DNA of 64,000 bases from Sulfurimonas sp. GTDB lineage: Bacteria; Campylobacterota; Campylobacteria; Campylobacterales; Sulfurimonadaceae. The translations under genes were made by a program, and so were the position numbers. The notes under the pieces were generated by a model. It made no database searches and had not been told where the DNA came from. It saw only the letters and a program-made list of their open reading frames with translations. Within the stretch, counting starts at the first letter, position 1, and each line of letters starts with the position of its first letter. The stretch spans positions 1 through 64,000 of the forward strand of contig NZ_JAQTLH010000009.1 of the NCBI RefSeq assembly GCF_028714975.1, given 5' to 3'. Below, piece by piece: positions 1 through 64,000 of the stretch.

Positions 1-2
1 TC

Positions 3-212
3 TACTATGCAAAATTTGATATGGCAAAGTATAACGGTTACACATACGATAATGCAAGCGAGAGCGGTTTTGACATTATCTACAATCCAAGCATAGTTAA
101 AAACTTACAGCTTCGTCTTCGTGCAAATTATGCAAACGACTTCAATGTAAATGCAGCAGGTGCAACAACAGGTTGGGATGAATATAGATTTATCGCTAAC
201 TATAATTTTTAA
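3..212 (+). CDS. Outer-membrane porin, C-terminal end (partial)
   Basis: The open frame enters from the left edge, so only about 69 C-terminal residues are present. They show alternating polar and hydrophobic residues typical of beta strands (for example LQLRLRANYAND and YRFIANYNF) and end in a terminal Phe, the usual Bam recognition signature of outer-membrane beta-barrel proteins. The stop is 11 bases before the DUF485 gene that begins the acetate permease pair, so this porin may supply outer-membrane passage for the same substrates; that link is inferred from position. The exact porin family cannot be told from this fragment. Confidence 0.7.
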   Translation, partial: YYAKFDMAKYNGYTYDNASESGFDIIYNPSIVKNLQLRLRANYANDFNVNAAGATTGWDEYRFIANYNF

Positions 213-223
213 GGGAAAAAAAG

Positions 224-538
224 ATGAACAAAGAACTTGTTGAAAAAATAAAGTCAAATCCAGACTACCAAAAGCTTATCTCTACGAGAAACAGCTTTGC
301 CGTAAAGCTCTCTATTATGATGCTTACGGTCTACTTTCTATTTATACTATTGATTGCGTTTAACCCCTCTTTTTTGGGAACACCTCTCTCTAACGGTTCT
401 GTTACGACTATCGGGATTCCGGTGGGCATGGGCATCATCATTTTTGCAATCGTGCTTACGGGAATCTACACAAAAAGAGCAAACGGCGAATTTGATGATC
501 TATCAAATAGCGTCAAAAACTCAATTAAGGAACATTAA
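224..538 (+). CDS. DUF485 family small membrane protein (YjcH-like), ActP partner
   Basis: A 104-residue protein with two clear transmembrane segments (about residues 28-50 and 64-84) joined by a short extracytoplasmic loop, with charged ends. Size, two-helix layout and position immediately before a sodium/acetate symporter match the DUF485/YjcH family, which is normally encoded just upstream of actP and is thought to assist that permease. An AAGGGAAAAAAAG stretch gives a ribosome site before the ATG. Its TAA overlaps the ATG of actP by one base, so translation of the two is probably coupled. Confidence 0.85.
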
Positions 539-2202
539 TGCATAGAATACTCACCTTTTTAATCCTTGCAACAGGAGCAATTTTTGCAGCCGATGCACTC
601 TCGGGTCAAGTTGAAAAACAGCCGCTTAATATGTCTGCTATCGTAATGTTTTTAATCTTTGTCGGAGCAACTCTGGGTATTACTTACTGGGCTGCAAAAA
701 AGACTAAAAGTGCAAAAGATTTTTACACTGCAGGCGGAGGAATTACAGGTTTTCAAAACGGTATGGCAATTGCGGGCGATTATATGTCGGCTGCTTCATT
801 TTTAGGGATCTCCGGTCTTGTTTATATGAAAGGTTACGACGGTCTGATTTACTCTATCGGATTTTTAGTAGGCTGGCCGGTAATTCTTTTTTTAATTGCA
901 GAGCCTCTTAGAAACTTAGGTAAATATACTTTTGCCGATGTTGCTTCGTACAGACTTAAACAAACACCTATCCGTACTTTAGCTGCTTCAGGTTCTATTG
1001 CAACAGTTATTTTGTATCTAATTGCACAAATGGTCGGTTCAGGAAAACTTATCCAACTTCTTTTTGGTCTCTCATATGAGATGGCGGTTGTATTAGTCGG
1101 TGTTCTTATGATTTTATATGTTGCGTTTGGCGGTATGCTTGCTACTACTTGGGTTCAAATCATTAAAGCATTTTTACTGCTTTCCGGTGCTTCATTTATG
1201 GCAATTGCCGTTATGGCACATTATGACTTTAGTTTCGGTTCACTTTTCCAACATGCAACAGAACTTAAAGGTGTACAAATTATGAGCCCGGGCGGACTTG
1301 TAAGTGATCCTATCTCAGCGATTTCGCTTGCGATTGCACTTATGTTCGGTACAGCTGGTCTTCCACATATTTTGATGAGATTTTTTACGGTTAATGATGC
1401 GAAAGAGGCTCGTAAATCAGTTTTCTATGCAACAGGATTTATAGGTTATTTCTATATCCTTACTTTTATCATCGGTTTTGGTGCTATCGTTATGGTATTT
1501 CAAAAACCTGAGTATTTGGATGCGGTTAAACATGCGGCAAGCGGCGGATATCCGATTTTAGGCGGAAGCAATATGGCTGCTATTCACTTAAGTCATGCAG
1601 TAGGCGGCGACTTCTTCTTAGGATTTATCTCGGCTGTTGCGTTTGCTACTATTTTAGCGGTTGTTTCGGGTCTTACGCTTGCAGGTGCTTCGGCAATCTC
1701 TCACGACCTTTATGCTTCAGTATTTAGAAAAGGCAGAGTAGATTCAATGACAGAGATGAGAGTTTCTAAAATGGCTACAATCGCTCTTGGTGTTATTGCT
1801 ATTATCGTAGGTATTGCGTTTGAAAACCAAAACATCGCGTTTGTTGTAGGTCTTGCGTTTGCTATTGCGGCATCTGCGAACTTCCCAATTCTTGTACTTT
1901 CAATGTACTGGAGAAGACTAACAACTCGCGGTGCGGTTATAGGCGGTGCGTTAGGTCTTGGAAGTGCAGTATTGCTTGTGATTTTAAGCCCTGTTGTATG
2001 GGTAAGTATACTTGGAAACAAAGCGGCAATTTTTCCTTATGAATATCCGGCACTTTTCTCTGTAACACTTGCGTTTGTCGGTACATGGTTCTTCTCGATT
2101 ACCGATAAATCAGAGAGTGCAAAAGAGGAACAAGAACTATTTGATGCTCAGTTTATCAGAGCACAAACAGGTATCGGTGCAGAGGGTGCAGCTAGTCACT
2201 AA
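538..2202 (+). CDS. actP: Sodium:acetate symporter (SSS family)
   Basis: A 554-residue inner-membrane protein with an N-terminal hydrophobic signal-like segment (residues 1-18) and about 13 further hydrophobic helices. The region around [19 protein letters not shown] and [11 protein letters not shown] is typical of solute:sodium symporters of the ActP type, which import acetate and other short carboxylates. Length matches E. coli ActP (549). It overlaps the DUF485 gene by one base, and acs follows two genes later, which supports acetate as the substrate. The following 146-base gap carries a hairpin that could terminate or process the transcript. Confidence 0.92.
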
Positions 2203-2237
2203 CCGTTTTGCAAATTGTGAGACATAGCTCCCAATCT

Positions 2238-2320
2238 CAAAAAGCTTGCTTTTTGTAGCTTTAGGGGATGCAAGGGACAATGTGTCCCTGCCACTAAAAC
2301 GGACGAGTTCGTTTTAGTGC
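2238..2320 (+). repeat. Intergenic hairpin element, divergent copy A
   Basis: The gap between actP and the DUF294 gene contains three perfect hairpins in a row: CAAAAAGC/GCTTTTTG (2238-2255, 2-base loop), AGGGACA/TGTCCCT (2273-2289, 3-base loop) and CACTAAAACG/CGTTTTAGTG (2292-2319, 8-base loop). The word TAGCTTTAG (2256-2264) after the first hairpin is shared with the elements at 4808, 36510 and 48005. The middle part differs from the other copies, so this is either a diverged or a differently assembled member. The first hairpin could also act as the actP terminator. Confidence 0.6.
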
Positions 2321-2348
2321 TTAACATCAGATAAAAAGGATATTTTTT

Positions 2349-4163
2349 GTGAGCATACAAGATCAAAGAAAACTTATTGAGTCTATTCATCCGTTTGAGC
2401 TTCTAAGTTCAACAACCATGGATAATCTGATGAGCAAAATTGACATTGCTTACTATCCAAACAGCACTCTTCTTATCTCGCCTACAATCTCCTCAATCGC
2501 TTTTTACATTATCATCAAAGGTTCGGTTACAGAGTATATAGATGATGAGATTCATAATGTCTACGGTGCAGGAGATAGTTTTGACGCGGATGCAATCATT
2601 TATGGAAAAACAAAAGCCAAATTCATTGTTGATGAAGATCTTATCTGTTATGAGATAAAAAAAGATGATTTTTTAGATTTGATGCAAGACAAAAAAGTAC
2701 AGGGCTACTTTTTACAAGATTTTATAACCCGCCATCAGCAGCTAAAAGAGTATGACCAGCAGAGTGATTTATCTCCGTTTCTTATCTCAAAAGTCTCGGA
2801 TATATTTCTGCATACGGCTTGCGTGGTAAATGCTGATGATAGTATATATGAAGCACTAAAACAACAACAAAAGTTAAGAGCAAAAGTCATTATAGTAAAA
2901 GATTCTGATGGGTACTCGATTGTAACGGATACAAACCTAAGAGAGAGAGTTCTTCTAGGAGATAACGATACAAGTAAAAAAATCTCGACAATTGCATCAA
3001 AAAATCTTATAACTATAGATATAAACGACTTTTTATTTAATGCACTTCTGCTTATGACGCACAATGCGATAAAGAGAGTCGTAGTGCTTGAAAATGAAAA
3101 AATCGTAGGCGTGTTGGAGCAGCTAGATCTGCTTAGTTACTTTGCCAGCCATTCGCATCTTGTTGCCGTTCAGATAGATAAAGCCTCAAATTTTGATGAT
3201 TTAAAAGCTATTGAAAAGGATTTTAGAAACCTTATAGTCACACTTCGTGCAAAAGGCGTTAAGGTAAGATATATCACAAAGCTTATCGCAACTCTTAATT
3301 ACAAAGTGTATAAAAAAGTTTTTGAGATGTGCGTTTGCGAAGAGCTAAGAGACAAATGTGCTCTTATAGTTATGGGTAGTGAAGGCAGAGAGGAACAGAC
3401 GCTAAGAAGCGATCAGGATAACGCTCTTATCATTAAAAACGGCGTAGATGTGGAGCTTTTTGTCAAGCCTATGATGCAGTTAAACTCATATTTGCTAGAA
3501 CTTGGATTTCCAAAGTGCAACGGCGGCGTAATGGTCAGCAACGAGTTTTGGCGCAGGAATTCAAGCTCGTACAAAGAACTCATAGAGAAGTGGACATACG
3601 ATATGAGCGATGAGAGTGTTCAAAATCTAAGTATTTTTTTAGATGCAAAGTGTGTTGCCGGAGATTGTACGCTTCTTGATGAACTGACGACATATCTTCA
3701 TAGCAGTTTTCACTCAAGAGACGATGTTTTGGCTCATATTGCAAAAGCGGTACTTAACTTTGAAACGCCACTCTCTCTATTTTCAGGTTTTGTACTTGAG
3801 AAAGAGTATAACAACAGACTCGACTTAAAAAAAGGAGGGATTTTCGCTCTCGTTCACGGGGTAAGAACACTCTCAATCCAGTATGAGATAAAAGCGACAA
3901 ACACCATAGAGAGAATCAAAGAGTTAAACAATCTTGGAGTAATAGATAAAACATTTGCTACCGAACTCATAGAGAGTTTTGACACGCTTAGCTCCATAAG
4001 ACTAAAAGCGATGTTAGAAGCAAAAACTATAGACGAAGCAAACTACATTAACCCTAGAAATTTAGAGAAAAACCAAAGAGATTTGCTAAAAGACAGTTTT
4101 AAAATCATAAATAAATTTAAAAAATTTATGAGTTTTCACTTTCATCTAAATATGGTAGTTTAG
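2349..4163 (+). CDS. Cyclic-nucleotide-binding/CBS/DUF294 nucleotidyltransferase-type regulator
   Basis: 604 residues with a GTG start preceded by AAAAGGA. Domain order: a cNMP-binding-like beta-roll (about 15-125), a pair of CBS domains (about 150-270), a DUF294 nucleotidyltransferase core with GSEGREEQTLRSDQD (about 343-357), and a DUF294 C-terminal helical domain. The nucleotidyltransferase motif is the one used by GlnD-type enzymes, but the family has no settled substrate. The gene lies between actP and acs and is followed 2 bases later by an exonuclease gene. The same actP-DUF294-exonuclease grouping is known in Pseudomonas and other proteobacteria (established context from memory), which points to control of acetate metabolism. 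Confidence 0.85.
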   Translation: MSIQDQRKLIESIHPFELLSSTTMDNLMSKIDIAYYPNSTLLISPTISSIAFYIIIKGSVTEYIDDEIHNVYGAGDSFDADAIIYGKTKAKFIVDEDLICYEIKKDDFLDLMQDKKVQGYFLQDFITRHQQLKEYDQQSDLSPFLISKVSDIFLHTACVVNADDSIYEALKQQQKLRAKVIIVKDSDGYSIVTDTNLRERVLLGDNDTSKKISTIASKNLITIDINDFLFNALLLMTHNAIKRVVVLENEKIVGVLEQLDLLSYFASHSHLVAVQIDKASNFDDLKAIEKDFRNLIVTLRAKGVKVRYITKLIATLNYKVYKKVFEMCVCEELRDKCALIVMGSEGREEQTLRSDQDNALIIKNGVDVELFVKPMMQLNSYLLELGFPKCNGGVMVSNEFWRRNSSSYKELIEKWTYDMSDESVQNLSIFLDAKCVAGDCTLLDELTTYLHSSFHSRDDVLAHIAKAVLNFETPLSLFSGFVLEKEYNNRLDLKKGGIFALVHGVRTLSIQYEIKATNTIERIKELNNLGVIDKTFATELIESFDTLSSIRLKAMLEAKTIDEANYINPRNLEKNQRDLLKDSFKIINKFKKFMSFHFHLNMVV

Positions 4164-4165
4164 CG

Positions 4166-4786
4166 ATGTTTGATTTTATATCCAAGTTCAAAACCAACTC
4201 AAATCGCAAAAAGCTAAAAGATAAAAATTTTGAGTTTTTGTTTGAGAAAGATTTGAGCGGCGAGTATGTAGTTTTTGATACGGAGACCACGGGACTAAAT
4301 CCAAAAGAGGATGAGATACTCTCCATCGGAGCCGTAAAGATAAAAGATAACAAAATCTTAACATCTCAAACTTTTGAAGTTTTTTTACAAAATTCAAAAG
4401 AGATAAGTTCAAAAAGCATTAAGATTCACGGGATTCGTCCGTTTGATTTGAAAAACGCAAAAACAACAAAGGAGGGCATTGTAGAGTTTTTAAATTTTGT
4501 GGGTTCAAGACCACTTATAGGGTATTATTTGGAGTTTGATGTGAGTATGATAAACAAATACACAAAACCGCTCCTTGGAATAACACTCCCTAACAGAATG
4601 ATTGAAGTTTCAGAAATATACTTTGATAAAACCATTTCACTAATTCCACAAGGAAATATTGATTTACGGTTTGATACAATCTTAAAAAACTGCGGTATTC
4701 CCAACATGGGAGTACACAATGCCGTAAATGATGCAATCATGACGGCTATGATATACCTAAATCTTACTTTTTCAAAGAAAAAGTGA
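4166..4786 (+). CDS. DnaQ-like DEDDh 3'-5' exonuclease
   Basis: 206 residues with the three exonuclease motifs of the polymerase III epsilon type: ExoI VVFDTETTGL (about 32-41), ExoII GYYLEFDVSMI (about 118-128) and ExoIII HNAVNDA (about 184-190), giving the D-E-D-D-H active-site set. It lacks other domains and the polymerase-binding tail cannot be judged, so a true replication-proofreading role is less likely than a stand-alone nuclease. It follows the DUF294 gene by 2 bases and precedes acs, a conserved neighbourhood whose biological reason is not established. Confidence 0.85.
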   Translation: MFDFISKFKTNSNRKKLKDKNFEFLFEKDLSGEYVVFDTETTGLNPKEDEILSIGAVKIKDNKILTSQTFEVFLQNSKEISSKSIKIHGIRPFDLKNAKTTKEGIVEFLNFVGSRPLIGYYLEFDVSMINKYTKPLLGITLPNRMIEVSEIYFDKTISLIPQGNIDLRFDTILKNCGIPNMGVHNAVNDAIMTAMIYLNLTFSKKK

Positions 4787-4790
4787 GTGT

Positions 4791-4875
4791 CTGCCTCGCA
4801 AGAGGCAAGCTTTAGTGCCTTAGCGGCTAGCGTAGATGGCGGAATTACTTCCGACATCGTTTTAAAATTAAATAA
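4791..4875 (+). repeat. Intergenic hairpin element, copy B (upstream of acs)
   Basis: Hairpin 1 is TGCCTC/GAGGCA (4792-4807) with a GCAA loop. It is followed by the shared word AGCTTTAGTG (4808-4817), mini-hairpin GCC-TTAGC-GGC (4817-4827), CTAGCGTAG (4827-4835), and hairpin 3 GATGGCGGAA/TTCCGACATC (4835-4858, loop TTAC, one internal mismatch). The element fills the gap between the exonuclease gene and acs and ends near the acs ribosome site. Copy E at 47961 has the same hairpin 3 with the outer stem changed from GATG/CATC to GGTA/TACC, keeping pairing. Confidence 0.7.
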
Positions 4876-4892
4876 GAACAAGGAAAGAAATA

Positions 4893-6839
4893 ATGCAAAG
4901 AGAAGTTTTTAAACCAAATAGAGAGTTTAGCAAAAATGCTAGAATAAAAAATATGTGTGAGTATCAAGAATTGCAAGAGTTTGCAATGAGAGATTATGAA
5001 GGTTTTTGGGGAAGTTACGCAAAAGAGAAATTAGAGTGGATGGAGCCGTTTCATACTGTTTTGGATGAGAGCAACGCACCGTTTGTGAAGTGGTTTGATG
5101 GCGGAAAATTAAATGTCTCAGTTCAGTGTATCGACCGTCACTTAAATAACCGTAAAAACAAAGCTGCGATTATTTTTGAGGGCGACAGAGGCGACAAGCA
5201 AATCATCACATACTTAGAGCTTTACTACAATGTAAACAAGTTTGCAAACCTGCTCAAAAATGAGTTTGGCGTACAAAAGGGTGATAGAGTCGTTATATAT
5301 ATGCCGATGATTCCAGAAGCTGCTTATGCAATGCTTGCTTGTGCTAGAATCGGTGCAATTCACTCTATCGTATTTGGCGGATTCTCAGCTGAAGCACTAA
5401 AAGACAGAATCATAGATGCAGAGGCAAAAGTGGTTATTACGGCGGATGGTGCTTACAGAAAAGATAAACCGTATATGCTTAAACCTGTTGTTGACGAAGC
5501 ATTAAAAGGCGATACTCCTGTAAAAAAAGTTTTAGTTGTTGAGAGAAACGGCGAAGATGTGACATGGACTGCAGGAAGAGACTACTCTTATAACGAACTT
5601 ATCAAGCATCAAGGCGTTATTTGTGAACCGGAAGTTATGGATGCGGAAGACCCTCTTTTCTTGCTCTACACTTCAGGAAGTACAGGCAAACCTAAAGGCG
5701 TTCAACATAATCAAGCAGGATATATCCTTTGGGCGCAAATGACGATGGAGTGGGTTTTTGATGTAAAAGAGAACGATACTTACTGGTGTACTGCCGATGT
5801 AGGCTGGATTACAGGACACACTTACATAGTTTACGGACCGCTTGCAATGGGTGCAACAACTATTATGTTTGAGGGAGTTCCGACTTATCCTGATGCGGGA
5901 AGACCTTGGAAAATGGTTGAAGAGTATAAAATCAACCAGTTCTATACTGCTCCGACAGCTATCCGTGTTTTACACAAAATGGGTGAAGCAGAACCTGCAA
6001 AATATGACCTCTCTTCTCTAAAAGTTCTAGGAACGGTCGGAGAACCTATCGATCCTCCGGCATGGAAATGGTACTATGAAGCTATCGGCGGTGGCAAATG
6101 CGCAATAGTCGATACTTACTGGCAGACAGAGACAGGCGGACATATCGTATCGCCTCTTCCGGGAGCAACTCCGATCAAACCTGCATGCGCGACATTCCCT
6201 CTTCCTGGAATTATGGCTGAGATTTTAGATGAAAACGGCGTTAAAGCTGAAGTCGGCGAAAAAGGTCTTATGTGCGTAACTCGTCCTTGGCCGTCAATGA
6301 TAAGAAACATCTGGGGAGATAAAGAGAGATTTGTAAAATCTTACTTCGGCGATGTAAAAAAAGATGGCAAACCTGTTTACTTTACGGGTGACGGCGCTAT
6401 CTATGATGAAGAGGGCTACATCACAATTACGGGTAGAACTGATGATGTTATCAATGTTTCAGGTCATCGTATGGGTACGGCTGAAGTTGAAGCAGCCGTT
6501 AAAAAACATCCAAATGTAGCTGAAGTTGCAGTTGTAGGAAAACCTCATGAGATAAAAGGCGAAGGCATCTTTGCTTACATCGTTTTAAAATCGGACAACG
6601 GTGTAGCCGATGAAGTTGAAGAGGTAAAAGCTATCAACAAAGTTATCCAAAAAGAGATAGGAAATATCGCTCTTTGTGATGATGTAGTATTTGTTCCGGG
6701 ACTACCGAAAACTCGCTCTGGTAAAATTATGAGAAGGATTCTTCGCTCAATCGCAAAAGGCGAAGCAATAACTCAAGATATATCAACTCTTGAAGACCCG
6801 AGTATAGTTGAAAAAATAGAGTCTATGGTAAAAAAATAG
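4893..6839 (+). CDS. acs: Acetyl-CoA synthetase (AMP-forming)
   Basis: 648 residues, the usual length for Acs (about 650). It activates acetate to acetyl-CoA through acetyl-AMP in the cytoplasm. Visible motifs are the adenylate-forming P-loop [14 protein letters not shown] (about 259-272), the [10 protein letters not shown] core motif, the FTGDGA and [13 protein letters not shown] region, and the C-terminal [13 protein letters not shown] whose second lysine (K611) is the conserved, acetylation-controlled catalytic residue. AAGGAAAG precedes the ATG. Its place behind actP and DUF294 makes this an acetate scavenging cluster. Confidence 0.97.
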
Positions 6840-6866
6840 TTTAACCAAATCTGTATTATAAAAATT

Positions 6867-6897
6867 GTAACTTCTACCTCAATCGGGGAGAAGTTGC
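6867..6897 (+). terminator. Stem-loop after acs
   Basis: GTAACTTCT (6867-6875) and AGAAGTTGC (6889-6897) pair with one wobble around a 13-base loop, 27 bases after the acs stop. There is no T-run behind it, so it may stabilise the mRNA 3' end rather than terminate by itself. Confidence 0.4.
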
Positions 6898-6914
6898 ATA
6901 CCGTAAATCTTCGA

Positions 6915-6920
6915 TATAAT
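6915..6920 (+). promoter_or_regulatory. -10 promoter element upstream of the phosphatase-like gene
   Basis: TATAAT sits 32 bases before the ATG at 6953, with AT-rich sequence upstream and no clear -35, the usual look of Campylobacterota vegetative promoters. Confidence 0.5.
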
Positions 6921-6952
6921 TATCCCTCAAATACCGACTTAGGTAAAAGTTA

Positions 6953-7570
6953 ATGAAAAATATTTTAAAACTTTTTGGCGCAATAGTTTTAGCTATCGGT
7001 GCATATTATGTATGGCATGAGAACTATAATTACGGATTTGAAGAGATAAGCAAAGATAAAGTTTATAAATCCGGCTTGATTAATCCTGATAAATTAGACA
7101 AATATTTAAAAGAGTATAAGATTAAAACGGTTATTGATTTACAAAATCCCAGCCTGCAAGATACTCTAAATTTAGATAAACAAGAAAATATAGACAAAGA
7201 AGAGAGTGCCGTAAAAAAATACAATCAAAAATACAATACAGCCGTAGTTCATATAAATATCCCATCAACTCAAACCCCGACAAAAGAGACATTAAACAAA
7301 TTTTTTAAAGTTTTAGATAATAGCGATAACTATCCGATTCTGGTGCATTGCTACCATGGAGTAGGCAGAGCAGAAATATACAGCGCGATTTATAGAATAG
7401 AGTATGAAAAATGGAGCAATAGCGACGCTAGAGCGAAAACTAGATTTATAGTTCAAGGTTTTGGATACAAAAGCAGTTTTGCCAACGGAGAGAGCAAAGG
7501 CGACTTTTTGATGAACTATAAACCAAGAAGTGCAGGCAAAGAAGCGACTATAAATCAATTGAAATCGTAA
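6953..7570 (+). CDS. Membrane-anchored protein tyrosine / dual-specificity phosphatase-like protein
   Basis: 205 residues with one N-terminal hydrophobic segment (about 5-21) that should anchor or export it. The remainder resembles the small dual-specificity phosphatase fold: VIDLQNPS (about 61-68) and the signature HCYHGVGR (about 130-137), which fits the C-x5-R phosphate-binding loop with an upstream conserved His. The P-loop departs from the common HCxxGKDRT form, so the substrate is uncertain. No partner kinase or polysaccharide gene is adjacent; pyrF follows 40 bases later behind its own promoter. Confidence 0.7.
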   Translation: MKNILKLFGAIVLAIGAYYVWHENYNYGFEEISKDKVYKSGLINPDKLDKYLKEYKIKTVIDLQNPSLQDTLNLDKQENIDKEESAVKKYNQKYNTAVVHINIPSTQTPTKETLNKFFKVLDNSDNYPILVHCYHGVGRAEIYSAIYRIEYEKWSNSDARAKTRFIVQGFGYKSSFANGESKGDFLMNYKPRSAGKEATINQLKS

Positions 7571-7576
7571 AAATGC

Positions 7577-7582
7577 TATAAT
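7577..7582 (+). promoter_or_regulatory. -10 promoter element of pyrF
   Basis: TGCTATAAT places a TATAAT with an extended TG motif 27 bases before the pyrF ATG. Confidence 0.5.
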
Positions 7583-7609
7583 TCAATTACTAAAATATAA
7601 AGAGTTAAA

Positions 7610-8293
7610 ATGCAGCTTTGTGTAGCCCTTGATTTACCTACAAAACAAGAAAATTTAGATTTAATCAACAAAATAAAAGAGTATCCTATCTGGCTAAAAG
7701 TCGGTCTTCGTTCATATATCCGCGACGGAGAAGAGTTTTTAAAAGATATAAAAAAGATAAATCCCGACTTTAAGATATTTTTGGACTTAAAACTTTATGA
7801 CATACCAAACACGATGGCAGATGCCGCAGAGTCTATTATGGGACTCGGCGTTGATATGTTTAATGTTCACGCAAGTGCAGGAAAACGCGCTATGAAAGAG
7901 GTTATGGATAGACTTGGTTTATACGAAAACCGCCCTATCGTTTTAGCCGTAACCGCTCTTACATCATTTAGCGAAGATGAGTTTAGTGAGGTTTATGAGG
8001 ATTCAATCTCACAAAAAGCCGACCAATTTGCAAAAGACGCGCACGAGAGCGGACTTGATGGTGTTGTCTGCTCGGCTTATGAGAGCAAGTCTATAAAAAA
8101 CATAACCGATAAAGCTTTTATGACTCTGACTCCGGGGATTCGCCCATTTGGAGAAGATGCAGGAGATCAGCAAAGAGTAGCAGATGTTGCTTATGCAAAG
8201 AGCGCAGGCGTAGATTTTATAGTCGTCGGTCGCCCGATTTATAAATCCCAAAACCCATCAGAAGTAGTTAAGAAAATATTAGAGCAAATTTAA
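7610..8293 (+). CDS. pyrF: Orotidine 5'-phosphate decarboxylase
   Basis: 227 residues; converts OMP to UMP, the last step of de novo pyrimidine synthesis. The catalytic D-x-K-x-x-D array is visible as LDLKLYDIPNT (D59, K61, D64), and the C-terminal phosphate-binding region reads TPGIRPFGED and FIVVGRPI. Length fits the short bacterial group I enzymes. It starts at ATG after AAAGAGTT and appears monocistronic, with a tRNA gene downstream. Confidence 0.96.
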   Translation: MQLCVALDLPTKQENLDLINKIKEYPIWLKVGLRSYIRDGEEFLKDIKKINPDFKIFLDLKLYDIPNTMADAAESIMGLGVDMFNVHASAGKRAMKEVMDRLGLYENRPIVLAVTALTSFSEDEFSEVYEDSISQKADQFAKDAHESGLDGVVCSAYESKSIKNITDKAFMTLTPGIRPFGEDAGDQQRVADVAYAKSAGVDFIVVGRPIYKSQNPSEVVKKILEQI

Positions 8294-8344
8294 AAAACAT
8301 AGAGCAGAGGCACTTTCTTAAGCTGTATATTATGTAGATATGAT

Positions 8345-8350
8345 TATAAT
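8345..8350 (+). promoter_or_regulatory. -10 promoter element of tRNA-Ser
   Basis: TATAAT 14 bases upstream of the first base of the tRNA, at the right distance for a short leader. Confidence 0.5.
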
Positions 8351-8364
8351 TGCACTCTTCAAAC

Positions 8365-8454
8365 GGACGAGTGGGTGAGCGGCTGAAACCACATCCCTGC
8401 TAAGGATGCGTATGGGTAACTGTACCGAGGGTTCAAATCCCTCCTCGTCCACCA
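8365..8454 (+). tRNA. tRNA-Ser (anticodon GCT)
   Basis: The acceptor arms GGACGAG (8365-8371) and CTCGTCC (8444-8450) pair fully, and the 3' A-CCA is encoded. The anticodon stem CATCC/GGATG encloses the loop CTGCTAA, giving anticodon GCT, which reads AGC/AGT serine codons. A long variable arm follows, as expected for serine tRNAs, and the T-arm contains GTTCAAATC. The discriminator reads A rather than the more usual G. The gene is followed by an integrase relic, so its 3' end may have served as an integration site. Confidence 0.95.
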
Positions 8455-8548
8455 CCAAGCCTTATTTTACGAACTTTCAAGCACTTTTTTAAAAACTGAA
8501 AAATCCCTTACATAGACATAGACTTATCAAAATCTTTATAATTTGATT

Positions 8549-8617
8549 CTATATGACTACATAAACATCATAAACCATTTGAGTATTTGCATGTCCTAAA
8601 AATTGAGCAAGTTGCAC
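8549..8617 (-). pseudogene. Relic of a tyrosine-recombinase (phage-type integrase) C-terminus
   Basis: Reading the minus strand gives 22 residues, VQLAQFLGHANTQMVYDVYV followed by VI and a stop. This matches the end of tyrosine recombinases: the LGH box with its catalytic His, then T-x-M-V-Y-x-x-Y with the nucleophilic Tyr region. In-frame stops lie directly upstream, so only the tail survives. It lies about 95 bases beyond the 3' end of tRNA-Ser, the classic position of an integrase in a tRNA-targeting element, and next to a toxin/antitoxin pair. Family recognition is by eye on a short stretch, so moderate certainty. Confidence 0.65.
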
Positions 8618-8653
8618 TTATTTTTAGAATTGGCGGAGCATATTTATAAAAAA

Positions 8654-8938
8654 TTATTTATACGCACCTTCACGAGTGGTTATATGCACGACTAAGATAA
8701 TAAGTTTATCTTCATACTTTTTGTATATAACTCTATATGAGCGAAGTTTTAAACGGTAAAGCAGCTCTTTTTGCCCTTGAAGCTTTTTAATTTTGCCTGA
8801 GTGCATAAGAGATTTTTCATAGTCGCTAGAGAAATTTCGTATAAAATCTTCCAAAGAATCAAGAATAAAAACCTGATTTTGTCTATCTATACTTTTTAAA
8901 TCTTTTTTTGCAGATTGATTTAATTTAAGAATATACAA
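8654..8938 (-). CDS. RelE/ParE-family toxin
   Basis: 94 residues beginning MYILKLNQSAKKDLKSID, with the helical hairpin and the C-terminal beta strands of the RelE superfamily, including LYRLKLRSYRVIYKKYEDKL and a final histidine-containing strand VVHITTREGAY. Such toxins cleave mRNA at the ribosome (RelE) or act on gyrase (ParE); the sequence alone does not separate them. The basic residues K, R and the near-terminal R-E fit an RNase-type RelE. It starts one base after the stop of the upstream antitoxin gene, a typical coupled module. Confidence 0.82.
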   Translation of the reverse strand: MYILKLNQSAKKDLKSIDRQNQVFILDSLEDFIRNFSSDYEKSLMHSGKIKKLQGQKELLYRLKLRSYRVIYKKYEDKLIILVVHITTREGAYK

Positions 8939-8939
8939 A

Positions 8940-9155
8940 TCAGAGTCCTAGTTCTTTTCTAACTTCATCAAGCGTAAAAGTAGGTTCATTATCATTAAGT
9001 CTTTTCTCTGCCACTCTGATATCAAGATAATCAAAGTACATCTCAAGTGCAGAGACGATGATATGGCTTTTTTTCTCGTTTAATTCTTCAGCAAAATGGT
9101 TTATTTCATCATTTAGAGAAGCAGGTAATGTTATGTTTAATCTAACAGTATTCAT
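8940..9155 (-). CDS. Ribbon-helix-helix antitoxin of the RelE-type toxin
   Basis: 71 residues. The N-terminus NTVRLNITLPASLNDEINHF is a ribbon-helix-helix (CopG/Arc-like) DNA-binding strand and helix, with a second helix ending in a conserved-looking ALEMYFDYL. The acidic tail (EPTFTLDEVRKELGL) would bind the toxin. It precedes the toxin with one base between stop and start. A promoter with TATAAT on the minus strand lies 30 bases upstream inside a palindromic stretch, which suggests the usual autorepression by the antitoxin-toxin complex. Confidence 0.82.
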   Translation of the reverse strand: MNTVRLNITLPASLNDEINHFAEELNEKKSHIIVSALEMYFDYLDIRVAEKRLNDNEPTFTLDEVRKELGL

Positions 9156-9181
9156 AGTTTTATCACTCCCATATTAAGTGC

Positions 9182-9194
9182 ATAATTATACACC
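9182..9194 (-). promoter_or_regulatory. Promoter/operator of the RelE-type module
   Basis: On the minus strand GTGTATAATTATG contains TATAAT (9190 to 9185) within a near-palindrome (GTGCATAATTATACAC reading plus), a likely site for the ribbon-helix-helix antitoxin. Confidence 0.45.
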
Positions 9195-9272
9195 TTTAAA
9201 GATAAAAATCAAAAGAACACCCAATTACAATGTGGTTCGCGAAGATTTTATGATTTTTTAGATTGAAGCATG

Positions 9273-9297
9273 CATTCCCATCAAGCTGATGGGAATG
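9273..9297 (-). terminator. Strong stem-loop after the short prepilin gene
   Basis: CATTCCCATCA (9273-9283) and TGATGGGAATG (9287-9297) form a perfect 11-bp stem with a 3-base loop, 18 bases after the prepilin stop. No T-run follows on the minus strand, so it may be a transcript-end stabiliser rather than a classical terminator. Confidence 0.6.
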
Positions 9298-9315
9298 AGA
9301 AAAAAGGTAAAAATT

Positions 9316-9870
9316 TTAGAAAGCGAACCAACTTACATCTATACTTGCAGGAACAGCAGGATATGTAACACTACCTTGTACATCACCGGTATTCCAAACA
9401 TCATCGTCATATTTAAAATCCATAGTTTGAGCAACATTTGACGGTATATTGTTTATAAGAATATAGTTCCCATTTCTATCTCCTACCGTACCGTTTCTAA
9501 ATGCATATATACCGCCATACGGGCTTCTTTTTGAAACAGTAGCCTCAGTGGTTAAGGCCGGATTACCCGCTACAAACCCTGCAGTAATCAAATCTCTCCA
9601 CGCACAAATCTGCTCAGCCGCAGTCTCAATCAGACCATTCCCGTTTCCTGCCGCACAACCTGCCGTAACCGGACTCGGATTATCTCCAGGAAGTGCACCA
9701 AATCTATCCTGATAAGCATAAACTGCCGCAACTATACCGTCTACATCCGCTTTTACGCGCTTTTGTTTTGTACTATCTATCATAGCTTTGCCCTTAAGCA
9801 CACCGCCAATCAACAAACCTATGATTACCAATACAATTGATAACTCTACAAGTGTAAAACCTTTTCTCAT
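9316..9870 (-). CDS. Prepilin / pseudopilin with type III-like N-methylation signal
   Basis: 184 residues. MRKGFTLVELSIVLVIIGLL is a prepilin peptidase site (cleavage after G4, methylated Phe, Glu at +5) followed by the hydrophobic spine helix. The globular part is short and contains two Cys near GCAAGN and QICAW, probably a disulfide. Similar size to major pseudopilins and type IV pilins. It is separated from the secretion operon by 148 bases but shares orientation, so it is the likely abundant pilin for that machine. A candidate ribosome site AAGGAATTC precedes the ATG. Confidence 0.88.
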   Translation of the reverse strand: MRKGFTLVELSIVLVIIGLLIGGVLKGKAMIDSTKQKRVKADVDGIVAAVYAYQDRFGALPGDNPSPVTAGCAAGNGNGLIETAAEQICAWRDLITAGFVAGNPALTTEATVSKRSPYGGIYAFRNGTVGDRNGNYILINNIPSNVAQTMDFKYDDDVWNTGDVQGSVTYPAVPASIDVSWFAF

Positions 9871-9974
9871 CTTAAGAATTCCTTCTATTTTTATTTACAT
9901 TTAGTATATCGGAAATATACGAAAAAAAACAAGGTGTAAATTTTTTTTACATTTATGGATATTTCTAAAATAGA

Positions 9975-10002
9975 CTGCCGCGACTTCTTCGAAGTCTCGC
10001 AG
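9975..10002 (-). terminator. Stem-loop at the end of the secretion operon
   Basis: CTGC (9975-9978) with GCAG (9999-10002) and GACTTC (9982-9987) with GAAGTC (9991-9996) form a two-part stem closed by TTC. It starts 17 bases after the histidine kinase stop. The outer sequence AGACTGCCGCG resembles the hairpins at 38451 and 53956. Confidence 0.5.
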
Positions 10003-10018
10003 TGACGGGCAAAGTACT

Positions 10019-11095
10019 TTATCTATTGGTAGGAATAGTTATAACTATTTGCGGATGTTCGCTAACATTTTTACAAACAATCGTACCGTTTAGCAGTTTT
10101 ACCGCACCTGCTGCTTGGTACATCCCTATGCCTATTCCGCCTTGTTTTGTAGTGTAAAACGGTTCGCAAACCTCTAACGGATTTTTAAACTCATAACCGT
10201 TATCGCTAAGTGTTATACATATCTTATCTTTTTGTTCTTCAATTATGACTTGACACGCTATATCGCTCTGCAGTAGTTTTTTATCGTAAATATTTCCAAG
10301 GATATTGTCCGCTATAGCCGTGATATGTTCTTTGTTTGTGTATATAACAGCATCGCCTTCAATGCTGCACTCAAGTAGATAAAAATTTGCATACTCCCTA
10401 AACACGGCGGCTAAAGAGACTTCTTCATAACTATCTTCTTTATTTTGGCTTGAGCCTATCTTTAATAGTGTTAGTATGTTACTCACTTTTTTATTTACCG
10501 GTTCCGTGTTGTTTTGCAGATAGTGTATAAAACGGGATTTCTCTTCATCCGTATGCAAAGTCGCTACATTGTACTGCATGGCCTGAAAAAATTGTAAAAT
10601 ATTTTTAAGGTCATGCATCATATATGTTTGAAGTTGCAGCAGTTTTGCAAAACTTTCATTGTTCGTATATATTTTTGAATGAATCTGGTTTATAACTTGA
10701 AGAGTTATAATGTGCAAAATAAGAGTGTTTAAAATCTTTCTTTCGCCTTTGTTGTTTTTTACATATATACCTAGATTGCCGCTTACCAAGTTATCTTGAA
10801 GTGTTGTTTCTACTAAAGAAACTTCTTTTAAAATGGTGTTTTCATACGATACGGTGCTGTTGGAGTATGAGAGTTTGTATGAAATATCTTCTATTCCTAT
10901 GGGGCGGAGTTGCAGGGCAATCGAGTCTATATACTCTTTAGCATCCAAACTATTGTTTGTTTTAATCTTTGAGAGTATGGATAAAATCTTTAAAATATGT
11001 TTTAACTCAAAACTAAAGTAAAACACGACCCCTAAAATGGTTAGTCCCATGATGGTTAAAATCGGATAAATAACCTCAAGCATCTGCTCTCTCAA
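10019..11095 (-). CDS. Sensor histidine kinase with HDLKN box (pilus/secretion operon)
   Basis: 358 residues with one N-terminal membrane helix (about 9-30) and little extracytoplasmic sequence. The phospho-acceptor box reads YMMHDLKNILQF (about 157-168), the HDLKN variant seen in PrsK-type kinases rather than the common HE-[LIV]-RTPL. The HATPase domain shows a degenerate N box and DNGYEF, PFYTTK and GIGIGMY. It overlaps its response regulator gene by 20 bases. Being the last gene of the operon, it probably controls pilus or secretion gene expression or activity; the signal is unknown. Confidence 0.82.
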   Translation of the reverse strand: MREQMLEVIYPILTIMGLTILGVVFYFSFELKHILKILSILSKIKTNNSLDAKEYIDSIALQLRPIGIEDISYKLSYSNSTVSYENTILKEVSLVETTLQDNLVSGNLGIYVKNNKGERKILNTLILHIITLQVINQIHSKIYTNNESFAKLLQLQTYMMHDLKNILQFFQAMQYNVATLHTDEEKSRFIHYLQNNTEPVNKKVSNILTLLKIGSSQNKEDSYEEVSLAAVFREYANFYLLECSIEGDAVIYTNKEHITAIADNILGNIYDKKLLQSDIACQVIIEEQKDKICITLSDNGYEFKNPLEVCEPFYTTKQGGIGIGMYQAAGAVKLLNGTIVCKNVSEHPQIVITIPTNR

Positions 11096-11669
11096 TCCCG
11101 AATTTTTTTAAGAAATAGTAGCAATTCTCTCTACTTATGCCTAAAATCTTGGCGCTTTGGTAGATATTGAAATCAGTTTTTTTTAAAACTGCCAAAAGCA
11201 ACTGTTTTTGCGCTTCATCCGAAATGTTTTTTAAACCGTCCGCAAAATTGGCTTTAAATGAGAGTTTAACACCGCTCTCATCCCTATTTGCTTCATTATC
11301 TATAAAAAAAGAAGCTCTTTTTAGTGAAGCTGAGAGAGTCGGAATATTTACGGGTTTTAGGAGATAATCAAAAACTCCCAAATCAATAAGCTCTTTTGCA
11401 TACTCTCTGCTCTCCTGCCCTGTTAAAACTATTATTTTAGTATGATGCAAGAGAAGAAATTTTGAGATTATCAACCTACCCTCATGATAACTGTTTTCAT
11501 AAGGGGGCAATCCAAGATCTACAAGAGCGATGTCGAATCTTACCTTATCCATGATATCAAACGCTTCTTTAGCGTTTGACGCTTCATGTATCACATACTC
11601 TTTTTCAAATGTAAAACAGAATTGTTTTCTTAAAGCAATATCGTCATCAACTAAAAGCAATTTCTTCAC
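11076..11669 (-). CDS. Response regulator with Fis-type HTH, no AAA+ domain
   Basis: 197 residues. Receiver domain (1-120) has the acidic pair in LLVDDD, the phospho-acceptor in IALVDLGLP, Thr in IIVLTGQ and Lys in YLLKPV. The C-terminal 45 residues form a Fis-type helix-turn-helix (FNIYQSAKILGISRENCYYF). The AAA+ sigma-54 interaction domain of NtrC proteins is absent, as in ActR/RegA-type regulators. Located between the inner-membrane platform gene and the kinase with overlap, so it is the kinase's cognate partner. Confidence 0.87.
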   Translation of the reverse strand: MKKLLLVDDDIALRKQFCFTFEKEYVIHEASNAKEAFDIMDKVRFDIALVDLGLPPYENSYHEGRLIISKFLLLHHTKIIVLTGQESREYAKELIDLGVFDYLLKPVNIPTLSASLKRASFFIDNEANRDESGVKLSFKANFADGLKNISDEAQKQLLLAVLKKTDFNIYQSAKILGISRENCYYFLKKFGIERADA

Positions 11670-11670
11670 T

Positions 11671-12879
11671 CTACTTTATCCCGCTTACAAGATCATACAT
11701 AGGTCCCATTAATCCTACCATAACAAGAGCCATAAAACTTCCTACCACTATAAGAACAACCGGCTCGATAATTTTTCCGATATTTTCCGCATAGTTGTCT
11801 ACTCTTTCATAATAATATTCCGAGATTATGTTAAGTTGATTTTCAAGGGTTCCCGAAGACTCTCCTACGCCCAACATTCTTATCATAAAAGTTGTAAACA
11901 TTTTCGTTTTTAAAAATGCCGCGGAGAGCTGAGAACCTCTTGATATATCGTGTGTGGCACTGCTTATTGCTTTTTTAAAAAGCTCGTTACCGATATTTTT
12001 ACCAAGTGTATCCAGTGCGCCGTATATAGGGATGCCCGATACTACCGCCAGTTTCAGGTACTCGGATATAAACGCAATGTTAAAACTAGATATCACCTCT
12101 TTTATAACCGGAATTTTTAAAAGCAGCTTATCCGTATACCAACGAACCCGCTCATATTTTTTATGGGCTATCTTAAAGAGTATAAAAAATATAATAATGC
12201 CTAAAAACATATATCCTATATAATTCGCCAAAAAATCAGATAAGCCCATCATAAAAAGCGTCATAGCCGGAAGCTCTACATCCATCTCTTTAAACAAGCT
12301 TGTCATTTGAGGAAGCACATATATCATCCACACCAGCATCGCTCCAACAACGGCAAATAGCGCGAAAGATGGATATATTAGTGCCGACTTTGCCTTTTTC
12401 TTTAGAGCAACCGTGCGGCGTAAAAAAGAGGCTCCTCTTTTTAGTGTTAGCTCAAGCTGTCCCGTATCTTCACCGATTTGGACAAGATTTATAATCATAG
12501 TTCCCATAACATCTTTATAAGGCTCAAATGCCATTGATAGGGATTTTCCGTTGTTTATGTCACTGGCGATACCATAAAGCATATCTTTAAATCTTTTGTT
12601 ATCCGTATCGTCGGCTAAATCCATAATACCTTGATAAAGCGGAAGACCCGATTTTATAACCAAATGCAAATTATCTATCATCTCTATAATCTCATCCGGA
12701 GATACTTTTTTACCGGCTTTTGGAACCAACGGTGATAAAAATTGAGGAATCGGAGTTATTTTTAGTGTTATTACTTTATCTTTTTGCAGTTTTTTTACTA
12801 AATCCTCATAACTTTTGGACTCAATAAAATTTACATTTTTTCTGCCGTCTAAAGATATAGTCGTAACCATAAAGTACAT
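11671..12879 (-). CDS. GspF/PilC-type inner-membrane platform protein
   Basis: 402 residues with two T2SSF repeats, each ending in membrane helices (about 165-190, 212-235 and 370-395). The motifs KSGLPLYQGIMDLAD and GESSGTLENQLN belong to the GspF/PilC family, which forms the cytoplasmic-membrane base onto which the assembly ATPase docks. The N-terminal 50 residues match the short extra domain found in this family. It shares one base with the ATPase gene upstream (stop/start overlap at 12879), as usual for an E-F pair. Confidence 0.92.
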   Translation of the reverse strand: MYFMVTTISLDGRKNVNFIESKSYEDLVKKLQKDKVITLKITPIPQFLSPLVPKAGKKVSPDEIIEMIDNLHLVIKSGLPLYQGIMDLADDTDNKRFKDMLYGIASDINNGKSLSMAFEPYKDVMGTMIINLVQIGEDTGQLELTLKRGASFLRRTVALKKKAKSALIYPSFALFAVVGAMLVWMIYVLPQMTSLFKEMDVELPAMTLFMMGLSDFLANYIGYMFLGIIIFFILFKIAHKKYERVRWYTDKLLLKIPVIKEVISSFNIAFISEYLKLAVVSGIPIYGALDTLGKNIGNELFKKAISSATHDISRGSQLSAAFLKTKMFTTFMIRMLGVGESSGTLENQLNIISEYYYERVDNYAENIGKIIEPVVLIVVGSFMALVMVGLMGPMYDLVSGIK

Positions 12880-14537
12880 CAGTTAACAACCCTATGTATC
12901 TCTTCTATGGTAGTAATACCCAAAATCGCTTTGATATAACCGTCATCTTTCATGGTATGCATACCTTTTTCTTGCGCGACTCTAAGCATCTCTTGCGTAG
13001 TTGAACCTGCAGTTATCATCATCTCTATATCTTTATCGATTTCAAGTATCTCGACTATTGCCTGTCTGCCGCTATATCCCGTTCCTCTGCAATGCTCGCA
13101 ACCAACAGCATCATAAAATGAATGGGTTGCATAAAAATCCAAAATCTCCGCCGAAATGCCAGACGCTATAAGTTCTTCACGGCTCTTTTCTACCGGCACT
13201 TTACAGTTTTGACACAACTTTCTTATAAGTCTTTGGGCAATAACCGCTAAAAGTCCCGAACCTATAAGATATGGCGGAATTTTTAAGTCATTTAGCCTCG
13301 GAATGGTTCCTATGGCATCGTTTGTATGTAGCGTTGATAAAACCAAGTGCCCCGTGATAGAGGCACGAACTGCAAGCTCTGCAGTTTCGGTATCTCTTAT
13401 CTCACCTACGAGCATAACATCGGGATCTTGACGCATAAACGCACGGATGGCACTGCTGAAGTTATAGCCCGCTTTTTCGTTTAGCTGTGTCTGTTTGATA
13501 AAAGAAAATTTATACTCAATCGGGTCTTCAATGGTTAAAACATTTTTTTTGAGCGAGTTTACCCTGCGAAGAGCGGAATAGAGCGTAGTTGTCTTTCCGC
13601 TTCCTGTCGGTCCTACGATAAGGATAATACCGTAAGGTTTTGAGAAATACTTCTCTATCTTTGCGCTGTTTTTCTCGGTCAATCCTAAATGAGCCAAACT
13701 AAAAAGAGATGCATTTTTACCCAAAAGCCTCATTACAATATTTTCACCGTAGTTTGTCGGCAGCGACGACACCCTCAAATCAAAAGTCTCATTTAAAAAC
13801 CCGTAGCTAAAAGAGCCGTCTTGAGGCTTTCTCTGTTCGGAGATATCTAAGTTGCTTAATATCTTTATGCGGGCTACCATCTGAGGATGTACTTTTATCG
13901 GAAGTGCGTAGTAGTGCTGCAAAACCCCATCAATGCGGTAAAAAATATGCGTAGCCGAACTCTCGGGGGAGATATGGATATCTGTTACACGATCTTTTAT
14001 AGCGCTGTTTAAGATAAGGTCAACAAGTCTTGGAACATTTATCTCTGCATTTTCTAGCGCTTTTTTTACAATCTCGGCTATCTCAGCTTCTATAGGGTTG
14101 CTTAAGTGATAGTAAAATATCTCCGTATGTCTGGCAATGGACTTCTTATCGCCAACAACATACTTTATATCTCTTCTTGACATTTTTCTAAGGTAATCAA
14201 GCGTTGCTATGTCATTAATATCTTGCGTAGCAACAACCAAAGTAGTATCATCTACGCTTATGGGGAGTATGTTTCTTGCCTTTGCCACATTTTGCGGAAT
14301 CAACAAAAGTGCTTCTGATGATGGCACGATTTGTTCTATGTTTATATACTCTAACTTACTCTGCTTTGCTATTGCCTCTGCAACCTCGGCAGATGTAACG
14401 AAGTCCAACTCTTGAAGAATCTCTCCAAAAAACTTAGGGCTTGCCTTTTGCGCAATAAGGGCAACTTTAATCTGCTCTTTATTTATATAACCTAACTCTT
14501 CGAGAAGCTGACCAATCGGTTTATTTTCTTGTGACAT
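12879..14537 (-). CDS. GspE/PilB-type pilus assembly or secretion ATPase
   Basis: 552 residues. N-terminal N1E/MshEN-like domain (about 1-140), then the ATPase core with Walker A GPTGSGKTTTLYSAL (about 306-320), Asp box IEDPIEY, Walker B LVGEIRDTET and the His box HTNDAIGTIPRL. A four-Cys zinc site is present (CQNC and CEHC), diagnostic of extension ATPases (GspE/PilB) as opposed to retraction PilT. It powers assembly of pseudopili from the pilins encoded on either side. No pilT-like gene is in the window. Confidence 0.94.
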   Translation of the reverse strand: MSQENKPIGQLLEELGYINKEQIKVALIAQKASPKFFGEILQELDFVTSAEVAEAIAKQSKLEYINIEQIVPSSEALLLIPQNVAKARNILPISVDDTTLVVATQDINDIATLDYLRKMSRRDIKYVVGDKKSIARHTEIFYYHLSNPIEAEIAEIVKKALENAEINVPRLVDLILNSAIKDRVTDIHISPESSATHIFYRIDGVLQHYYALPIKVHPQMVARIKILSNLDISEQRKPQDGSFSYGFLNETFDLRVSSLPTNYGENIVMRLLGKNASLFSLAHLGLTEKNSAKIEKYFSKPYGIILIVGPTGSGKTTTLYSALRRVNSLKKNVLTIEDPIEYKFSFIKQTQLNEKAGYNFSSAIRAFMRQDPDVMLVGEIRDTETAELAVRASITGHLVLSTLHTNDAIGTIPRLNDLKIPPYLIGSGLLAVIAQRLIRKLCQNCKVPVEKSREELIASGISAEILDFYATHSFYDAVGCEHCRGTGYSGRQAIVEILEIDKDIEMMITAGSTTQEMLRVAQEKGMHTMKDDGYIKAILGITTIEEIHRVVN

Positions 14538-14577
14538 ATTTTAGCCCCTTTTTAAAAAAATCATTTTGACGCTTTAT

Positions 14578-16443
14578 CTACCTGTCGGCACCGGAAAAAT
14601 TGACCAAGCCATCTGCATCAGTATCTGCACATACGACTTGATTGAAAGTTATTCTTGCTACTTCGCCACTGCATGTTGTGTTGGAACTGGAATACTGAAT
14701 GATACTCTCTCCTGCATTAAGGCGGCGTAAAGGTGCTGTTGTTGTGATTTCACTGTTATTGTTGACTCTTCTACAAACTCCATCTACCATGAAATCCCAT
14801 CTTGCACCTGTATCGTTGTAGATACGATATTCGGTTTTAGTTGCAACACAGACACCGGTGCTGCAAGCACCGCTACCATAAGCATTAGTAACGCTTAACG
14901 CAAAGAGTGTATTTCTTGTCAGATTTGCAGTCGTGCAACTTCCACCTGTAGAGTTTGAAAAGTTCGAACAACCCCCGCTTACCGGAGAAAAAGTTCCGCT
15001 GGCAGGACCACCGACTATCGTGTAATTGAGAGTTGCCGGATTACTCATATTTACTACCGATACAGAACTTGCAAGTGTGCACGAAGGTGCCACACCGCCG
15101 CCACCGCCGCCACCGCCACTGCCACCGCCTGAACCGCTGCCGCTCGGCGTAATTGCACATTTAGAGGTATTGCTATCACAATAACCGCTTAAACAATTCG
15201 TATTTGCCCCACCACAAGCTTGCCCTATAGCACCGCTGCAAACCCCATTGTAGCAGATGCCGCTTTTGCAGTCGCCGTTATCATTATCACAAGCCACACC
15301 AAATGCACCTGTCGTACAAACTCCGCCGGCACAAAAACCGCTTATACAATCATTCCCTCTATTGCAACTATTGGTAACTGCTCCTGCTTGACATACCCCG
15401 CCTATGCATAGTCCGCTCTTACAATCACCGCCGGTAACACAAGGGTCCGATGCCACCCCTGAGCGGCATATACCACTTACGCATATGCCGCTTTGACAAT
15501 CTCCACCATTACCGCAAGGCTCACTTGCCGTACCTGAGCGACAGATACCTGCATAACATATCCCGCTTGTACATTCGCTATCTTGTGTACAATTTAAGTC
15601 TTTAGCTTTATTTAGATACGGATCTATAGTTATAACAAAAGATTTTGTTATAGTTCTGCTGCTCGGCGCAGTTTCCGTTGCACTGCAGTTAAATGTAGCC
15701 GTTCCCGCCTCGCTCGGTGTTCCGCTAAAGTTTGGAGATACAAAATTTATACCTTTTGGAGAAACAGAATTACAACTTATAGTAACTATCGAAATATTAT
15801 TTTCAACTACAAGCTTAGCTTCTGCACTTGCATTTAAATCAGGATATAAAACTCCTACTTTTGCATTTGGAAGTTTATCTGTTATAAATCTAAACGGTTT
15901 ATCTACGCATCCGACTTCATTTTTTAGCTGTTCAAGCGTGACCCACTCGACTATATCATCATAATCCTCTGCTCTGTTTATAGGAGTTGCATTGTCGTCA
16001 ATTTTAGTAAAGGGTGTATAGATATTTATAGTATTTGCATTTATGCCTGTTTGCATATTGTAGTTTGCCCCCTCATGAGCCATTACAAATGCGACATTGT
16101 CTATAGTGCTTCCTTTGTTATTTACCTTTAAGGCAGTTGAATTAAATGCACAAATATCATCATACTTAAGATTGTTATCTGCTGCATAAAACATTAGATG
16201 ATTTGGGTCTTTTGAAGTAGATAAATTTGCATCAAATTCAGAGTTTAGAGGTAGATAATACGCTTTTGAAGCGTATCCTATAACCGCATTTTTAGCTGCC
16301 AAAACCTGTTCTTTTGCCTCCTGAGTTTTAGCTTTCTCTCTCATCATCTTCATAACTTTAAAAGAACCGCCAATCATTAAGCCAATGATGGTTAAGACGA
16401 TTGACAACTCTATAAGCGTAAAACCTCTTTTACCCATTTGCAC
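14578..16443 (-). CDS. Large cysteine-rich prepilin-like protein with six Cys-repeat units
   Basis: 621 residues. The N-terminus GKRGFTLIELSIVLTIIGLM is a prepilin signal (cleavage before Phe8). A globular region and an Ig-like segment (about 210-280) come next, then six tandem units of about 22-25 residues (about 285-429) of the form C-x(4-6)-C-x-S-G-x-C-x(3-5)-C, for example CGNGGDCQSGICVSGIC, giving 24 cysteines. A Gly/Ser linker (about 433-450) leads to a C-terminal domain with further Cys pairs. The layout suggests a disulfide-rich stalk carrying a tip domain, perhaps a minor pilin adhesin. The C-terminal domain is not recognised. The gene overlaps the TPR gene by 14 bases. Confidence 0.8.
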   Translation of the reverse strand: MQMGKRGFTLIELSIVLTIIGLMIGGSFKVMKMMREKAKTQEAKEQVLAAKNAVIGYASKAYYLPLNSEFDANLSTSKDPNHLMFYAADNNLKYDDICAFNSTALKVNNKGSTIDNVAFVMAHEGANYNMQTGINANTINIYTPFTKIDDNATPINRAEDYDDIVEWVTLEQLKNEVGCVDKPFRFITDKLPNAKVGVLYPDLNASAEAKLVVENNISIVTISCNSVSPKGINFVSPNFSGTPSEAGTATFNCSATETAPSSRTITKSFVITIDPYLNKAKDLNCTQDSECTSGICYAGICRSGTASEPCGNGGDCQSGICVSGICRSGVASDPCVTGGDCKSGLCIGGVCQAGAVTNSCNRGNDCISGFCAGGVCTTGAFGVACDNDNGDCKSGICYNGVCSGAIGQACGGANTNCLSGYCDSNTSKCAITPSGSGSGGGSGGGGGGGGVAPSCTLASSVSVVNMSNPATLNYTIVGGPASGTFSPVSGGCSNFSNSTGGSCTTANLTRNTLFALSVTNAYGSGACSTGVCVATKTEYRIYNDTGARWDFMVDGVCRRVNNNSEITTTAPLRRLNAGESIIQYSSSNTTCSGEVARITFNQVVCADTDADGLVNFSGADR

Positions 16444-17467
16444 CCTCCAGTTCTTTGATTCTCTCGTTTACCGTAATATACAGGGGATGAGAAGCATCAA
16501 TCTTACTTAAGATTTTTTTATAAAAAGACAGAGCCTCTCTGTTTTGCTGCATATCAAGTATGCGGGCATAAGCAAAGATATTGTAAAGATCGGACGGATT
16601 TTTTTCATACGCCATTTTGTAAAAAGAAACAGCTCTTTGCATATCATCTCTTTTTTCGAAATAATATCCGCTAAGAAGCATCAAACGACCGCTTTTATCA
16701 ACCATAATATACTCGGATAAATCGCTATAATAGTTCTCTTGGTCGCCCTGCACTGCTCCATAGGCATATGCATAGATTAGTTTGCCGTTAAACTGCTCGC
16801 TATCTATAATCTTTTTTACTTGAAGCCATGCACCCCGTTTTCCATAAAGATAACAGAGATTGTTCTTGATTTTTTGGCTTTTTTCGCCTGATGAAAGAAG
16901 CATCTCATAGTAAATCATCGCTTCGTTTTCATCGCCTTTTTCGTAAGCATTTTGAGCTTTTAAGAGAATATTTGATTTGTCGGATTTTGATATCTTTGGA
17001 TTGCTGTTTTTTTCAGTTTTTGGAGTTTGAGGAGTTTGCTTATCTTGTTCTTTTGTTTCGGTCTTTGGTGCTTGAGGAAGTTGTTTTTCTTGTTCTTTGA
17101 TTTCACCTGATACTAAATTGTTTTTCATATCCAAGTTAGTTGAAGTTATTATATAAGAGCCTTTATATCCGGCTTCATGGGCTTTTTGCAAATTTACTTT
17201 CATCTCGCTGTAAGATTCGCTTTGACCGTAACGACCGACTATATAGTTACCGATTTTATGAAGTGTAACATCATCTTTGATATTTTTAGAAATTTTACTC
17301 TGTGTTATCTTAGCCAAATCAATATTTTGTTCAGCAAACAGTTGTACTGCATAGACAACTTTTTTCTCTTCCTCTTTTTTTTCATCTTTTTTTTGTACTC
17401 CGATACCTACCGTATCCGAAGCAAAGAGAGCAAAAGTAAAACAAAATATCGTTAATAATTTTATCAT
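16430..17467 (-). CDS. Periplasmic SPOR-like / TPR protein of the secretion operon
   Basis: 345 residues with an N-terminal signal peptide (IKLLTIFCFTFALFASDTVG). A SPOR-like beta-alpha region (about 35-110, with YAVQLFAEQN and GKYIVGRYGQ-like strands) is followed by a charged Lys/Glu/Gln/Pro linker with repeated TPKTE words, then TPR-like helices (about 175-340). Such proteins (compare MshN in MSHA systems) help secretin or platform assembly; the specific role is inferred from context. It overlaps the secretin gene by 4 bases and the Cys-rich pilin gene by 14 bases. Confidence 0.75.
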   Translation of the reverse strand: MIKLLTIFCFTFALFASDTVGIGVQKKDEKKEEEKKVVYAVQLFAEQNIDLAKITQSKISKNIKDDVTLHKIGNYIVGRYGQSESYSEMKVNLQKAHEAGYKGSYIITSTNLDMKNNLVSGEIKEQEKQLPQAPKTETKEQDKQTPQTPKTEKNSNPKISKSDKSNILLKAQNAYEKGDENEAMIYYEMLLSSGEKSQKIKNNLCYLYGKRGAWLQVKKIIDSEQFNGKLIYAYAYGAVQGDQENYYSDLSEYIMVDKSGRLMLLSGYYFEKRDDMQRAVSFYKMAYEKNPSDLYNIFAYARILDMQQNREALSFYKKILSKIDASHPLYITVNERIKELEGANG

Positions 17468-18990
17468 TCTATAATCTTTAGTCTAATCAATATGACAAGC
17501 TCTCGTTTTTCGTTTTTATCTGCCGATCTGGTAAAGAGCCCTCCGAGTAATGGAATATCTCCAAACATAGGAACTTTCTCTTTCTCTTTTGAGATAGAGT
17601 TATTTATAAGTCCGCCGATGAGAACCATATCGTTATCTTTTGCATAGATAACCGTTCCCGCCTCTTTTATATTTAGTATAGGCGCCGAAGCCACGACCAC
17701 TCCGTTGTCAGTATAGTTTACAACATCTTCTATGCTCGATGTTATCGGCACGACATTTAGCATAATCTTTCCATTCTCCATAACGGTAGGCGTAACACCC
17801 ATTGTTATACCGTGTAAAACATCCCTACGGTTATATGTTGCGTAACTTGTACTTGCAGACCCGCCCGTTCCTTGAGAAATCTGCACCTCTTTTTCCCAAA
17901 AAGGCATCAGTTTTCCTGAAGATATAGCAGCCGATTGACCGCTTAAAACGCTGATACTAGGATTTGAGAGCGTATCTACATCTCCTGATTCGCTAAGCGC
18001 CGTTATAACCGAAGAGAAATTTTTTGTAGTATAGTTCATAGTCCCCGCAACGGCACCGCTTAATCCCAAAGTTTGACTAAATTGGAACTGATCACCGCTT
18101 CTTAGAACACTATTTGCCACGGAATCCCAACTAACTCCCAATGAATGAGAGTCATTTAAAACTACCTCTAAAATTTTTGCCTCTATAAGAACTTGTTTAT
18201 TTGACTGTTTTTTAATCTTTTCTATAACGCTCTCTATAGCAGTGATATTGCTTCTCTTATCATGCACATTTAAAATTCCGCTAAATCTATTTAGCGTATA
18301 TTTTCCTTCTTTGCTAACAAGAGAGGCTATATTCTTTTCCAACTGCTCATAAAAATTATTTACCGTTGCGGGATTGTCAAATTTCAGTTTAAACTCCCCT
18401 TTTATACCGCTGCCTGAACCGCCTGAGCCCCCGCCTGAGGAGCCACCCGAAGAGCTTTTTGCAGAACTAAGCATATCGCCGCCTAGTTCAGTCGAATATG
18501 AAGTTGTTGAGTGTACATATGGAATAAAAAAACTTTTTTGCTCAAACTGTTTTACATGAAGAATATTTCCTTTTAACTCATAGAAACAATCTGCGATGCT
18601 CATAACAATATCAAGAGCCTCTTTTAGAGGAGCATCGTTAACCGAGATAGTCACTTCCGTACTTGTATCTATATCTTTATCTATAACAAGATTTAAACCT
18701 GAGAGCTGTGCCATAGTGTGTACGACATTATGGAAATTTGCATCTTTAGCCGAAAATGTAATTTTTCTATCATCGAAAACCGAAACATCTTGATATGCCT
18801 GAGGCAGAACCATTGCTGGAGCTTTGCTGTTTTTAGGTAAACTTTTAAACTCTTCTATCTCTTTGCCTGCACTTTTTATATTTTTCTTTTGAGCCGAGCC
18901 AATCTCATCCGATTTTTTTGATTCGGGAGTATGGTTAGCACATCCTAAAAAAAATAGAGCTATAAAAACTACTGAAATAAATGGAGCCAT
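17464..18990 (-). CDS. Secretin, MshL/GspD/PilQ family outer-membrane channel
   Basis: 508 residues. N-terminal lipoprotein-type signal with the lipobox FLGC. An STN domain (about 77-145, LNLVIDKDIDTSTEVTISVND) precedes a Gly/Ser-rich segment (about 180-198), an N1-like domain, and the C-terminal secretin core (about 265-508) with VLIEAKILEV, LSNPSISVLSGQSA and VPMFGDIPLLGGLFT. Multimers form the gated pore through which the pilus or secreted proteins pass. Length and domain order match MshL of MSHA pili better than the longer GspD. Confidence 0.92.
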   Translation of the reverse strand: MAPFISVVFIALFFLGCANHTPESKKSDEIGSAQKKNIKSAGKEIEEFKSLPKNSKAPAMVLPQAYQDVSVFDDRKITFSAKDANFHNVVHTMAQLSGLNLVIDKDIDTSTEVTISVNDAPLKEALDIVMSIADCFYELKGNILHVKQFEQKSFFIPYVHSTTSYSTELGGDMLSSAKSSSGGSSGGGSGGSGSGIKGEFKLKFDNPATVNNFYEQLEKNIASLVSKEGKYTLNRFSGILNVHDKRSNITAIESVIEKIKKQSNKQVLIEAKILEVVLNDSHSLGVSWDSVANSVLRSGDQFQFSQTLGLSGAVAGTMNYTTKNFSSVITALSESGDVDTLSNPSISVLSGQSAAISSGKLMPFWEKEVQISQGTGGSASTSYATYNRRDVLHGITMGVTPTVMENGKIMLNVVPITSSIEDVVNYTDNGVVVASAPILNIKEAGTVIYAKDNDMVLIGGLINNSISKEKEKVPMFGDIPLLGGLFTRSADKNEKRELVILIRLKIIE

Positions 18991-19466
18991 TTTAATCCTT
19001 TTTTATTTTTTAATAAAACACTGTTATCTTTAATCTCAACCACTTTTGCATCTTCAATACTACTGCCTTCTCGCACAATAACACCGTTTATTATAGCGAC
19101 TTTATCATTAGGGTAGAGAGCTTCAAGTTTGTAGTGGTACTCTTTTTCTACAATTTTTTCACCTTGTTGTGAAGCTGCATTTACAACTTTCTCCTCGGGA
19201 TAAAAAAATTCATCCGCTATCCACCCGCTATTTTCTTCTCTTTTCTTTACTCTCTCTTGAATCTCTTTATAGAGCATATATTTTTCCTCTATTTTGAGGT
19301 ACATATCTACTTTTTGGCTTAGCTCTTTGTTTGAGTACTCTTCATAACTCGCAAATAGATAACTTGCATTTGGAACAATATCTTCATTAAAAAAGTAGAT
19401 ACCAGAAGCTACTATAAAAGGAGAGACCAGTATCGCCAACTGCTTGTTACTTAGATATAGTTGCAT
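18969..19466 (-). CDS. MshK/GspC/PilP-like assembly protein
   Basis: 165 residues with one N-terminal membrane helix (about 9-26), a helical middle part and a C-terminal beta domain: EALYPNDKVAIINGVIVREG, then AKVVEIKDNSVLLKN and a final GLKWLHLF. This small barrel-like pattern (a single NG-x-x-x-x-E-G turn followed by ...I...V.L) is that of the GspB/GspC/MshK/PilP homology region, which links the inner-membrane complex to the secretin. The next gene is the secretin, overlapping by 22 bases. Assignment is by pattern and position. Confidence 0.65.
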   Translation of the reverse strand: MQLYLSNKQLAILVSPFIVASGIYFFNEDIVPNASYLFASYEEYSNKELSQKVDMYLKIEEKYMLYKEIQERVKKREENSGWIADEFFYPEEKVVNAASQQGEKIVEKEYHYKLEALYPNDKVAIINGVIVREGSSIEDAKVVEIKDNSVLLKNKKGLKWLHLFQ

Positions 19467-19941
19467 TGCTCTCCCCGTTATATGGCTGGATTAACTGAAT
19501 TTTACCAGTTATATTTTTTTTATCCGTTTTGAACTCTAAAAATTGCAAAAATCCACCCTCATACTCTAAATTTACAAGTTCTCTTATATTTCTAACACCG
19601 TAAGTGTCTATCTTATAGGAAAAATCGATATTTTGAGAAACATCCTCTTTATAAAAATATTTATCTACAGACATATTATAGTTATGTGCATTATTGTCAT
19701 AAAATCTTACTATATTTAATGCTCCCTCATCAAACCTGCTTGGTTGAGTCTTAATCATTGGGTAAATTGAATCTTTCAGCCAAGAGTTGATTTGAGAGAT
19801 TTTTTGTAGTCTGTTTATCTCTTGCTGATGTTTTTTATTTAAAGCTTCTATCCTAACTTTTTCATTTTCAAACCATGAAATAAGCCCGACCATTAAAACG
19901 CTAAGAGTAAGATTTATAGTGATTATAATAATATTTTTCAT
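19447..19941 (-). CDS. PilO/MshJ-like inner-membrane alignment protein
   Basis: 164 residues with a single N-terminal transmembrane helix (about 4-22), a coiled-coil-prone stretch (EALNKKHQQEINRLQKISQI, about 33-52) and a C-terminal alpha/beta region containing LEYEGGFLQFLEFKTDKKN. The size, topology and the short L-E-Y-x-G-x-F-x-x-F-L motif suit the PilO/GspM/MshJ group, which pairs with PilN/GspL. It overlaps both neighbours (4 bases with the PilM/N-like gene, 20 with the next). Confidence 0.7.
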   Translation of the reverse strand: MKNIIIITINLTLSVLMVGLISWFENEKVRIEALNKKHQQEINRLQKISQINSWLKDSIYPMIKTQPSRFDEGALNIVRFYDNNAHNYNMSVDKYFYKEDVSQNIDFSYKIDTYGVRNIRELVNLEYEGGFLQFLEFKTDKKNITGKIQLIQPYNGESNATISK

Positions 19942-21338
19942 CCTCTTCTCTTTCTCGCGATAGGTGCTTTTGGCTCCTCTTTTTTATTGTTTATAATTAC
20001 CGTTGATGCAAAATTTAGTTTTTTATAGTCCGTCTGTTTTATATAGGTGTGTTTTAAAGTCATATTTATATCGTCAAACTCTTTATAAAATCTTTTTTCA
20101 AACTCGTAAAGAGACTCTAGCGTGTTAAAAGATTTTTTAAATGCTGCCTTTAATTCAATATTTCCATCAATATAGTTCCACTCAAAAGTCTCTGCTTTTT
20201 GTAATTTTATAAGCGGTTTTAATACCGTTATAAGGTCTACGGGATGATACTCGAGATGCTTTTCTACGATTTCGAGATAATTTAGGCTCTTTTGCAACTC
20301 GCCTTGAGGATATGTTTGTGTATTTTTAACAATTTTGGTCAATCTATCTTTAATTGTTTCATATTTTTCAAATGAGTCGCTATAAGATAAATATTTTTCA
20401 ACAGTAAAAAAAGAGAGAACTAAAAGAGGTACGAAAGATGCAATAAATAAAATTTTAGAAACCAGTTTGTACTGTTTTATACCATGCACGGAAATCGGTA
20501 AAAATTGAAATTTTTTAGGTACAAAAAGAGCCCCGAGTGCAATTATATATGATTGAACATCCTCATTTTCTATGCCGCGAATGAATGTATTTGGATATAA
20601 AATTGTTATGTTTATATCAGAGATGGACAGATATAGATGTTCGGCAATAGTGTCGTCTATGGCTATAGTTCCGCTAAAAGCTATGGTTGAGAATTTTATA
20701 TCCCTAAACTGCCCTTTTACATAATTAATCGTTTGATTAATCTCTGCTACCATATTGAGTATTCTTAACTCTGCATTTCTTGCAACCACCGAGTTTGTAC
20801 GGCTATATACAATCTCATTTTTATGAACCGCAATCGTAGTAATTTTATTTGAACTTGTATATATAGAGAAGTAACTCTCCTCTTTTATGCACTCTTGCGA
20901 TATGCCAAAAAGAGCAAATTTGCTTAATGTAGAACTCTCTATTTGAGATATATCATCGATTAAATTGAGTCTATCCAGATACTCTTTTTCATAAACTCCG
21001 TCTACTTGGTAGGTGCTGTTTTCACTCTTCTCTTTTTGCGCTATCTCATAATAGTTAAACATCAACTTTCGGTTAGCCGTCTGTTCTGCAAGTTTTAGCA
21101 GAATCGAACCCCTAATGACAGCATCATTTTTTATAACGGATGCAAGAGAGACCTTTTCATCTACTTCTTCATCTTGGTCTATGCTAAGAAAGAAATTTTC
21201 TCTGTTTTTTATGTGTAGCGGAAGTTCCGATAAATCTATAATATGATGTTCGGCAAGAGAATAAACATTACCTTTTTTTTCTATGTCTAAGGCAATTACA
21301 TAATTATCTTGTATATCTAAAGCACAGAGTCGGTTCAT
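19938..21338 (-). CDS. PilM/PilN- or GspL-like actin-fold plus membrane protein
   Basis: The preferred start is the ATG at 21338 (MNRLCALDIQDN), preceded by AAGAGA, giving 466 residues; an upstream ATG at 21428 would add 30 residues that look non-coding. Residues 1-290 form an ASKHA-like region (ALDIQDNYVIALDIE at the start, TIAFSGTI later). A single transmembrane helix follows (about 308-325) and then a periplasmic coiled coil and ferredoxin-like part ending in basic residues ARKRRG. This is the GspL/MshI layout, PilM and PilN in one chain. It is the first gene of the operon, divergent from mutS. Confidence 0.72.
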   Translation of the reverse strand: MNRLCALDIQDNYVIALDIEKKGNVYSLAEHHIIDLSELPLHIKNRENFFLSIDQDEEVDEKVSLASVIKNDAVIRGSILLKLAEQTANRKLMFNYYEIAQKEKSENSTYQVDGVYEKEYLDRLNLIDDISQIESSTLSKFALFGISQECIKEESYFSIYTSSNKITTIAVHKNEIVYSRTNSVVARNAELRILNMVAEINQTINYVKGQFRDIKFSTIAFSGTIAIDDTIAEHLYLSISDINITILYPNTFIRGIENEDVQSYIIALGALFVPKKFQFLPISVHGIKQYKLVSKILFIASFVPLLVLSFFTVEKYLSYSDSFEKYETIKDRLTKIVKNTQTYPQGELQKSLNYLEIVEKHLEYHPVDLITVLKPLIKLQKAETFEWNYIDGNIELKAAFKKSFNTLESLYEFEKRFYKEFDDINMTLKHTYIKQTDYKKLNFASTVIINNKKEEPKAPIARKRRG

Positions 21339-21399
21339 AAAATCTCTTATATTATTTTTTAATTTAAAAAAAAATGTGTAATACTTCCTAAAATGGGTT

Positions 21400-21405
21400 A
21401 TTGTA
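21400..21405 (-). promoter_or_regulatory. Possible -10 element of the secretion operon
   Basis: TACAAT on the minus strand lies 62 bases upstream of the preferred start at 21338 and downstream of the alternative ATG at 21428, which supports the shorter start. No clear -35 is seen. Confidence 0.35.
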
Positions 21406-21510
21406 GCTAAGTTTGATTGTAAAAGCAATTAATATAGCCGTGTTTTTTGTTAATATATATGATTTTTGCAATTTTTACATATAAAGAGTACCTCTAAATG
21501 CTCTTTATGC

Positions 21511-21516
21511 TATAAT
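21511..21516 (+). promoter_or_regulatory. -10 promoter element of mutS
   Basis: TGCTATAAT gives an extended -10 with TATAAT 32 bases before the mutS ATG at 21549. Confidence 0.5.
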
Positions 21517-21548
21517 CTCAACCTTAAAAAACCACAAAAAAGTCATAA

Positions 21549-24500
21549 ATGCGCTCATCCGATATAGATTCTCTCCTAAACAACAAAGATAAACTCTTAA
21601 CTCAAACATACTTTGATTTGCAGAGATATTTTGAGAAAAAATACGGCAGAGACACTGTTGTTTTCATGGAGATAGGAACTTTTTTTGAGGTTTATGAAGT
21701 CAATAATGATGAAGAGCAGGTAGGCAAAGCAAAAGAGATAGCCGAACTCTTAAACATTCAACTCACCAAAAAAAATAAAAGTATTATAGAAAATAGCGAT
21801 AAGAATCCGCTCTTAGCAGGTGTTCCCGCGGTATCGTTTGAGAGATACTTAAGCCGTCTTATTGCAGAGCAGAAATATACCGTCATCGTAGTAAAACAAA
21901 AAGGAAACCCTCCCAAAATAAGCAGATATATCTCTCAAATAGTCTCTCCCGGAACAAATTTTGACTATGTGCTTGATAATGACGACAACTATATAGTCTC
22001 TATATTAGTGGATAAATTTAGGGGCATATATGCGGTAGGTTATAGTGCCATCGATGTAACGACTGGAAAAACTTGGCTTTATGAGAGTCACGGAACAAGT
22101 GAAGACCCTGCTTATGCGCTTGATGAAGTGTTTAATCTTTTAAATACATATAAAACATCCGAAGTAGTCGTTACATTTTTAGACGGTGTTGATGATCAGC
22201 GCCATGTTATGCAGTATCTCGAAATTCCTGAACACTATAACTACAGCATAAATAACCAAAGACCGAAAATAGAGTTTCAAAACGAACTCTTTTGCGAAGT
22301 GTATCAGATTCAGTCACTTCTCTCCGCCATTGAGCATCTGGATTTAGAGAGAAATCCGATGATAACGGAGTCGCTCTCTATACTTATCCACTTTATCATA
22401 GAACATGATATACATATCATTCAAAAACTTGACTATCCAAAAATCATAGACAATCGCCGTTTTATCTATCTTGGAAACAGTGCCTTGGAGCAGATGGGCG
22501 TAATATCAAAAGATAAAAAAGAGTTTACGCTTCTTAAAATGCTGGATAAAAGTGCAACGGCAATCGGGCGCAGGCTTTTAAAAGAGAGACTCTTAAATCC
22601 CATTATGAATAAAGTCGAGCTTGAGAGAAGATATGATTTGATAGAAAAAGTCGCCTCGCATACACGCTACCTCGATGAAGTGATGCGCGGTATTTACGAC
22701 TTAGAGAGGTTGTCTCGCAGACTTGTTTTAGGGAAACTTCACCCTTTTGAGATGAATCATATATATGACTCGATGCTTAGCGTAAAAGAGTTGATGTCTT
22801 ATGCTAAAAAACATAAGATTCAAAAGACATCTTTTCATGAGAGCGAAGTGGATGAGTTTTTAAGAGATATATCAAAAAGTATCGATTTGGACATCTCCCG
22901 CCGTTTTACAAATGCGACTATTGATGAGAATTTTTTGATGAGCGGAGTCGATGAGGCGATTGACACTTTGGCAAAAGAGAACAGAACGATTTTAATTGCG
23001 TTTGAAGATATTATGGCAAAAATCGAACTTCTTTTAGAGGGCGCAAATGCAAACAGCACAAACGCTTTGGTAACTCTCGGATTACTCGAAAAAGAGGGTT
23101 ACTACATATCTCTTAGCAAAAATAGATTTTCAATGATAGAGTCGGAATTTTATAAACATGAAGACTTTAAGAATTTTACGGTTAAAAAACTGACAAACAG
23201 CGTAAAAATAACATCCGCTTTTACGGATAATCTCTCCGATAGGATTATGAAAAACCGCCGTAAAATAGTCTCATTGGTAAGAGATAGATTTATCGCTCTT
23301 CAAGAAGTTTACGAGAGAAGATATGCACTTTTATTTGACCGTATTATTGCTTATGTGGCGGATTTGGATGTGGGTGTCAGCTCATCTAAAGTTGCGCAGT
23401 CGTACAACCACTCAAGACCTATGATAGTAGATGTAGAGAGTGATGAAAATTTTATGCACCTTATGCAGCTTCGCCATCCCCTCATCGAGATACAAAGCAG
23501 AAGCGGTATCTATGTTCCAAACGATATCGTAATGGGAAATCGTGCATATATGGATCTGCCGCACCCAAAGAGTGTTATGCTTGATGTAGGCGTGCATGAC
23601 GGATATGAGATAAACGGTGTTCTGCTTTACGGGATAAACTCAAGCGGAAAATCATCGCTTATGAAGAGTATAGGTCTAAGCGTACTTATGGCACAAGCCG
23701 GCTTTTTCGTAAGTGCATCCGTTATGAAGTTTTCTCTTTTTGATTCGCTCTTTACACGGATAGTTTCAAGAGACAACCTTGCTAAAGGGCTTTCAACTTT
23801 TGCGGTAGAGATGTTGGAGCTAAAAAACATCTTTAACCGTGCAACCGTTCGCTCACTCATACTCGGAGATGAGATAAGCCACGGGACGGAGACGCTCTCG
23901 GGTGTTGCAATAGTCTCAAGCGCCATAATAAAACTCTCCGCTCTTCGCTCAATCTTTCTTTTTGCCACGCATCTGCATCAGCTCTCAACCATGAGAGAGA
24001 TAAGAACTTTAAAAAATGTCGTAGATTTGCACCTAAGCGTTGAGTATGACGAGATAGCGGATAAGCTTATTTTTAACAGAGTTCTTCAAGCGGGAAGCGG
24101 CAGCAGCATCTATGGACTAGAGTTTGCAAAATCGCTTCACATGGATAGTGAGTTTTTGGATATAGCAAATAAAATAAGAAAAAGGCTTGCAAAAGATTTT
24201 GATGAGCTGGAACTTCTTGTAAAGAAAAAAACAAGCAAATACAACAAAGAGCTTTACATCACAAAATGCGTAATTTGCGGAGCGATGGCTGAGGATGTTC
24301 ACCATATAAACCACAAATCACAAGCCGATAGCGGCGGTTTTATAGGGCACTTTCATAAAGACTCAAAACATAATCTTATCCCGCTTTGCAGGGAACATCA
24401 CAAAGAGATACATGAGGGTAAAATCAGGGTAGACGGTTTTGTTATGACAAGTAACGGTTTAGAGTTAAAATATGAAGAGCAGTTAAGAAAAAAAGATAAG

Positions 24501-24560
24501 AAAAGTGTTGAGCCTGAGATAAATGAAGTAAAAATATTTACTTTGGAGGATTGGGAGTAG
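21549..24560 (+). CDS. mutS: MutS family protein with C-terminal HNH domain (MutS7-like)
   Basis: 1003 residues, longer than MutS1 (about 850). The N-terminal mismatch-recognition domain is present, with [12 protein letters not shown] carrying the F-x-E motif (about 37-48). Core and clamp domains follow, then the ATPase with Walker [10 protein letters not shown] (695-703) and GDEISHGTE. Residues about 907-960 form a zinc-type HNH nuclease module: C907-x2-C910, the VHHINHKS histidines, and C947-x2-HH with [11 protein letters not shown]. Fusion of MutS to HNH is the hallmark of the MutS7 lineage known from Epsilonproteobacteria, some giant viruses and octocoral mitochondria. It could recognise a mismatch and nick DNA in one protein. 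No mutL or mutH is nearby. Confidence 0.92.
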
Positions 24561-24573
24561 AGTTTTTTAATCT

Positions 24574-25785
24574 CTACTTCTTTGCACCCTGTAACTTCTG
24601 TTTTAAAATAATTTTTCCTGCTTCAACGCCCGGTTGGTTGTATGCATCTATGTGCATAAACTTCGCACATACTGATGTTAAAAGCTCATACTCGTACATC
24701 AGACTTGCAATACTTCTCTCGCTAACACTGTCTATTGTCATCACGTCACACGGTATGTCTTCTAAATTATTTATAGACTCTATAGTTGCATCCGCTTGTT
24801 TATTTATAAGCGATGAGAACTCTATATTATCAAGATAATCAAGCTCGCTAAGACCTTCAAGTTTTATCTGCGGAATTACAAGATTGTTATCGAAATGTTC
24901 TACTTTTATAACGCTTAGAGTTTTATCTCTTCTGCCCTCAACGATAAGCTGTAAAAAGGAGTGCTGATCAATGGGTCCGATTATTCCCATCGGAGTAAGT
25001 CCTTGTCTTGCTCCGTTTACATCGATTTTACCTAAACTCTCGCCCCATAATTGAATGTACCATTTGTTAAACCCCTCTAACCTTGAAGAGTAGGAAAAAA
25101 CTACATTGATATTAAAACAACTTTTATTCTCTACAAAAAATCTAGCTTTTTTAAGTACTCTAAAATAGACTTCTCCTTGGTTAAAAAAAGAGTCGTATAT
25201 ATCTTTAATTCCGTTTAGAAGTTTATCTATATCTATACCGACGATTGCAAGAGGAACTAGTCCAACGGCACTAAAAACCGAAAATCTCCCGCCTACATTT
25301 TTAGGAATTTCAAAACTTTTTATATCGTTTGCTTTTGCATAAGCATTTAACTTTGAGTCGCTCTCGGTTATAACAAGAGTGTTATCTTTATTACACTTGA
25401 TTAAAGAGTTTATATACTTAAAAATAGCAACCGTCTCAACCGTCGTGCCGGACTTAGATATAACGATAAAAAGAGTGTCGCTAAGATCTAAATTTTGGAT
25501 TTTTGATTTTATATCTATTGGGTCTGTTGTCTCTAAAAAGTAGAGTTTTTTGCTCAACTGCTTAGAGTGTTTTAAAAATTTATATATAGCATAAGTTCCA
25601 AGTGTGCTACCGCCTATACCGATTACGACTATGTTTTTTTGTTTTACGGTTGAAGCATACTCTTTATAACTTGAAGTATCTGCAAAAGCGAGGTTATAGT
25701 ACCCTATAAACTCTTTTTCTTTTACAATCTCGCCAAAAACATCATCATCGGATATAGTAGGATTGAAATTATGCTGATACTTCAT
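24574..25785 (-). CDS. pgi: Glucose-6-phosphate isomerase
   Basis: 403 residues, the short form found in Campylobacterota (typical Pgi is 450-550). Interconverts glucose-6-phosphate and fructose-6-phosphate. SIS-type sugar-phosphate binding is seen in VIGIGGSTLGTYAI (about 53-66) and VISKSGTTVETVA (about 107-119), and the C-terminal active site in GPIDQHSFLQL and the terminal QPGVEAGK segment. It follows galU by 2 bases, so the pair supplies glucose-derived sugar nucleotides, probably for surface glycans assembled with the pglB product upstream. Confidence 0.94.
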   Translation of the reverse strand: MKYQHNFNPTISDDDVFGEIVKEKEFIGYYNLAFADTSSYKEYASTVKQKNIVVIGIGGSTLGTYAIYKFLKHSKQLSKKLYFLETTDPIDIKSKIQNLDLSDTLFIVISKSGTTVETVAIFKYINSLIKCNKDNTLVITESDSKLNAYAKANDIKSFEIPKNVGGRFSVFSAVGLVPLAIVGIDIDKLLNGIKDIYDSFFNQGEVYFRVLKKARFFVENKSCFNINVVFSYSSRLEGFNKWYIQLWGESLGKIDVNGARQGLTPMGIIGPIDQHSFLQLIVEGRRDKTLSVIKVEHFDNNLVIPQIKLEGLSELDYLDNIEFSSLINKQADATIESINNLEDIPCDVMTIDSVSERSIASLMYEYELLTSVCAKFMHIDAYNQPGVEAGKIILKQKLQGAKK

Positions 25786-25787
25786 TT

Positions 25788-26630
25788 TTATGCCTTGCTT
25801 TTGTTATAAAAGTAGTTCGTAGCCTCTACAAATCCGTCAACGCTTCCGCAGTCGAATCTTTTGCCCTTAAATTTATATGCTATAACTTTACCTTTTTTTG
25901 CCTGAGCTAAAAGCGCATCTGTAATTTGAATCTCTCCGCCTTTTCCCGGTTTTGTCTCTCTTATGATATCAAAAATATCGGGTGTGAGTATATATCTTCC
26001 GATAATAGCCAAGTTTGACGGTGCATCTTTAGGTTCAGGTTTTTCTACCATATCCGTTACTCTAAATATACCGCTCTCTTCTTCATTACCTGCGATAACG
26101 CCGTATTTGTTGCTGTCTTCTGCAGGTATCTCTTCGACTGCAACGATAGAGCACTGATATTTTTCATATAGTTTTACCATTTGAGATAAAACGGAATCAC
26201 CGCCGTCATTGTCGCATAAATCATCCGCTAAGATTACGGCAAACGGTTCATATCCGATAATAGGCTCACCGCAAAGAATCGCATGACCCAAACCTTTCAT
26301 CTCTATCTGTCTGGTGTATGAAAAAGTACATTTTGTAATAACTGATCTTATTTCAGTTAAATAGTGCTCTTTAGATGTACCTTTGATCTGATGTTCAAGC
26401 TCATAAGAGATATCAAAATGATCCTCAATCGCGCGCTTTCCGCGACCTGTTACAATAGCCATATTTCCTACACCTGCACCGAGTGCTTCTTCTACACCGT
26501 ATTGTAAAAGCGGTTTTGTAAGAATCGGGAGCATCTCTTTTGGTATAGCTTTTGTAGCCGGAAGGAATCTAGTTCCGTAACCCGCTGCGGGGAAAAGACA
26601 TTTTTTAATTTTTGTAGTATTTTGAGGCAT
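25788..26630 (-). CDS. galU: UTP-glucose-1-phosphate uridylyltransferase
   Basis: 280 residues. The nucleotidyltransferase signature LFPAAGYGTRFLPATKAIPKE is near the N-terminus (about 12-32), and downstream EKPEPKDAPSNLAIIGRYIL and the C-terminal RFDCGSVDGF are typical GalU segments. It makes UDP-glucose from UTP and glucose-1-phosphate. Length matches bacterial GalU. It is placed between pglB and pgi on the same strand with gaps of 12 and 2 bases, consistent with one transcription unit for glycan precursor supply. Confidence 0.95.
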   Translation of the reverse strand: MPQNTTKIKKCLFPAAGYGTRFLPATKAIPKEMLPILTKPLLQYGVEEALGAGVGNMAIVTGRGKRAIEDHFDISYELEHQIKGTSKEHYLTEIRSVITKCTFSYTRQIEMKGLGHAILCGEPIIGYEPFAVILADDLCDNDGGDSVLSQMVKLYEKYQCSIVAVEEIPAEDSNKYGVIAGNEEESGIFRVTDMVEKPEPKDAPSNLAIIGRYILTPDIFDIIRETKPGKGGEIQITDALLAQAKKGKVIAYKFKGKRFDCGSVDGFVEATNYFYNKSKA

Positions 26631-26642
26631 TTACTAACCTTT

Positions 26643-28754
26643 TTAAATTTTTAATTTATAGACTTTTGCAAGAGGAGTTAAGATGACCTCTTCAAATAGC
26701 ATTTTATCATACTCTTCCAAAACCATCAACTGAATATAGAGCGAATTATATGTTTTTTCATCAAGAACTAAAAAAGTGTTGTAACTTGACATGTAAACTA
26801 TATTTATATCTGCCGTAGGATTTGAGAGTTGTATGTTTTTTTGAAACTTCATACTGTTATCATACGAAGTTTGAACAAATCTTTTTACCGGCATTTTATT
26901 CTTGCCGAGCGTTACGGTAGCACTCTCTAAATCAAACAAAACTCCCTGCCCAAGATTTACTATATTTTTTTCTTGTTTAAACATCTTAGATGCATAAAAC
27001 AGAGGCTGGTTTTTCATCTCTCCGTTCATCAAATTTATGTTTGAAAATGTACTGACTGTCGGATAGATATCCAACATCCTAAGAGGAAGAAAGAAGTAGA
27101 CATCCCTACTCTTTTGCGGCAATTTCATATCTGCTTGAAGCGAGAACAAAAAGTCGTTTGTATCGTTAAAACCGTACTCTTTTGTCATCTGCTCGATATT
27201 TGAAAATATTGTTAAATTTTTATCAATCTGCTCTTGTGCCGACTTAAATGTCTTCTCGGTGTACTCAACATCAAGTCTTGCCATTTTTGCCGATACGGTT
27301 GATGGATTTGTAAGCATAAAACTAACCGGAAAATTTACATCTCCGTCATGTTTTCCGCCGTCTATGAGCGTTTTAACATCGCTATAGTATCTTATAGGGT
27401 AGCCGTAATCCCACCAAGAGATTACATAATCTTCCCTCTCTGCTATATTTTTTAGCTTATCTAAAACTTTTACCTCATCAACATTAAATACCGTTGGAAC
27501 TTTGTAATCTTGAATATGAGCGACATTTGGATATAAAATCGCCAAGGTAAGCGCTATCATAGTTAAAAACTTAAGTCTTAGAGTCGGCATAAACCGTGCA
27601 GCTTCCGTAATCAAAAAAGCAACTCCAAAAGCCAAAACAGGAACTGCATATATGGTAAATCTAAGTCCTCCGACCGAAGCTATAAAACCAAGACCGATTA
27701 GAGGAAGTCCAAATAACATGATTTTATGTCTATAAGCCAGATATGCAAACCCGACGACAGAGGCAATAAATGTAACAACATGCCCGCTTATGCGATCTGC
27801 AAATGTCTCAAACGGAATCTTTCCGGCTTCTCTGATAGTCTGCATAACAGAGTAGAAGTGAAGCTTCATCCCCTCCTCGCCTACAACTAGAGCATCTTTA
27901 AAAACATAACCTTTTAACTGAACCCAGATAGGATTAAATCCGCCTGAAGCAAAAAATAGAACTACGGATGCAGCTAAAATATGGTAAACATACTTATCAA
28001 ATCGCTTAGAGATATAAAAAGCAGCTAAAACCAGAGGAAATCGTATAAATCCGTCAAGATTTAACATTGCAAACATCATAAGAGCCAAAAGTTTATAGTT
28101 GTAGAGATTTTTTCTGTCAAACACCAAAGCATAAAAAAGTATAAGACCGAAAAATGCGAATTCTAACGAGTAGCTTTGAGGATACCACCATCTATATACC
28201 AAAATATCAAGTGCCGTAATAAGAAGATATTTATCCTCATTTGTTTTTATAGCCCAGATAATCGACCAAAGAAGAAACATAGGCAATACTATGTTTAACA
28301 TATCGGTATCATAATAACCAATCATAGTTCGGTTGTAGTAACTATTTGCTATACTTGCCAAGAGTGCGGCAATAATACCCATCTCTAAATTTTTTAAATT
28401 TTTTGCAATTAATATTATAGGCACGACGATAAGCGAACTTAAAACTACCGGCATAAATAAGATTATGCTCTCAAACGAAAAAGGCAAAATAGTCGCAAAA
28501 AAAGCAGTCAGCCGTGAAGCGGCAGAATCAATCGGAGATAAATCATTCTGTTGATTAATGCCGCTTAGTATATCTCTTGCACCCTCTGCAAAATAGTAGC
28601 CGTCATTTGTATTTATCATAAGTTGAGAGTTAAATATAAACGGCTCATATCCGCTAAACTGATAGTACCAAATCATCCTAAGAGCAATGGAAAATAAAAA
28701 TGCTATTACTATATAGAGCAGTGTTAGTTTTGTCTCTTTCGTTAATGCGCCCAT
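26643..28754 (-). CDS. pglB: PglB/STT3-type oligosaccharyltransferase
   Basis: 703 residues: about 13 N-terminal membrane helices, then a periplasmic domain. The STT3 hallmark WWDYGYP (about 446-452) is present, and the first external loop carries an acidic D near GYEPFIFN, with a second in YYDTDMLN, as needed for metal and acceptor-site binding. Family members transfer a lipid-linked oligosaccharide to Asn in D/E-x-N-x-S/T sequons in the periplasm, as in Campylobacter jejuni PglB (713 residues). No pgl glycosyltransferase cluster lies alongside; only galU and pgi follow. Gene and mqnE are 9 bases apart. Confidence 0.92.
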   Translation of the reverse strand: MGALTKETKLTLLYIVIAFLFSIALRMIWYYQFSGYEPFIFNSQLMINTNDGYYFAEGARDILSGINQQNDLSPIDSAASRLTAFFATILPFSFESIILFMPVVLSSLIVVPIILIAKNLKNLEMGIIAALLASIANSYYNRTMIGYYDTDMLNIVLPMFLLWSIIWAIKTNEDKYLLITALDILVYRWWYPQSYSLEFAFFGLILFYALVFDRKNLYNYKLLALMMFAMLNLDGFIRFPLVLAAFYISKRFDKYVYHILAASVVLFFASGGFNPIWVQLKGYVFKDALVVGEEGMKLHFYSVMQTIREAGKIPFETFADRISGHVVTFIASVVGFAYLAYRHKIMLFGLPLIGLGFIASVGGLRFTIYAVPVLAFGVAFLITEAARFMPTLRLKFLTMIALTLAILYPNVAHIQDYKVPTVFNVDEVKVLDKLKNIAEREDYVISWWDYGYPIRYYSDVKTLIDGGKHDGDVNFPVSFMLTNPSTVSAKMARLDVEYTEKTFKSAQEQIDKNLTIFSNIEQMTKEYGFNDTNDFLFSLQADMKLPQKSRDVYFFLPLRMLDIYPTVSTFSNINLMNGEMKNQPLFYASKMFKQEKNIVNLGQGVLFDLESATVTLGKNKMPVKRFVQTSYDNSMKFQKNIQLSNPTADINIVYMSSYNTFLVLDEKTYNSLYIQLMVLEEYDKMLFEEVILTPLAKVYKLKI

Positions 28755-28763
28755 GACTATTCC

Positions 28764-29819
28764 TTAATCTATTTCGTTATAAAGGCTGTCTCTCTCAACG
28801 GGCACGAAACCGCTGTTTTTTATAAGCGATCTAAACTCTTCAAGATTTATTCCGTTCGCGCTCTTTGCACCAGCTGCTGAGTTTATAGACTCTTTTTCTA
28901 TCGTTCCGTCTAGGTCATTTGCACCGAACTCTTGAGCAACCAGTGCCAAACCTACCGTTGAAGTTACCCAGTATGCTTTTATGTTTGGCACATTATCTAA
29001 AACTATGCGGCTTATCGCCATAGTTTTTAAAATCTCGTTTGCCGTTATAGGATCTTTTATGTTTAAATAGTTGTTCTCTTTTTGGTAAACAAGCGGGATA
29101 AAGCAGTTAAATCCATGCGTGATGTCTTGAAGTTCTCTTATGCGCATCATATGGTCTATGCGATTTGCACGGCTTTCCACATGCCCAAACAACATAGTAA
29201 CATTACTTTTTTTGCCTCGCTCATGCCACTTTCTATGAATCTCTAACCACTGTGCAGATGTAACTTTGCCCTTGCAGATATAATCACGCACTGCTTCATC
29301 AAAGATTTCGGCTCCGCCGCCGGGCATAGAATCAACACCGTTTTGCACCATGAGGTCTAGTATCTCATCGTAAGTTTTACCGTAATGTCTTGCTAAAAAA
29401 TCAACCTCTGCCGCGGTAAGAGCTTTTACATGCAGATGCGGATATGCGGTTTTTATCTTTTTAAAAATTTCTAAGTACCACTCTAAACCGGTATTTGGGT
29501 TATGTGCCGAGACGATATGAACCTCTTTAATACCTCGCAGGGAGGCATCTTTTACGATTTCCATTATCTGTTCGTGCGTCATCGTATACTGATTTGGATT
29601 TTTTCTTGTTGCACTGTAAGCGCAAAATTTGCAAACATCCGCACAAACATTTGTCGGATTTATATGGCGGTTGATGTTGTAGTATGTTTTTTTACCGTGA
29701 AGTTTTTTTCTTATACTATCAGAGAGCTCGCCAAGATCAAATAAATCCATCTCATAAAGAGAGAGCGCTTCGTCAAAATCGACTCTCTCTCCTGCTAAAA
29801 TCTTATCTTTAAGGCTCAT
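28764..29819 (-). CDS. mqnE: Aminofutalosine synthase (radical SAM)
   Basis: 351 residues. The radical SAM cluster motif CADVCKFCAY (C-x3-C-x2-C, about 58-67) follows NRHINPTNV. HVKALTAAEVDFLA and SMPGGGAEIFDEAVR match MqnE rather than the related MqnC, which has GGQxP-type sequences at that place. MqnE adds the adenosyl radical to a chorismate-derived enolpyruvate in the futalosine route to menaquinone, used by Campylobacterota instead of the Men pathway. It lies 2 bases after metK, which makes its SAM substrate. Confidence 0.9.
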   Translation of the reverse strand: MSLKDKILAGERVDFDEALSLYEMDLFDLGELSDSIRKKLHGKKTYYNINRHINPTNVCADVCKFCAYSATRKNPNQYTMTHEQIMEIVKDASLRGIKEVHIVSAHNPNTGLEWYLEIFKKIKTAYPHLHVKALTAAEVDFLARHYGKTYDEILDLMVQNGVDSMPGGGAEIFDEAVRDYICKGKVTSAQWLEIHRKWHERGKKSNVTMLFGHVESRANRIDHMMRIRELQDITHGFNCFIPLVYQKENNYLNIKDPITANEILKTMAISRIVLDNVPNIKAYWVTSTVGLALVAQEFGANDLDGTIEKESINSAAGAKSANGINLEEFRSLIKNSGFVPVERDSLYNEID

Positions 29820-29821
29820 AA

Positions 29822-31021
29822 TTATTTAAGAGCCTCAAATTTCTCAAGCTCATCAAGCTTTTCCCATGGATAATCACTCTGTCCGACTTGTCCGCGAGCC
29901 GCAACATCGGCATACAAGAATGTCTCTTTTGATGGATAATCTAACTTAAATTTTCTCGTAATCCAGTTTGGAGTCAGCGGGAAGTTATTTAGTACAAACT
30001 CTGAAAGTTTATCATCATCTAAGCCGCTAATTACCGTTCCGTAAGTATCAACCGCAACTGAAGTAGGGCGTGCAACTCCGATTGCGTAAGAGATCTGAAC
30101 TAACGCTTTTTTAGCAAGTCCTGCTGCGACGATATGTTTTGCAATGTATCGTGCCGCATAAAGTCCGCTTCTGTCTACTTTTGTGTAGTCTTTAGAACTC
30201 TGCGCTCCGCCCCCGATAGGTGCATAACCGCCGAAACTATCGACTATAAGTTTTCTCCCCGTTAGTCCTGAATCATGCAGTGATGAGTGAGATACATATT
30301 TTCCCGTCGGGTTGATGTGAATGATACAATCGTTTTTGTTGTATAGCTCGTCTGGAAGCCCTGCATCGTCTATAAGCTCACCTATGAGTTTTCTAACGCT
30401 GTTTATATCCATCGTATTTACGCAAGGAGCAGATACTACGATAGTGTGGATTTTTTGCGGTCTGCAGTTCTCAAAGTTCTCTTTTTTGCCGTAATCCATA
30501 GTAACTTGAGTCTTGATGTCAACACCTAGTTTAGAGGGATTTGCTTTTGCGTAGTTATAAACTTTTTCCATTAAAACTCTTGCATAAGTGATAGCACTCG
30601 GCATAAAGTTTTTTGTCTCGATGTCGGCATAACCAAACATTATCCCCTGATCACCCGCACCTGTTTCGCCGTCTTCTTGGTCAACACCTTGGTTGATATC
30701 GGGAGATTGTGCATTTAAAAGCACTTGAAGCTCTACATCTTCAGGATGCAGACACTCCTCTTTTGTAAAGTACGGATTTCCGTCATAACCAATGCCGACA
30801 AGCGCATCATGAACGATTTTTTTATAATCTTCCGTCGTAACTCTAGTTTTTGAGGTTACCTCTCCGCCGATTACTATATGTTTTCCTGCAACAAAAACCT
30901 CTGATGCAACTCTTGATTTCGGATCTCCGATGATAAGCTTATCAACTATACTATCTGCGATAATATCCGCACATTTATCGGGATGCCCCGGACTAACTAC
31001 TTCACTTGTAAATAAATACAT
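29822..31021 (-). CDS. metK: S-adenosylmethionine synthetase
   Basis: 399 residues; makes SAM from methionine and ATP. Visible: TSEVVSPGHPDKCADIIADS at the N-terminus, the GAGDQGIMFGYA loop (about 121-132), and DSFGGYAPIGGGAQSSKD, where the usual GGGAFSGKD P-loop-like signature reads GGGAQSSKD, a variant I recall from Campylobacter relatives. C-terminal ARGQVGQSDYPWEKLD is normal. The gene precedes mqnE by 2 bases on the minus strand and follows lsrK by 53 bases. SAM also feeds AI-2 formation, which may matter for the lsrK neighbour. Confidence 0.96.
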   Translation of the reverse strand: MYLFTSEVVSPGHPDKCADIIADSIVDKLIIGDPKSRVASEVFVAGKHIVIGGEVTSKTRVTTEDYKKIVHDALVGIGYDGNPYFTKEECLHPEDVELQVLLNAQSPDINQGVDQEDGETGAGDQGIMFGYADIETKNFMPSAITYARVLMEKVYNYAKANPSKLGVDIKTQVTMDYGKKENFENCRPQKIHTIVVSAPCVNTMDINSVRKLIGELIDDAGLPDELYNKNDCIIHINPTGKYVSHSSLHDSGLTGRKLIVDSFGGYAPIGGGAQSSKDYTKVDRSGLYAARYIAKHIVAAGLAKKALVQISYAIGVARPTSVAVDTYGTVISGLDDDKLSEFVLNNFPLTPNWITRKFKLDYPSKETFLYADVAARGQVGQSDYPWEKLDELEKFEALK

Positions 31022-31074
31022 ATATTTCCTCTATTATTATTAGATTATTCATCTAGTTCGAAAAGACATCAGGT

Positions 31075-32637
31075 TTAAAGACCGGGTGCTCTCCACATTG
31101 AAGTCGTGATGTTATCATCAACTAACTTCAACTGTGCTTCATATGCGCTTTGGAACTTTATTTTTATCTCATCGTAAACTTTTTTATTTTCCATATTAGG
31201 TTCATAAGTTCTATCCCAAACTACCAACTCTTTTGCCGCGCTTACTATATCTTTATATATTCCAACACCCACTCCCGCCGCCATGGCAGCGCCAAGTGCG
31301 GTTGCTTCGGTTACTCTGGGGATTTTGACTCTACACCCCGTCACATCTGCAACTATCTGCGACCAAAGAGAGCCTTTGCTTGCACCGCCTGCAAAAACTA
31401 TTTCATCTATTTTTATGCCCGTAAACTCTCTTATTTTATCAAGATTTATGCTTGAAACTATTGCCGCATTTTCCTGCAGACTTCTAAACATTGATGCACG
31501 GTTGCAAATTTCGGGGTTTATGCTAAGGTTTAAAAAACTTGGAGCCGCATGGTACCATTTAGAGTATTTCATACTGTCCGAAAATATAGGCAAAATGCCG
31601 TATGAACCGACGGGAACTTTTGCAGCTTTTGCTTCCATAAGTGCGTAAACATCCACGCCCTGCTCTTTTGCCTCAAGCTTCTCCATATCGCAAAAGGCAT
31701 CCCTAAACCATCTCATAACCAAACCGCTAAAAAATGTAATACCTTCTGCTTGAGATTGATTTGGGACGACATGCGGATTTACTCTTATGTTCATGTCAAG
31801 TGGTGGAGGCGTATTTTTATCTATGTTGACTACCTGCTGCCAAAAAGAGCCGCCGAGAATTGCAACTTGTCCGACCTCAACAACGCCTAAACCGGCAGAG
31901 CCGAGCTGAACATCTCCACCGCCCATCACAACTTTTGTATTTATTGACAAGCCAGTAATTTTCGAAGTCTCTTTTGTGACACTGCCCATAAGAGTTCCGA
32001 CTTCCAAGACTTTAGGAAAAATATCATCCTTAAGTCCGACTTTTGCAGCCATTTCGCTGACCCAATCACGGTTTTTCAAAGAGAATATTCCAGTTGTCCC
32101 GCCATTGCTAGGATCCGTTGCAATAACTCCGCTAAGTCGTGCCAAAATCCAATCCCCAATCATAGAGATTTTTGCGACCCTCTCATAGATTTCAGCTCTA
32201 TTATTTTTTAGCCATAAAATTCGCGGGATTGCCCCAAGTGCAAAAGTCTGCCCCGACTCTTTGTAAAACTCCTCTTCGATACCCTTAAAATTCTCTTTTA
32301 GGTATCTTACCTCTTTATCCGCCCTTGCATCGACATTTGCAACCGCCCAAAGCTCATTACCGTCTTTGTCATAAAGAACGATTCCCTCACGCATACTCGT
32401 TGCACTAAGAGCTGCTATATCCTCACCGCTTAGGTTTGCACTTTTTAGAGACTCTTTTATACACTCACACACAAGAAACCAATTTTTTTCAAAATCAAAA
32501 CTCATAGAGTTTAGCACACCCTCTTCTTCTAGGTGCGTCCACTCTTTTTGCGCAACGCTTATCTGATTGCCCGACATGTCAAAGATAACCGCCCTAACAC
32601 TCCCCGTTCCTGCATCTATCGCCATTAAGTAGTTCAT
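31075..32637 (-). CDS. lsrK: Autoinducer-2 kinase (FGGY family)
   Basis: 520 residues that follow E. coli LsrK closely along the whole length as remembered: YLMAIDAGTGSVRAVIFD at the start, then SMREGIVLYDKDGNELWA, TGQTFALGAIPR, VNPHVVPNQSQAEGITFF, LVMRWFRDAFC, MPIF-like PIFSDSMKYSKWYHAAPS, and the terminal LVDDNITTSMWRAPGL. LsrK phosphorylates the DPD form of AI-2 inside the cell. AAGGAG stands 5 bases before the ATG. No lsrACDB transporter, lsrR or lsrG is seen in the window, so uptake must be encoded elsewhere or differ. Next gene is metK. Confidence 0.88.
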   Translation of the reverse strand: MNYLMAIDAGTGSVRAVIFDMSGNQISVAQKEWTHLEEEGVLNSMSFDFEKNWFLVCECIKESLKSANLSGEDIAALSATSMREGIVLYDKDGNELWAVANVDARADKEVRYLKENFKGIEEEFYKESGQTFALGAIPRILWLKNNRAEIYERVAKISMIGDWILARLSGVIATDPSNGGTTGIFSLKNRDWVSEMAAKVGLKDDIFPKVLEVGTLMGSVTKETSKITGLSINTKVVMGGGDVQLGSAGLGVVEVGQVAILGGSFWQQVVNIDKNTPPPLDMNIRVNPHVVPNQSQAEGITFFSGLVMRWFRDAFCDMEKLEAKEQGVDVYALMEAKAAKVPVGSYGILPIFSDSMKYSKWYHAAPSFLNLSINPEICNRASMFRSLQENAAIVSSINLDKIREFTGIKIDEIVFAGGASKGSLWSQIVADVTGCRVKIPRVTEATALGAAMAAGVGVGIYKDIVSAAKELVVWDRTYEPNMENKKVYDEIKIKFQSAYEAQLKLVDDNITTSMWRAPGL

Positions 32638-32660
32638 GTTTACTCCTTATCTTGTTTTAT

Positions 32661-32681
32661 AGTCCAACGAAGAGTTGGACT
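32661..32681 (-). terminator. Stem-loop between the VapC module and lsrK
   Basis: AGTCCAAC (32661-32668) and GTTGGACT (32674-32681) form a perfect 8-bp stem with a 5-base loop, in the gap between the small minus-strand ORF and lsrK. On the plus side an ATTTTATTTTT stretch follows; on the minus side ATAAAAC follows. Confidence 0.5.
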
Positions 32682-32704
32682 ATTTTATTTTTCTCACTCT
32701 ATAT

Positions 32705-32890
32705 TTATTTAATTACAACACTTTTTGTAGCAACTATTTTTTTATCGGCAGACAAAACAACTTCTTTTATAACGAGTTTTTTAATAGCAGAGATAAAGGT
32801 TTCCATTATTGCATAATTTGGTTGATGGTTTTGTGTTGGCAGAAAAATATTTAATTCATTTGATTTAATCGTACTAAATTTTTCCAACAT
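32705..32890 (-). CDS. Small hypothetical protein after vapC
   Basis: 61 residues overlapping the vapC end by 17 bases. The N-terminal half is rich in Asn/Gln/Pro and the C-terminal half is a Lys/Val-rich alternating pattern (IKEVVLSADKKIVATKSVVIK). No family is recognised and no convincing ribosome site precedes the ATG. It might be a chance frame or a remnant. Confidence 0.25.
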   Translation of the reverse strand: MLEKFSTIKSNELNIFLPTQNHQPNYAIMETFISAIKKLVIKEVVLSADKKIVATKSVVIK

Positions 32891-33269
32891 TCAAATCCCG
32901 TATTCGTTCAAAGTGTTTTAGATTATTGGTTATTAAAGTGCTCTTGTTTCTTATGGCAATGCTTGCAATCATCAAATCCATATCGGCTATGATATTTCCG
33001 TTTTTTTTAAGTCTTGATTTCTCTTTTGCAAATAACATAGCAGCCTCTTCATCGAACTCCAGCACTTGAAAGTTTTTTAAAAAAGGTACTATGATTTTTA
33101 AATTTTCTTCGATTCTTGCCGAGTTATAAGCACCGTAAAGAAGCTCTGCATGGTTGATTCTGGAGATGTAAAGTTCACTTGGAGGTATCCCCGAGAGTGC
33201 TGCTACTGCTTCTTGCTTGCCTTTTAGAAAATATATCAGCACATCGCTGTCAATTAAATATTTTTTCAT
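32874..33269 (-). CDS. vapC: PIN-domain ribonuclease toxin (VapC type)
   Basis: 131 residues. PIN-domain acidic residues are visible: D8 in LIDSDVLIYFLKG, E41-region in INHAELLYGAY, and the D pair in IIADMDLMIASIAIRNKSTLIT. These bind Mg/Mn for RNA cleavage, commonly of initiator tRNA or other tRNAs. It begins one base after the antitoxin stop, the usual vapBC order. Length fits VapC (120-140). The tail NNLKHFERIRDLNV matches the family's final strand. Confidence 0.9.
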   Translation of the reverse strand: MKKYLIDSDVLIYFLKGKQEAVAALSGIPPSELYISRINHAELLYGAYNSARIEENLKIIVPFLKNFQVLEFDEEAAMLFAKEKSRLKKNGNIIADMDLMIASIAIRNKSTLITNNLKHFERIRDLNVGKI

Positions 33270-33270
33270 T

Positions 33271-33519
33271 TTATAAATCTAGCTCAAAATCTTTGGAGTT
33301 TTTATCGCTTGAAATACGCTCTAACATAGCATCCGCATCAGCACTCTTTAATTTGCCAGCAAATTGTAGCAGTCCGTTTTGTTTAAGGCGATTTTCTTTA
33401 GAAAAAAACTCAATAGCTTTTTCTATAACATCTGTTTTAGTAGTATGCAGTTCGTTGCTTAATTGATTTAAAATAATAATCACGCTCTCATCTAGTCTTA
33501 AATTAACCGCTCTTTTCAT
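33271..33519 (-). CDS. Ribbon-helix-helix antitoxin partner of VapC
   Basis: 82 residues. MKRAVNLRLDESVIIILNQL is a ribbon-helix-helix N-terminus, followed by a second helix (TKTDVIEKAIEFFSKE). The C-terminal 35 residues, with DADAMLERISSDKNSKDFEL, would thread into the PIN toxin. AGGAATAG lies before the ATG, and a TATAAT on the minus strand at 33549-33544 is a likely promoter. Confidence 0.82.
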   Translation of the reverse strand: MKRAVNLRLDESVIIILNQLSNELHTTKTDVIEKAIEFFSKENRLKQNGLLQFAGKLKSADADAMLERISSDKNSKDFELDL

Positions 33520-33543
33520 TTTTCTATTCCTTGTCTTTACATA

Positions 33544-33549
33544 ATTATA
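33544..33549 (-). promoter_or_regulatory. -10 promoter element of the VapC module
   Basis: Minus-strand TATAAT lies 24 bases upstream of the antitoxin ATG, inside an AT-rich ATATATAATTATG stretch suitable for antitoxin autorepression. Confidence 0.45.
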
Positions 33550-33600
33550 TATTTTTTCAGTGTTTTTGTAAAGAATACAATTAATATCTCACAATCAAAT

Positions 33601-33888
33601 TTACCCCAAAACTTCTAGTTCATCACTGTATTTATCTTCACAATACTGCTCATAGCTGCTTTTATAGATTTTATAATGCTCAGATGCCTTATGCCCGTCA
33701 AGCGCTGCTTCATCTCTCCAAGTCTCAACCGCAAAAAACTTTTCAGGTCTCTCTTTGCATTGAAAAATCTCGTAAAATACGCATCCGTCCTCAGCCTTTG
33801 AAGGCACTACCATAGCACTAAGAAGCTCTTTCATCTTCTCTACACCATCTTTTTTGGCTATAAATGTCACTTTTTTTGTTATCGTCAT
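33601..33888 (-). CDS. Antibiotic biosynthesis monooxygenase (ABM) domain protein
   Basis: 95 residues with the dimeric ferredoxin-like ABM fold pattern: VTFIAKKDGVEKMKELL (strand-helix), EDGCVFYEIFQCKERPEKF, AVETWRDEAALDGHKASEHY. The W-x-D-x-x-A-L-x-x-H motif is typical of YgiN-like quinol monooxygenases and stress proteins. The substrate is not deducible. It is divergent from glnD with a shared 87-base gap and appears to be a single-gene unit. Confidence 0.85.
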   Translation of the reverse strand: MTITKKVTFIAKKDGVEKMKELLSAMVVPSKAEDGCVFYEIFQCKERPEKFFAVETWRDEAALDGHKASEHYKIYKSSYEQYCEDKYSDELEVLG

Positions 33889-33945
33889 ATCTATTTCTTC
33901 CCCGAAGTGGTTAAATTTTAATCTAAGGATTATATCTAATTACAA

Positions 33946-33951
33946 TATAAT
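33946..33951 (+). promoter_or_regulatory. -10 promoter element of glnD
   Basis: TATAAT 24 bases before the TTG start at 33976, within an AT-rich stretch. Confidence 0.45.
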
Positions 33952-33975
33952 ATTAAAAAAATTAGGATTCATACC

Positions 33976-36486
33976 TTGGATTTAGTGCTGCAAATTGAAG
34001 ATATTATAGAAAAAAACGGTAGTGATTTTGAACTCTCCAAACTCTTTAAAGCCTTTATAAAAGAGTATAAGACTTCCCTGCCGAAACTATTTGAAAAGAG
34101 TCAAGGCAAAGATTTTTTAGTCCGCCACACAAAGCAGTTAGACTCCATCATCTCTTTAATGTACAAAACAGTCCTAAGACGAATGTTTGGAAACTATCTG
34201 CCTATGAGAAGCTCTATCCCCATAGCCATAGTCGCTCTCGGAAGCTATGGGCGGGAGCAGTTGTGCGTTCACAGCGATATAGATCTGCTCATAGTTTATG
34301 AAAAAGTTGACGGCTTTAACAGCGAGTTGATTATAGAAAAGTTTTTCTATTTGGCTCTTGATTCGGGACTAAAACTAGGTCATAGAGTCCATGAAGTAAA
34401 TGATCTCTTTAGTTCTAGCAATAAAGATATTACGATTAAAACTTCGCTTATGGAAGCTAGGTTTGTAACCGGTTCAACTCTTACTTGGCTCTCGTGTTCC
34501 AAAGAGCTAAACAAGATACGACTTCATAATCAAAAAGAGTTTATTCTTGCCAAAATCGAAGAAGCTCAGGCAAGACGAAAAAAATACCCAAATTCTATGC
34601 AGCCCAATGTCAAAGAGAGCGTGGGCGGACTTCGCGACTCCAACCTTATATTTTGGGTGGCAAAAACTATATACGGCATCACAAGCTTAAAAGATTTAAC
34701 GGGAGTTTTGTTCTTAGATGAGGAGTACAAAGAGTATAGAGCGGCACTAGAGCTGCTCTTTCGCGTAAGAAGTGCCTTACATCTCATCGCAAACAAACAA
34801 GAGGATAGACTTCTTTTAGAGCGTATACCTGAAGTCAGCCATCTTTTAGGCTTTGTCAGCCAACAAAAAATGGTTACAAAAGTTCTTGAAGCACAGTGGC
34901 GCATAAGCAACTTTACTCAAATCTTTGTAAAAAAAATGACCAGATCTTTCATAGTCGATATGTCCAATGTATCAAAATTTAGAAAAAATCGTATCAGCAG
35001 AGGTATCTATGAGTCCGATGGCAGAGTTTATGCCTCTTACAATCTTGAGATTTTGCCGCTAAACAAACTCTTAGAGATTTTAGTATCGCTCGATGACAAG
35101 CCTTACCATTTTGATGCGGGGTTTTTAAATCAGCTAACATATACAAAAATCTCCTATCCGCTTCAAACAAAAACATACTCACTCTTAAGAGAGCTCTTTA
35201 AAAGAAAAAATATGTACAGCTTTTTAAAACTGTTTTATGATGCGGGGATACTTCATCATCTGTTTCACACTTTTAAAAAAGTTCTTCATATGCCGCAATT
35301 TGACGGTTATCACTACTATCCTGTAGATATCCACTCCATTAAATGCGTAGAAGCGTTAGAAAATATAAAAGAGCCTTATATAAAAAATATTTACGATGAG
35401 TTTAGTGATGATGAAAAATTGCTGCTAAAAATCGTAACCCTTCTTCACGATACAGGAAAAGGGAGAGTTCAAGATCACAGTGAAGTCGGTGCAAAACTTA
35501 TAGTTCCGTTTGTAAAAAAGATGAAACTAAAAGATGAAGATATTGAGAGATGCGTAACTTTGGTTAAACAGCATGTAACTATGAGCAATGTCGCTTTTAA
35601 ACAAAATATCCATAATGAAAAAACGCTATATAAATTTATGTCAAATGTTGGAGATATGAAAAATCTAAAACTTCTATATGTGCTAACTTATGCGGATATC
35701 AACGGTGTCGGCGGAGACACATATAACTCTTTTAATTCAAATCTTCTTATGGAATTATATGTAAATGCTCTTGAAGTGGCCCAAAACAGCGGAAGAATTA
35801 GCGACGCTACAAAAAGAATCAACATAGAAAAACGCGTACAAAAAGTTCAGGAGTTTATCCAGTTGCCAAAACTGCTGCAAAATAAACTTCTTAGGGTTGA
35901 ATCAAATCTCTTCTTTTTTAAACACACTCCGCACGATATAATCGAAATCGCAAAAAAAGCGGCACAGACTAAAGCTTATGATTTTTCAATTCATACGGAC
36001 GCTTCTCTAATTATAGAAATTTATAGAAAAATCCCGCTAAACATCGGTTATCTTTTAGCATCTCTAAGCCATCTTGATGTAGCGTCTATGGAGATTTTTA
36101 CACTCTTTGACGGGGTAAAATATTTTAAAATAGAGTTTATAGAGCATGTTGAGAGCGATGAAGCGGCAGAGATAGAAAATATCATCAATAACGCTTTTGA
36201 CATGAGTAGACACATAAAACTAAAAGATGTGACGATATACAAACATGAGATAAATATTGATTGTGAACACTCGCTCACACATGCGGAAGTGGCAGTAAAC
36301 ACACAAAATCAAAAAGGTCTTTTAGCTTACATAATGGAATGTTTTGAAGAGCTTGGCATAAATATCGTAACGGCAAAAATCCATAGCACGAAGCATAAAG
36401 TAAGAGATAGCTTTTTAATAGAAAAACAAAACGATATATGCAATAATGTCGCAAAAATATATGAACTACTTACAAAAAAAAGTTAA
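33976..36486 (+). CDS. glnD: GlnD-type PII uridylyltransferase / uridylyl-removing enzyme
   Basis: 836 residues with a TTG start after TTAGGATTC. Domains: nucleotidyltransferase with ALGSYGREQLCVHSDIDLL (about 87-105), a helical GlnD-PII substrate domain (about 200-330), an HD domain with LLHDTGKGRVQDHSEVG (about 488-504), and C-terminal ACT-like repeats (about 690-836). It senses glutamine and modifies PII protein on a Tyr. The ACT region is somewhat short. No glnB is adjacent. Monocistronic start; glmS follows behind element C. Confidence 0.9.
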   Translation: MDLVLQIEDIIEKNGSDFELSKLFKAFIKEYKTSLPKLFEKSQGKDFLVRHTKQLDSIISLMYKTVLRRMFGNYLPMRSSIPIAIVALGSYGREQLCVHSDIDLLIVYEKVDGFNSELIIEKFFYLALDSGLKLGHRVHEVNDLFSSSNKDITIKTSLMEARFVTGSTLTWLSCSKELNKIRLHNQKEFILAKIEEAQARRKKYPNSMQPNVKESVGGLRDSNLIFWVAKTIYGITSLKDLTGVLFLDEEYKEYRAALELLFRVRSALHLIANKQEDRLLLERIPEVSHLLGFVSQQKMVTKVLEAQWRISNFTQIFVKKMTRSFIVDMSNVSKFRKNRISRGIYESDGRVYASYNLEILPLNKLLEILVSLDDKPYHFDAGFLNQLTYTKISYPLQTKTYSLLRELFKRKNMYSFLKLFYDAGILHHLFHTFKKVLHMPQFDGYHYYPVDIHSIKCVEALENIKEPYIKNIYDEFSDDEKLLLKIVTLLHDTGKGRVQDHSEVGAKLIVPFVKKMKLKDEDIERCVTLVKQHVTMSNVAFKQNIHNEKTLYKFMSNVGDMKNLKLLYVLTYADINGVGGDTYNSFNSNLLMELYVNALEVAQNSGRISDATKRINIEKRVQKVQEFIQLPKLLQNKLLRVESNLFFFKHTPHDIIEIAKKAAQTKAYDFSIHTDASLIIEIYRKIPLNIGYLLASLSHLDVASMEIFTLFDGVKYFKIEFIEHVESDEAAEIENIINNAFDMSRHIKLKDVTIYKHEINIDCEHSLTHAEVAVNTQNQKGLLAYIMECFEELGINIVTAKIHSTKHKVRDSFLIEKQNDICNNVAKIYELLTKKS

Positions 36487-36491
36487 AATAT

Positions 36492-36600
36492 CTGCCGCAT
36501 AAAGCGGCAAGCTTTAGTGCCACAGCGGTTAGCGTAGCAAAAGGGACGGGTTCCTTTTGCGTATAAAATCAGATGAAGGGTTCCCTTCATTTTATGCAAT
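36492..36600 (+). repeat. Intergenic hairpin element, copy C (upstream of glmS)
   Basis: The element fills the gap between glnD and glmS. Hairpin 1 TGCCGC/GCGGCA (36493-36509), shared word AGCTTTAGTG (36510-36519), mini-hairpin GCC-ACAGC-GGT (36519-36529), TTAGCGTAG (36529-36537), hairpin 3 GCAAAAGGGA/TTCCTTTTGC (36537-36560, one G-U), hairpin 4 ATGAAGGG/CCCTTCAT (36573-36590). The 3' part, through TTTTATGCAATAAAATTAAG, is nearly the same as in copy E at 47911-47950 (minus) and ends at the Shine-Dalgarno of the next gene. Confidence 0.72.
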
Positions 36601-36620
36601 AAAATTAAGGGAATAATTAA

Positions 36621-38435
36621 ATGTGTGGGATTGTTGGATATATCGGGAAAAAAAACACAAAAGAGATTTTACTCGGTGGGCTTAAAGAGTTAGAGTACCG
36701 CGGTTACGATTCGGCGGGAATAGCAGTTTTACAAAACGGCAGCTTCCATAATTTTAAAGCGGTCGGAAAACTGATAAATCTTGAAGAAAAAACCAAAGAT
36801 TTTGTAACGAGCGGTTTTGCAATCGGTATCGGTCATACGAGATGGGCAACACACGGAAAACCGACGGAGTTAAATGCACATCCGCATTTAGGCGAATTTT
36901 CTTATGTAGTTCATAACGGAATTATCGAAAACTATGCAGAGCTGAAAAAAGAGCTTCAAAATGAAGGAGTGACTTTTTTAAGTCAAACAGATACCGAAGT
37001 AATCGTACATCAGTTTGAAAAAAATCAAAAAACAGCAAAAAATTCCTTTGAAGCGTTTGCAAAAACCATAAAAGAGCTTCACGGCGCTTATGCTATTTTA
37101 CTGGTAACAAAATCCGAACCGGATAGCATCTTTTTTGCAAAACACGGCTCACCGATGTTAGTCGGAGTAAACGGCGAGAGTGAGAAATATTTTGCATCCT
37201 CAGACACTCCTCTTATCGGACATTGTCAAAATGTCAACTACTTTGAAGACGGAGATTACGGATATGTAACTCCTAAAGAAGTAGCTATATATGACAAAAA
37301 CGGAACCAAAAAAGAGGCTAAGTTTTCACCGCTTTTGCAAAACAAACTCTCTGCCCAAAAAGAGGGTTACAGATTTTTTATGGAAAAAGAAATTTATGAA
37401 CAAAGCGTCGTGATTTCCGATACTTTAATGGGAAGAGTCACGGAAGATGGGATTATTTTCGATGAGCTTGAAAAATCTCTCTTTGAGGGCATAAATGAGA
37501 TAAAACTTTGTGCATGCGGAACATCTTATCATGCCGCCATGAGTGCTTCATACCTTTTTGAGAGATACTCAAAAATAAAAACTTCCCTAGAAATCGCAAG
37601 CGAGTTTAGATATAGAGAGCCGATTATGAGCAAAGATACTCTTTTTATCGTAATCTCTCAAAGCGGCGAAACTGCCGACACGCTGGAAACTTTAAAGATG
37701 GCAAAGGCGGCGGGACTTAAAACTTTAGTTATCTGTAATGTCGATAACTCATCAATGGTAAGATTAGCCGACGCAACTATTCTCACAAGAGCCGGCATAG
37801 AAAAAGGTGTGGCTTCAACAAAAGCGTTTGCTACTCAAGTAACTGTTTTTTGGATGCTCTCTTTATATATTGCAAAACTCAAAAACTCTCTTAGCGAGAG
37901 TGAAATAGCTAGGCATATTTCGCTGCTTCGCGAAGTTCCCTCTCATGTAAAAGTGACCGACGATATGCATGAGCGCATTAAAAGATTATCAAAAAGATAT
38001 CTTCACGGTCACGGTTTTTTCTTTATCGGCAGAGATATTTTTTATCCTCTCGCACTTGAGGGCGCACTCAAGCTAAAAGAGATTTCATACCTTCACGCAG
38101 AGGGGTATCCTGCAGGAGAGATGAAACACGGTCCGATTGCATTAGCAGACCCTGAGCTTTTTACAATCGCCCTGCTTCCAAAACATCTTCATTATGAAAA
38201 ATCAAAAAGCAATGTTGAAGAGTTGAGTGCGAGAGATTCTACTATTTGCGCCATTAGCCAAATTCCGTTTGATAAAGCCGATGATTTTATAGAGATTTCT
38301 GCATGTAGAGACTATATGCTGGAGTTTTTTGAAATGATGGTAGTCGTTCAGCTTCTCTCTTTAGAAATTTCTATAAGATTGGGTAATGATGTAGATATGC
38401 CGAGAAACTTAGCAAAAAGCGTAACAGTTGAATAA
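36621..38435 (+). CDS. glmS: Glucosamine-fructose-6-phosphate aminotransferase (isomerizing)
   Basis: 604 residues. The N-terminal glutaminase begins MCGIVGYIG with nucleophile Cys2 after Met removal, with the RWATHGKP region following. Two SIS domains bind the sugar phosphate (LCACGTSYHAAMSASYLFE and VISQSGETADTLE) and the C-terminus ends MPRNLAKSVTVE as in all GlmS. It makes glucosamine-6-phosphate for peptidoglycan and LPS. The leader holds the hairpin element C rather than a recognisable glmS ribozyme. AAGGGAA precedes the ATG. Confidence 0.97.
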   Translation: MCGIVGYIGKKNTKEILLGGLKELEYRGYDSAGIAVLQNGSFHNFKAVGKLINLEEKTKDFVTSGFAIGIGHTRWATHGKPTELNAHPHLGEFSYVVHNGIIENYAELKKELQNEGVTFLSQTDTEVIVHQFEKNQKTAKNSFEAFAKTIKELHGAYAILLVTKSEPDSIFFAKHGSPMLVGVNGESEKYFASSDTPLIGHCQNVNYFEDGDYGYVTPKEVAIYDKNGTKKEAKFSPLLQNKLSAQKEGYRFFMEKEIYEQSVVISDTLMGRVTEDGIIFDELEKSLFEGINEIKLCACGTSYHAAMSASYLFERYSKIKTSLEIASEFRYREPIMSKDTLFIVISQSGETADTLETLKMAKAAGLKTLVICNVDNSSMVRLADATILTRAGIEKGVASTKAFATQVTVFWMLSLYIAKLKNSLSESEIARHISLLREVPSHVKVTDDMHERIKRLSKRYLHGHGFFFIGRDIFYPLALEGALKLKEISYLHAEGYPAGEMKHGPIALADPELFTIALLPKHLHYEKSKSNVEELSARDSTICAISQIPFDKADDFIEISACRDYMLEFFEMMVVVQLLSLEISIRLGNDVDMPRNLAKSVTVE

Positions 38436-38442
38436 TTAAATG

Positions 38443-38486
38443 ACGCGGTCATTGCGAGCCTCCTTAAGAGGCGCGGCAATCTAAAG
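38443..38486 (+). repeat. GTCATTGCGAG-type palindromic repeat / terminator after glmS
   Basis: GGTCATTGCGAGCCTCCTTA followed by AGAGGCGCGGCAATCT. The outer arms ATTGC/GCAAT and inner GCCTC/GAGGC pair to give a bipartite hairpin. Related sequences occur at 53956 and in part at 9973. A GTCATTGCGAG...GCAATCT motif is known as a dispersed repeat in many unrelated bacteria (established from memory). Confidence 0.6.
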
Positions 38487-38546
38487 TAAAAATATTTTAT
38501 ATTTCAATTCTTATTTCATACTAAATTTATATTTTCTTAGATACTA

Positions 38547-40430
38547 TTGTCACAAAAAATTATTACAAAGCGATTTCATATGACGACAAAATCCAAACTT
38601 CTACTCATAGTTACCGTTATGCTTCTTGCACTAACGGCAGCAACAATTGTAAATACATCTCTAAATTTTAGAGAATACAGTATAAATAGCGCGGTTGAGA
38701 AGTCACAAATGGCGGCAAACATCGTTAAAGACGGATTAACCGCTCATATGGTCAACGGCATAATGGATAAGAGACAGTATTTCTTAGACAAAATTGCGAC
38801 AAGCAACAATATAAAGTCTTTATGGATTGCAAGAGGGGAAAATGTTATTTCACAATACGGTGAAGGTTTAAATACCGAGTCGGTTAGAGATGCAATAGAT
38901 AACGAAGTTTTAAGAACTGGCGAGAGCGTACAAAAAATTACGGAAAGCACCAGAAGTACAACATTAAGAGTTACCATTCCATATAAAGCTTCAACACCCG
39001 TCGATAATACAAACTGTATCTCGTGCCACAATGTTAAAAGGGGCGACACGCTTGGAATTATCAGTATGGAGTTTGACATAAGCGATATGCGAGAGAGCGG
39101 AATGATGACTATACTGAAGATTTTAGGAATCAATCTTCTTTTTATAGTAGTAGTTCTTATGCTGATTAACTACTTTGTAACTCCATATATGAACCTGTTT
39201 TCAAATATGCAAGATGGTATAAAAAAAGCATATAGCGGAGATTTTACACATGAATTTACATCTAAAGTCGGCGGAGACGCCAAAAATGTGGTAAGTCAAA
39301 TGAATTCTCTGTTTCGCAAGATGCAAGAAACTTTCGGAGATATAAAACACAATCTTGCAACTTTTATACCGCAAGGCAGCAGCTCATCTAAAAATGACCC
39401 GCTGCATGAAGCAAAAACTATTATCAGTGAGTTATCAGATATATATAAATTCAAAAAGACTATCGAATTAGACGGCTCAAAAGATGAAGTTTACGGAAGA
39501 ATAGTAGATATTTTAAAACTTAAATACCATGTCGGTCATTTTGCCTTTTTTGAGGTAAACAATGTAACTGCAGAGAGAAAACTGGTTCATTCGACCGATG
39601 AAAAAACGATATGCTTTGAAAAAACAAATAAAAATGCACTAAACTGTAGAGCATTTAGAACAAGCAGCGTAACTATCTCAACAGAGTTTCCAAACTTGTG
39701 CAAGGCATGTGTTGCAACCGATATAAACTATGTTTGTATCCCTTTTTATATCAATCATGACATCTCGTTAACAGTATCAATGACATCCGATAAAATTGAA
39801 GAAGTGGATTTAATGAAGAAAAATATTCCAAGCATTAAACACTATCTTGAAGCTGCAAAACCGGTTATAGAGAGTCAGATTTTAATGGAAAAATTAAAAG
39901 ACACTTCTCTTCGTGACGGTATGACAGGACTTTATAATAGAAGATTTTTAGAAGAAGTTATAGATAAAATCATGAGTCAAGCAAACAGAAACAAAGATAC
40001 TTACGCAGTTATGATGCTTGATGTAGACTTCTTTAAAATGGTAAACGATACTTACGGACATGATGTCGGCGATAAAGTAATCGTTGCACTGGCAAAAGTT
40101 TTAAAAAGCTCTATCCGCGACTCTGATTTGGCTATTCGTTACGGGGGTGAAGAGTTTGTTATTATGCTTCACAATGCAAATGATGAAGGTACGATGAGCA
40201 TAGCTAAAAAAATTCACTCAGAATTTGCAAAGCTCTCTTTTGATGTAGGCAACGGTGAGCCTTTGAGAAAGACTATAAGCATCGGTATAGCAAAATTCCC
40301 GACTGACGGTGATACTATTTGGAAATGTATCAAATATGCAGATACGGCTCTATATGAAGCAAAAGATACGGGAAGAAATAAGATAGTAGAGTTCAGAGCA
40401 GATATGCATAAAAGCGGTGATGATTTTTAA
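38547..40430 (+). CDS. Membrane diguanylate cyclase with periplasmic heme-c-type (CxxCH) sensor
   Basis: 627 residues from a TTG at 38547; the ATG at 38580 (MTTKSKLLLIV) is equally possible. Order: membrane helix (about 16-34), periplasmic domain (35-205) containing CISCH (about 155-159), a c-type heme attachment motif, second helix (about 206-225), HAMP-like linker, a cytoplasmic GAF-like region (about 310-450) with Cys residues in ICFEK, NCRAF, LCKACVA and VCIPF, then a GGDEF domain with active site RYGGEEF (about 535-541). GGEEF is catalytically competent. It would make c-di-GMP in response to redox or gas ligands. Single-gene unit. Confidence 0.85.
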   Translation: MSQKIITKRFHMTTKSKLLLIVTVMLLALTAATIVNTSLNFREYSINSAVEKSQMAANIVKDGLTAHMVNGIMDKRQYFLDKIATSNNIKSLWIARGENVISQYGEGLNTESVRDAIDNEVLRTGESVQKITESTRSTTLRVTIPYKASTPVDNTNCISCHNVKRGDTLGIISMEFDISDMRESGMMTILKILGINLLFIVVVLMLINYFVTPYMNLFSNMQDGIKKAYSGDFTHEFTSKVGGDAKNVVSQMNSLFRKMQETFGDIKHNLATFIPQGSSSSKNDPLHEAKTIISELSDIYKFKKTIELDGSKDEVYGRIVDILKLKYHVGHFAFFEVNNVTAERKLVHSTDEKTICFEKTNKNALNCRAFRTSSVTISTEFPNLCKACVATDINYVCIPFYINHDISLTVSMTSDKIEEVDLMKKNIPSIKHYLEAAKPVIESQILMEKLKDTSLRDGMTGLYNRRFLEEVIDKIMSQANRNKDTYAVMMLDVDFFKMVNDTYGHDVGDKVIVALAKVLKSSIRDSDLAIRYGGEEFVIMLHNANDEGTMSIAKKIHSEFAKLSFDVGNGEPLRKTISIGIAKFPTDGDTIWKCIKYADTALYEAKDTGRNKIVEFRADMHKSGDDF

Positions 40431-40455
40431 TTGAATACTTTGATTAAACCGAGTA

Positions 40456-40490
40456 AGCAACGCAGCAAGTGCGTCGCTATTTTGATTTTT
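40456..40490. terminator. Convergent terminator hairpin between the diguanylate cyclase and mrp
   Basis: AGC-A-ACGCA (40456-40464) pairs with TGCGT-C-GCT (40470-40478) around GCAAG, with one A-C mismatch, then ATTTTGATTTTT. It lies between convergent genes. The sequence closely resembles the hairpin at 47355-47373. Confidence 0.6.
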
Positions 40491-41601
40491 AGTGTTTAGA
40501 GCTACAAGCACTTACACCAGGAGGTGTAGTAGGCTGAACGCTCTCATTGCTTGCTCCGCCTTGTGCATTTACAGCTTCGATAGTAGCCCAAATCGACTCG
40601 GCAGCAGCCATATAGCGTTTCGCACTTTCACTTGTCGGGTTCACAAAAGTAATAGGTTTCCCCTCATCTCCCCCCGTTCTTATACTTGGCTCTATCGGAA
40701 TCTCTGCGATTACTTTTGTATCGAACTCTTTAGCCATAGGCTCAGATGTTCCTTTTCCAAAGATATCATACTCGACACCCGTATCAGGCGCGATAAAACC
40801 GCTCATATTTTCAACGATTCCGGCTATGGGAATATTTAATTTTTTAAACATATCTAGTGAACGGCGAGAGTCATCAAGAGATACTCCTTGAGGAGTAGTA
40901 ACCGTCAAACCTGCAGTTACCGGCACGCTTTGAGCTAAAGTAAGTTGAGCATCTCCTGTTCCCGGAGGCATATCTATAACTAAAACATCCAAATCACTCC
41001 AGAGTATATCTCTTAAAAATTGCTCGATTGCTTTCATAATCATAGCCCCGCGCCACATAAGCGACTGACCCGGCTCCATGAGTGAACCCATAGACATAAC
41101 TTCAATCCCGTAAGCTTTTATAGGAAGAACTTTATTTCCGGTTACTTCAGGTTTGATATCTGCAATTCCCATCATACGAGGAATATTCGGACCGTAAATA
41201 TCTGCATCAAGAAGTCCTACTTTTTTACCCTGAGCTGCTAGTGCGATAGCAATATTTACGGATGTAGTAGACTTACCTACTCCGCCCTTGCCCGAACTTA
41301 CCATCAAGAAGTTCTTGATATGCGGTGCAATGTTTTTACTTTTTGGTTTTGCAGCTTCAGGCATTTTCGGAGCTTTTATATTTACGCTTACCTTGCCTGC
41401 ACCGACTGCTTTTAACTCTTTTGTCGCATCATCGGTAATTTGTTGTGCAACTTCCGGTGCACTTGAAGTAATCTCTACATTAAAACTAACATCATTTCCG
41501 CTGATTTCTATACTATTTACAAAACCGAAAGTTACGATATCCTTAGTAAAACCGGGATATAAAACTTTTGATAGTGCCGAATTTACAATATCTTTAGTCA
41601 T
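40489..41601 (-). CDS. mrp: Mrp/ApbC-type Fe-S cluster carrier P-loop ATPase
   Basis: 370 residues. N-terminal MIP18/DUF59-like domain (about 1-85) followed by the P-loop domain: deviant Walker A SSGKGGVGKSTTSVN (about 102-116), Walker-type LLDADIYGPNIPRMMG, and VIDMPPGTGDAQLTL, all typical of Mrp/ApbC/Nbp35. It binds and transfers Fe-S clusters. The C-terminal tail SACSSKH carries a lone Cys; the more usual C-x-x-C pair in the core is not obvious to me. Thiamine gene thiC lies upstream on the same strand with a 95-base gap; ApbC has a known link to ThiC maturation in Salmonella, which fits. Confidence 0.92.
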   Translation of the reverse strand: MTKDIVNSALSKVLYPGFTKDIVTFGFVNSIEISGNDVSFNVEITSSAPEVAQQITDDATKELKAVGAGKVSVNIKAPKMPEAAKPKSKNIAPHIKNFLMVSSGKGGVGKSTTSVNIAIALAAQGKKVGLLDADIYGPNIPRMMGIADIKPEVTGNKVLPIKAYGIEVMSMGSLMEPGQSLMWRGAMIMKAIEQFLRDILWSDLDVLVIDMPPGTGDAQLTLAQSVPVTAGLTVTTPQGVSLDDSRRSLDMFKKLNIPIAGIVENMSGFIAPDTGVEYDIFGKGTSEPMAKEFDTKVIAEIPIEPSIRTGGDEGKPITFVNPTSESAKRYMAAAESIWATIEAVNAQGGASNESVQPTTPPGVSACSSKH

Positions 41602-41696
41602 ATTTTACATTTTCCTCTATTGAATTTAATTTTATAACTCTACCATAATTAAATAAGACAAAAATTGTCCTATATCAATTAATTATGATTTTTAAG

Positions 41697-43100
41697 TTAA
41701 ATTGCCTCTCTAATCTTTGCCTCATTCTCTTTTGCTTCTCTTGCTATCTTCTCGATTGCTTCAGGATTATCCATAATATTTTGAGTTATCTTGTATGAAC
41801 AAAACTTCGGTCCGCACATAGAGCAAAACTCCGCCTCTTTAAACACATCTTGGGGAAGAGTCTCATCGTGGTACTCTTGTGCTCTCTCGCTATCAAGCGC
41901 CAACTCAAACTGTCTTTTCCAGTCAAAACGGTATCTTGCATCACTCATCTCATCATCGATATCTCTGGCACCCTTGCGTCCTCTTGCAATGTCTGCCGCA
42001 TGAGCTGCTATTTTATAAGCGATAATCCCCTCTCTTACATCATTTGCATTTGGCAAACCTAAATGCTCTTTCGGCGTAACATAACAGAGCATACTAGCTC
42101 CATGCCATCCGCCCACGGCTGCTCCGATAGCCGAGCTGATATGGTCGTATCCGGCAGCTATATCGGTAACTAAAGGTCCTAAAATATAAAAAGGCGCTTC
42201 ATGGCAAAGTTCTCTTTGAAGCTTCATATTTCGCTCAATCTGATTTAACGGAACATGCCCCGGTCCTTCAATCATAACCTGAACATCCTTCTCCCATGCT
42301 CTAAGAGTTAAATCGCCTAAAACCTTAAGCTCTCCAAGCTGTGCATCATCGCTGGCATCCGCTAAACATCCGGGACGGAGTGAATCGCCAAGAGAGAGTG
42401 CAACATCATACTTCGCACAAATATCTAAAATCTTATCATATGCCGTATAAAAAGGATTTTCTCTATGATAGTGCATCATCCACGCAGCCATTAAACTTCC
42501 GCCGCGGCTAACAATCCCCATCTTTCTTTTTGCGATTTTAGGCATAGTTTCAAGTAAAAAGCCGGCATGAATAGTAAAGTAACTCACACCCTGTTGTGCT
42601 TGGCGTTCCAGTACTTCAAGCATTACCTCTATGCTTAAATCTTCTATCTTATTTCCGACATCGTGAAGTATCTGATAAATCGGCACTGTTCCGATAGGAA
42701 TCTTTGATGATGCGATTACGGCTTTACGAATCTCGTCCAAATCCCCGCCGGTAGATAAATCCATTGCCGTATCGGCTTTGTAGTGCTGAGACACTTGCAT
42801 CTTCTCAACTTCGCCTTGTACATCCGAAGCAATTGCAGAAGAGCCGATATTTGCATTTATTTTACATCTCGCTGCTATTCCGATTGCCATCGGTTCAAGT
42901 GTCGTGTGATTTACATTTGCAGGAATAATCAATCTTCCTCTTGCAATTTCACTGCGAATCAACTCGGGAGATAAATTTTCTATTTTAGCGACATACTCCA
43001 TCTCTTGGGTAATAATGCCTTTTTTTGCATAATACATCTGTGTTCTCACAGAGTCGTTTTGGCGTTCTTGCACCCATGAACTTCTCATTATTTCTCCCAA
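41697..43100 (-). CDS. thiC: Phosphomethylpyrimidine synthase
   Basis: 467 residues, the shorter ThiC form lacking the N-terminal extension. Converts aminoimidazole ribotide to HMP phosphate by radical SAM chemistry. The C-terminal cluster motif [10 protein letters not shown] (C-x2-C-x4-C, about 434-443) is present, together with [13 protein letters not shown] and [24 protein letters not shown] before ATG is the ribosome site. I looked for a TPP riboswitch in the 180-base leader and saw none of its conserved words. Confidence 0.96.
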
Positions 43101-43242
43101 TATAAATATAATTACACTTGTTATGAACCGATACGGTCAGTTATAGATTGAAAATATAGTCAAATAAAGTTAATCTAAAGTTAAGGGCACCTCCTAATTT
43201 TATTATTGAATATTTATCAAGATAAAAAAAGCTTTTGCAGTG

Positions 43243-43248
43243 TATAAT
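43243..43248 (+). promoter_or_regulatory. -10 promoter element of the ispDF operon
   Basis: GTGTATAAT gives TATAAT 32 bases before the TTG start of ispDF. Confidence 0.5.
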
Positions 43249-43279
43249 TTCGTAACACTTAAAATTTCTAGGAGTTTAA

Positions 43280-44401
43280 TTGTCTAGTTTGACACTTATT
43301 TTACTTGCAGCGGGCAGTTCAACGCGTTTTGGGCTAGATGTTAAAAAACAATGGCTCAGAGTTGGAGATCAACCTTTGTGGCAGTTTGTAGCTGAAAAAT
43401 TTGAAAAAACTAAACACTTCGATAAAATTATCATAACCTCATCGTCCGATGACATTGAATTTATGAAAAATTACGCTGATTTTACTTTCATTGAGGGCGG
43501 TTCAACCAGACAAGAATCTCTAAAAAACTCTCTTTGCGAAGTAGATACGGAGTTTGTCCTTGTAAGTGATATTGCCCGTTCATGCATAAGTGAAGAGTTT
43601 TTAAACGAAATTATCTCTCATATAGGCAAAAGTGATTGTATCGTTCCATATCTCAAAGTTAATGATACTATCGTTTATGATGATGTAACAATTGATAGAG
43701 ATAAAGTAAAGATGATTCAAACACCTCAGCTCTCACGCACGGCAGCTCTTAAGAGTGCGCTTTTACAAAAAGAGGAGTTTACGGATGAGAGCAGCGCAAT
43801 AGTTGCAAACGGAGGCAAAAGAGAGTTTATTTTGGGCGAGAGCAGCGCTCATAAAATAACCCGTATAGACGACCTAAAAGAAGTACCGTGTCTAATTCCG
43901 CCCTCAAATGACACACTTAGCGGAACAGGTTTTGATGTACATGCTTTTGACGATAAAGGTGAGATGTATCTCGGCGGCGTAAAGATAGAGTCTGCTTACG
44001 GCTTTAAGGCGCATAGCGACGGGGATGTAGCCATTCATGCACTTATCGACGCACTTCTTGGAGCTGCAGGAATGGGAGATATCGGTATGATGTTTCCAGA
44101 CAGCAACGATATGTACAAAGGTATAGATTCTAAAGAGCTGCTAAAGAGAGTCGTCACTAAACTTCGTCACTTTGGCTTTGTTATAGTAAATGTAGATTTA
44201 ACCATAGCGGCAGAAAAACCAAGAATCGGCAACTATAAACTACCGATGAGAAAAACTCTCAGCGCTATCTTAAACATAGAGAGCCAAAGAGTAAATATAA
44301 AAGCTACAACAACTGAAAAACTAGGCTTTATAGGCAGAGGTGAGGGTGTCGGAGTAATTGCGAACGCAAATTTAAAATATTTTGATTGGATGAGAAGTTG
44401 A
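43280..44401 (+). CDS. ispDF: Bifunctional IspD/IspF (MEP pathway)
   Basis: 373 residues with a TTG start after AGGAG. Residues 1-210 are the IspD cytidylyltransferase (LLAAGSSTRFG at 8-18; VSDIARSC). Residues about 215-373 are IspF 2C-methyl-erythritol-2,4-cyclodiphosphate synthase: GTGFDVHAF with the zinc-binding D and H, HSDGDVAIHALIDALLGA, and FPDSNDMYKG. The fusion is usual in Campylobacterota and some alphaproteobacteria. It heads an operon; its TGA overlaps the start of the orphan regulator. Confidence 0.96.
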   Translation: MSSLTLILLAAGSSTRFGLDVKKQWLRVGDQPLWQFVAEKFEKTKHFDKIIITSSSDDIEFMKNYADFTFIEGGSTRQESLKNSLCEVDTEFVLVSDIARSCISEEFLNEIISHIGKSDCIVPYLKVNDTIVYDDVTIDRDKVKMIQTPQLSRTAALKSALLQKEEFTDESSAIVANGGKREFILGESSAHKITRIDDLKEVPCLIPPSNDTLSGTGFDVHAFDDKGEMYLGGVKIESAYGFKAHSDGDVAIHALIDALLGAAGMGDIGMMFPDSNDMYKGIDSKELLKRVVTKLRHFGFVIVNVDLTIAAEKPRIGNYKLPMRKTLSAILNIESQRVNIKATTTEKLGFIGRGEGVGVIANANLKYFDWMRS

Positions 44402-45285
44402 GAATATTAATTATAGAAAACGAAGTTTATTTGGCGCAAAGTATTGCTACAAAACTAAGTGAGTTAGGTCATATCTGCGAAATGTGTACATCAACGAGAG
44501 ATGCTATAAAGAGCAATATTTATGATGTTGTTCTGCTCTCAACCAACATAAACGGACAAGATTTCAGTCCGATTATAGAAACATTTAAAAAATCGATTAT
44601 TATTTTAATGGTTTCATACATTAGTAACGATACGGTTTCTAAACCTCTTTCGGCAGGTGCAAAAGATTATATTTTAAAACCGTTTATGATTGAAGAGCTG
44701 ATTAGAAAAATAAATCACTATCAAGATTATGAAAAATTAAAAAAGAGAAATGAAGCATACGACAAGTATCTAACGCACACCTTCTCATCTCTTGTGGGCG
44801 AACACAACTTTGAGGGTTTGGAGTTTCCTCTCTTTATCTCATCTCCATATCAAAAACATGCAGACTCTTTTGCGTTTGAATATGCAAAAAAGAAAAATTT
44901 GCCGCTACATTTTATAACGCTTAGCGATATGAAAGCGATAAGCGAGATAGAATCGATTACGGAAAATTCGCTTATCTATATCATAGATCTTCAGATTCTT
45001 AAAAAAAGCGAGAGAAAAGCTTTATACGCCCTGCTTGAAAATAAAAAAGCAATTATTTGCAGTACGGACAAAATAGAAGACGACGAATATGAGGTCATAG
45101 AGATTAAGAGCGAAAGCAATATCTTTGATCAAGGCGAAATTCTTCCTATAGAAGATTATGTAAAATATATAGTTTTAAACTATCAACACAAATTTCCTGA
45201 TACCGAATTATCAAAAAAACTCGGAATAAGCCGTAAAAGTTTATGGGAAAAACGAAAGAAGTATGACATTGTTAAGAAAAAATAA
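44398..45285 (+). CDS. Atypical orphan response regulator (HP1021-like), receiver lacks Asp
   Basis: A TTG at 44398 overlaps the ispDF stop (TTGA); another TTG at 44386 would add four residues. About 295 residues. The receiver keeps the acidic pocket IENE and the Lys in YILKPF, but the phospho-acceptor position reads VVLLSTNI, with Ser in place of Asp. A non-receiver middle part and a C-terminal Fis-like HTH (TELSKKLGISRKSLWEKR) follow. Length, the Ser substitution and the position right after ispDF match H. pylori HP1021 and C. jejuni Cj1608, reported to act on oriC and redox or metabolic genes. Likely not controlled by phosphorylation. Confidence 0.88.
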   Translation: MRILIIENEVYLAQSIATKLSELGHICEMCTSTRDAIKSNIYDVVLLSTNINGQDFSPIIETFKKSIIILMVSYISNDTVSKPLSAGAKDYILKPFMIEELIRKINHYQDYEKLKKRNEAYDKYLTHTFSSLVGEHNFEGLEFPLFISSPYQKHADSFAFEYAKKKNLPLHFITLSDMKAISEIESITENSLIYIIDLQILKKSERKALYALLENKKAIICSTDKIEDDEYEVIEIKSESNIFDQGEILPIEDYVKYIVLNYQHKFPDTELSKKLGISRKSLWEKRKKYDIVKKK

Positions 45286-46453
45286 AACTCTCTTAATAGA
45301 CAAAGAGGCGGCATCTGCACTAGAACTTTTAAAAGACGGCTTGCTCTCTCCCGTTAAATCGTTAATGAATGAAGAACAGAGCAAAAGTGTCCTAAAAACA
45401 GGACTGATTGACGGAAAATCTTTTCCTTTTCCTTTCATCTTGGCACCTTCGGGAAAAAGAAATTTAGAAGTATTGGGCTCGCTAAAACAAGGCGAAGAGA
45501 TTACGATTCTTTTTGAGGAAGAGCCTTTTGCAACTTTAAGCGTTGATGAAGTTTTTCATATAGATCCAAATCAGAGAATAAGACAGATTTACGGAACGGA
45601 CGATATCTCTCACCCAGGCGTTATGGCAACACTAAAGAGAATCGGCTCTTTAGCGGTAAGCGGTGAATACACGCTCTTAAATAAATCAAGCAATATAAAT
45701 AAACAGATAATATCAGACGCAAAAAATCTTATTGACGCAAAACATACGACTGCGCTTGTAATGGGAGCAAATCCTCTGCATCGCGCTCATGAAAAACTGA
45801 TTCGCCAAACGCTTGAAAATACGGATCTGCTTGTTATCTTTTTGCTAAAACCGTATACGGAATCAAATCTATCATACGAGATAAGAAAAAAAGCGCTTGA
45901 TTTTTTCATAAACAATTTTTTAACAAAAAATCATGTAGTTATCGTACCGCTTGAAAACAGCTATCTTTTTGCCGGATACAATGAGATAATCATTGACGCC
46001 GTCGTTGCAAAAAACTACGGTTGCGATAAACTTACCATCGGTCGAAACCATGCAGGTTTAGGTATGTTTTACGACTGTAATTCAAACAAATCCATCATTG
46101 ATAAAGTAGTCGGAATAGATATAGAGATTGCCGTTGCAAGCGAATATGTTTATTGCGATAAATGTACGACGCTTGTTAGTAAAAATACCTGTCCTCACGG
46201 GCAGCATCATCAAATATCTTATCATTCAAACTCTATTTTAGAGCTTTTGGAACTTGGTATTTTACCGCCTACGATACTTATGAGAAAAGAGATTTCAGCG
46301 GTTATTTTATCAAAACTGCATCCTAACAGATTTAAAAATCTTGAAAGACTCTACTATGACATCCTACCGATTGAGGGGCTTTTAGAAGAGCATACGGAGA
46401 ATGATTTTTACTTAGAGTTGATGAAACTTTATCAAACAACATCACTGACATAG
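45263..46453 (+). CDS. sat: Sulfate adenylyltransferase (ATP sulfurylase)
   Basis: 396 residues, ATP + sulfate = APS + PPi, or the reverse in sulfur oxidisers. Motifs: GANPLHRAHEKLIRQTL (equivalent to the NP-x-H-R-A-H-E motif) and TIGRNHAGLG (equivalent to GRDHAG). A late CDKC...CPHGQHH segment looks like a small metal site, as seen in several bacterial Sat proteins. It overlaps the HP1021-like gene by 23 bases, so expression is tied to the ispDF operon. No aprAB or cysH is present in the window, leaving its metabolic direction open. Confidence 0.92.
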   Translation: MTLLRKNKTLLIDKEAASALELLKDGLLSPVKSLMNEEQSKSVLKTGLIDGKSFPFPFILAPSGKRNLEVLGSLKQGEEITILFEEEPFATLSVDEVFHIDPNQRIRQIYGTDDISHPGVMATLKRIGSLAVSGEYTLLNKSSNINKQIISDAKNLIDAKHTTALVMGANPLHRAHEKLIRQTLENTDLLVIFLLKPYTESNLSYEIRKKALDFFINNFLTKNHVVIVPLENSYLFAGYNEIIIDAVVAKNYGCDKLTIGRNHAGLGMFYDCNSNKSIIDKVVGIDIEIAVASEYVYCDKCTTLVSKNTCPHGQHHQISYHSNSILELLELGILPPTILMRKEISAVILSKLHPNRFKNLERLYYDILPIEGLLEEHTENDFYLELMKLYQTTSLT

Positions 46454-46460
46454 GAAAGAA

Positions 46461-46970
46461 ATGAACTGGTTTTTTATAACGCTTGGATATAGCGGACTAT
46501 CTCCAAAAGCTCCCGGAACTGTCGGAACTCTTGTTTCGCTTCCTCTTGGAATGTTGATACTTATCTATTTTGATGCACAAACTCTATTTTTAGCGACACT
46601 TCTGATATCAATAATAGCCATCCGCGAGATAAACAAATATGAAGCCTCAAGCGGTATACATGATGATAAACGAATAGTTATAGATGAGCTATCGGGAATG
46701 TGGTTTGCGTTAAGCGTTGCACCTGCGATAAGCGTAAGTTTAAGCGAAGTTACAGATTTTCAAAACGGTTTTTTAGTTCAAAGCTTACTCTCTTTTGCGC
46801 TTTTTAGATACTTTGACATAAAAAAACCCTCAATTATCGGCAGACTTGACCGTGAAGCCAAAGGCGGAGTCGGTGTTGTGGCAGATGACATCGTTGCCGG
46901 TTTTGCAGCGGGAATTTTAAGCGCTCTTATTTGGCAGGGATACTTACAGTTTCATAGTATTATTGCGTAA
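46461..46970 (+). CDS. pgpA: Phosphatidylglycerophosphatase A
   Basis: 169 residues with four hydrophobic segments. GYSGLSPKAPGTVGTLVSLP at the N-terminus and DELSGMW, FRYFDIKKPSIIGRLDR and GGVGVVADDIVAG are typical PgpA motifs, with the acidic residues needed for dephosphorylation of phosphatidylglycerophosphate. Starts 7 bases after sat with GGAAAG as ribosome site; it ends the operon. Length fits PgpA. Confidence 0.93.
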   Translation: MNWFFITLGYSGLSPKAPGTVGTLVSLPLGMLILIYFDAQTLFLATLLISIIAIREINKYEASSGIHDDKRIVIDELSGMWFALSVAPAISVSLSEVTDFQNGFLVQSLLSFALFRYFDIKKPSIIGRLDREAKGGVGVVADDIVAGFAAGILSALIWQGYLQFHSIIA

Positions 46971-47044
46971 CACTATATTGACAAGCAGAAAATCAAATTA
47001 AAAATTACACACTAAAATTTAAATTTCTGTGTTATAATTTTACT

Positions 47045-47185
47045 AGTTGGGACAAATAGAGAGCGGTGAACTCTCTATAAGCTTTTTAATATAATCGTTC
47101 TGCCAAAAGCAGAACAATCATAACAATTACGAGTGCTAGACGCATTGTTATATCCTTAAAAAAAGGCTGACCCTGTCCCACCTTC
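47045..47185 (+). ncRNA. Candidate Sib-like antisense RNA
   Basis: A transcript from the plus-strand TATAAT at 47033 would start near 47045, run through the 5' hairpin ATAGAGAG/CTCTCTAT, and be fully complementary to the coding part and ribosome site of the small ORF on the minus strand. The 3' end is guessed from the TGGGACA/TGTCCCA pairing; no T-run terminator is evident. The arrangement (antisense RNA over a tiny hydrophobic peptide gene) is that of Sib RNAs of E. coli. Confidence 0.45.
47086..47145 (-). CDS. 19-residue hydrophobic peptide, candidate Ibs-like toxin
   Basis: ATG at 47145 encodes MRLALVIVMIVLLLAERLY and ends with TAA. AAGGA lies 7 bases before the ATG. The peptide is one membrane-spanning helix with an N-terminal Arg and terminal Tyr, and strongly resembles the Ibs toxins of E. 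coli (19 residues, M-x-x-L/VIIL..VLLLI....Y pattern as remembered). The mRNA start codon sits in the stem ATAACAAT/ATTGTTAT, so translation may be repressed by structure as well as by the antisense RNA. Too short for standard gene callers. Toxicity is not shown. Confidence 0.6.
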   Translation of the reverse strand: MRLALVIVMIVLLLAERLY

Positions 47186-47354
47186 TCCTTCACAATACAA
47201 TCAAACTAATCGTAACCGCCAACTAGAACTAAAATTATAACTGAAATTATCAATCTTTTTAAATCCTTAAGAAAGAACTTCTGAGTGAATTAAAAGAGTA
47301 ATGCAGCTTCAAGGCGTGTGTGAGGAAGGATACTGTAGTATATGACGAACGCAA

Positions 47355-47380
47355 CAACGCAGAAAATGCGTTGCTATTTT
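47355..47380 (+). terminator. Hairpin with T-rich tail in the intergenic region
   Basis: CAACGCA (47355-47361), loop GAAAA, TGCGTTG (47367-47373), then CTATTTTAATT. Near-identical to the hairpin at 40456-40478. It may end a short plus-strand transcript from around 47290 or act bidirectionally with the following minus-strand gene. Confidence 0.5.
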
Positions 47381-47405
47381 AATTCTAGTTACTTACGCAG
47401 AAGAA

Positions 47406-47903
47406 TTAAATAAAGAGAGGGTCTTCTGATGGCTCTATCTCTTCAAAATCCTCTATAATCTGCTCAAACATCTTCATAGTTTTTTTAGCTTTGTCGGTAT
47501 AATCATCAAAGATTGATTTAGAGTCGGGAAATGCTTCACCTAGTTCTTGATAGATTAAAATGCGACCGTTTATATGTTTGTTAATTTCACAAAAAGCCTC
47601 TTTTAAATACTCTTTTTTTGTTGTATGTCTAAAAAGAGCCTTAATCATATTTGCTCTCTCTTTTATAGGCAGAGATTCACCGATTTCCTCAGCAATTCTC
47701 TTTATATCAAGTCTTGAGAGATAAACTCCGCTGATTGCCGGTGCTAAAAGCTTACTTTTAAGTGCATCCACAAACTGAGGAGCAGGTTCTTCATCCTCTT
47801 TATCTCCGCTCTCAGGGTTGCTGCAATCATTGGTTGAACAATTATTATCTTTTACAAACTTATCAAACTCTGCTCTTAAATCACTTAAATCATGTTGGTT
47901 CAT
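47406..47903 (-). CDS. Hypothetical protein linked to molybdoenzyme accessory genes
   Basis: 165 residues, soluble. The first 45 residues are polar with two Cys (NNCSTNDCSNPESGDKEDEE), the rest is helical with LAPAISGVYLSRLDIKRIAEE and a very acidic end EDFEEIEPSEDPLF. No known family is recognised. It is the last gene of a minus-strand series (TorD-like chaperone, ferredoxin, AroE-like protein) and has its own leader containing element E. A role in maturation or transport of a molybdenum enzyme is only a guess from its neighbours. Confidence 0.7.
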   Translation of the reverse strand: MNQHDLSDLRAEFDKFVKDNNCSTNDCSNPESGDKEDEEPAPQFVDALKSKLLAPAISGVYLSRLDIKRIAEEIGESLPIKERANMIKALFRHTTKKEYLKEAFCEINKHINGRILIYQELGEAFPDSKSIFDDYTDKAKKTMKMFEQIIEDFEEIEPSEDPLFI

Positions 47904-47928
47904 ACTATTATTCCTTAATTTTATTTCA

Positions 47929-48030
47929 TAAAATGAAGGAAACCCCTCATTAATTACTACGGTATCGGAAGTAATTCCGCTACCTACGCTAAGACCGCTA
48001 TGGTCACTAAAGCTAAGCTCTATCGAGCTA
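47929..48030 (-). repeat. Intergenic hairpin element, copy E
   Basis: Reading the minus strand: hairpin 1 AGCTC-GATA-GAGCT (48029 to 48016), AGCTTTAGTG (48014 to 48005), mini-hairpin ACC-ATAGC-GGT (48004 to 47994), TTAGCGTAG (47992 to 47984), hairpin 3 GGTAGCGGAA/TTCCGATACC (47984 to 47961, loop TTAC), hairpin 4 ATGAGGG/CCTTCAT (47950 to 47933), then ATTAAGGAATAA as ribosome site of the next gene. Compared with copies B and C, three stems differ on both sides and still pair. Confidence 0.72.
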
Positions 48031-48037
48031 GAACTTC

Positions 48038-48835
48038 TTAAAACCTCATATCGCTTTTATCATATTCTAAATGTTTTTTCTCTTTTAAATACTCAAACAT
48101 TACGCTGCTTAACTCATCTAACATATCATCAAAGCCTATATAAGCCGCTCCGAGTTCATGCGCTCTTACTTTAAGCGGCGAAAACTCTTTTTTACTCTTC
48201 ATATCCAAATTTATACCGCTAAGTTTTTTTATCATACTTAAAATATCCAAATCGGAGAAATCGACAATTGCATCATACGCAGAAAAATCCACATCCATAC
48301 CCTCGGCTATGCGGTTGATATCTGCATTATCTATTTTCATATCAATAGTAAATTTCATCAATCTCTCTAAATCATTATAAAAATAGCTTATCTCAAAACC
48401 CTCTGCCAAGAAGCAAAATGCTTTGGCATAATCGCCAGTTCCGATAAGAGCTACTTTTTTTACGCCTCTGTTTTTTAAAAACTTTATCATAGCAAGTGGC
48501 GTAACTACATCGCCTATTAACTTTTGTCCGTCTCTTAAAACTATATCGCACATACCAGAAATTTTAACCGCATCCGATGAATCATCTAAAATCTCTACTA
48601 CATTTTTTACATATTCACCCGAGATTAGTGCACCGTTAACGTGCGATTTTTTCATATTTACAGCGGTAAAATAAAAATCATCTTCTCGTATGTTCATAGG
48701 AATCATCATTGCGTCTTTATTGTTTGCCTTAAAGAGCTTATTAAGCGTTGCAGAGACACTGCTCTGCCCTGCACTCTCGCCTATAAAACCGTAAAGCTTT
48801 GTGTGATGAGATATCTCATTGCCGTTGTTCATCAT
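48038..48835 (-). CDS. Shikimate dehydrogenase (AroE)-like protein, probably not housekeeping
   Basis: 265 residues. The N-terminus YGFIGESAGQSSVSATLNKLF and IPMNIREDDFYFTAVNMKKS follow the outline of the AroE substrate domain (GxIGxP-x-x-HS...N), and KKVALIGTGDYAKAF is a Rossmann-type turn where AroE has GAGGA. Key AroE residues (the catalytic Lys and Asp of NVTxPxK) are not clearly kept, so enzyme activity as shikimate dehydrogenase is doubtful. It overlaps the ferredoxin gene by 4 bases, which binds it to the molybdoenzyme accessory group. Confidence 0.6.
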   Translation of the reverse strand: MMNNGNEISHHTKLYGFIGESAGQSSVSATLNKLFKANNKDAMMIPMNIREDDFYFTAVNMKKSHVNGALISGEYVKNVVEILDDSSDAVKISGMCDIVLRDGQKLIGDVVTPLAMIKFLKNRGVKKVALIGTGDYAKAFCFLAEGFEISYFYNDLERLMKFTIDMKIDNADINRIAEGMDVDFSAYDAIVDFSDLDILSMIKKLSGINLDMKSKKEFSPLKVRAHELGAAYIGFDDMLDELSSVMFEYLKEKKHLEYDKSDMRF

Positions 48836-49938
48836 ACGCTACTATCCCCTTTTATACCCCAAAGTTCTTTGGCTTCTTCATCTTCCGCCTTACATCTGTA
48901 GCAGAGTCTATCGTTAGAGTTTGAGCTAAAAATCACGCTGCACTCGTCACATCTTCTTACGCTAAATTTTATCAAATTATGAACCTCCGGCTCAAAAAAC
49001 TCTTTTAAATTATACGACGGCGATAGCGTAATCGCATCGCTCTCGCAAACATCGTGACAAGTATTGCACTTTATACATAAAAACGGGTCAAAATCTATTT
49101 TAGAGTTTTTTATATCCGAAGTAAGTGCACCGCTAGGGCAAACTCTATAACACATCTGACAGGCGGTGCATTTATCGCCATCAAGCAGTTTCATAGAAGT
49201 AAATGTCATCTCATCTGCTTCTACTATATGAAACTGTGAGGGCTTTTTCGTTCGTCTAATAGCCGTAAAGAAGAGTTTTCTTCTATCAGTTATGCGTTTT
49301 TGTTTTAAGAGTGCGATATCACTATTTTGCAGAGTATGTTCAACCAACTCGTCTGTCGCTTTTTGAACCTCTTTTTCAAACTGTAATTTAGTTTTAACGA
49401 CATTTGCTAGGTTAACTTTACTAAAGAACTCTCTTCTGCTGCTCTCTTTAATCTCTTTAGGCTCTTCATACTTTACATTCTCAAGCTTTATGATTGAATC
49501 GCTCATCATAGCTTTTAACATATAAGAAGCTTCTTCATAGTTTCTCTCTATTTGAGGCTTGCATTTATGCGCAATACTACACTCGTCGCAATGTCCCATA
49601 TCAAAAACCGTCTCTTTTTTAAGAAGAGCGATTGAGATAATGTTTTCAATATTTAAAGCAGCGATACAAGGTACATTTTTTCTACATGAGATAAGATTCT
49701 CACTCTCTTGCATAAAGTTAAAAAAGAAATCCGTCGGATTAAATTCATCCAAAGAGAGTGCTTCGTTTGGACAGAGTGCATCACAGGCACCGCATCCGAC
49801 ACAAATTGAAAAATTGATTGCAGGAAGAGGATTATTTGCTATGACTATTGCTTCGGTCGGGCAGATAACTTCACACTTATTGCACTCGCTCTCTTTTGAG
49901 AGCAGGCGAACACAGCGACTTGCTTTAAGCTGTATCAT
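48832..49938 (-). CDS. Multi-cluster 4Fe-4S ferredoxin-like protein (molybdoenzyme accessory)
   Basis: 368 residues with four cysteine motifs: CNKCEVICP (about 18-26, preceded by CVRLL), CVGCGACDALCP (about 42-53), CTACQMCYRVCP (about 257-268) and CIKCNTCHDVCE (about 287-298), plus a C-terminal CDECS...CYRC pair. The middle portion has further Cys (CDEC, CKPQ). It may carry two pairs of 4Fe-4S clusters in a soluble, cytoplasmic protein. Similar proteins accompany formate dehydrogenase and other molybdoenzyme genes in Campylobacterota. Stop and start with neighbours are adjacent or overlapping. Confidence 0.82.
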   Translation of the reverse strand: MIQLKASRCVRLLSKESECNKCEVICPTEAIVIANNPLPAINFSICVGCGACDALCPNEALSLDEFNPTDFFFNFMQESENLISCRKNVPCIAALNIENIISIALLKKETVFDMGHCDECSIAHKCKPQIERNYEEASYMLKAMMSDSIIKLENVKYEEPKEIKESSRREFFSKVNLANVVKTKLQFEKEVQKATDELVEHTLQNSDIALLKQKRITDRRKLFFTAIRRTKKPSQFHIVEADEMTFTSMKLLDGDKCTACQMCYRVCPSGALTSDIKNSKIDFDPFLCIKCNTCHDVCESDAITLSPSYNLKEFFEPEVHNLIKFSVRRCDECSVIFSSNSNDRLCYRCKAEDEEAKELWGIKGDSSV

Positions 49939-50556
49939 CTACGCACTTAATTCTTTGGTAAGATATTCGTTGTCACTGAGTATAAACTCTAAAGCCATAT
50001 CTGCAACATCGTAATAAAGCGGCGTTCTGGCTTCATATTTTACATTTATAAGATACATCGGAGCCCACTTTAGAAGATGCTTGTTTAAAAACTCTTTTTG
50101 AACTCTTTTAAGCTCCATAACCGCTTCTGCATCATCATCTTCCAACGCTTTTGATTCAGCTTCCGCCAAATGGTGCATAAACTCCAACTCAATGCCGATG
50201 TGATCCGCAGAGACGGTGCGAGCAACCCCGTAATCAACCATAAAATCATATGCGCTATACATATCGGTTACCGGATTTGCTCCGCCTGTTTCAATCTTTT
50301 GATCTTCTCTTGTGTAAAATGTTTCATAAGGAATAAGATGTAAAACGGATAAATTTACAAAATCAGGATTAAAATACTCTTCTAAGAGTTTACTATTACT
50401 CTCTTTGTCAAAAAGCTCCCACTCTTTTAGAGTCGGAAAAAAATCCAAAATATTTTCATCATTTTTTATTAGATTTAGCATATCTTCATCCAACTCTTGA
50501 AGTAAAACACGAGATATGAGTGCGTAAATATTTGATCTTGCTTTTGTATTTTGCAT
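49939..50556 (-). CDS. TorD/DmsD-family molybdoenzyme chaperone
   Basis: 205 residues, all helical. The motif HLIPYETFYTRED (about 77-89) corresponds to the family's Y/F-x-x-x-F region, and the late DHIGIELEFMHHLAEAE (about 119-135) is the conserved DHLxxELEFM motif of TorD-like chaperones. These bind the twin-arginine signal and keep the apoenzyme ready for Mo-cofactor insertion. It starts the minus-strand operon with the ferredoxin gene directly behind. The client enzyme is not in the window. Confidence 0.88.
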   Translation of the reverse strand: MQNTKARSNIYALISRVLLQELDEDMLNLIKNDENILDFFPTLKEWELFDKESNSKLLEEYFNPDFVNLSVLHLIPYETFYTREDQKIETGGANPVTDMYSAYDFMVDYGVARTVSADHIGIELEFMHHLAEAESKALEDDDAEAVMELKRVQKEFLNKHLLKWAPMYLINVKYEARTPLYYDVADMALEFILSDNEYLTKELSA

Positions 50557-50692
50557 AATATTTATTCTTTGTATTAAATTTTTGTATTTATCTCGTGATT
50601 TTATCCAAAAAGTCTGAATATATGATTATTTGATGTAAAACAAAAATGTTAACTGCATTATGTGTTAAAATTCATCAAAAAAAGGATATCCC

Positions 50693-51109
50693 ATTATTTA
50701 CACTTTCATACACACCATTCATATCTTCTCGGTTTTTATATACGGCGGATTTTTATTTGTAGATGTCCTCTTTTTATCTAAAATGCATCAAACCCTAAAT
50801 GAAGAAGAGCATAAAAAAGCAAGAGAAGCCATTATGATGCATGTTAGAAAAGTTGTCCCGTATGCTCTTATGGTTGCAGTCGCAAGCGGCTTATACTTAA
50901 TCTCTCAAATTTTTGGAGAAATAGAAAACGGCACGCTATCATACTTTCAAACTCTTCTGCTTTTTAAAGCATTTTTAGGTTCATGGTTAGGATTAAGAGG
51001 GATAAATCAAAAACTATTTAAAATAAATCCATGGGTTTTTAAGAGTCACTTTTTCCCATTTAGCTTAGTTGTTATGATTATTTTACTCTCACAATTTATG
51101 TATATGTAA
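50693..51109 (+). CDS. Small four-helix membrane protein with apparent ATT start codon
   Basis: Conventional starts give only 108 residues from the ATG at 50783, but the frame stays open back to a TAA at 50666 and contains no ATG, GTG or TTG in that stretch. AAAGGA (50681-50686) is 6 bases before ATT at 50693. From there the protein is 138 residues, beginning IIYTFIHTIHIFSVFIYGGF, a first membrane helix that continues into the rest (three further helices). This complete four-helix form looks like a genuine membrane protein of the CopD/DUF type; function is unknown. ATT is a rare start, known from infC. Confidence 0.6.
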   Translation: MIYTFIHTIHIFSVFIYGGFLFVDVLFLSKMHQTLNEEEHKKAREAIMMHVRKVVPYALMVAVASGLYLISQIFGEIENGTLSYFQTLLLFKAFLGSWLGLRGINQKLFKINPWVFKSHFFPFSLVVMIILLSQFMYM

Positions 51110-51197
51110 AAATATTTTACAATTTAGAGTAGTTTTAAAAAAAAAACACCTAAATTGTGATAATATTATCCCACTTTTTTTAAATAAGGCGTTTTAA

Positions 51198-53093
51198 ATG
51201 TTTCAGAACCTAAGTATCCACAAAAAAATGAATTACCTTGTAGGCATGATAACACTCTCCTTTTTTGTTGCTGCCATCTCTATATTTTTCACTATGAGCC
51301 ATATTGAATCAAACTACAACCATCTGCATAAGAGTTCTATGATAGGCGGTTTAACAACTCTTGAGATAGAGAAAAATCTCAACTATACAAGCAGATTATC
51401 AAGAGATATTATACTTGGCGGCGATTATGATAAAAACATAGCGAATCTTGAGAGCACTATTAAAAAAATTGAAAATAATTTTAATTCGCTAGAGACTCTT
51501 ATGAAAAATGATTCATCATTTAGTATGGTAAGTGAAGCTAAAAACTCAACGATGCTCTTTTTAAACAACACTTTAAAAATGATGAAATCAATAGATTCAC
51601 AAGCAATCAAAAACAACAAAGATGAGATATATAGCAACTACTCCAAAGAGCTGACTCCGTTTGCAAACGCTTCAAGAGAATCATTTAAAAAACTTGTAGA
51701 CTTAAAAGCAAAAGAGTTGGAAAAAGACTCCACAAACCTTGGATCTGAAATAAACTTTTCCAAATATTTAGCTCTTATCGTAGGTATAACAATCGGTGTT
51801 ATTGTGCTTATTTTGGCGACAATCATTAGAAAATCTATAACATCAGGAATCAATCAATTTACATCTCTCATTACCTATGTAGCAAAAGGTGATTTTAGCC
51901 ATAAATCAAGCACCATAAACGATGAGACGGAGCTTGGAATTATGGGTAGCGCCCTCTCTAAGCTTATAAACCACACGGAGGATTTGATAAACGAAATTAA
52001 TAGAACTATAACAGATGCTTCTAAAGGAGTTTTCACGCATCAAATATCTTCGGAGGGTATGGATGGAGAGTTTGTTAAAGCGATTGAAAGTGTTAGAAAA
52101 AGCATAGAATTTATGAAAGAACAAAATGCCAAAGCACAAAGAGACGTCTTTAACTCAAAAATCAGTACAAGAAGTGTTAGAGTTTCAGAATCGCTTTCAC
52201 TGATTATTTCTGATTTAAGCGCAAATATTAACGACTTAAAAACAATTACGAATGCGACAAAAGAGTCTTCTGAATCAGCAAATAATTCTCGCAATGACAT
52301 AACTGAAATCGTAAATGAGTTAAATGCCCTAAACGAGCAGGTAAACATAAATAATCATAGCATTGGCGAGATAGCAAATCAGGCAAACGAAATTACATCC
52401 GTTATACAGCTTATCACGGATATAGCAGATCAGACAAATCTTCTCGCACTTAATGCCGCAATTGAAGCTGCACGCGCAGGAGAACACGGAAGAGGGTTTG
52501 CCGTTGTTGCAGATGAAGTAAGAAAGCTTGCAGAGAGAACGCATAAAGCAACCGGTGAAATTTCTATCTCTATCAAATCTCTTCAACAAGATATGAGTGA
52601 GATTCAGACAAGTTCCGACATTATGAAAAGCACCGTAGAAGGCTCAACGCAAAAGATAAGCGGATTTGAAGATACTCTTATCGAATTAAGCAACAACTCT
52701 TCAAAAATGGTTAACTACTCATATGCGATGGAAAACAGCATCTTTATAGTTCTTGCAAAACTTGAGCATATTTTATATAAATCTCGTGTTTACAACTCTA
52801 TAATATCATTAAAAATGTTTGAGCCGCAAAATACTCATCAGTGCGATTTAGGTGTTTGGTATGAAGGAGAAGGAAAAAGAAGATTTAATGAAACCTCATC
52901 ATACGCAAGAATAGCTACTCCGCATGAAGTAGTTCATAAAAATGCAAATCAAAATCTTCTATATTTAAGCAAAAATCCGCAAGAAGATACGCTTGCAAAC
53001 GATAGCGTAATTATAAACAATTTTGACGCTATGGAAAATGCTTCTACAGAACTCTTTAGCCTACTAGACAGTATGCTCACAGAGTCTAAATAG
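51198..53093 (+). CDS. Methyl-accepting chemotaxis protein with CZB zinc domain
   Basis: 631 residues. A membrane helix (about 12-32), a helical extracytoplasmic domain (about 33-188, four-helix-bundle type), second helix (about 190-211), HAMP (about 212-265), signalling domain with [20 protein letters not shown] and [14 protein letters not shown]. After the hairpin the C-terminus holds a CZB module (about 515-631) with H547-x-C549-x-L-G-x-W and the later HEVVHKNA, the zinc site reported to sense zinc or hypochlorous acid. It is a complete receptor and a lone gene. Confidence 0.92.
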
Positions 53094-53104
53094 ACTCATC
53101 TACT

Positions 53105-53473
53105 CTACTCCCAATCGCTATATATTGACTGGGAGTGCTTATCTTTTTTATAGCGTCTTGCGTTTTTTGTTTTATCAAGTTGATTTGAAGCATATAAAAT
53201 CTCCTCTTTTATCTCATTTACATCTTTATCACTCTCTTTAAAAGCGATCATTTTCTTAACAAGTTTTTGCAAATCCTGCAAATCGCCTTTATAAAGAGCT
53301 ATTTCATCAACTCTTTGTAAAATTTTTAAGTTGCTATCAATCTTCTTATTATACCCCTCAATCGTTATCTCAGGATTACCTGAGAGATACCCGATTACGC
53401 TCTTATGGAATCGTTCCAATGCTCTAATATATCGCAACCTATTTGCATTATCAACCGCTTTTTGTGATGCCAT
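53105..53473 (-). CDS. Hypothetical helical protein, 122 residues
   Basis: Predominantly helical and basic at the end (KTKNARRYKKDKHSQ). No motif recognised. The minus-strand -10 TATAAT at 53508-53503 lies 30 bases upstream and overlaps a plus-strand TATAAT of the rhodanese gene. It ends 12 bases from the chemoreceptor stop in convergent orientation. Confidence 0.7.
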   Translation of the reverse strand: MASQKAVDNANRLRYIRALERFHKSVIGYLSGNPEITIEGYNKKIDSNLKILQRVDEIALYKGDLQDLQKLVKKMIAFKESDKDVNEIKEEILYASNQLDKTKNARRYKKDKHSQSIYSDWE

Positions 53474-53498
53474 TTTTTACCTATTATTTATTTGTTAG

Positions 53499-53508
53499 TA
53501 TAATTATA
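53499..53508. promoter_or_regulatory. Overlapping divergent -10 elements
   Basis: TATAATTATA contains a plus-strand TATAAT (53499-53504) facing the rhodanese gene and a minus-strand TATAAT (53508 to 53503) facing the 122-residue gene, so the two transcripts should compete for polymerase. Confidence 0.5.
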
Positions 53509-53537
53509 CAATTAATTATTTATTATGGAGAACCCTA

Positions 53538-53936
53538 TTGAAAAAAATTTTATTATCGTTTTTGTTTTTATCTACTTTGCTTTTTGCCTCTGTTAAAGAT
53601 GAGGAGGCTTCGCAGGCGTTGATTGATTCGAAAATGCCTATCGTAGACATTAGAACACCCTCTGAATGGAAAGAGACGGGACTTTTGCAAGGCTCTATTC
53701 CCATTATGCTTTTTGATGAAAAAGGGAAGTATGATTTGAATGATTTTTTACAAAAATTAAATAGCGCGATAGATACGAAAAAACCTTTTGCTATCATTTG
53801 CAGAACCGGCAGCAGAACAAAGATTTTAGCCTCTTTTTTATCACAAAAGATGAATTATGAGGTTGTGAATATAAAAAGTGGCATTGTTTACGCAAAATAT
53901 CTAAAATTGCCTATTTTGCCATATCAGGCAAATTAA
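53538..53936 (+). CDS. Periplasmic rhodanese-domain protein
   Basis: 132 residues with a TTG or ATG-like start region; N-terminal signal peptide KKILLSFLFLSTLLFASVK. One rhodanese domain: VDIRTPSEWKETG (about 36-48), SIPIMLFDEKG, and the active-site loop ICRTGSRTKILASFL with the persulfide Cys (about 94). Rhodaneses move sulfane sulfur; a periplasmic one fits a sulfur-oxidising lifestyle. GGAG precedes the start. Monocistronic. Confidence 0.9.
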   Translation: MKKILLSFLFLSTLLFASVKDEEASQALIDSKMPIVDIRTPSEWKETGLLQGSIPIMLFDEKGKYDLNDFLQKLNSAIDTKKPFAIICRTGSRTKILASFLSQKMNYEVVNIKSGIVYAKYLKLPILPYQAN

Positions 53937-53955
53937 ACTTCAAATCAACTTTACT

Positions 53956-53996
53956 AGATTGCCGCGCTTTGCTCACAATGACAAACGCGGCAGTCT
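53956..53996. terminator. GTCATTGCGAG-type palindromic repeat / bidirectional terminator
   Basis: AGATTGCCGCG (53956-53966) pairs with CGCGGCAGTCT (53986-53996) with one G-U over a 19-base loop that includes GCTCACAATGAC. It lies between convergent genes (rhodanese and the 157-residue gene). Sequence resembles the repeats at 38443 and 9973. Confidence 0.6.
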
Positions 53997-54008
53997 CTCT
54001 TAACCGCT

Positions 54009-54482
54009 CTACAAAAGCGACTTTATAACATTGCTAACGCCTTGGTGCAAGTTATAATTTGAAATCGGAAAATCCAAAGCCTCATTCTCAAGATTGACGC
54101 TATTTTTTGATAGATAATCACCCAATATCTTCAAATCTATGCTTTTGTAATTTTTACATACTGCACCGTCAAGCTTGGTTCTTAGCAAGACTCCTGCAAC
54201 ATTTGATTTTTGAATCGTAAAAGCCAGAGTTTTTAGACTAACAAAATCACTCCACCTAAAAAAAAGTTCCGGTGTAAGTTCACTTACAGCTACTCCTTCA
54301 GGGTTAAAAAGTATATTTGCATCTCTAAGCGGAACCAAAATACTCAAAATCGCCTCGCTAAAAGGAACAACTCTGTCCCTCCAAAAAGGAGACTCGTTTC
54401 TACTTTTTAACTCACCCTCTAATGTTTGTAAAATCGTTTGTATATCCGCACTTCTAAAAAGATTATAACTCTCTTGCTTCAT
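54009..54482 (-). CDS. Unknown 157-residue protein
   Basis: The frame encodes a soluble, helix-rich protein with FWRDRVVPFSEAILSILVP, FNPEGVAVSELTPELFFRWS and LHQGVSNVIKSLL. I do not recognise a family with confidence; the first segment faintly recalls conjugative coupling ATPases, but no P-loop is present. A minus-strand TATAAT lies at 54516-54511. The hybrid kinase gene lies upstream on the same strand behind element D. Confidence 0.6.
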   Translation of the reverse strand: MKQESYNLFRSADIQTILQTLEGELKSRNESPFWRDRVVPFSEAILSILVPLRDANILFNPEGVAVSELTPELFFRWSDFVSLKTLAFTIQKSNVAGVLLRTKLDGAVCKNYKSIDLKILGDYLSKNSVNLENEALDFPISNYNLHQGVSNVIKSLL

Positions 54483-54569
54483 AAAAGACCCATCTTATAT
54501 TATTTGTGCCATTATAAATACTTTTTAGTATAATTTTGCTTTTATTACAAAATAGGAGTCCGGTTTTGA

Positions 54570-54600
54570 CTACGCTAACCGCCATAAACGGCTAAAGCCT
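54570..54600 (-). repeat. Intergenic hairpin element, partial copy D
   Basis: Minus strand: GCTTTAGCCGTTTATGGCGG then TTAGCGTAG. The start lies on the kinase stop codon, and the mini-hairpin is GCCG/CGGT. Hairpins 1 and 4 of the full element are missing. A weak CAAAA...TTTTG pairing (54566 to 54546) may correspond to hairpin 3. Confidence 0.5.
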
Positions 54601-57253
54601 AAACAATTTTTATCTTCGCCACCCTCTCTTTTATCTTCTCGAATGCGGCTTCATATTTGTATTTGCTCTCTTTGCTCTTAGCCATGCTTTCCATCTTTGC
54701 GCTCTCTTCTTGTATATCTTCAAGTCTAAAGTTGCCGCTTGAACCTTTTATGCTGTGAGCGACAAGTGCTATCTTTTTATAATCTCTTAGTTCGATAGCA
54801 TTTTGCAGTTCAGGAATCTGTATTTGCATTTTTTTAATAAAAAGTTCTACAAGCATTTTCAACTCATCGCTGCTTAGCATTAACTCCTGAGTCAATTTTT
54901 CACAATCCAAACCTTCTATATTGCATTTGGTTTCGGCACTGTTTGGCGTGCCGATACTCTCTTTAGTAATTTTTAAATAATTAAAAAATACTCTCTCCAA
55001 CTCTTTTATAACGATAGGTTTTCCCAAAAATGAGTCAAAACCGCTTTGAAGCCCTCTCTCTTTTGCACCCTTAATTACATTTGCAGTCAAAGCAGATACC
55101 GGAGTGTGTCTTAGTCCTTTTTCTTTTTCATACTTTATGATTGCCAAAACGGCTGCATTTCCATCCATTACAGGCATCTGTTCATCCATCAAAATCAAAT
55201 CATAATTATTTTTTTTATAAAGATTTACCGCTTCAAGTCCGTTTGTAGCCAAATCGTAAGTAAGTCCATACTTGTCAAGCAGTATCTTAATCAGCTCTTG
55301 ATTTGCTATATTGTCTTCTGCTATGAGAATGTGTCCTGAGAATTTTTTACCTCCGTCTACTCTGAAAGGGCAAAAAAGCTCAGGATGGAAAAGTTCATCA
55401 AAAGCGCTTTTTATTTTTGAACAGTAGAGCGGAAAATATATAGAAGATATATGAAAATATTTTTCATACTTATCATCCGGTTTACTTGCTAAGATAATAT
55501 ATTTTTCATTTGAATCCAATATCTTATCTTTGATTTTATCATCAATGTCTTCTTCTAAAACTATGGCTATATCATACTCTTTATCAAGACTTTCTACAAC
55601 ATCTATCTCTATATTAAACATTTTTACATATTTTAAAAATGAGTCTGTTTTATAATTAGAAGTGCCGTTTTTTAGATATAAAACGATTTTTAGCGCTTTA
55701 ATCTCATCTATATCGTTAAAGATTTTACACTCTTTGCTATGGATCTCAACCGGAATTTCAATCCAAAATGTACTCCCCTCGCCGAGCGTCGATTTTACAA
55801 ATATATCTCCGCCCATATGTTTTGAGAGCTGATGACATATTGAGAGTCCCAAACCCGTACCCTCATAATTTTCAATACCCTCATGATTTGCCTGAGTAAA
55901 AGCCGAAAATATATTTTTTAAATCCTCTTTTGCGATACCAACCCCATTGTCGCTTACGCTGACTTTTAAAACTTCATTATCACATGTAACTTCTACATGT
56001 ATATGACCGCCCGCTTTTGTAAATTTTATGGCGTTGCTTAAAAAATTCGATAATATCTGCTTTATTCTAAGGGCATCTGCATAGAGCTCTTTTGGGATTT
56101 TCGGGTCTATAAAAGAGGTGATAGTTATATCTCTTGAGTTTGCCGAAGCAACAAATAACTCCAGCGCATGGCTTATCTCTTCATGAATCGAAAATATTTT
56201 CGGCTCAATGGTAAACTCACCGCTTCTTAGTTTTGAAAAATCCAAAATATCGTTAATGATACTAAGTAAATTCTCTCCGCTGTTTAAAATAATCTCTAAA
56301 TATTTTCTATGCTGTTTTGAAACATCTTTATCTATAAGTAGATTTACAAAGCCAAGTATCGCATTTAAAGGTGTTCTTATTTCGTGTGACATATTTGACA
56401 AGAAGTACTCTTTTGCTCTTGAGGCTTTTTGTGCTTCAAGTCTTGCGTCTACCAATTTTGTGACATCATTTGCAATGGATATATACTCAATAGAATTATC
56501 ATACGGATCCGTTATTTTTACAATCGTTACATCGACATAAAAATAGTCTCCGTCTTTCTTGTTATTTTTAATCGTTCCACGAAAAACATCCGCATGTTTA
56601 AGCTGAAACCATAAATCATCAAAATATTCCTGAGGCATATCTTCATGTTTAAATATGCTATGCTTGCTCCCTATTAGCTCATCAGCACTGTAACCGCTCA
56701 ATTTTATATACTTATCGTTTACATAGGTGATTTTGCCGTCCATATCCGTTTTAGAGATGATAGAACTCTCATCCAACGCTTTTTGATACTCGCTCAAGAG
56801 CTTTACATGCCGATTTATCTCTTGCTCTTTTTGAAAAATGGTGTCGGTGTAGTGTCTTAAGACTCCACGAAAATTTTGATCAAACAAAAAAGATATCTCA
56901 TCAAAAATCGCCTTTGAATTGAGCTTTACATCGTATGTAAAATCAATCATCGACTTTCTAAAATGGCTGCATATTTCAAAGAGTTCATCCGCTCTGATAT
57001 CTCTGTCTTTTAGATAGACTAGAAGATTTTGCATATTCGGACAGTCACCGATCTCTACTTCACCCGATATAACCCACATAAAATAGTCAAACACGCCGCC
57101 TGCGTACTCGTTTAGAAACTGTTTTTTATCTATCGCATGAACATTCAATATCTTTTGTGGAGACTCGTATGACACCCACTGCAGAAGAATAATCTCTTTT
57201 GCCGACATGAAAATATCTCTGTTTTTTACAAGAATCGGTACTTTTCTTTCCAT
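54599..57253 (-). CDS. Hybrid sensor histidine kinase (PAS-HK-REC-HPT)
   Basis: 884 residues, no membrane helix, so cytoplasmic. An N-terminal helical domain (about 15-150, not recognised) with one Cys motif, a PAS domain (about 163-280, VNDKYIKLSGYSADELIG), HisKA with SHEIRTPLNAILGF (about 293-306), HATPase with DNGVGIAKEDL and GTGLGLSI, an extra degenerate segment, receiver with LILMDEQMPVMDG (Asp about 702), and an HPT domain with AHSIKGSSGNF (His about 835). This is a full internal phosphorelay whose output partner is not in the window. It starts 16 bases after pepN. Confidence 0.88.
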   Translation of the reverse strand: MERKVPILVKNRDIFMSAKEIILLQWVSYESPQKILNVHAIDKKQFLNEYAGGVFDYFMWVISGEVEIGDCPNMQNLLVYLKDRDIRADELFEICSHFRKSMIDFTYDVKLNSKAIFDEISFLFDQNFRGVLRHYTDTIFQKEQEINRHVKLLSEYQKALDESSIISKTDMDGKITYVNDKYIKLSGYSADELIGSKHSIFKHEDMPQEYFDDLWFQLKHADVFRGTIKNNKKDGDYFYVDVTIVKITDPYDNSIEYISIANDVTKLVDARLEAQKASRAKEYFLSNMSHEIRTPLNAILGFVNLLIDKDVSKQHRKYLEIILNSGENLLSIINDILDFSKLRSGEFTIEPKIFSIHEEISHALELFVASANSRDITITSFIDPKIPKELYADALRIKQILSNFLSNAIKFTKAGGHIHVEVTCDNEVLKVSVSDNGVGIAKEDLKNIFSAFTQANHEGIENYEGTGLGLSICHQLSKHMGGDIFVKSTLGEGSTFWIEIPVEIHSKECKIFNDIDEIKALKIVLYLKNGTSNYKTDSFLKYVKMFNIEIDVVESLDKEYDIAIVLEEDIDDKIKDKILDSNEKYIILASKPDDKYEKYFHISSIYFPLYCSKIKSAFDELFHPELFCPFRVDGGKKFSGHILIAEDNIANQELIKILLDKYGLTYDLATNGLEAVNLYKKNNYDLILMDEQMPVMDGNAAVLAIIKYEKEKGLRHTPVSALTANVIKGAKERGLQSGFDSFLGKPIVIKELERVFFNYLKITKESIGTPNSAETKCNIEGLDCEKLTQELMLSSDELKMLVELFIKKMQIQIPELQNAIELRDYKKIALVAHSIKGSSGNFRLEDIQEESAKMESMAKSKESKYKYEAAFEKIKERVAKIKIV

Positions 57254-57269
57254 CTTATTTATCCGTAAA

Positions 57270-59831
57270 TTATGAAATTTTTATGATTTTACTGACAATT
57301 TCATAAACATTTTTTGAGATTGACGGTTCAGACACAACTCTCTCCAGCTCTGCTCTCATCAGTTTTTTATTAACACTGTTTAATTTTTCATATATTTTAA
57401 ATGCACCCGCAAGTCCTGAAGCCATCTGCGGATTTATCTTATCTATATCAATAATCTTATCTACGACAAATTTATACCCAAGACCCTCTTTTGCATGAAA
57501 ATATTTATAATTTCTTGAAAACGAACCAATCAAAGAGCGAACCAAGTTCGGTACCAGCTCATTGTACGCATCATCATTCTGAAGTGCCGCAACTCTCTCT
57601 AGCACTCCTTCTCTTTGCGAAGAGGCTAAGAGCGAGAAGTATTTGTTCATTACCAAAGTATCATTTTTGTATCTTTTGTAAAAATGTTCTTGTGAGACTT
57701 TAGCATGAAGCGGTGCGATATTTTCTAAGATATCAAGTGCGACCACCCTGTCCGTCATAGTTATAGAGTCGTTATACTGCGCATTTGCCGTTTCAATAAT
57801 CTTATCGCTCTTTAAAGCCGAGAGAAGTTTTAAACAACGGTTTTTTATGCTTCGCTCACCCATACTTTTTGCATCAAGCTCTTTGCATAAAGGCTTGTGG
57901 TTTTGAGTGTAAATCTCTAAGAGTTTATCTTCAAATGCAGCAGCCAAATGTTTTTCCAGCTTCTCCTTAGCCTCATAAATAGGCTCAAAATCAACCTCTT
58001 CTTGTCTTTGCATCAGTGCCGTTACACTTGGCAGTTCCAAAAGAAGCGCTTTGAAAGAGAGATCCAGTTCGCTACCTAGTATATGTCCGTAAGCTTTTAC
58101 AAACGCTTCATCTATCGCCTCACCCCTCATCAAAGCTTCCATCGTTGCAACACCAAAAGATTGAGCCGACTCATATCTTACAAAGCTGTTTTTGTCATGT
58201 TTCATTAAAAAAGCATAGTTATTTTCTGCTTGTTCAACAATAATAGGAGCCGAAAAATCCCTATTTATCGATAAAATCGGTTTTAAATTTGTTTTAAAAA
58301 CAAAATCTTCACTCTCTTTTGAAATAGTGAGTGTTTTTGCTTCTATCTCTTTGCCGCTATCATCTAAAAGCGCCATTTTTAGCGGAAAATAGTACGGTTT
58401 TTGCTCACTGCCGTCTACCGCATTTGGAATTATCTGTGTAAGCGTAAGAGTGTATTTGCCCTCTTCAAACTTCTCGTCAACTTGGAGTTTTGGCGTACCT
58501 GATTGATGATACCATCTCTCAAACTGTTTCAAATCTATTCCGCCCGCCTTACTCATCGCCCATAAAAAATCATCCGTTCGCACTGCTTGAGAATCAAAAG
58601 TCTCAAAGTACAAATCCGTTGCCTTGCGGTATTTTTCTTCACCCAAAAGAGTATATATCATACGAATAACCTCGGCACCTTTTTCATAAACCGTCGCCGT
58701 GTAGAAGTTATTTATCGTCATATACGAATCAGGCTGAATCGGGTGAGCCGTGGGTGAGCCGTCTTCAACAAACTGTCGCTCTCGCAAAGCTCTAACATCT
58801 TCTATCCGTTTAACCTCTTTTGAGTTTAAATCCGCAGAGAAACATTGGTCGCGAAATACTGTCAAACCCTCTTTTAGTGTGAGTTGAAACCAGTCACGGC
58901 AAGTGATGCGGTTACCCGTCCAGTTATGAAAATACTCATGTGCGATAACACTCTGAATCGCCATAAAATTACCGTCTGTTGCACTATCTTCATCCGCTAA
59001 AACATAAGCGGAATTAAAAATATTCAGCCCCTTGTTCTCCATCGCTCCCATGTTAAAACTATCAACCGCGACGATATTATAAAGGTCTAAATCATACTCT
59101 CTGCCATAAACATCTTCATCCCACTTCATAGACTCTTTGAGTGATTTCATCGCATGTTTGCACTTAGACTCATTGCCTTTGTCGGTATAGATATAAAGCC
59201 TTGCATACTTACCGCTCTTTGTCACAAACTTATCTTGTATAACCCCCAAATCTCCTGCAACAAGCGCAAAAAGGTATGAGGGTTTTGGATGCGGATCAAA
59301 CCAAGTGGCACCGTGTCTTTTATCATCAAGTTTAAAATTTGTCTCTCTGTTTCCGTTGCTAAGCAAAATCGGGTATCTCTCCCTGTCTGCCACAAGGGTT
59401 GTTCTAAACACCGCCATAACATCGGGACGGTCTATATATGGAGTTATCCTTCTAAAACCCTCCGGCTCATTTTGCGTACAAAAGATACTTCCCGATTTGT
59501 AAAGCCCTTCAAGTTCGCTGTTTAACTGCGGATAAATTTTGTTAATGATGATAAGTTTAAACTCATCACCCACATCTAAAACTCTCAAATGCTCTTTTTC
59601 GATAATGTATCTACTTTCATTAAGTTTTACATCATCCAAATATATCTCTATAAGTTCCAAATCAACGCTGTTTAACAGTAAATCTTTAGAGTTTTTATCT
59701 ACTTTTATGATGTGCATAAGATTTGTAACCTGTGCGTACTCTTCAAAAAGTTCAAAAACCAAATCGCAAGTTTTGACGGTAAATTCGCTCTTTTTATAAT
59801 CTTTTAGATAAATAGTTTCTACTTTACTCAT
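57270..59831 (-). CDS. pepN: Aminopeptidase N (M1 metalloprotease)
   Basis: 853 residues; removes N-terminal amino acids from peptides in the cytoplasm. The GAMEN exopeptidase motif (in FNMGAMENKGLN) and zinc-binding HEYFHNWTG (HEXXH at about 296-300) with the distal E in LTLKEGLT are present. Length is close to E. coli PepN (870). The kinase gene downstream shares the strand with a 16-base gap, perhaps in the same transcript. No relation of the two functions is known. Confidence 0.95.
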   Translation of the reverse strand: MSKVETIYLKDYKKSEFTVKTCDLVFELFEEYAQVTNLMHIIKVDKNSKDLLLNSVDLELIEIYLDDVKLNESRYIIEKEHLRVLDVGDEFKLIIINKIYPQLNSELEGLYKSGSIFCTQNEPEGFRRITPYIDRPDVMAVFRTTLVADRERYPILLSNGNRETNFKLDDKRHGATWFDPHPKPSYLFALVAGDLGVIQDKFVTKSGKYARLYIYTDKGNESKCKHAMKSLKESMKWDEDVYGREYDLDLYNIVAVDSFNMGAMENKGLNIFNSAYVLADEDSATDGNFMAIQSVIAHEYFHNWTGNRITCRDWFQLTLKEGLTVFRDQCFSADLNSKEVKRIEDVRALRERQFVEDGSPTAHPIQPDSYMTINNFYTATVYEKGAEVIRMIYTLLGEEKYRKATDLYFETFDSQAVRTDDFLWAMSKAGGIDLKQFERWYHQSGTPKLQVDEKFEEGKYTLTLTQIIPNAVDGSEQKPYYFPLKMALLDDSGKEIEAKTLTISKESEDFVFKTNLKPILSINRDFSAPIIVEQAENNYAFLMKHDKNSFVRYESAQSFGVATMEALMRGEAIDEAFVKAYGHILGSELDLSFKALLLELPSVTALMQRQEEVDFEPIYEAKEKLEKHLAAAFEDKLLEIYTQNHKPLCKELDAKSMGERSIKNRCLKLLSALKSDKIIETANAQYNDSITMTDRVVALDILENIAPLHAKVSQEHFYKRYKNDTLVMNKYFSLLASSQREGVLERVAALQNDDAYNELVPNLVRSLIGSFSRNYKYFHAKEGLGYKFVVDKIIDIDKINPQMASGLAGAFKIYEKLNSVNKKLMRAELERVVSEPSISKNVYEIVSKIIKIS

Positions 59832-59975
59832 AACTTCTCTTTATTTTTTTATAATAATAGCATAAGAGAGTTATTTGAGGCTTATAGAGTGCTCTTTGGT
59901 TTATGATTAAATTTGGCAAAGAAGCCAATTTTTGAGTGAAAATATGTTAATATCACACTATAAAAGGCGGTAAAA

Positions 59976-60284
59976 ATGTTAGATTATCAAAGAATACTCA
60001 AAGATTGTTTTTGGGATATGAGGCTTGAAGTCCAAGACATAAAAGCCATAGCAGAGGGTAATGATTTGCAAAAAAAATCATTTTTGTTTGAAAAAATTTT
60101 GCTAAACAGTACCAAGCTTTTTTCTGATTTAACTCTATTTGCCCAAGATGACTTAAAACTTCTTTTGGAAAATTATAAGGTACCGCAATTTAACGGGGAC
60201 TTTGCTTTTAGGCGAAAAAATATGGCGGAAGTCTATTTTTTTGACAAACCTCTTTTGATAGATGAGCTCAAATGGATAGCATAA
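59976..60284 (+). CDS. Small partner protein of the AbiEii-like nucleotidyltransferase
   Basis: 102 residues, mostly helical: YQRILKDCFWDMRLEVQDIK at the start, FLFEKILLNSTKLFSDLTLF in the middle and a C-terminal FFDKPLLIDELKWIA. Its end overlaps the nucleotidyltransferase gene by 13 bases. The layout, with a small protein upstream in a coupled pair, is that of antitoxin plus toxin, but it is not an AbiEi-type winged-helix protein. Family not recognised. Confidence 0.65.
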   Translation: MLDYQRILKDCFWDMRLEVQDIKAIAEGNDLQKKSFLFEKILLNSTKLFSDLTLFAQDDLKLLLENYKVPQFNGDFAFRRKNMAEVYFFDKPLLIDELKWIA

Positions 60285-60922
60285 ATTTTGGTTATCAAAA
60301 ACTCTATGAGCTTCAAGATAAAGTTTTAGAGGTGGTTTTTAGTGTTGAAAATATTTTTTACCTAACCGGCGGCACTTGCCTTAGCAGATTTTATCAAGAA
60401 AAAAGATATTCGGATGATTTAGACTTTTTTACCAACAACTCCCCAAGATACAGTTTTGCTATCAAAAAGATAAAACAAGCACTTGCGGCTAAGTTTGACC
60501 TTAGCATCGAAATAGAGTCAAAAGATTTTACAAGATATAAAATCAATAATTTTCTGCAAGTGGATTTTGTAAATGATATAGATGCAAGATATAAAGATGT
60601 TGTTGTAACAAAAGATGGATATATCATAGACAATATTGAAAATATTCTCAGCAATAAACTCACGGCAGTCATAGGTAGAGACAATCCAAAAGATATATTT
60701 GATATCTATTTGATTTGGAAATTTTATAAATTTGACTGGGTTGAAACAGTTCAATCGGCTCATCAAAAAGCCGGTTTTAGCGATGAAGAGCTTATAGTGA
60801 GGCTTAAAAGTTTTCCACGGTCACTGCTTGATGATATCATACTTGTTGATAAACATTTTTTGGATGATTTTGATAAAGAATATCCAAAACTTGTGGATGA
60901 AATTTCTAACGCTACTTGCTAA
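60272..60922 (+). CDS. AbiEii-like nucleotidyltransferase (toxin family)
   Basis: 216 residues. FYLTGGTCLSRFY (about 28-40) and YSDDLDFF (about 47-54) form the nucleotidyltransferase active site: GG-T plus D-x-D. FLQVDFVND and NKLTAVIGRDNPKDIFDIYLI are the later conserved parts of the AbiEii/AbiGii family. Such enzymes are phage-abortive or stress toxins that modify RNA. Length is shorter than AbiEii (about 300). Overlap with the gene upstream suggests coupling. Confidence 0.82.
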   Translation: MDSINFGYQKLYELQDKVLEVVFSVENIFYLTGGTCLSRFYQEKRYSDDLDFFTNNSPRYSFAIKKIKQALAAKFDLSIEIESKDFTRYKINNFLQVDFVNDIDARYKDVVVTKDGYIIDNIENILSNKLTAVIGRDNPKDIFDIYLIWKFYKFDWVETVQSAHQKAGFSDEELIVRLKSFPRSLLDDIILVDKHFLDDFDKEYPKLVDEISNATC

Positions 60923-60970
60923 AGCACTATTCCTATGCACCCATAAAACTTCGAGTTTATGAGTGATTTT

Positions 60971-61696
60971 TTACAAATTAATTTCGTTTTTATGCACAAA
61001 ACTTAATTCTCTGCCGGTTATTGATATATGCGTTATCAAATAACCCTCTTTTTTTAAGCGATTAACAACATCAATTGTTTTTTGCTTTCCAATTCCTTTA
61101 AAACGATGATGAAATTCAACAAGTAACTGTTTTGGTCTTAATGAAGAGTTAAGCAAAGTGTCTAGAAATTCATATTCAGCACCCTCGATATCAATTTTTA
61201 GTAGATCAATTTTTGTATGTTCTAATTTTTCCATCATTGATTCAACCGTAAATGCATCAACAATAACGCCATCATTTCGATTCTCATCTTGTGTGTGAAA
61301 AGTGTACATAACTTCTGATTTTTTTCCTTTTTTATCTACTCTTGGGTAAAGAAAAAACTTTCCGTCTTCTCCGGAAGCCGCCCAAGGAAAAAAATGAAAT
61401 CCCTCAGGTAGTTTTTGGTCATCAATCCATTTGACCGAATATGGCGTTGGGTCAAATGCAAATAATTGCACTTTTTTATTTTCTATTATAGATAAATCAA
61501 ATCCTATATCATCACAAATACCTATAGAATAAACTATATCATTTTCATTGACTAAACTTGAGACAAGATGCCATCCTGAGAAATTTTCTGTTTGCAGATT
61601 TACATCCTTAGAAAATTTTGGTTCTGTCCCAATTAATTGTCTAAATTTTAATTTCAATTTTCTGAAATCATCACTTTTGAAGTATTTTTTTATCAT
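60971..61696 (-). CDS. FkbM-family SAM-dependent methyltransferase
   Basis: 241 residues. The FkbM motif DLLKIDIEGAEYEFLDTLL (about 163-181) is clear, followed by LLVEFHHRFKG. The N-terminal part includes YSIGICDDIGFDLSII (SAM-binding strand with an unusual D-D) and FFPWAASGEDGKFFLYPR. Family members methylate sugars or small molecules. No polysaccharide cluster is adjacent, and base composition is similar to its AT-rich neighbours. It lies within an accessory patch with toxin pairs. Confidence 0.85.
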   Translation of the reverse strand: MIKKYFKSDDFRKLKLKFRQLIGTEPKFSKDVNLQTENFSGWHLVSSLVNENDIVYSIGICDDIGFDLSIIENKKVQLFAFDPTPYSVKWIDDQKLPEGFHFFPWAASGEDGKFFLYPRVDKKGKKSEVMYTFHTQDENRNDGVIVDAFTVESMMEKLEHTKIDLLKIDIEGAEYEFLDTLLNSSLRPKQLLVEFHHRFKGIGKQKTIDVVNRLKKEGYLITHISITGRELSFVHKNEINL

Positions 61697-61886
61697 TAAG
61701 TCTTTTTCCTTACTTTTCTTAGCAACTCTTATATATAAAGTTCTATTGTTTCTTATATTTTAAGTTTATTGGGAATTTAATTCCTAAAATAATTTTTATT
61801 ATACACATATAATTCCTATTTCAAAATAAATTACATACAAATAATTCCGAATTTTTTTAGAATATTTTTTTGTGTAGAGTTTTTGA

Positions 61887-62081
61887 ATGAAACTAACACA
61901 GCAAGACATGGCAAGACTTTTTGATATTGACCCTAGAACATTAAGAAATTGGCGTAAAGATAAGCCTTTTTTGTATGCAACAATTATGAAAGGCTTATCG
62001 TTTGATGAAATTGTAGAAGCACAAAAAGAGAGCTATGAAAAAGTAAAAGAGTTGCAGGAGAAGTACGGCAACTCAAAATAA
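61887..62081 (+). CDS. Small helix-turn-helix protein
   Basis: 64 residues. MKLTQQDMARLFDIDPRTLR is a HTH with the recognition helix about residues 16-24, then NWRKDKPFLYATIMKG. The rest is a coiled tail (AQKESYEKVKELQEKYG). It resembles short regulators or terminase-like HTH proteins. The gap to the previous gene (190 bases) is AT-rich and probably carries its promoter. Confidence 0.6.
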   Translation: MKLTQQDMARLFDIDPRTLRNWRKDKPFLYATIMKGLSFDEIVEAQKESYEKVKELQEKYGNSK

Positions 62082-62136
62082 TTTTCTTACATATAAGTTT
62101 ATTTACCTGCTAACTTCTTAAGAGTTGGCGGCTTCA

Positions 62137-62170
62137 TTTTTAAAGGAATCGAATTCGACCCCTTTAAAAA
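62137..62170 (+). terminator. Stem-loop after the HTH gene
   Basis: TTTTTAAAGG (62137-62146) and CCTTTAAAAA (62161-62170) form a perfect 10-bp stem around a 14-base loop that itself contains TCGAATTCGA. A smaller hairpin (GCTAACT/AGTTGGC) precedes it. It separates the HTH gene from the RelE module. Confidence 0.5.
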
Positions 62171-62201
62171 ATCTCACGCTTAATGTAAAACAAATTTTTG
62201 A

Positions 62202-62207
62202 TATAAT
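62202..62207 (+). promoter_or_regulatory. -10 promoter element of the second RelE module
   Basis: TATAAT 30 bases before the ATG at 62237. Confidence 0.45.
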
Positions 62208-62236
62208 TTTATTTACTACAAATATAGGGTTTTAAA

Positions 62237-62458
62237 ATGCAAATAACCATAGAGGTGAAAGACTCTGCACTCGATAAAATTATGTACTTTTTAAATCATT
62301 TGAAGTCTGATGTAAAAATTATTGAAAAATTAGATACAAACTCTTTTAAAATTGAAGCTTTATCTAAAAATGAAGATGATTATAAACATATACTTAATGG
62401 CAGAAAAGAGAGAAAAGAGTCTCCTCAAAATTATGGTACTTTAGACGATATAAAATAA
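62237..62458 (+). CDS. Antitoxin-like partner of RelE-type toxin
   Basis: 73 residues, beginning MQITIEVKDSALDKIMYFLN. A short strand-helix start, then an acidic and polar tail (EALSKNEDDYKHI) to the end, typical of antitoxins that are unfolded until bound. It precedes a RelE-type toxin by 10 bases. The DNA-binding class is not obvious. Confidence 0.65.
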   Translation: MQITIEVKDSALDKIMYFLNHLKSDVKIIEKLDTNSFKIEALSKNEDDYKHILNGRKERKESPQNYGTLDDIK

Positions 62459-62468
62459 GATTGTCTAT

Positions 62469-62729
62469 ATGTACACAATCAAACTTCACAAAAAAGTTAT
62501 AAAGTTTATCAACAGCAGAAATCCAAAAGACAAACAAACAATCAAAGAAAAACTTACTCTACTTCAAGTAAATCCATACCCAAAAAGTGACTCTCTAGAT
62601 ATCAAAAAAATGAAAAACAGCCATGGCTTTAGACTAAGAGTAGGAAACTATAGATTTTTATATGATGTTATTGATGAAGAGTTGATTATATACATTGAAA
62701 ATGGCGATAATAGAGGTGATATTTACTAA
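62469..62729 (+). CDS. RelE-family toxin
   Basis: 86 residues. YTIKLHKKVIKFINSRNPKD then MKNSHGFRLRVGNYRFLYDV and the end strand ELIIYIENGDNRGDIY follow the RelE pattern, with R-L-R-V-G-x-Y-R-x-x-Y and the final R-G-x-x-Y. It is distinct from the RelE-type at 8654 in length and sequence. Toxin gene second in the pair. Confidence 0.85.
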   Translation: MYTIKLHKKVIKFINSRNPKDKQTIKEKLTLLQVNPYPKSDSLDIKKMKNSHGFRLRVGNYRFLYDVIDEELIIYIENGDNRGDIY

Positions 62730-62738
62730 ATAGTATCT

Positions 62739-63614
62739 CTAAAACTTTATCGAGAGGTAAAAACTTATATCAAATCTGCCGTCTTCAGATAAGTAATTGT
62801 TTTTTCTATAGATTACATACGGCGGTTTTGTGGTGGTTTCGTATTCACTTTTCGGTAACCATTCATGATAAACCCACTGGATAAATTTTAGCATATCTCC
62901 CTGTTCCCCGACTAAATCAAACTTCGCATAAATTCCATCCGAGATATTAAACTTCGGCAGTCTGTCACTTTTGATGTTTAAGCCGTTTTCTACAACTACA
63001 CATGCTACATATTGACACTCGTGAAGCTCTGTTACGGTCGGATTGTCGTGAAAAAGAGCAATCTGCTTAAACTCCGTGATGTTGTTGCTAAATATCCAAG
63101 TTTGAAGTTTTTGCCATGTTTGCTTTATCTGTGCATTGTACCCGCTGTGTCTTATATAGTAGCTCTCTATCAGCGGCATTTTTACAATGGTAGGCTCTAA
63201 ATGGTCAAATTTTGCGGTTGACTTTTTTGCTTTTGGCGACTGCTCGATAATATGCTGTGAGTACTCTTTATAACCGCCGTTTTTCCACGCTTTTGGCGTC
63301 ATTTCAAATCGTTCTTTAAAAACGCGGATAAAAGAGGTTTGAGAGCTGTAACCGCAAATATTTGCGACATCGCTTATTGTTGAGAACTTGTTAGTTAGGA
63401 GCAGATTTGACGCTTTTTGCAATCTTATGGATTTTATGCTCTCATAAATATTTTTTCCAAAAACATCTTTAAAAATTCTATGCATATGAAATTTGGAAAT
63501 CTCCAAATCGGTGCTAAGTTCGTCCATATTGATATTTGTGTCAATGTGCGTGTAAACATAATACATAATGTCGTTTGCAATTTGCACTCTTTTTTGCAGT
63601 GTATTTTTTTTCAT
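62739..63614 (-). CDS. AraC-family regulator with GyrI-like ligand domain
   Basis: Start taken at the ATG at 63614 (MKKNTLQKRVQIAND), giving 291 residues; an upstream ATG at 63737 would run into the biotin carboxylase gene. Two HTH motifs lie at the N-terminus (about 30-105: EISKFHMHRIFKDVFGKN and TISDVANICGYSSQTSFIRVF). The C-terminal 140 residues match the GyrI/AraC effector domain (HSGYNAQIKQTWQ... and a final YVIYRKNNYLSED). Probably senses a small amphipathic compound. Stop is 10 bases from the RelE toxin, convergent. Confidence 0.88.
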   Translation of the reverse strand: MKKNTLQKRVQIANDIMYYVYTHIDTNINMDELSTDLEISKFHMHRIFKDVFGKNIYESIKSIRLQKASNLLLTNKFSTISDVANICGYSSQTSFIRVFKERFEMTPKAWKNGGYKEYSQHIIEQSPKAKKSTAKFDHLEPTIVKMPLIESYYIRHSGYNAQIKQTWQKLQTWIFSNNITEFKQIALFHDNPTVTELHECQYVACVVVENGLNIKSDRLPKFNISDGIYAKFDLVGEQGDMLKFIQWVYHEWLPKSEYETTTKPPYVIYRKNNYLSEDGRFDISFYLSIKF

Positions 63615-63720
63615 AATCTGTATTTTAGCAAAAATAGATAACTTTTTGCGCATAAATAGTGAAGAAATTATTTTAAAAAAAGTATAAAATCTTAGTAAAA
63701 TTTTCCCACAAGGTTTAGGC

Positions 63721-64000
63721 ATGAAAAAAATTACCAAGATACTGGTTGCAAACAGAGGCGAAATAGCTCTAAGAATTATTAGAGCTTGTAAAGAATTGGA
63801 TGTAAAAAGCGTAGCTATTTTCTCTGAAGTTGATTTAGAGGGAATCTGGGTAAAAAAAGCTGATGAGTGTTATCCGATTATGGGAGACGCTCTACAAGCT
63901 TATCTTGACTATGACAGAATTATCACTTTGGCGCTCAAAGCAGGTTGTGATGCTATTCATCCAGGATATGGTTTCTTATCTGAAAATGCAGAGTTTGCAC
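63721..64000 (+). CDS. Biotin carboxylase subunit, N-terminal part (cut by window edge)
   Basis: Starts ATGAAAAAAATTACC at 63721 and runs past the right edge. KITKILVANRGEIALRIIRA is the biotin carboxylase N-terminus, and DAIHPGYGFLSENAEFA is the following signature. The first 93 residues cannot separate accC from the pycA/cfiB type used by two-subunit pyruvate or 2-oxoglutarate carboxylases; I favour the latter because YPIMGDALQAYLDYDRI is of that kind, and a Campylobacterota reverse TCA context would fit. It is divergent from the AraC regulator. Confidence 0.9.
   Translation, partial: MKKITKILVANRGEIALRIIRACKELDVKSVAIFSEVDLEGIWVKKADECYPIMGDALQAYLDYDRIITLALKAGCDAIHPGYGFLSENAEFA

Follow-up and report, generated by a model that had tools for sequence, protein, structure and literature searches.

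The window, that is the whole stretch of DNA analysed (64,000 nucleotides), from a sulfur-oxidizing Sulfurimonas, contains on its minus strand an operon similar to that of the MSHA pilus, with ends at 21428 and 9316. It comprises, in order, genes in MshI-, MshJ- and MshK-like positions and those for an MshL-like secretin, the TPR protein, the large pilin, MshE, MshG, both members of a two-component system and a small prepilin. The genes flanking that of the large pilin are as follows.

19938–21428, minus strand: protein in the MshI/PilM-like position, assigned by position and kept in related operons (no Pfam match at E 0.01)
19447–19941, minus strand: small membrane protein in the MshJ/PilO-like position, assigned by position and kept in related operons
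18969–19466, minus strand: small membrane protein in the GspB/PilP-like position (PF16537, 18.8 bits, under the cut-off)
17464–18990, minus strand: MshL-like secretin (PF00263; TIGR02519, 215.1 bits, under the cut-off of 250.2)
16430–17467, minus strand: TPR protein in the MshN-like position (sequence match and conserved position)
12879–14537, minus strand: MshE-type assembly ATPase with a c-di-GMP-binding N-terminal domain (PF00437, PF05157, NF053729)
11671–12879, minus strand: MshG/GspF platform protein (PF00482)
11076–11669, minus strand: response regulator with a Fis-type HTH (PF00072, PF02954)
10019–11095, minus strand: sensor histidine kinase (PF02518)
9316–9870, minus strand: small prepilin, candidate major pilin in the MshA-like position (PF07963)

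Among the listed secretin models, the MshL model TIGR02519 scored best and still fell below its cut-off, which is why the operon is called MSHA-like here. The MshE ATPase with its c-di-GMP domain was recognized by PF05157 (2.1e-15) and NF053729 (45.3 bits, cut-off 38). Adjoining the operon is a ParE-type toxin gene (8654–8938, minus strand; PF05016 above cut-off), and at 21549–24560 on the plus strand lies a gene for a MutS protein of 1003 amino acids with an HNH-like C-terminal extension, for which HNH_2 and its relatives scored just under their cut-offs. The window genome (G000) encodes eight prepilins above the PF07963 cut-off, the large pilin included, together with one prepilin peptidase and, elsewhere, a second set of ATPase, platform protein and secretin. 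On its contig C5 (positions 6245–11101, locus L048), three minor-pilin-like genes lie by a gene for a 972-amino acid Calx-beta protein, and one of these pilins lacks Glu at +5; this cluster is possibly the tip set of the MSHA-like or of the second pilus system.

A preliminary description, made from the nucleotide letters, had drawn attention to the reading frame between the assembly ATPase and TPR genes as a giant prepilin-like protein. The frame is real at exactly 14578–16443, and its strand, which had been left unstated, is minus; the TPR gene lies upstream and the MshE-type ATPase gene downstream, in agreement with the position described. The following features were distinguished within it.

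14578–16443, minus strand: large, putatively modular prepilin (621 amino acids, GTG start, stop codon included)
16363–16434, minus strand: class III signal and N-terminal helix, residues 4–27 (PF07963)
15859–16443, minus strand: conserved pilin head, residues 1–195 (15-row alignment)
15604–15858, minus strand: Ig-like domain 1, residues 196–280 (PF05345, He_PIG, 17.5 bits, under the cut-off of 24)
15157–15591, minus strand: six four-cysteine units, residues 285–429 (pattern, shuffles and unit alignment)
15094–15150, minus strand: glycine/serine linker, residues 432–450 (read from the sequence)
14842–15093, minus strand: second Ig-like-looking domain, residues 451–534 (assigned by eye; conserved in the relative L031)
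14581–14841, minus strand: terminal β-rich domain, residues 535–621 (weakly predicted strands; conservation in the relatives L031 and L050)

The pilin signal was confirmed, with both PF07963 (26.3 bits, cut-off 21.2) and TIGR02532 (27.4 bits, cut-off 16.3) above threshold. It reads VQMGKRG/FTLIE, with Glu at +5, and cleavage is expected after Gly7; the genome-wide PF07963 scan picked out this stretch as well. Across the 15-row alignment the head has a mean column identity of 54%, and Cys98 and Cys179 are invariant; Ig-like domain 1 holds two further cysteines. PF05345, which falls short in the window prepilin, is above its cut-off in the homologues L101 and L102. The length of 621 residues stands, whereas "giant" applies only in a relative sense, large modular pilins being a described class (cited passages of PMC8179133).

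The 24 cysteines in six units of the preliminary description were upheld by a pattern search and a shuffle test. The units occupy residues 285–301, 310–326, 335–351, 360–376, 385–402 and 410–429, and account for 24 of the 36 cysteines of the prepilin. When residues 280–431 were shuffled 20,000 times, units averaged 0.02 per shuffle and never exceeded 2, versus six in the real protein; the six units are far above chance. The four-cysteine motif holds, but the spacing required correction to C-x5-6-C-x-S-G-x-C-x4-6-C, in place of x4-6 and x3-5 for the outer intervals. The label "eukaryotic-style Dickkopf" was weakened, as Dickkopf_N scored 13.8 bits against a Pfam cut-off of 25, and bacterial repeat models, likewise below threshold, offer a nearer comparison. 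DUF7107 (Pfam) scored 18.3 bits (cut-off 24.6) and TIGR04201 13.2 bits (curated cut-off 25). Searching PDB sequences with the array returned no meaningful relative (best 4r12_A, E 0.23), and at E 1e-5 among 397 genomes of the phylum the window genome alone matched. The plasmid collection yielded a single weak match, from Nonomuraea (28.8% identity, without annotation), and no paper on pilins with cysteine-rich repeats was found in the open-access literature.

The units of the window array are 29–60% identical among themselves and 65–80% identical to the matching unit in the Sulfurimonas genome G067. Because they match their G067 counterparts better than one another, the array is old, with units gained or lost whole. 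Repeat slippage at the DNA level was considered as the origin of unit number and rejected, as Tandem Repeats Finder detected the glycine linker only (a 9-bp tandem repeat at 15093–15117). This linker, a glycine-rich stretch at about residues 432–450, had been correctly placed after the array.

Also borne out was the absence of a family for the C-terminal domain, which has no Pfam or NCBIfam match above cut-off. The terminal domain is 64% identical in L031 and 78% identical in L050, and its strands are predicted with low to moderate confidence. Structure prediction, which the preliminary description had proposed, did give AlphaFold2 models, but these were too poor for any fold, with a mean pLDDT of 34 (whole prepilin, alignment of 3 sequences) and 42 (C-terminal 174 residues, alignment of 2). 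Foldseek with the model of the last 174 residues returned nothing better than E 0.6, and in view of both results no fold is drawn. PDB sequences matching the end region were ribosomal proteins only (E 0.029 or worse). A by-eye suspicion that the end domain is homologous to the C-termini of L060 and L101 was abandoned on hhalign E values of 0.018 and 0.045, with probabilities below 3%.

Relatives of the prepilin named by tblastn were Sulfurimonas MAGs (L031, 66%; L032, 52%). When the 15-row head alignment was used as a profile, the gene turned up at E 1e-12 in 21 of the 135 Sulfurimonas genomes and, in the sample of the phylum, in 10 of 397 genomes at E 1e-10. MshL was matched in 20 of the 135 genus genomes at E 1e-60, and 19 of these 20 also have the pilin. 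In the remaining one (G188, 74% complete), MshL lies 603 bases from the contig end; two further genomes, G007 and G191, have the pilin without an MshL match, and in both the operon runs past the end of the contig. In all 19 genus genomes showing both neighbours, the pilin gene is flanked by the TPR gene on one side and mshE on the other; G007 and G023, in which one neighbour is visible and which stand outside this count, agree in order. That the pilin is a fixed component of the pilus operon is supported by these comparisons.

The region beyond the head varied widely. For the tails, 20 genus orthologues with a visible C-terminus were counted, G023 being left out because it ends before that point. 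Six cysteine units are present in G000 and G067, five in G039, four in G191 (two found by pattern and two by eye), two in G040, and one each in G069, G192, G072 and G189, that of G072 being oddly spaced. Where the number is one or two, the units make up the extreme C-terminal end of the protein, and several genus orthologues end shortly past the Ig-like domain. Absence of the repeats from orthologues of the same operon, which the preliminary description had named as counting against its reading, was found in 11 of 20, units being present in the other 9. Since they are missing in these 11, the repeats are not a requirement of the machine; the pilin head is.

Outside the genus, the tails differ further. 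In L100, where the gene occupies the same slot with an extra pilin-like gene adjoining, the tail matches an L-type lectin model with E 3.9e-15, though its 56.7 bits fall short of the 78.3 required. Two He_PIG domains and ALK_LTK_GRD, all above cut-off, are present in L102, whose pilin gene adjoins the TPR gene and in which mshE and mshG are encoded on the opposite strand. L101 has He_PIG above cut-off in a gene downstream of mshG, hence in a different slot; in L099 the tail is bare glycine; and by eye no extra module was recognized in L103, L104 or L105. The mshL gene at L102 (3110–5680) is split by an insertion of ~1.1 kb, in which a frame resembles, by eye, an IS30-type transposase, and the pilus in this genome (G289) may be dead. 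The pattern across relatives reads as a carrier head with exchangeable tails. Different end pieces in one place among relatives are what would be expected of an interchangeable gripping device.

Sequence comparison establishes the signal, the conserved head, the place in the operon and the variable C-terminal region. From these we consider it likely that the protein belongs to the modular minor pilins and that an MSHA-like type IV pilus, controlled by c-di-GMP, displays it as an adhesin. The earlier proposal of display by the machine is retained in so far as the prepilin lies in the pilus operon at 19 of 19 loci showing both neighbours and adhesin display fits the variable, partly lectin-like tails; what it loses is the cysteine repeats as the constant part.

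A minor pilin for assembly or priming, which would start filament growth and bear its variable tail as a ligandless spacer, would equally account for the conservation of the head and its constancy in the operon, and would be at ease with the 11 of 20 tails that lack cysteine units and with the several short ones. Lectin-like, glycine-rich and Ig modules, together with fast divergence, fit a contact surface better, however, and we regard a priming role as unlikely. Still less can be said for a type II secretion pseudopilin whose tail interacts with a secreted substrate. In its favour are weak scores of the head against the GspG and GspH models and the presence of GspF- and GspE-like genes; but the ATPase is of the MshE type with a c-di-GMP domain, MshL is the best secretin model, a separate second set of ATPase, platform and secretin exists in the genome and the modules are variable and of surface type, making this assignment improbable.

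Divergence within the operon is uneven. Relative to the near strains G039 and G191, respectively, MshE of the window is 97 and 96% identical, the large pilin 73 and 57%, and the small prepilin 33 and 30%. In the same comparisons dN/dS is 0.24 and 0.29 for the large pilin and 0.03 and 0.04 for MshE. The small prepilin (9316–9870), with a dN/dS of about 0.6, is the fastest-changing protein of the operon. Because dN/dS never exceeds 1, these values indicate relaxed or diversifying change and are no proof of positive selection. They bear on the notion that diversifying pressure comes from phages, for which the pilin would be a receptor or a decoy, its tail varying through phage use and not through ligand differences. 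The even greater divergence of the small prepilin (33 and 30%) would then mean that the whole filament surface is changing; set against this are the recognizable binding domains in homologues and a dN/dS below 1 everywhere. We hold a phage-driven origin of the variation to be distinctly improbable, although it can be compatible with an adhesin.

Identities also differ between the pilin and its machinery. Between G067 and the window, the pilins are 66% identical although the proteins in the I, J and K positions and the TPR protein reach only 33–45%; in G072 these four are nearer, at 46–54%, and the pilin is at 36%. In a tree of six assembly proteins, a single clade was rejected both for the three array-plus-tip operons (p-AU 0.0006) and for the whole set of eight repeat-bearing operons included there (p-AU 4e-6), these p values being optimistic because the groups were chosen after the MshL tree had been seen. 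G167, which has no units, falls among the repeat-bearing operons in this tree. As the machinery trees reject one array-plus-tip clade, the pilin gene has probably moved between Sulfurimonas lineages. Repeated loss, instead of transfer, also explains the conflict; transfer is favoured because the identity of the G067 pilin is high.

With regard to the state of the cysteines, their number is even in 26 of 26 complete, distinct homologues (from 29 rows, omitting the incomplete L059 and L061 and L093, which is the same as L032). It is likewise even in all eight other prepilin-like proteins of the window genome (seven from the PF07963 genome scan and one without Glu+5). The even numbers across homologues argue for disulfides. 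Counting against disulfides, in the window genome, which is 99.4% complete, searches for DsbA (PF01323), DsbB (PF02600) and VKOR (PF07884) gave no match at E 0.001; in control searches of 14 genomes DsbB was found in 6, VKOR in 3 and DsbA in 8. No paper on a Sulfurimonas with DsbB was found in the open-access literature. This poses a biochemical question, in that a genome with no match to these thiol oxidase families nevertheless encodes a protein with 36 apparently paired cysteines.

Given the lack of recognizable DsbA, DsbB and VKOR, the 24-cysteine array might, where sulfide abounds, stay partly in thiol or persulfide form and undergo reaction with polysulfide or solid sulfur, the pilus gripping and activating S8, an idea to which we attach very little probability. 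If true, the array would provide a surface protein with thiols, such as acidophilic sulfur oxidizers are said to use (PMC10045233, introduction). An MshL gene of Sulfurovum indicum is reported in the cited part of the same paper to be upregulated on S0, a result that concerns MshL and not the window pilin and that backs the sulfur idea at most indirectly, from a different genus (PMC10045233). Solid sulfur as the target of the pilin is speculation.

For the adhesin-bearing minor pilin that we favour, the following course can be proposed. The single prepilin peptidase would cleave the protein, and the head would polymerize into the filament; its likeliest place is at the tip or close to it, because an extension of ~425 residues could not pack inside the filament. 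Disulfide-bonded cysteine units would then form a stiff stalk that spaces the Ig-like and terminal domains off the filament. The terminal domain would contact a surface or partner, a part that in relatives might fall to a single C-terminal cysteine unit or to a lectin-like domain. The course of head in the filament, stalk and contact comes from combining the model for modular pilins with a stalk proposal made for TraA. The pilin gene, with array and terminal domain, would be exchanged between Sulfurimonas lineages, and it changes more quickly than the genes for assembly. A natural series of tails is offered by this single gene in its fixed slot, from none through one cysteine unit to six units with end domains, or a lectin-like domain, which makes the idea of a carrier head with exchangeable effector tails testable in environmental chemolithotrophs. 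The large pilin is a defined candidate for Sulfurimonas attachment.

Among known systems, the Vibrio MSHA pilus has MshL, MshG and MshE with its MshEN domain, types that recur here, and its gene order is similar to that of the window operon. What sets the window operon apart is that a large, putatively modular pilin is encoded between TPR protein and MshE and that the MshL model scores below its cut-off. GspK-type tip pilins lack Glu at +5; the window prepilin, in contrast, keeps this residue, so a place in the body of the filament is possible. With the Cys-rich domains Dickkopf_N and DUF7107 (Pfam) the array shares its four-cysteine spacing, both scores being sub-threshold.

TraA of Myxococcus xanthus likewise has tandem Cys-rich units (TIGR04201, a sub-threshold match here), for which the cited part of PMC3325183 proposes a rigid stalk presenting a recognition domain at the cell surface. 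Unlike the window pilin, TraA is anchored by MYXO-CTERM, carries PA14 and has no pilin head (PMC3325183, same part). The closest parallel is with the modular pilins defined by Raynaud et al. (2021), a set of >1,200 proteins in 264 architectures, in which PF05345 is a frequent module and N_methyl with PF05345 one of the 15 commonest architectures (cited passages of PMC8179133). A tip position is there inferred from the bulk of the modules (PMC8179133, cited passages). As in PilB and PilC of Streptococcus sanguinis (PMC8179133, cited passages), a Glu5 pilin module is followed by apparently grafted non-pilin domains, and the lectin-like domain of PilC has a likeness in the tail of a homologue, L100. 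The window pilin differs from the S. sanguinis proteins in that no family scores above cut-off for its array or its terminal domain and in its place in an MSHA-like operon of Campylobacterota; adhesion is demonstrated for PilB (PMC8179133, cited passages), whereas the window pilin is known from its sequence. By its predicted architecture, the window prepilin is probably a modular pilin, a kind of protein that has already been described, with a putative cysteine-repeat stalk.

Follow-up and report, generated by a model that had tools for sequence, protein, structure and literature searches.

A probable dispersed mobile-type repeat with three hairpins and a GTAG tag in Sulfurimonas and other Campylobacterota

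The gap between a shikimate-dehydrogenase-like gene (48038–48835, minus strand) and a 165-aa ORF (47406–47903, minus strand) in Sulfurimonas sp. contains a segment with three hairpins, and similar segments recur in the surrounding DNA. This raises the question of whether the segment acts as an RNA on the genes beside it or is a repeat whose folding is maintained irrespective of them. We examined this question in a window of 64,000 nucleotides (contig NZ_JAQTLH010000009.1, positions 1–64,000 of the forward strand), in the 2.06-Mb genome to which the window belongs and in related genomes.

Copies in the window and the genome

The initial annotation of the window listed five copies of the element, near positions 2238, 4791, 36492, 47929 and 54570. 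Covariance model R1, run on the window with filters off, recovered three of these (E-values from 2e-17 to 5e-11) and nothing further below E = 0.4. Copy 1 (4790–4863, plus strand) was identified by its fold and its R1 match (85.9 bits, E = 2.1e-17), and lies between genes of the 3'-5' exonuclease (4166–4786) and acetate--CoA ligase (4893–6839) families. Copy 2 (36491–36565, plus strand; 85.8 bits, E = 2.2e-17) is flanked by a glnD-like gene (33976–36486) and glmS (36621–38435). Copy 3, in the gap described above, spans 47956–48032 on the minus strand (57.2 bits, E = 4.5e-11) and reads TCTAGCTCGATAGAGCTTAGCTTTAGTGACCATAGCGGTCTTAGCGTAGGTAGCGGAATTACTTCCGATACCGTAGT. All three copies share one architecture, composed of a hairpin of the TGCCTC..GAGGCA type (HP1), the word AGCTTTAG, a short hairpin of the GCC..GGC type (HP2), GTAG, and a third hairpin of 10–11 pairs (HP3) followed by CGT. 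These parts correspond to 4792–4807, 4808–4815, 4817–4827, 4832–4835 and 4835–4858 in copy 1, and to 36493–36509, 36510–36517, 36519–36529, 36534–36537 and 36537–36560 in copy 2. In copy 3, GTAG occupies 47984–47987 and HP3 about 47961–47984.

The two other listed copies do not belong to this set. The segment at 54570 gave no R1 match even with filters off and a fold z of −0.4. It has TTAGCGTAG and a GCC..GGC hairpin in common with the family, and it lacks HP1. Based on this, the region 54545–54605 (minus strand), which contains GGCTTTAGCCGTTTATGGCGGTTAGCGTAG and a broken HP3, is possibly a remnant and at most that. The segment at 2236–2320 (plus strand; fold z −4.2) belongs to a distinct sister repeat, here termed family B, which pairs AAAAAGC with GCTTTTTGTAGCTTTAGGGG, AAGGGAC with GTCCCT and CACTAAAACGGAC with GTTCGTTTTAGTG, and has AGCTTTAG in common with the main family. 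A pattern search identified 5–7 genome copies of family B. This sister repeat was also seen at L365, L366 and L370, and has TAGCTTTAG and a final hairpin resembling HP3. On its own, AGCTTTAG is not enriched in the window (5 occurrences, 4.5 expected), whereas YTAGCGTAG occurs four times against 0.74 expected, a count reached in none of 100 shuffles.

The family is far larger than its three true window copies suggest, since the calibrated R1 model identified 47 copies in the genome with E below 1e-4. The conserved unit is about 75 nt (73–77 nt) and retains the order HP1, short HP2, GTAG, HP3, CGT. With at most one mismatch allowed, AGCTTTAGTGCC occurs 49 times in the genome and its reversed control 5 times; YTAGCGTAG is present at 56 places, about half of which are the element. 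GTAG precedes HP3 at 153 of 178 sites, about half of these having been fetched by a pattern that requires GTAG, and the commonest form, GTAG, HP3 and CGT, was likewise selected in part by the search pattern. GAAG and other tag variants are also present in this genome. The consensus begins with TCTGCC and ends with GCGTNTA, which are not inverted repeats. The composition is modular: some copies have an extra hairpin upstream, and downstream modules of two kinds can follow. A promoter-like TATAAT precedes some copies, at a frequency that a rough estimate places no higher than chance for the given base composition.

An optional leader module follows copy 2 (36569–36613, plus strand; R2 match of 53 bits) and copy 3 (47909–47955, minus strand; R2 match of 51.8 bits). 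The module of copy 3 ends in the ribosome-binding sequence AAGGA ahead of the ATG at 47903. That of copy 2 folds, and is predicted to form either of two mutually exclusive hairpins, GATGAAGGG..CCCTTCAT or TTCCCTT..AAGGGAA, the latter of which would cover the glmS Shine-Dalgarno sequence. The genome has 7–8 copies of this module (HP4/HP5), which nearly always adjoin the element. We detected weak covariation for the TTCCCTT..AAGGGAA pairing and none for GATGAAGGG..CCCTTCAT. We considered a ribosome-binding-site switch in this module as the main function and dropped it, because the covariation is weak or absent and the module occupies fewer than ten places in the genome.

Pairing, covariation and the folding strand

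The compensatory changes first described in the window are exact: stem 3 is GATGGCGGAA/TTCCGACATC in one copy and GGTAGCGGAA/TTCCGATACC in another, and the mini-hairpins are GCC-GGC, GCC-GGT and ACC-GGT, as stated. The broader proposal, that the element is either a structured RNA or a repeat maintained because it folds, was borne out in 18 copies from this genome, for which we drew a 20-pair structure by hand. In these copies 96.1% of cells were paired and 13 of the 20 pairs had changed on both sides; none of 500 shuffles matched the copies in any of five measures, and structures slid along the alignment paired 27–48% of cells. We also compared copies in place, using 29 disjoint pairs of sites taken as orthologous because the DNA on either side is alike (flank identity about 71–92%). 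Over 579 pair cells, double changes kept pairing in 44 cases and broke it in 5, and single changes kept it in 23 and broke it in 19; independent change of the two sides predicts 8.7 double changes. The covariation is real.

Pairing is kept irrespective of the direction of the neighbouring genes, since antisense copies compensate and pair as well as sense copies do. Kept double changes numbered 25 in 8 antisense ortholog pairs and 14 in 9 sense pairs, and the paired fraction was 95.2% in antisense and 95.3% in sense copies (94–96% over all gene contexts).

The G-U pairs and A-C mismatches in the stems are informative about the strand. Among 192 distinct copies, G-U outnumbered A-C by 231 to 25, and by 110 to 20 once two positions that usually carry G-U were removed (p = 3e-16, uncorrected for relatedness); a smaller in-place test gave 23 against 10 (p = 0.035). 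These p-values are optimistic, because the model itself slightly favours G-U and the copies are related. The G-U:A-C ratio was 48:4 in sense copies and 16:6 in antisense copies. As a strand-symmetric process would yield G-U and A-C in equal numbers, the excess points to the sense strand of the element as the folding molecule, and the constrained molecule appears from these counts to be this folded strand, either as RNA or as single-stranded DNA.

Mutation could also produce matching changes without selection, through template switching in imperfect palindromes together with exchange of whole hairpins between copies. Several orthologous pairs (L274/L156, L240/L279 and L289/L281) show many adjacent double changes confined to a single stem, as a hairpin swap would leave them, and the tandem duplications described below indicate slippage or recombination at element sites. 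Based on these cases, hairpin swapping or template switching probably contributes to the clustered double changes. In contrast, isolated single compensations occur within otherwise identical copies (L184/L077 and L285/L067), and strand-symmetric mutation would not prefer G-U to A-C, an asymmetry for which swapping or template switching does not easily account. We regard mutation as an improbable explanation of the pairing as a whole.

Genomic setting and distribution

The three true window copies lie in the sense orientation between codirectional genes, as the initial annotation described, whereas the family as a whole does not follow this rule. Among 178 non-redundant sites, both neighbouring genes were sense at 77 and antisense at 43, with 19 convergent and 14 divergent gaps and the remainder cut off or ambiguous; ORFs were assigned by a simple longest-ORF rule, so that single assignments may be wrong. 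Compared with 255 element-free gaps at the same loci (147 codirectional, 34 convergent and 74 divergent), divergent gaps were avoided (14 of 153 against 74 of 255, p = 7e-6). A random placement relative to gene direction had been named as an outcome that would speak against a structured element, and the result is mixed: this avoidance is clear, and sense copies exceed antisense ones by 28:7 in this genome but by just 49:36 in the others. Copies usually adjoin a stop codon, many are located within apparent operons just ahead of the next ribosome-binding site, and the genes around them are mutually unrelated.

The search of the genome and its relatives with a covariance model, suggested at the outset, returned the 47 copies described above and matched 54 of 99 relatives. 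Within a single genus the count ranged from 0 to 49 copies per genome, and occurrence across Sulfurimonas, Sulfuricurvum and Sulfurospirillum is patchy. In 397 genomes of the phylum with at least 90% completeness, where copies were counted up to a maximum of 12 per genome, R1 matched 77, from 13 of 68 genera. A 26-base pattern run against 84,980 species genomes gave, among the matches listed, Campylobacterota only, namely Sulfurimonas, Sulfuricurvum, Sulfurospirillum and records titled Helicobacteraceae or Helicobacter. The 72,556 plasmid and 50,697 phage records contained no match; in IMG/VR, two contigs carry a copy, which in the one inspected sits between genes as usual. Rfam 15 at its gathering score returned only a tRNA in the window and no match for the element, and we found no description of it in the open literature. 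As far as these two sources show, the family is undescribed.

Many copies are long-lived at orthologous sites, and presence at other sites varies between close relatives. Upstream of rpmF, Sulfurimonas species carry the full element, a shortened form (in one case HP3 only), other hairpin variants or, in several, nothing. In variants at this site (L196, L201, L202 and L207), GCACC..GGTGC replaces HP1, and HP3 and the leader module are similar. The amtB-glnK gap contains three tandem copies here and none in the closest relative, G021, whose GlnK is 97% identical; likewise, one copy is found here upstream of sucC (96% identical) and none in G021. Another repeat, approximately AAGGCYTAAAGGCCAGTGCAG...CTGTAAAAGCGTAA, occupies the mdh-sucC site in L333, L337, L343, L352 and L339, and is tandem in L339. 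We saw no target-site duplication in the comparisons of filled and empty sites at rpmF, glnK and sucC, where the flanks are too diverged for a firm comparison. Arrays run head-to-tail with a period of about 74–96 nt (L066, L070, L151, L182 and L183) and can carry flanking DNA, as in L077/L184, where the duplicated stretch includes the last part of the upstream gene as well as the element.

Known repeats, rival explanations and meaning

Among the closest parallels are the REPs, which are imperfect palindromes with a GTAG tag, form stem subfamilies related by complementary changes and lie between unidirectional or convergent genes (PMC3733652). They are credited to RAYT (REP-associated tyrosine) transposases. 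The element shares the GTAG-tagged palindrome, the compensatory stem subfamilies and this intergenic placement; clusters reiterated with flanking DNA and a strongly strain-variable abundance are further REP features seen here (PMC3733652). Membership of the classical GTAG REPs, with a RAYT as mobiliser, would explain the GTAG immediately ahead of a 10–11 bp hairpin, as well as subfamilies and placement already known for REPs (PMC3733652). However, REPs are single stem-loops of 20–40 bp, whereas this element has 73–77 nt, two extra hairpins and a conserved unpaired core, and its arrays are head-to-tail, unlike the head-head and tail-tail dimers that predominate in REPs. RAYT genes are flanked by REPs in some genomes. 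We searched this genome and 98 relatives with the PF01797 profile and found no R1 match flanking 31 Y1_Tnp loci (about 1.5 kb on either side of the best matches). The enzymes of about 260 aa examined in relatives also have no such element in their flanks. The sole Y1_Tnp gene of this genome, an IS200-like Y1 transposase-SapC fusion of 459 aa (L059:487-1866:-), has no copies nearby; similar frames of 460–480 aa are present in several relatives. Several of the ~260-aa Y1 genes (L134, L135 and L147 among them) possess their own terminal inverted repeats, for example AGGGGTCAGGGCTAAA / TTTAGCCCTGACCCCT, which are unrelated to the element. With the flanks of the 31 Y1_Tnp loci element-free and several of these enzymes bearing ends of their own, we rejected RAYT linkage and consider mobilisation by a RAYT improbable.

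Other repeats offer partial likenesses. BOX, RUP and SPRITE of Streptococcus pneumoniae are modular intergenic stem-loops with a patchy occurrence among relatives, and are considered parasites that can influence the genes transcribed with them (PMC3049150). Unlike a BOX-type MITE, the consensus here is without terminal inverted repeats, and sequence and phylum are unrelated. CGTC-tagged REPs, reported in the campylobacterotan Sulfurovum, are also dispersed palindromes without an associated transposase (PMC3733652), and differ in tag and stem. The word of that type, GTCATTGCGAG, occurs in this genome separately from the element (L060:1439-1449, L065 and L059:457-467). As judged from sequence features, the element would best be filed with the REP/BOX-like dispersed repeats, where it has part of the defining features of each group and departs from the REPs in unit size, RAYT linkage and dimer type, and from BOX in terminal inverted repeats.

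Regulation of the adjacent genes is the main reading to be weighed against a repeat. A cis-acting intercistronic RNA, kept for processing, attenuation, protection of 5' or 3' mRNA ends or Shine-Dalgarno sequestration, would fit the sense bias of this genome, the preference for G-U on the sense strand, which is stronger in sense copies, and the predicted ability of the leader module of copies 2 and 3 to hide a ribosome-binding site. However, antisense, convergent and divergent copies are equally structured, antisense copies compensate in place as often, the neighbouring genes are unrelated, close relatives lack copies at the same sites, and most copies have no U-tract after HP3. About one-third of codirectional copies are antisense and equally well paired, so that conservation on account of an intercistronic role in attenuation, processing or mRNA stability, as first proposed, is unsupported. 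We consider this reading unlikely and find no support for a dedicated regulatory role; the sense bias here (28:7) and the long survival of many orthologous copies still allow some function for the host. Look-alike intrinsic terminators would account for hairpins close to stop codons. Such a reading is already contradicted by the long conserved unpaired core with HP1 and HP2, by T runs after HP3 of at most three in 158 of 178 copies and by the many copies in apparent operons right before the next ribosome-binding site, and it retains very little probability.

A dispersed mobile-type repeat fits the pattern better than a regulatory RNA. We assign a probability of roughly 0.7 to the reading that the element is a dispersed, probably non-autonomous, mobile-type repeat of Campylobacterota, about 75 bp long, which combines a GTAG-tagged, REP-like HP3 with two upstream hairpins and optional flanking modules. 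This reading draws on the multiple copies, their range of 0–49 between congeners, the empty sites in the closest relative, head-to-tail amplification with flanking DNA, avoidance of divergent gaps, the usual position next to a stop codon, and pairing that is kept between copies and in place in either orientation. Recognition of the folded sense strand, by a trans-acting enzyme or during replication and recombination in the host, may be what spreads such a repeat, in which case copies with paired stems would propagate and persist. Co-transcribed copies would add hairpins to mRNAs that may be tolerated or mildly useful, and selection would act against copies that interrupt coding sequence, ribosome-binding sites or promoters. 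A bolder proposal is that the family represents a novel class of dispersed element in bacteria that is not mobilised by a Y1 transposase, spreads via its folded sense strand (tolerant of G-U, hence possibly RNA), evolves its stems by whole-hairpin exchange and keeps pairing in either orientation to host genes; we hold this to be quite unlikely.

The family cautions that covariation alone is insufficient to call covarying intergenic hairpins regulatory RNAs. Because exact double changes distinguish so many of its orthologous copies, it is also a good natural test of how hairpin pairing is upheld, and could discriminate between selection acting on RNA, selection acting on single-stranded DNA and hairpin-templated mutation. 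If the repeat reading is true, free-living Campylobacterota would have a well-defined, undescribed repeat family in which a REP-like GTAG hairpin is joined to further hairpins, without a known mobiliser.
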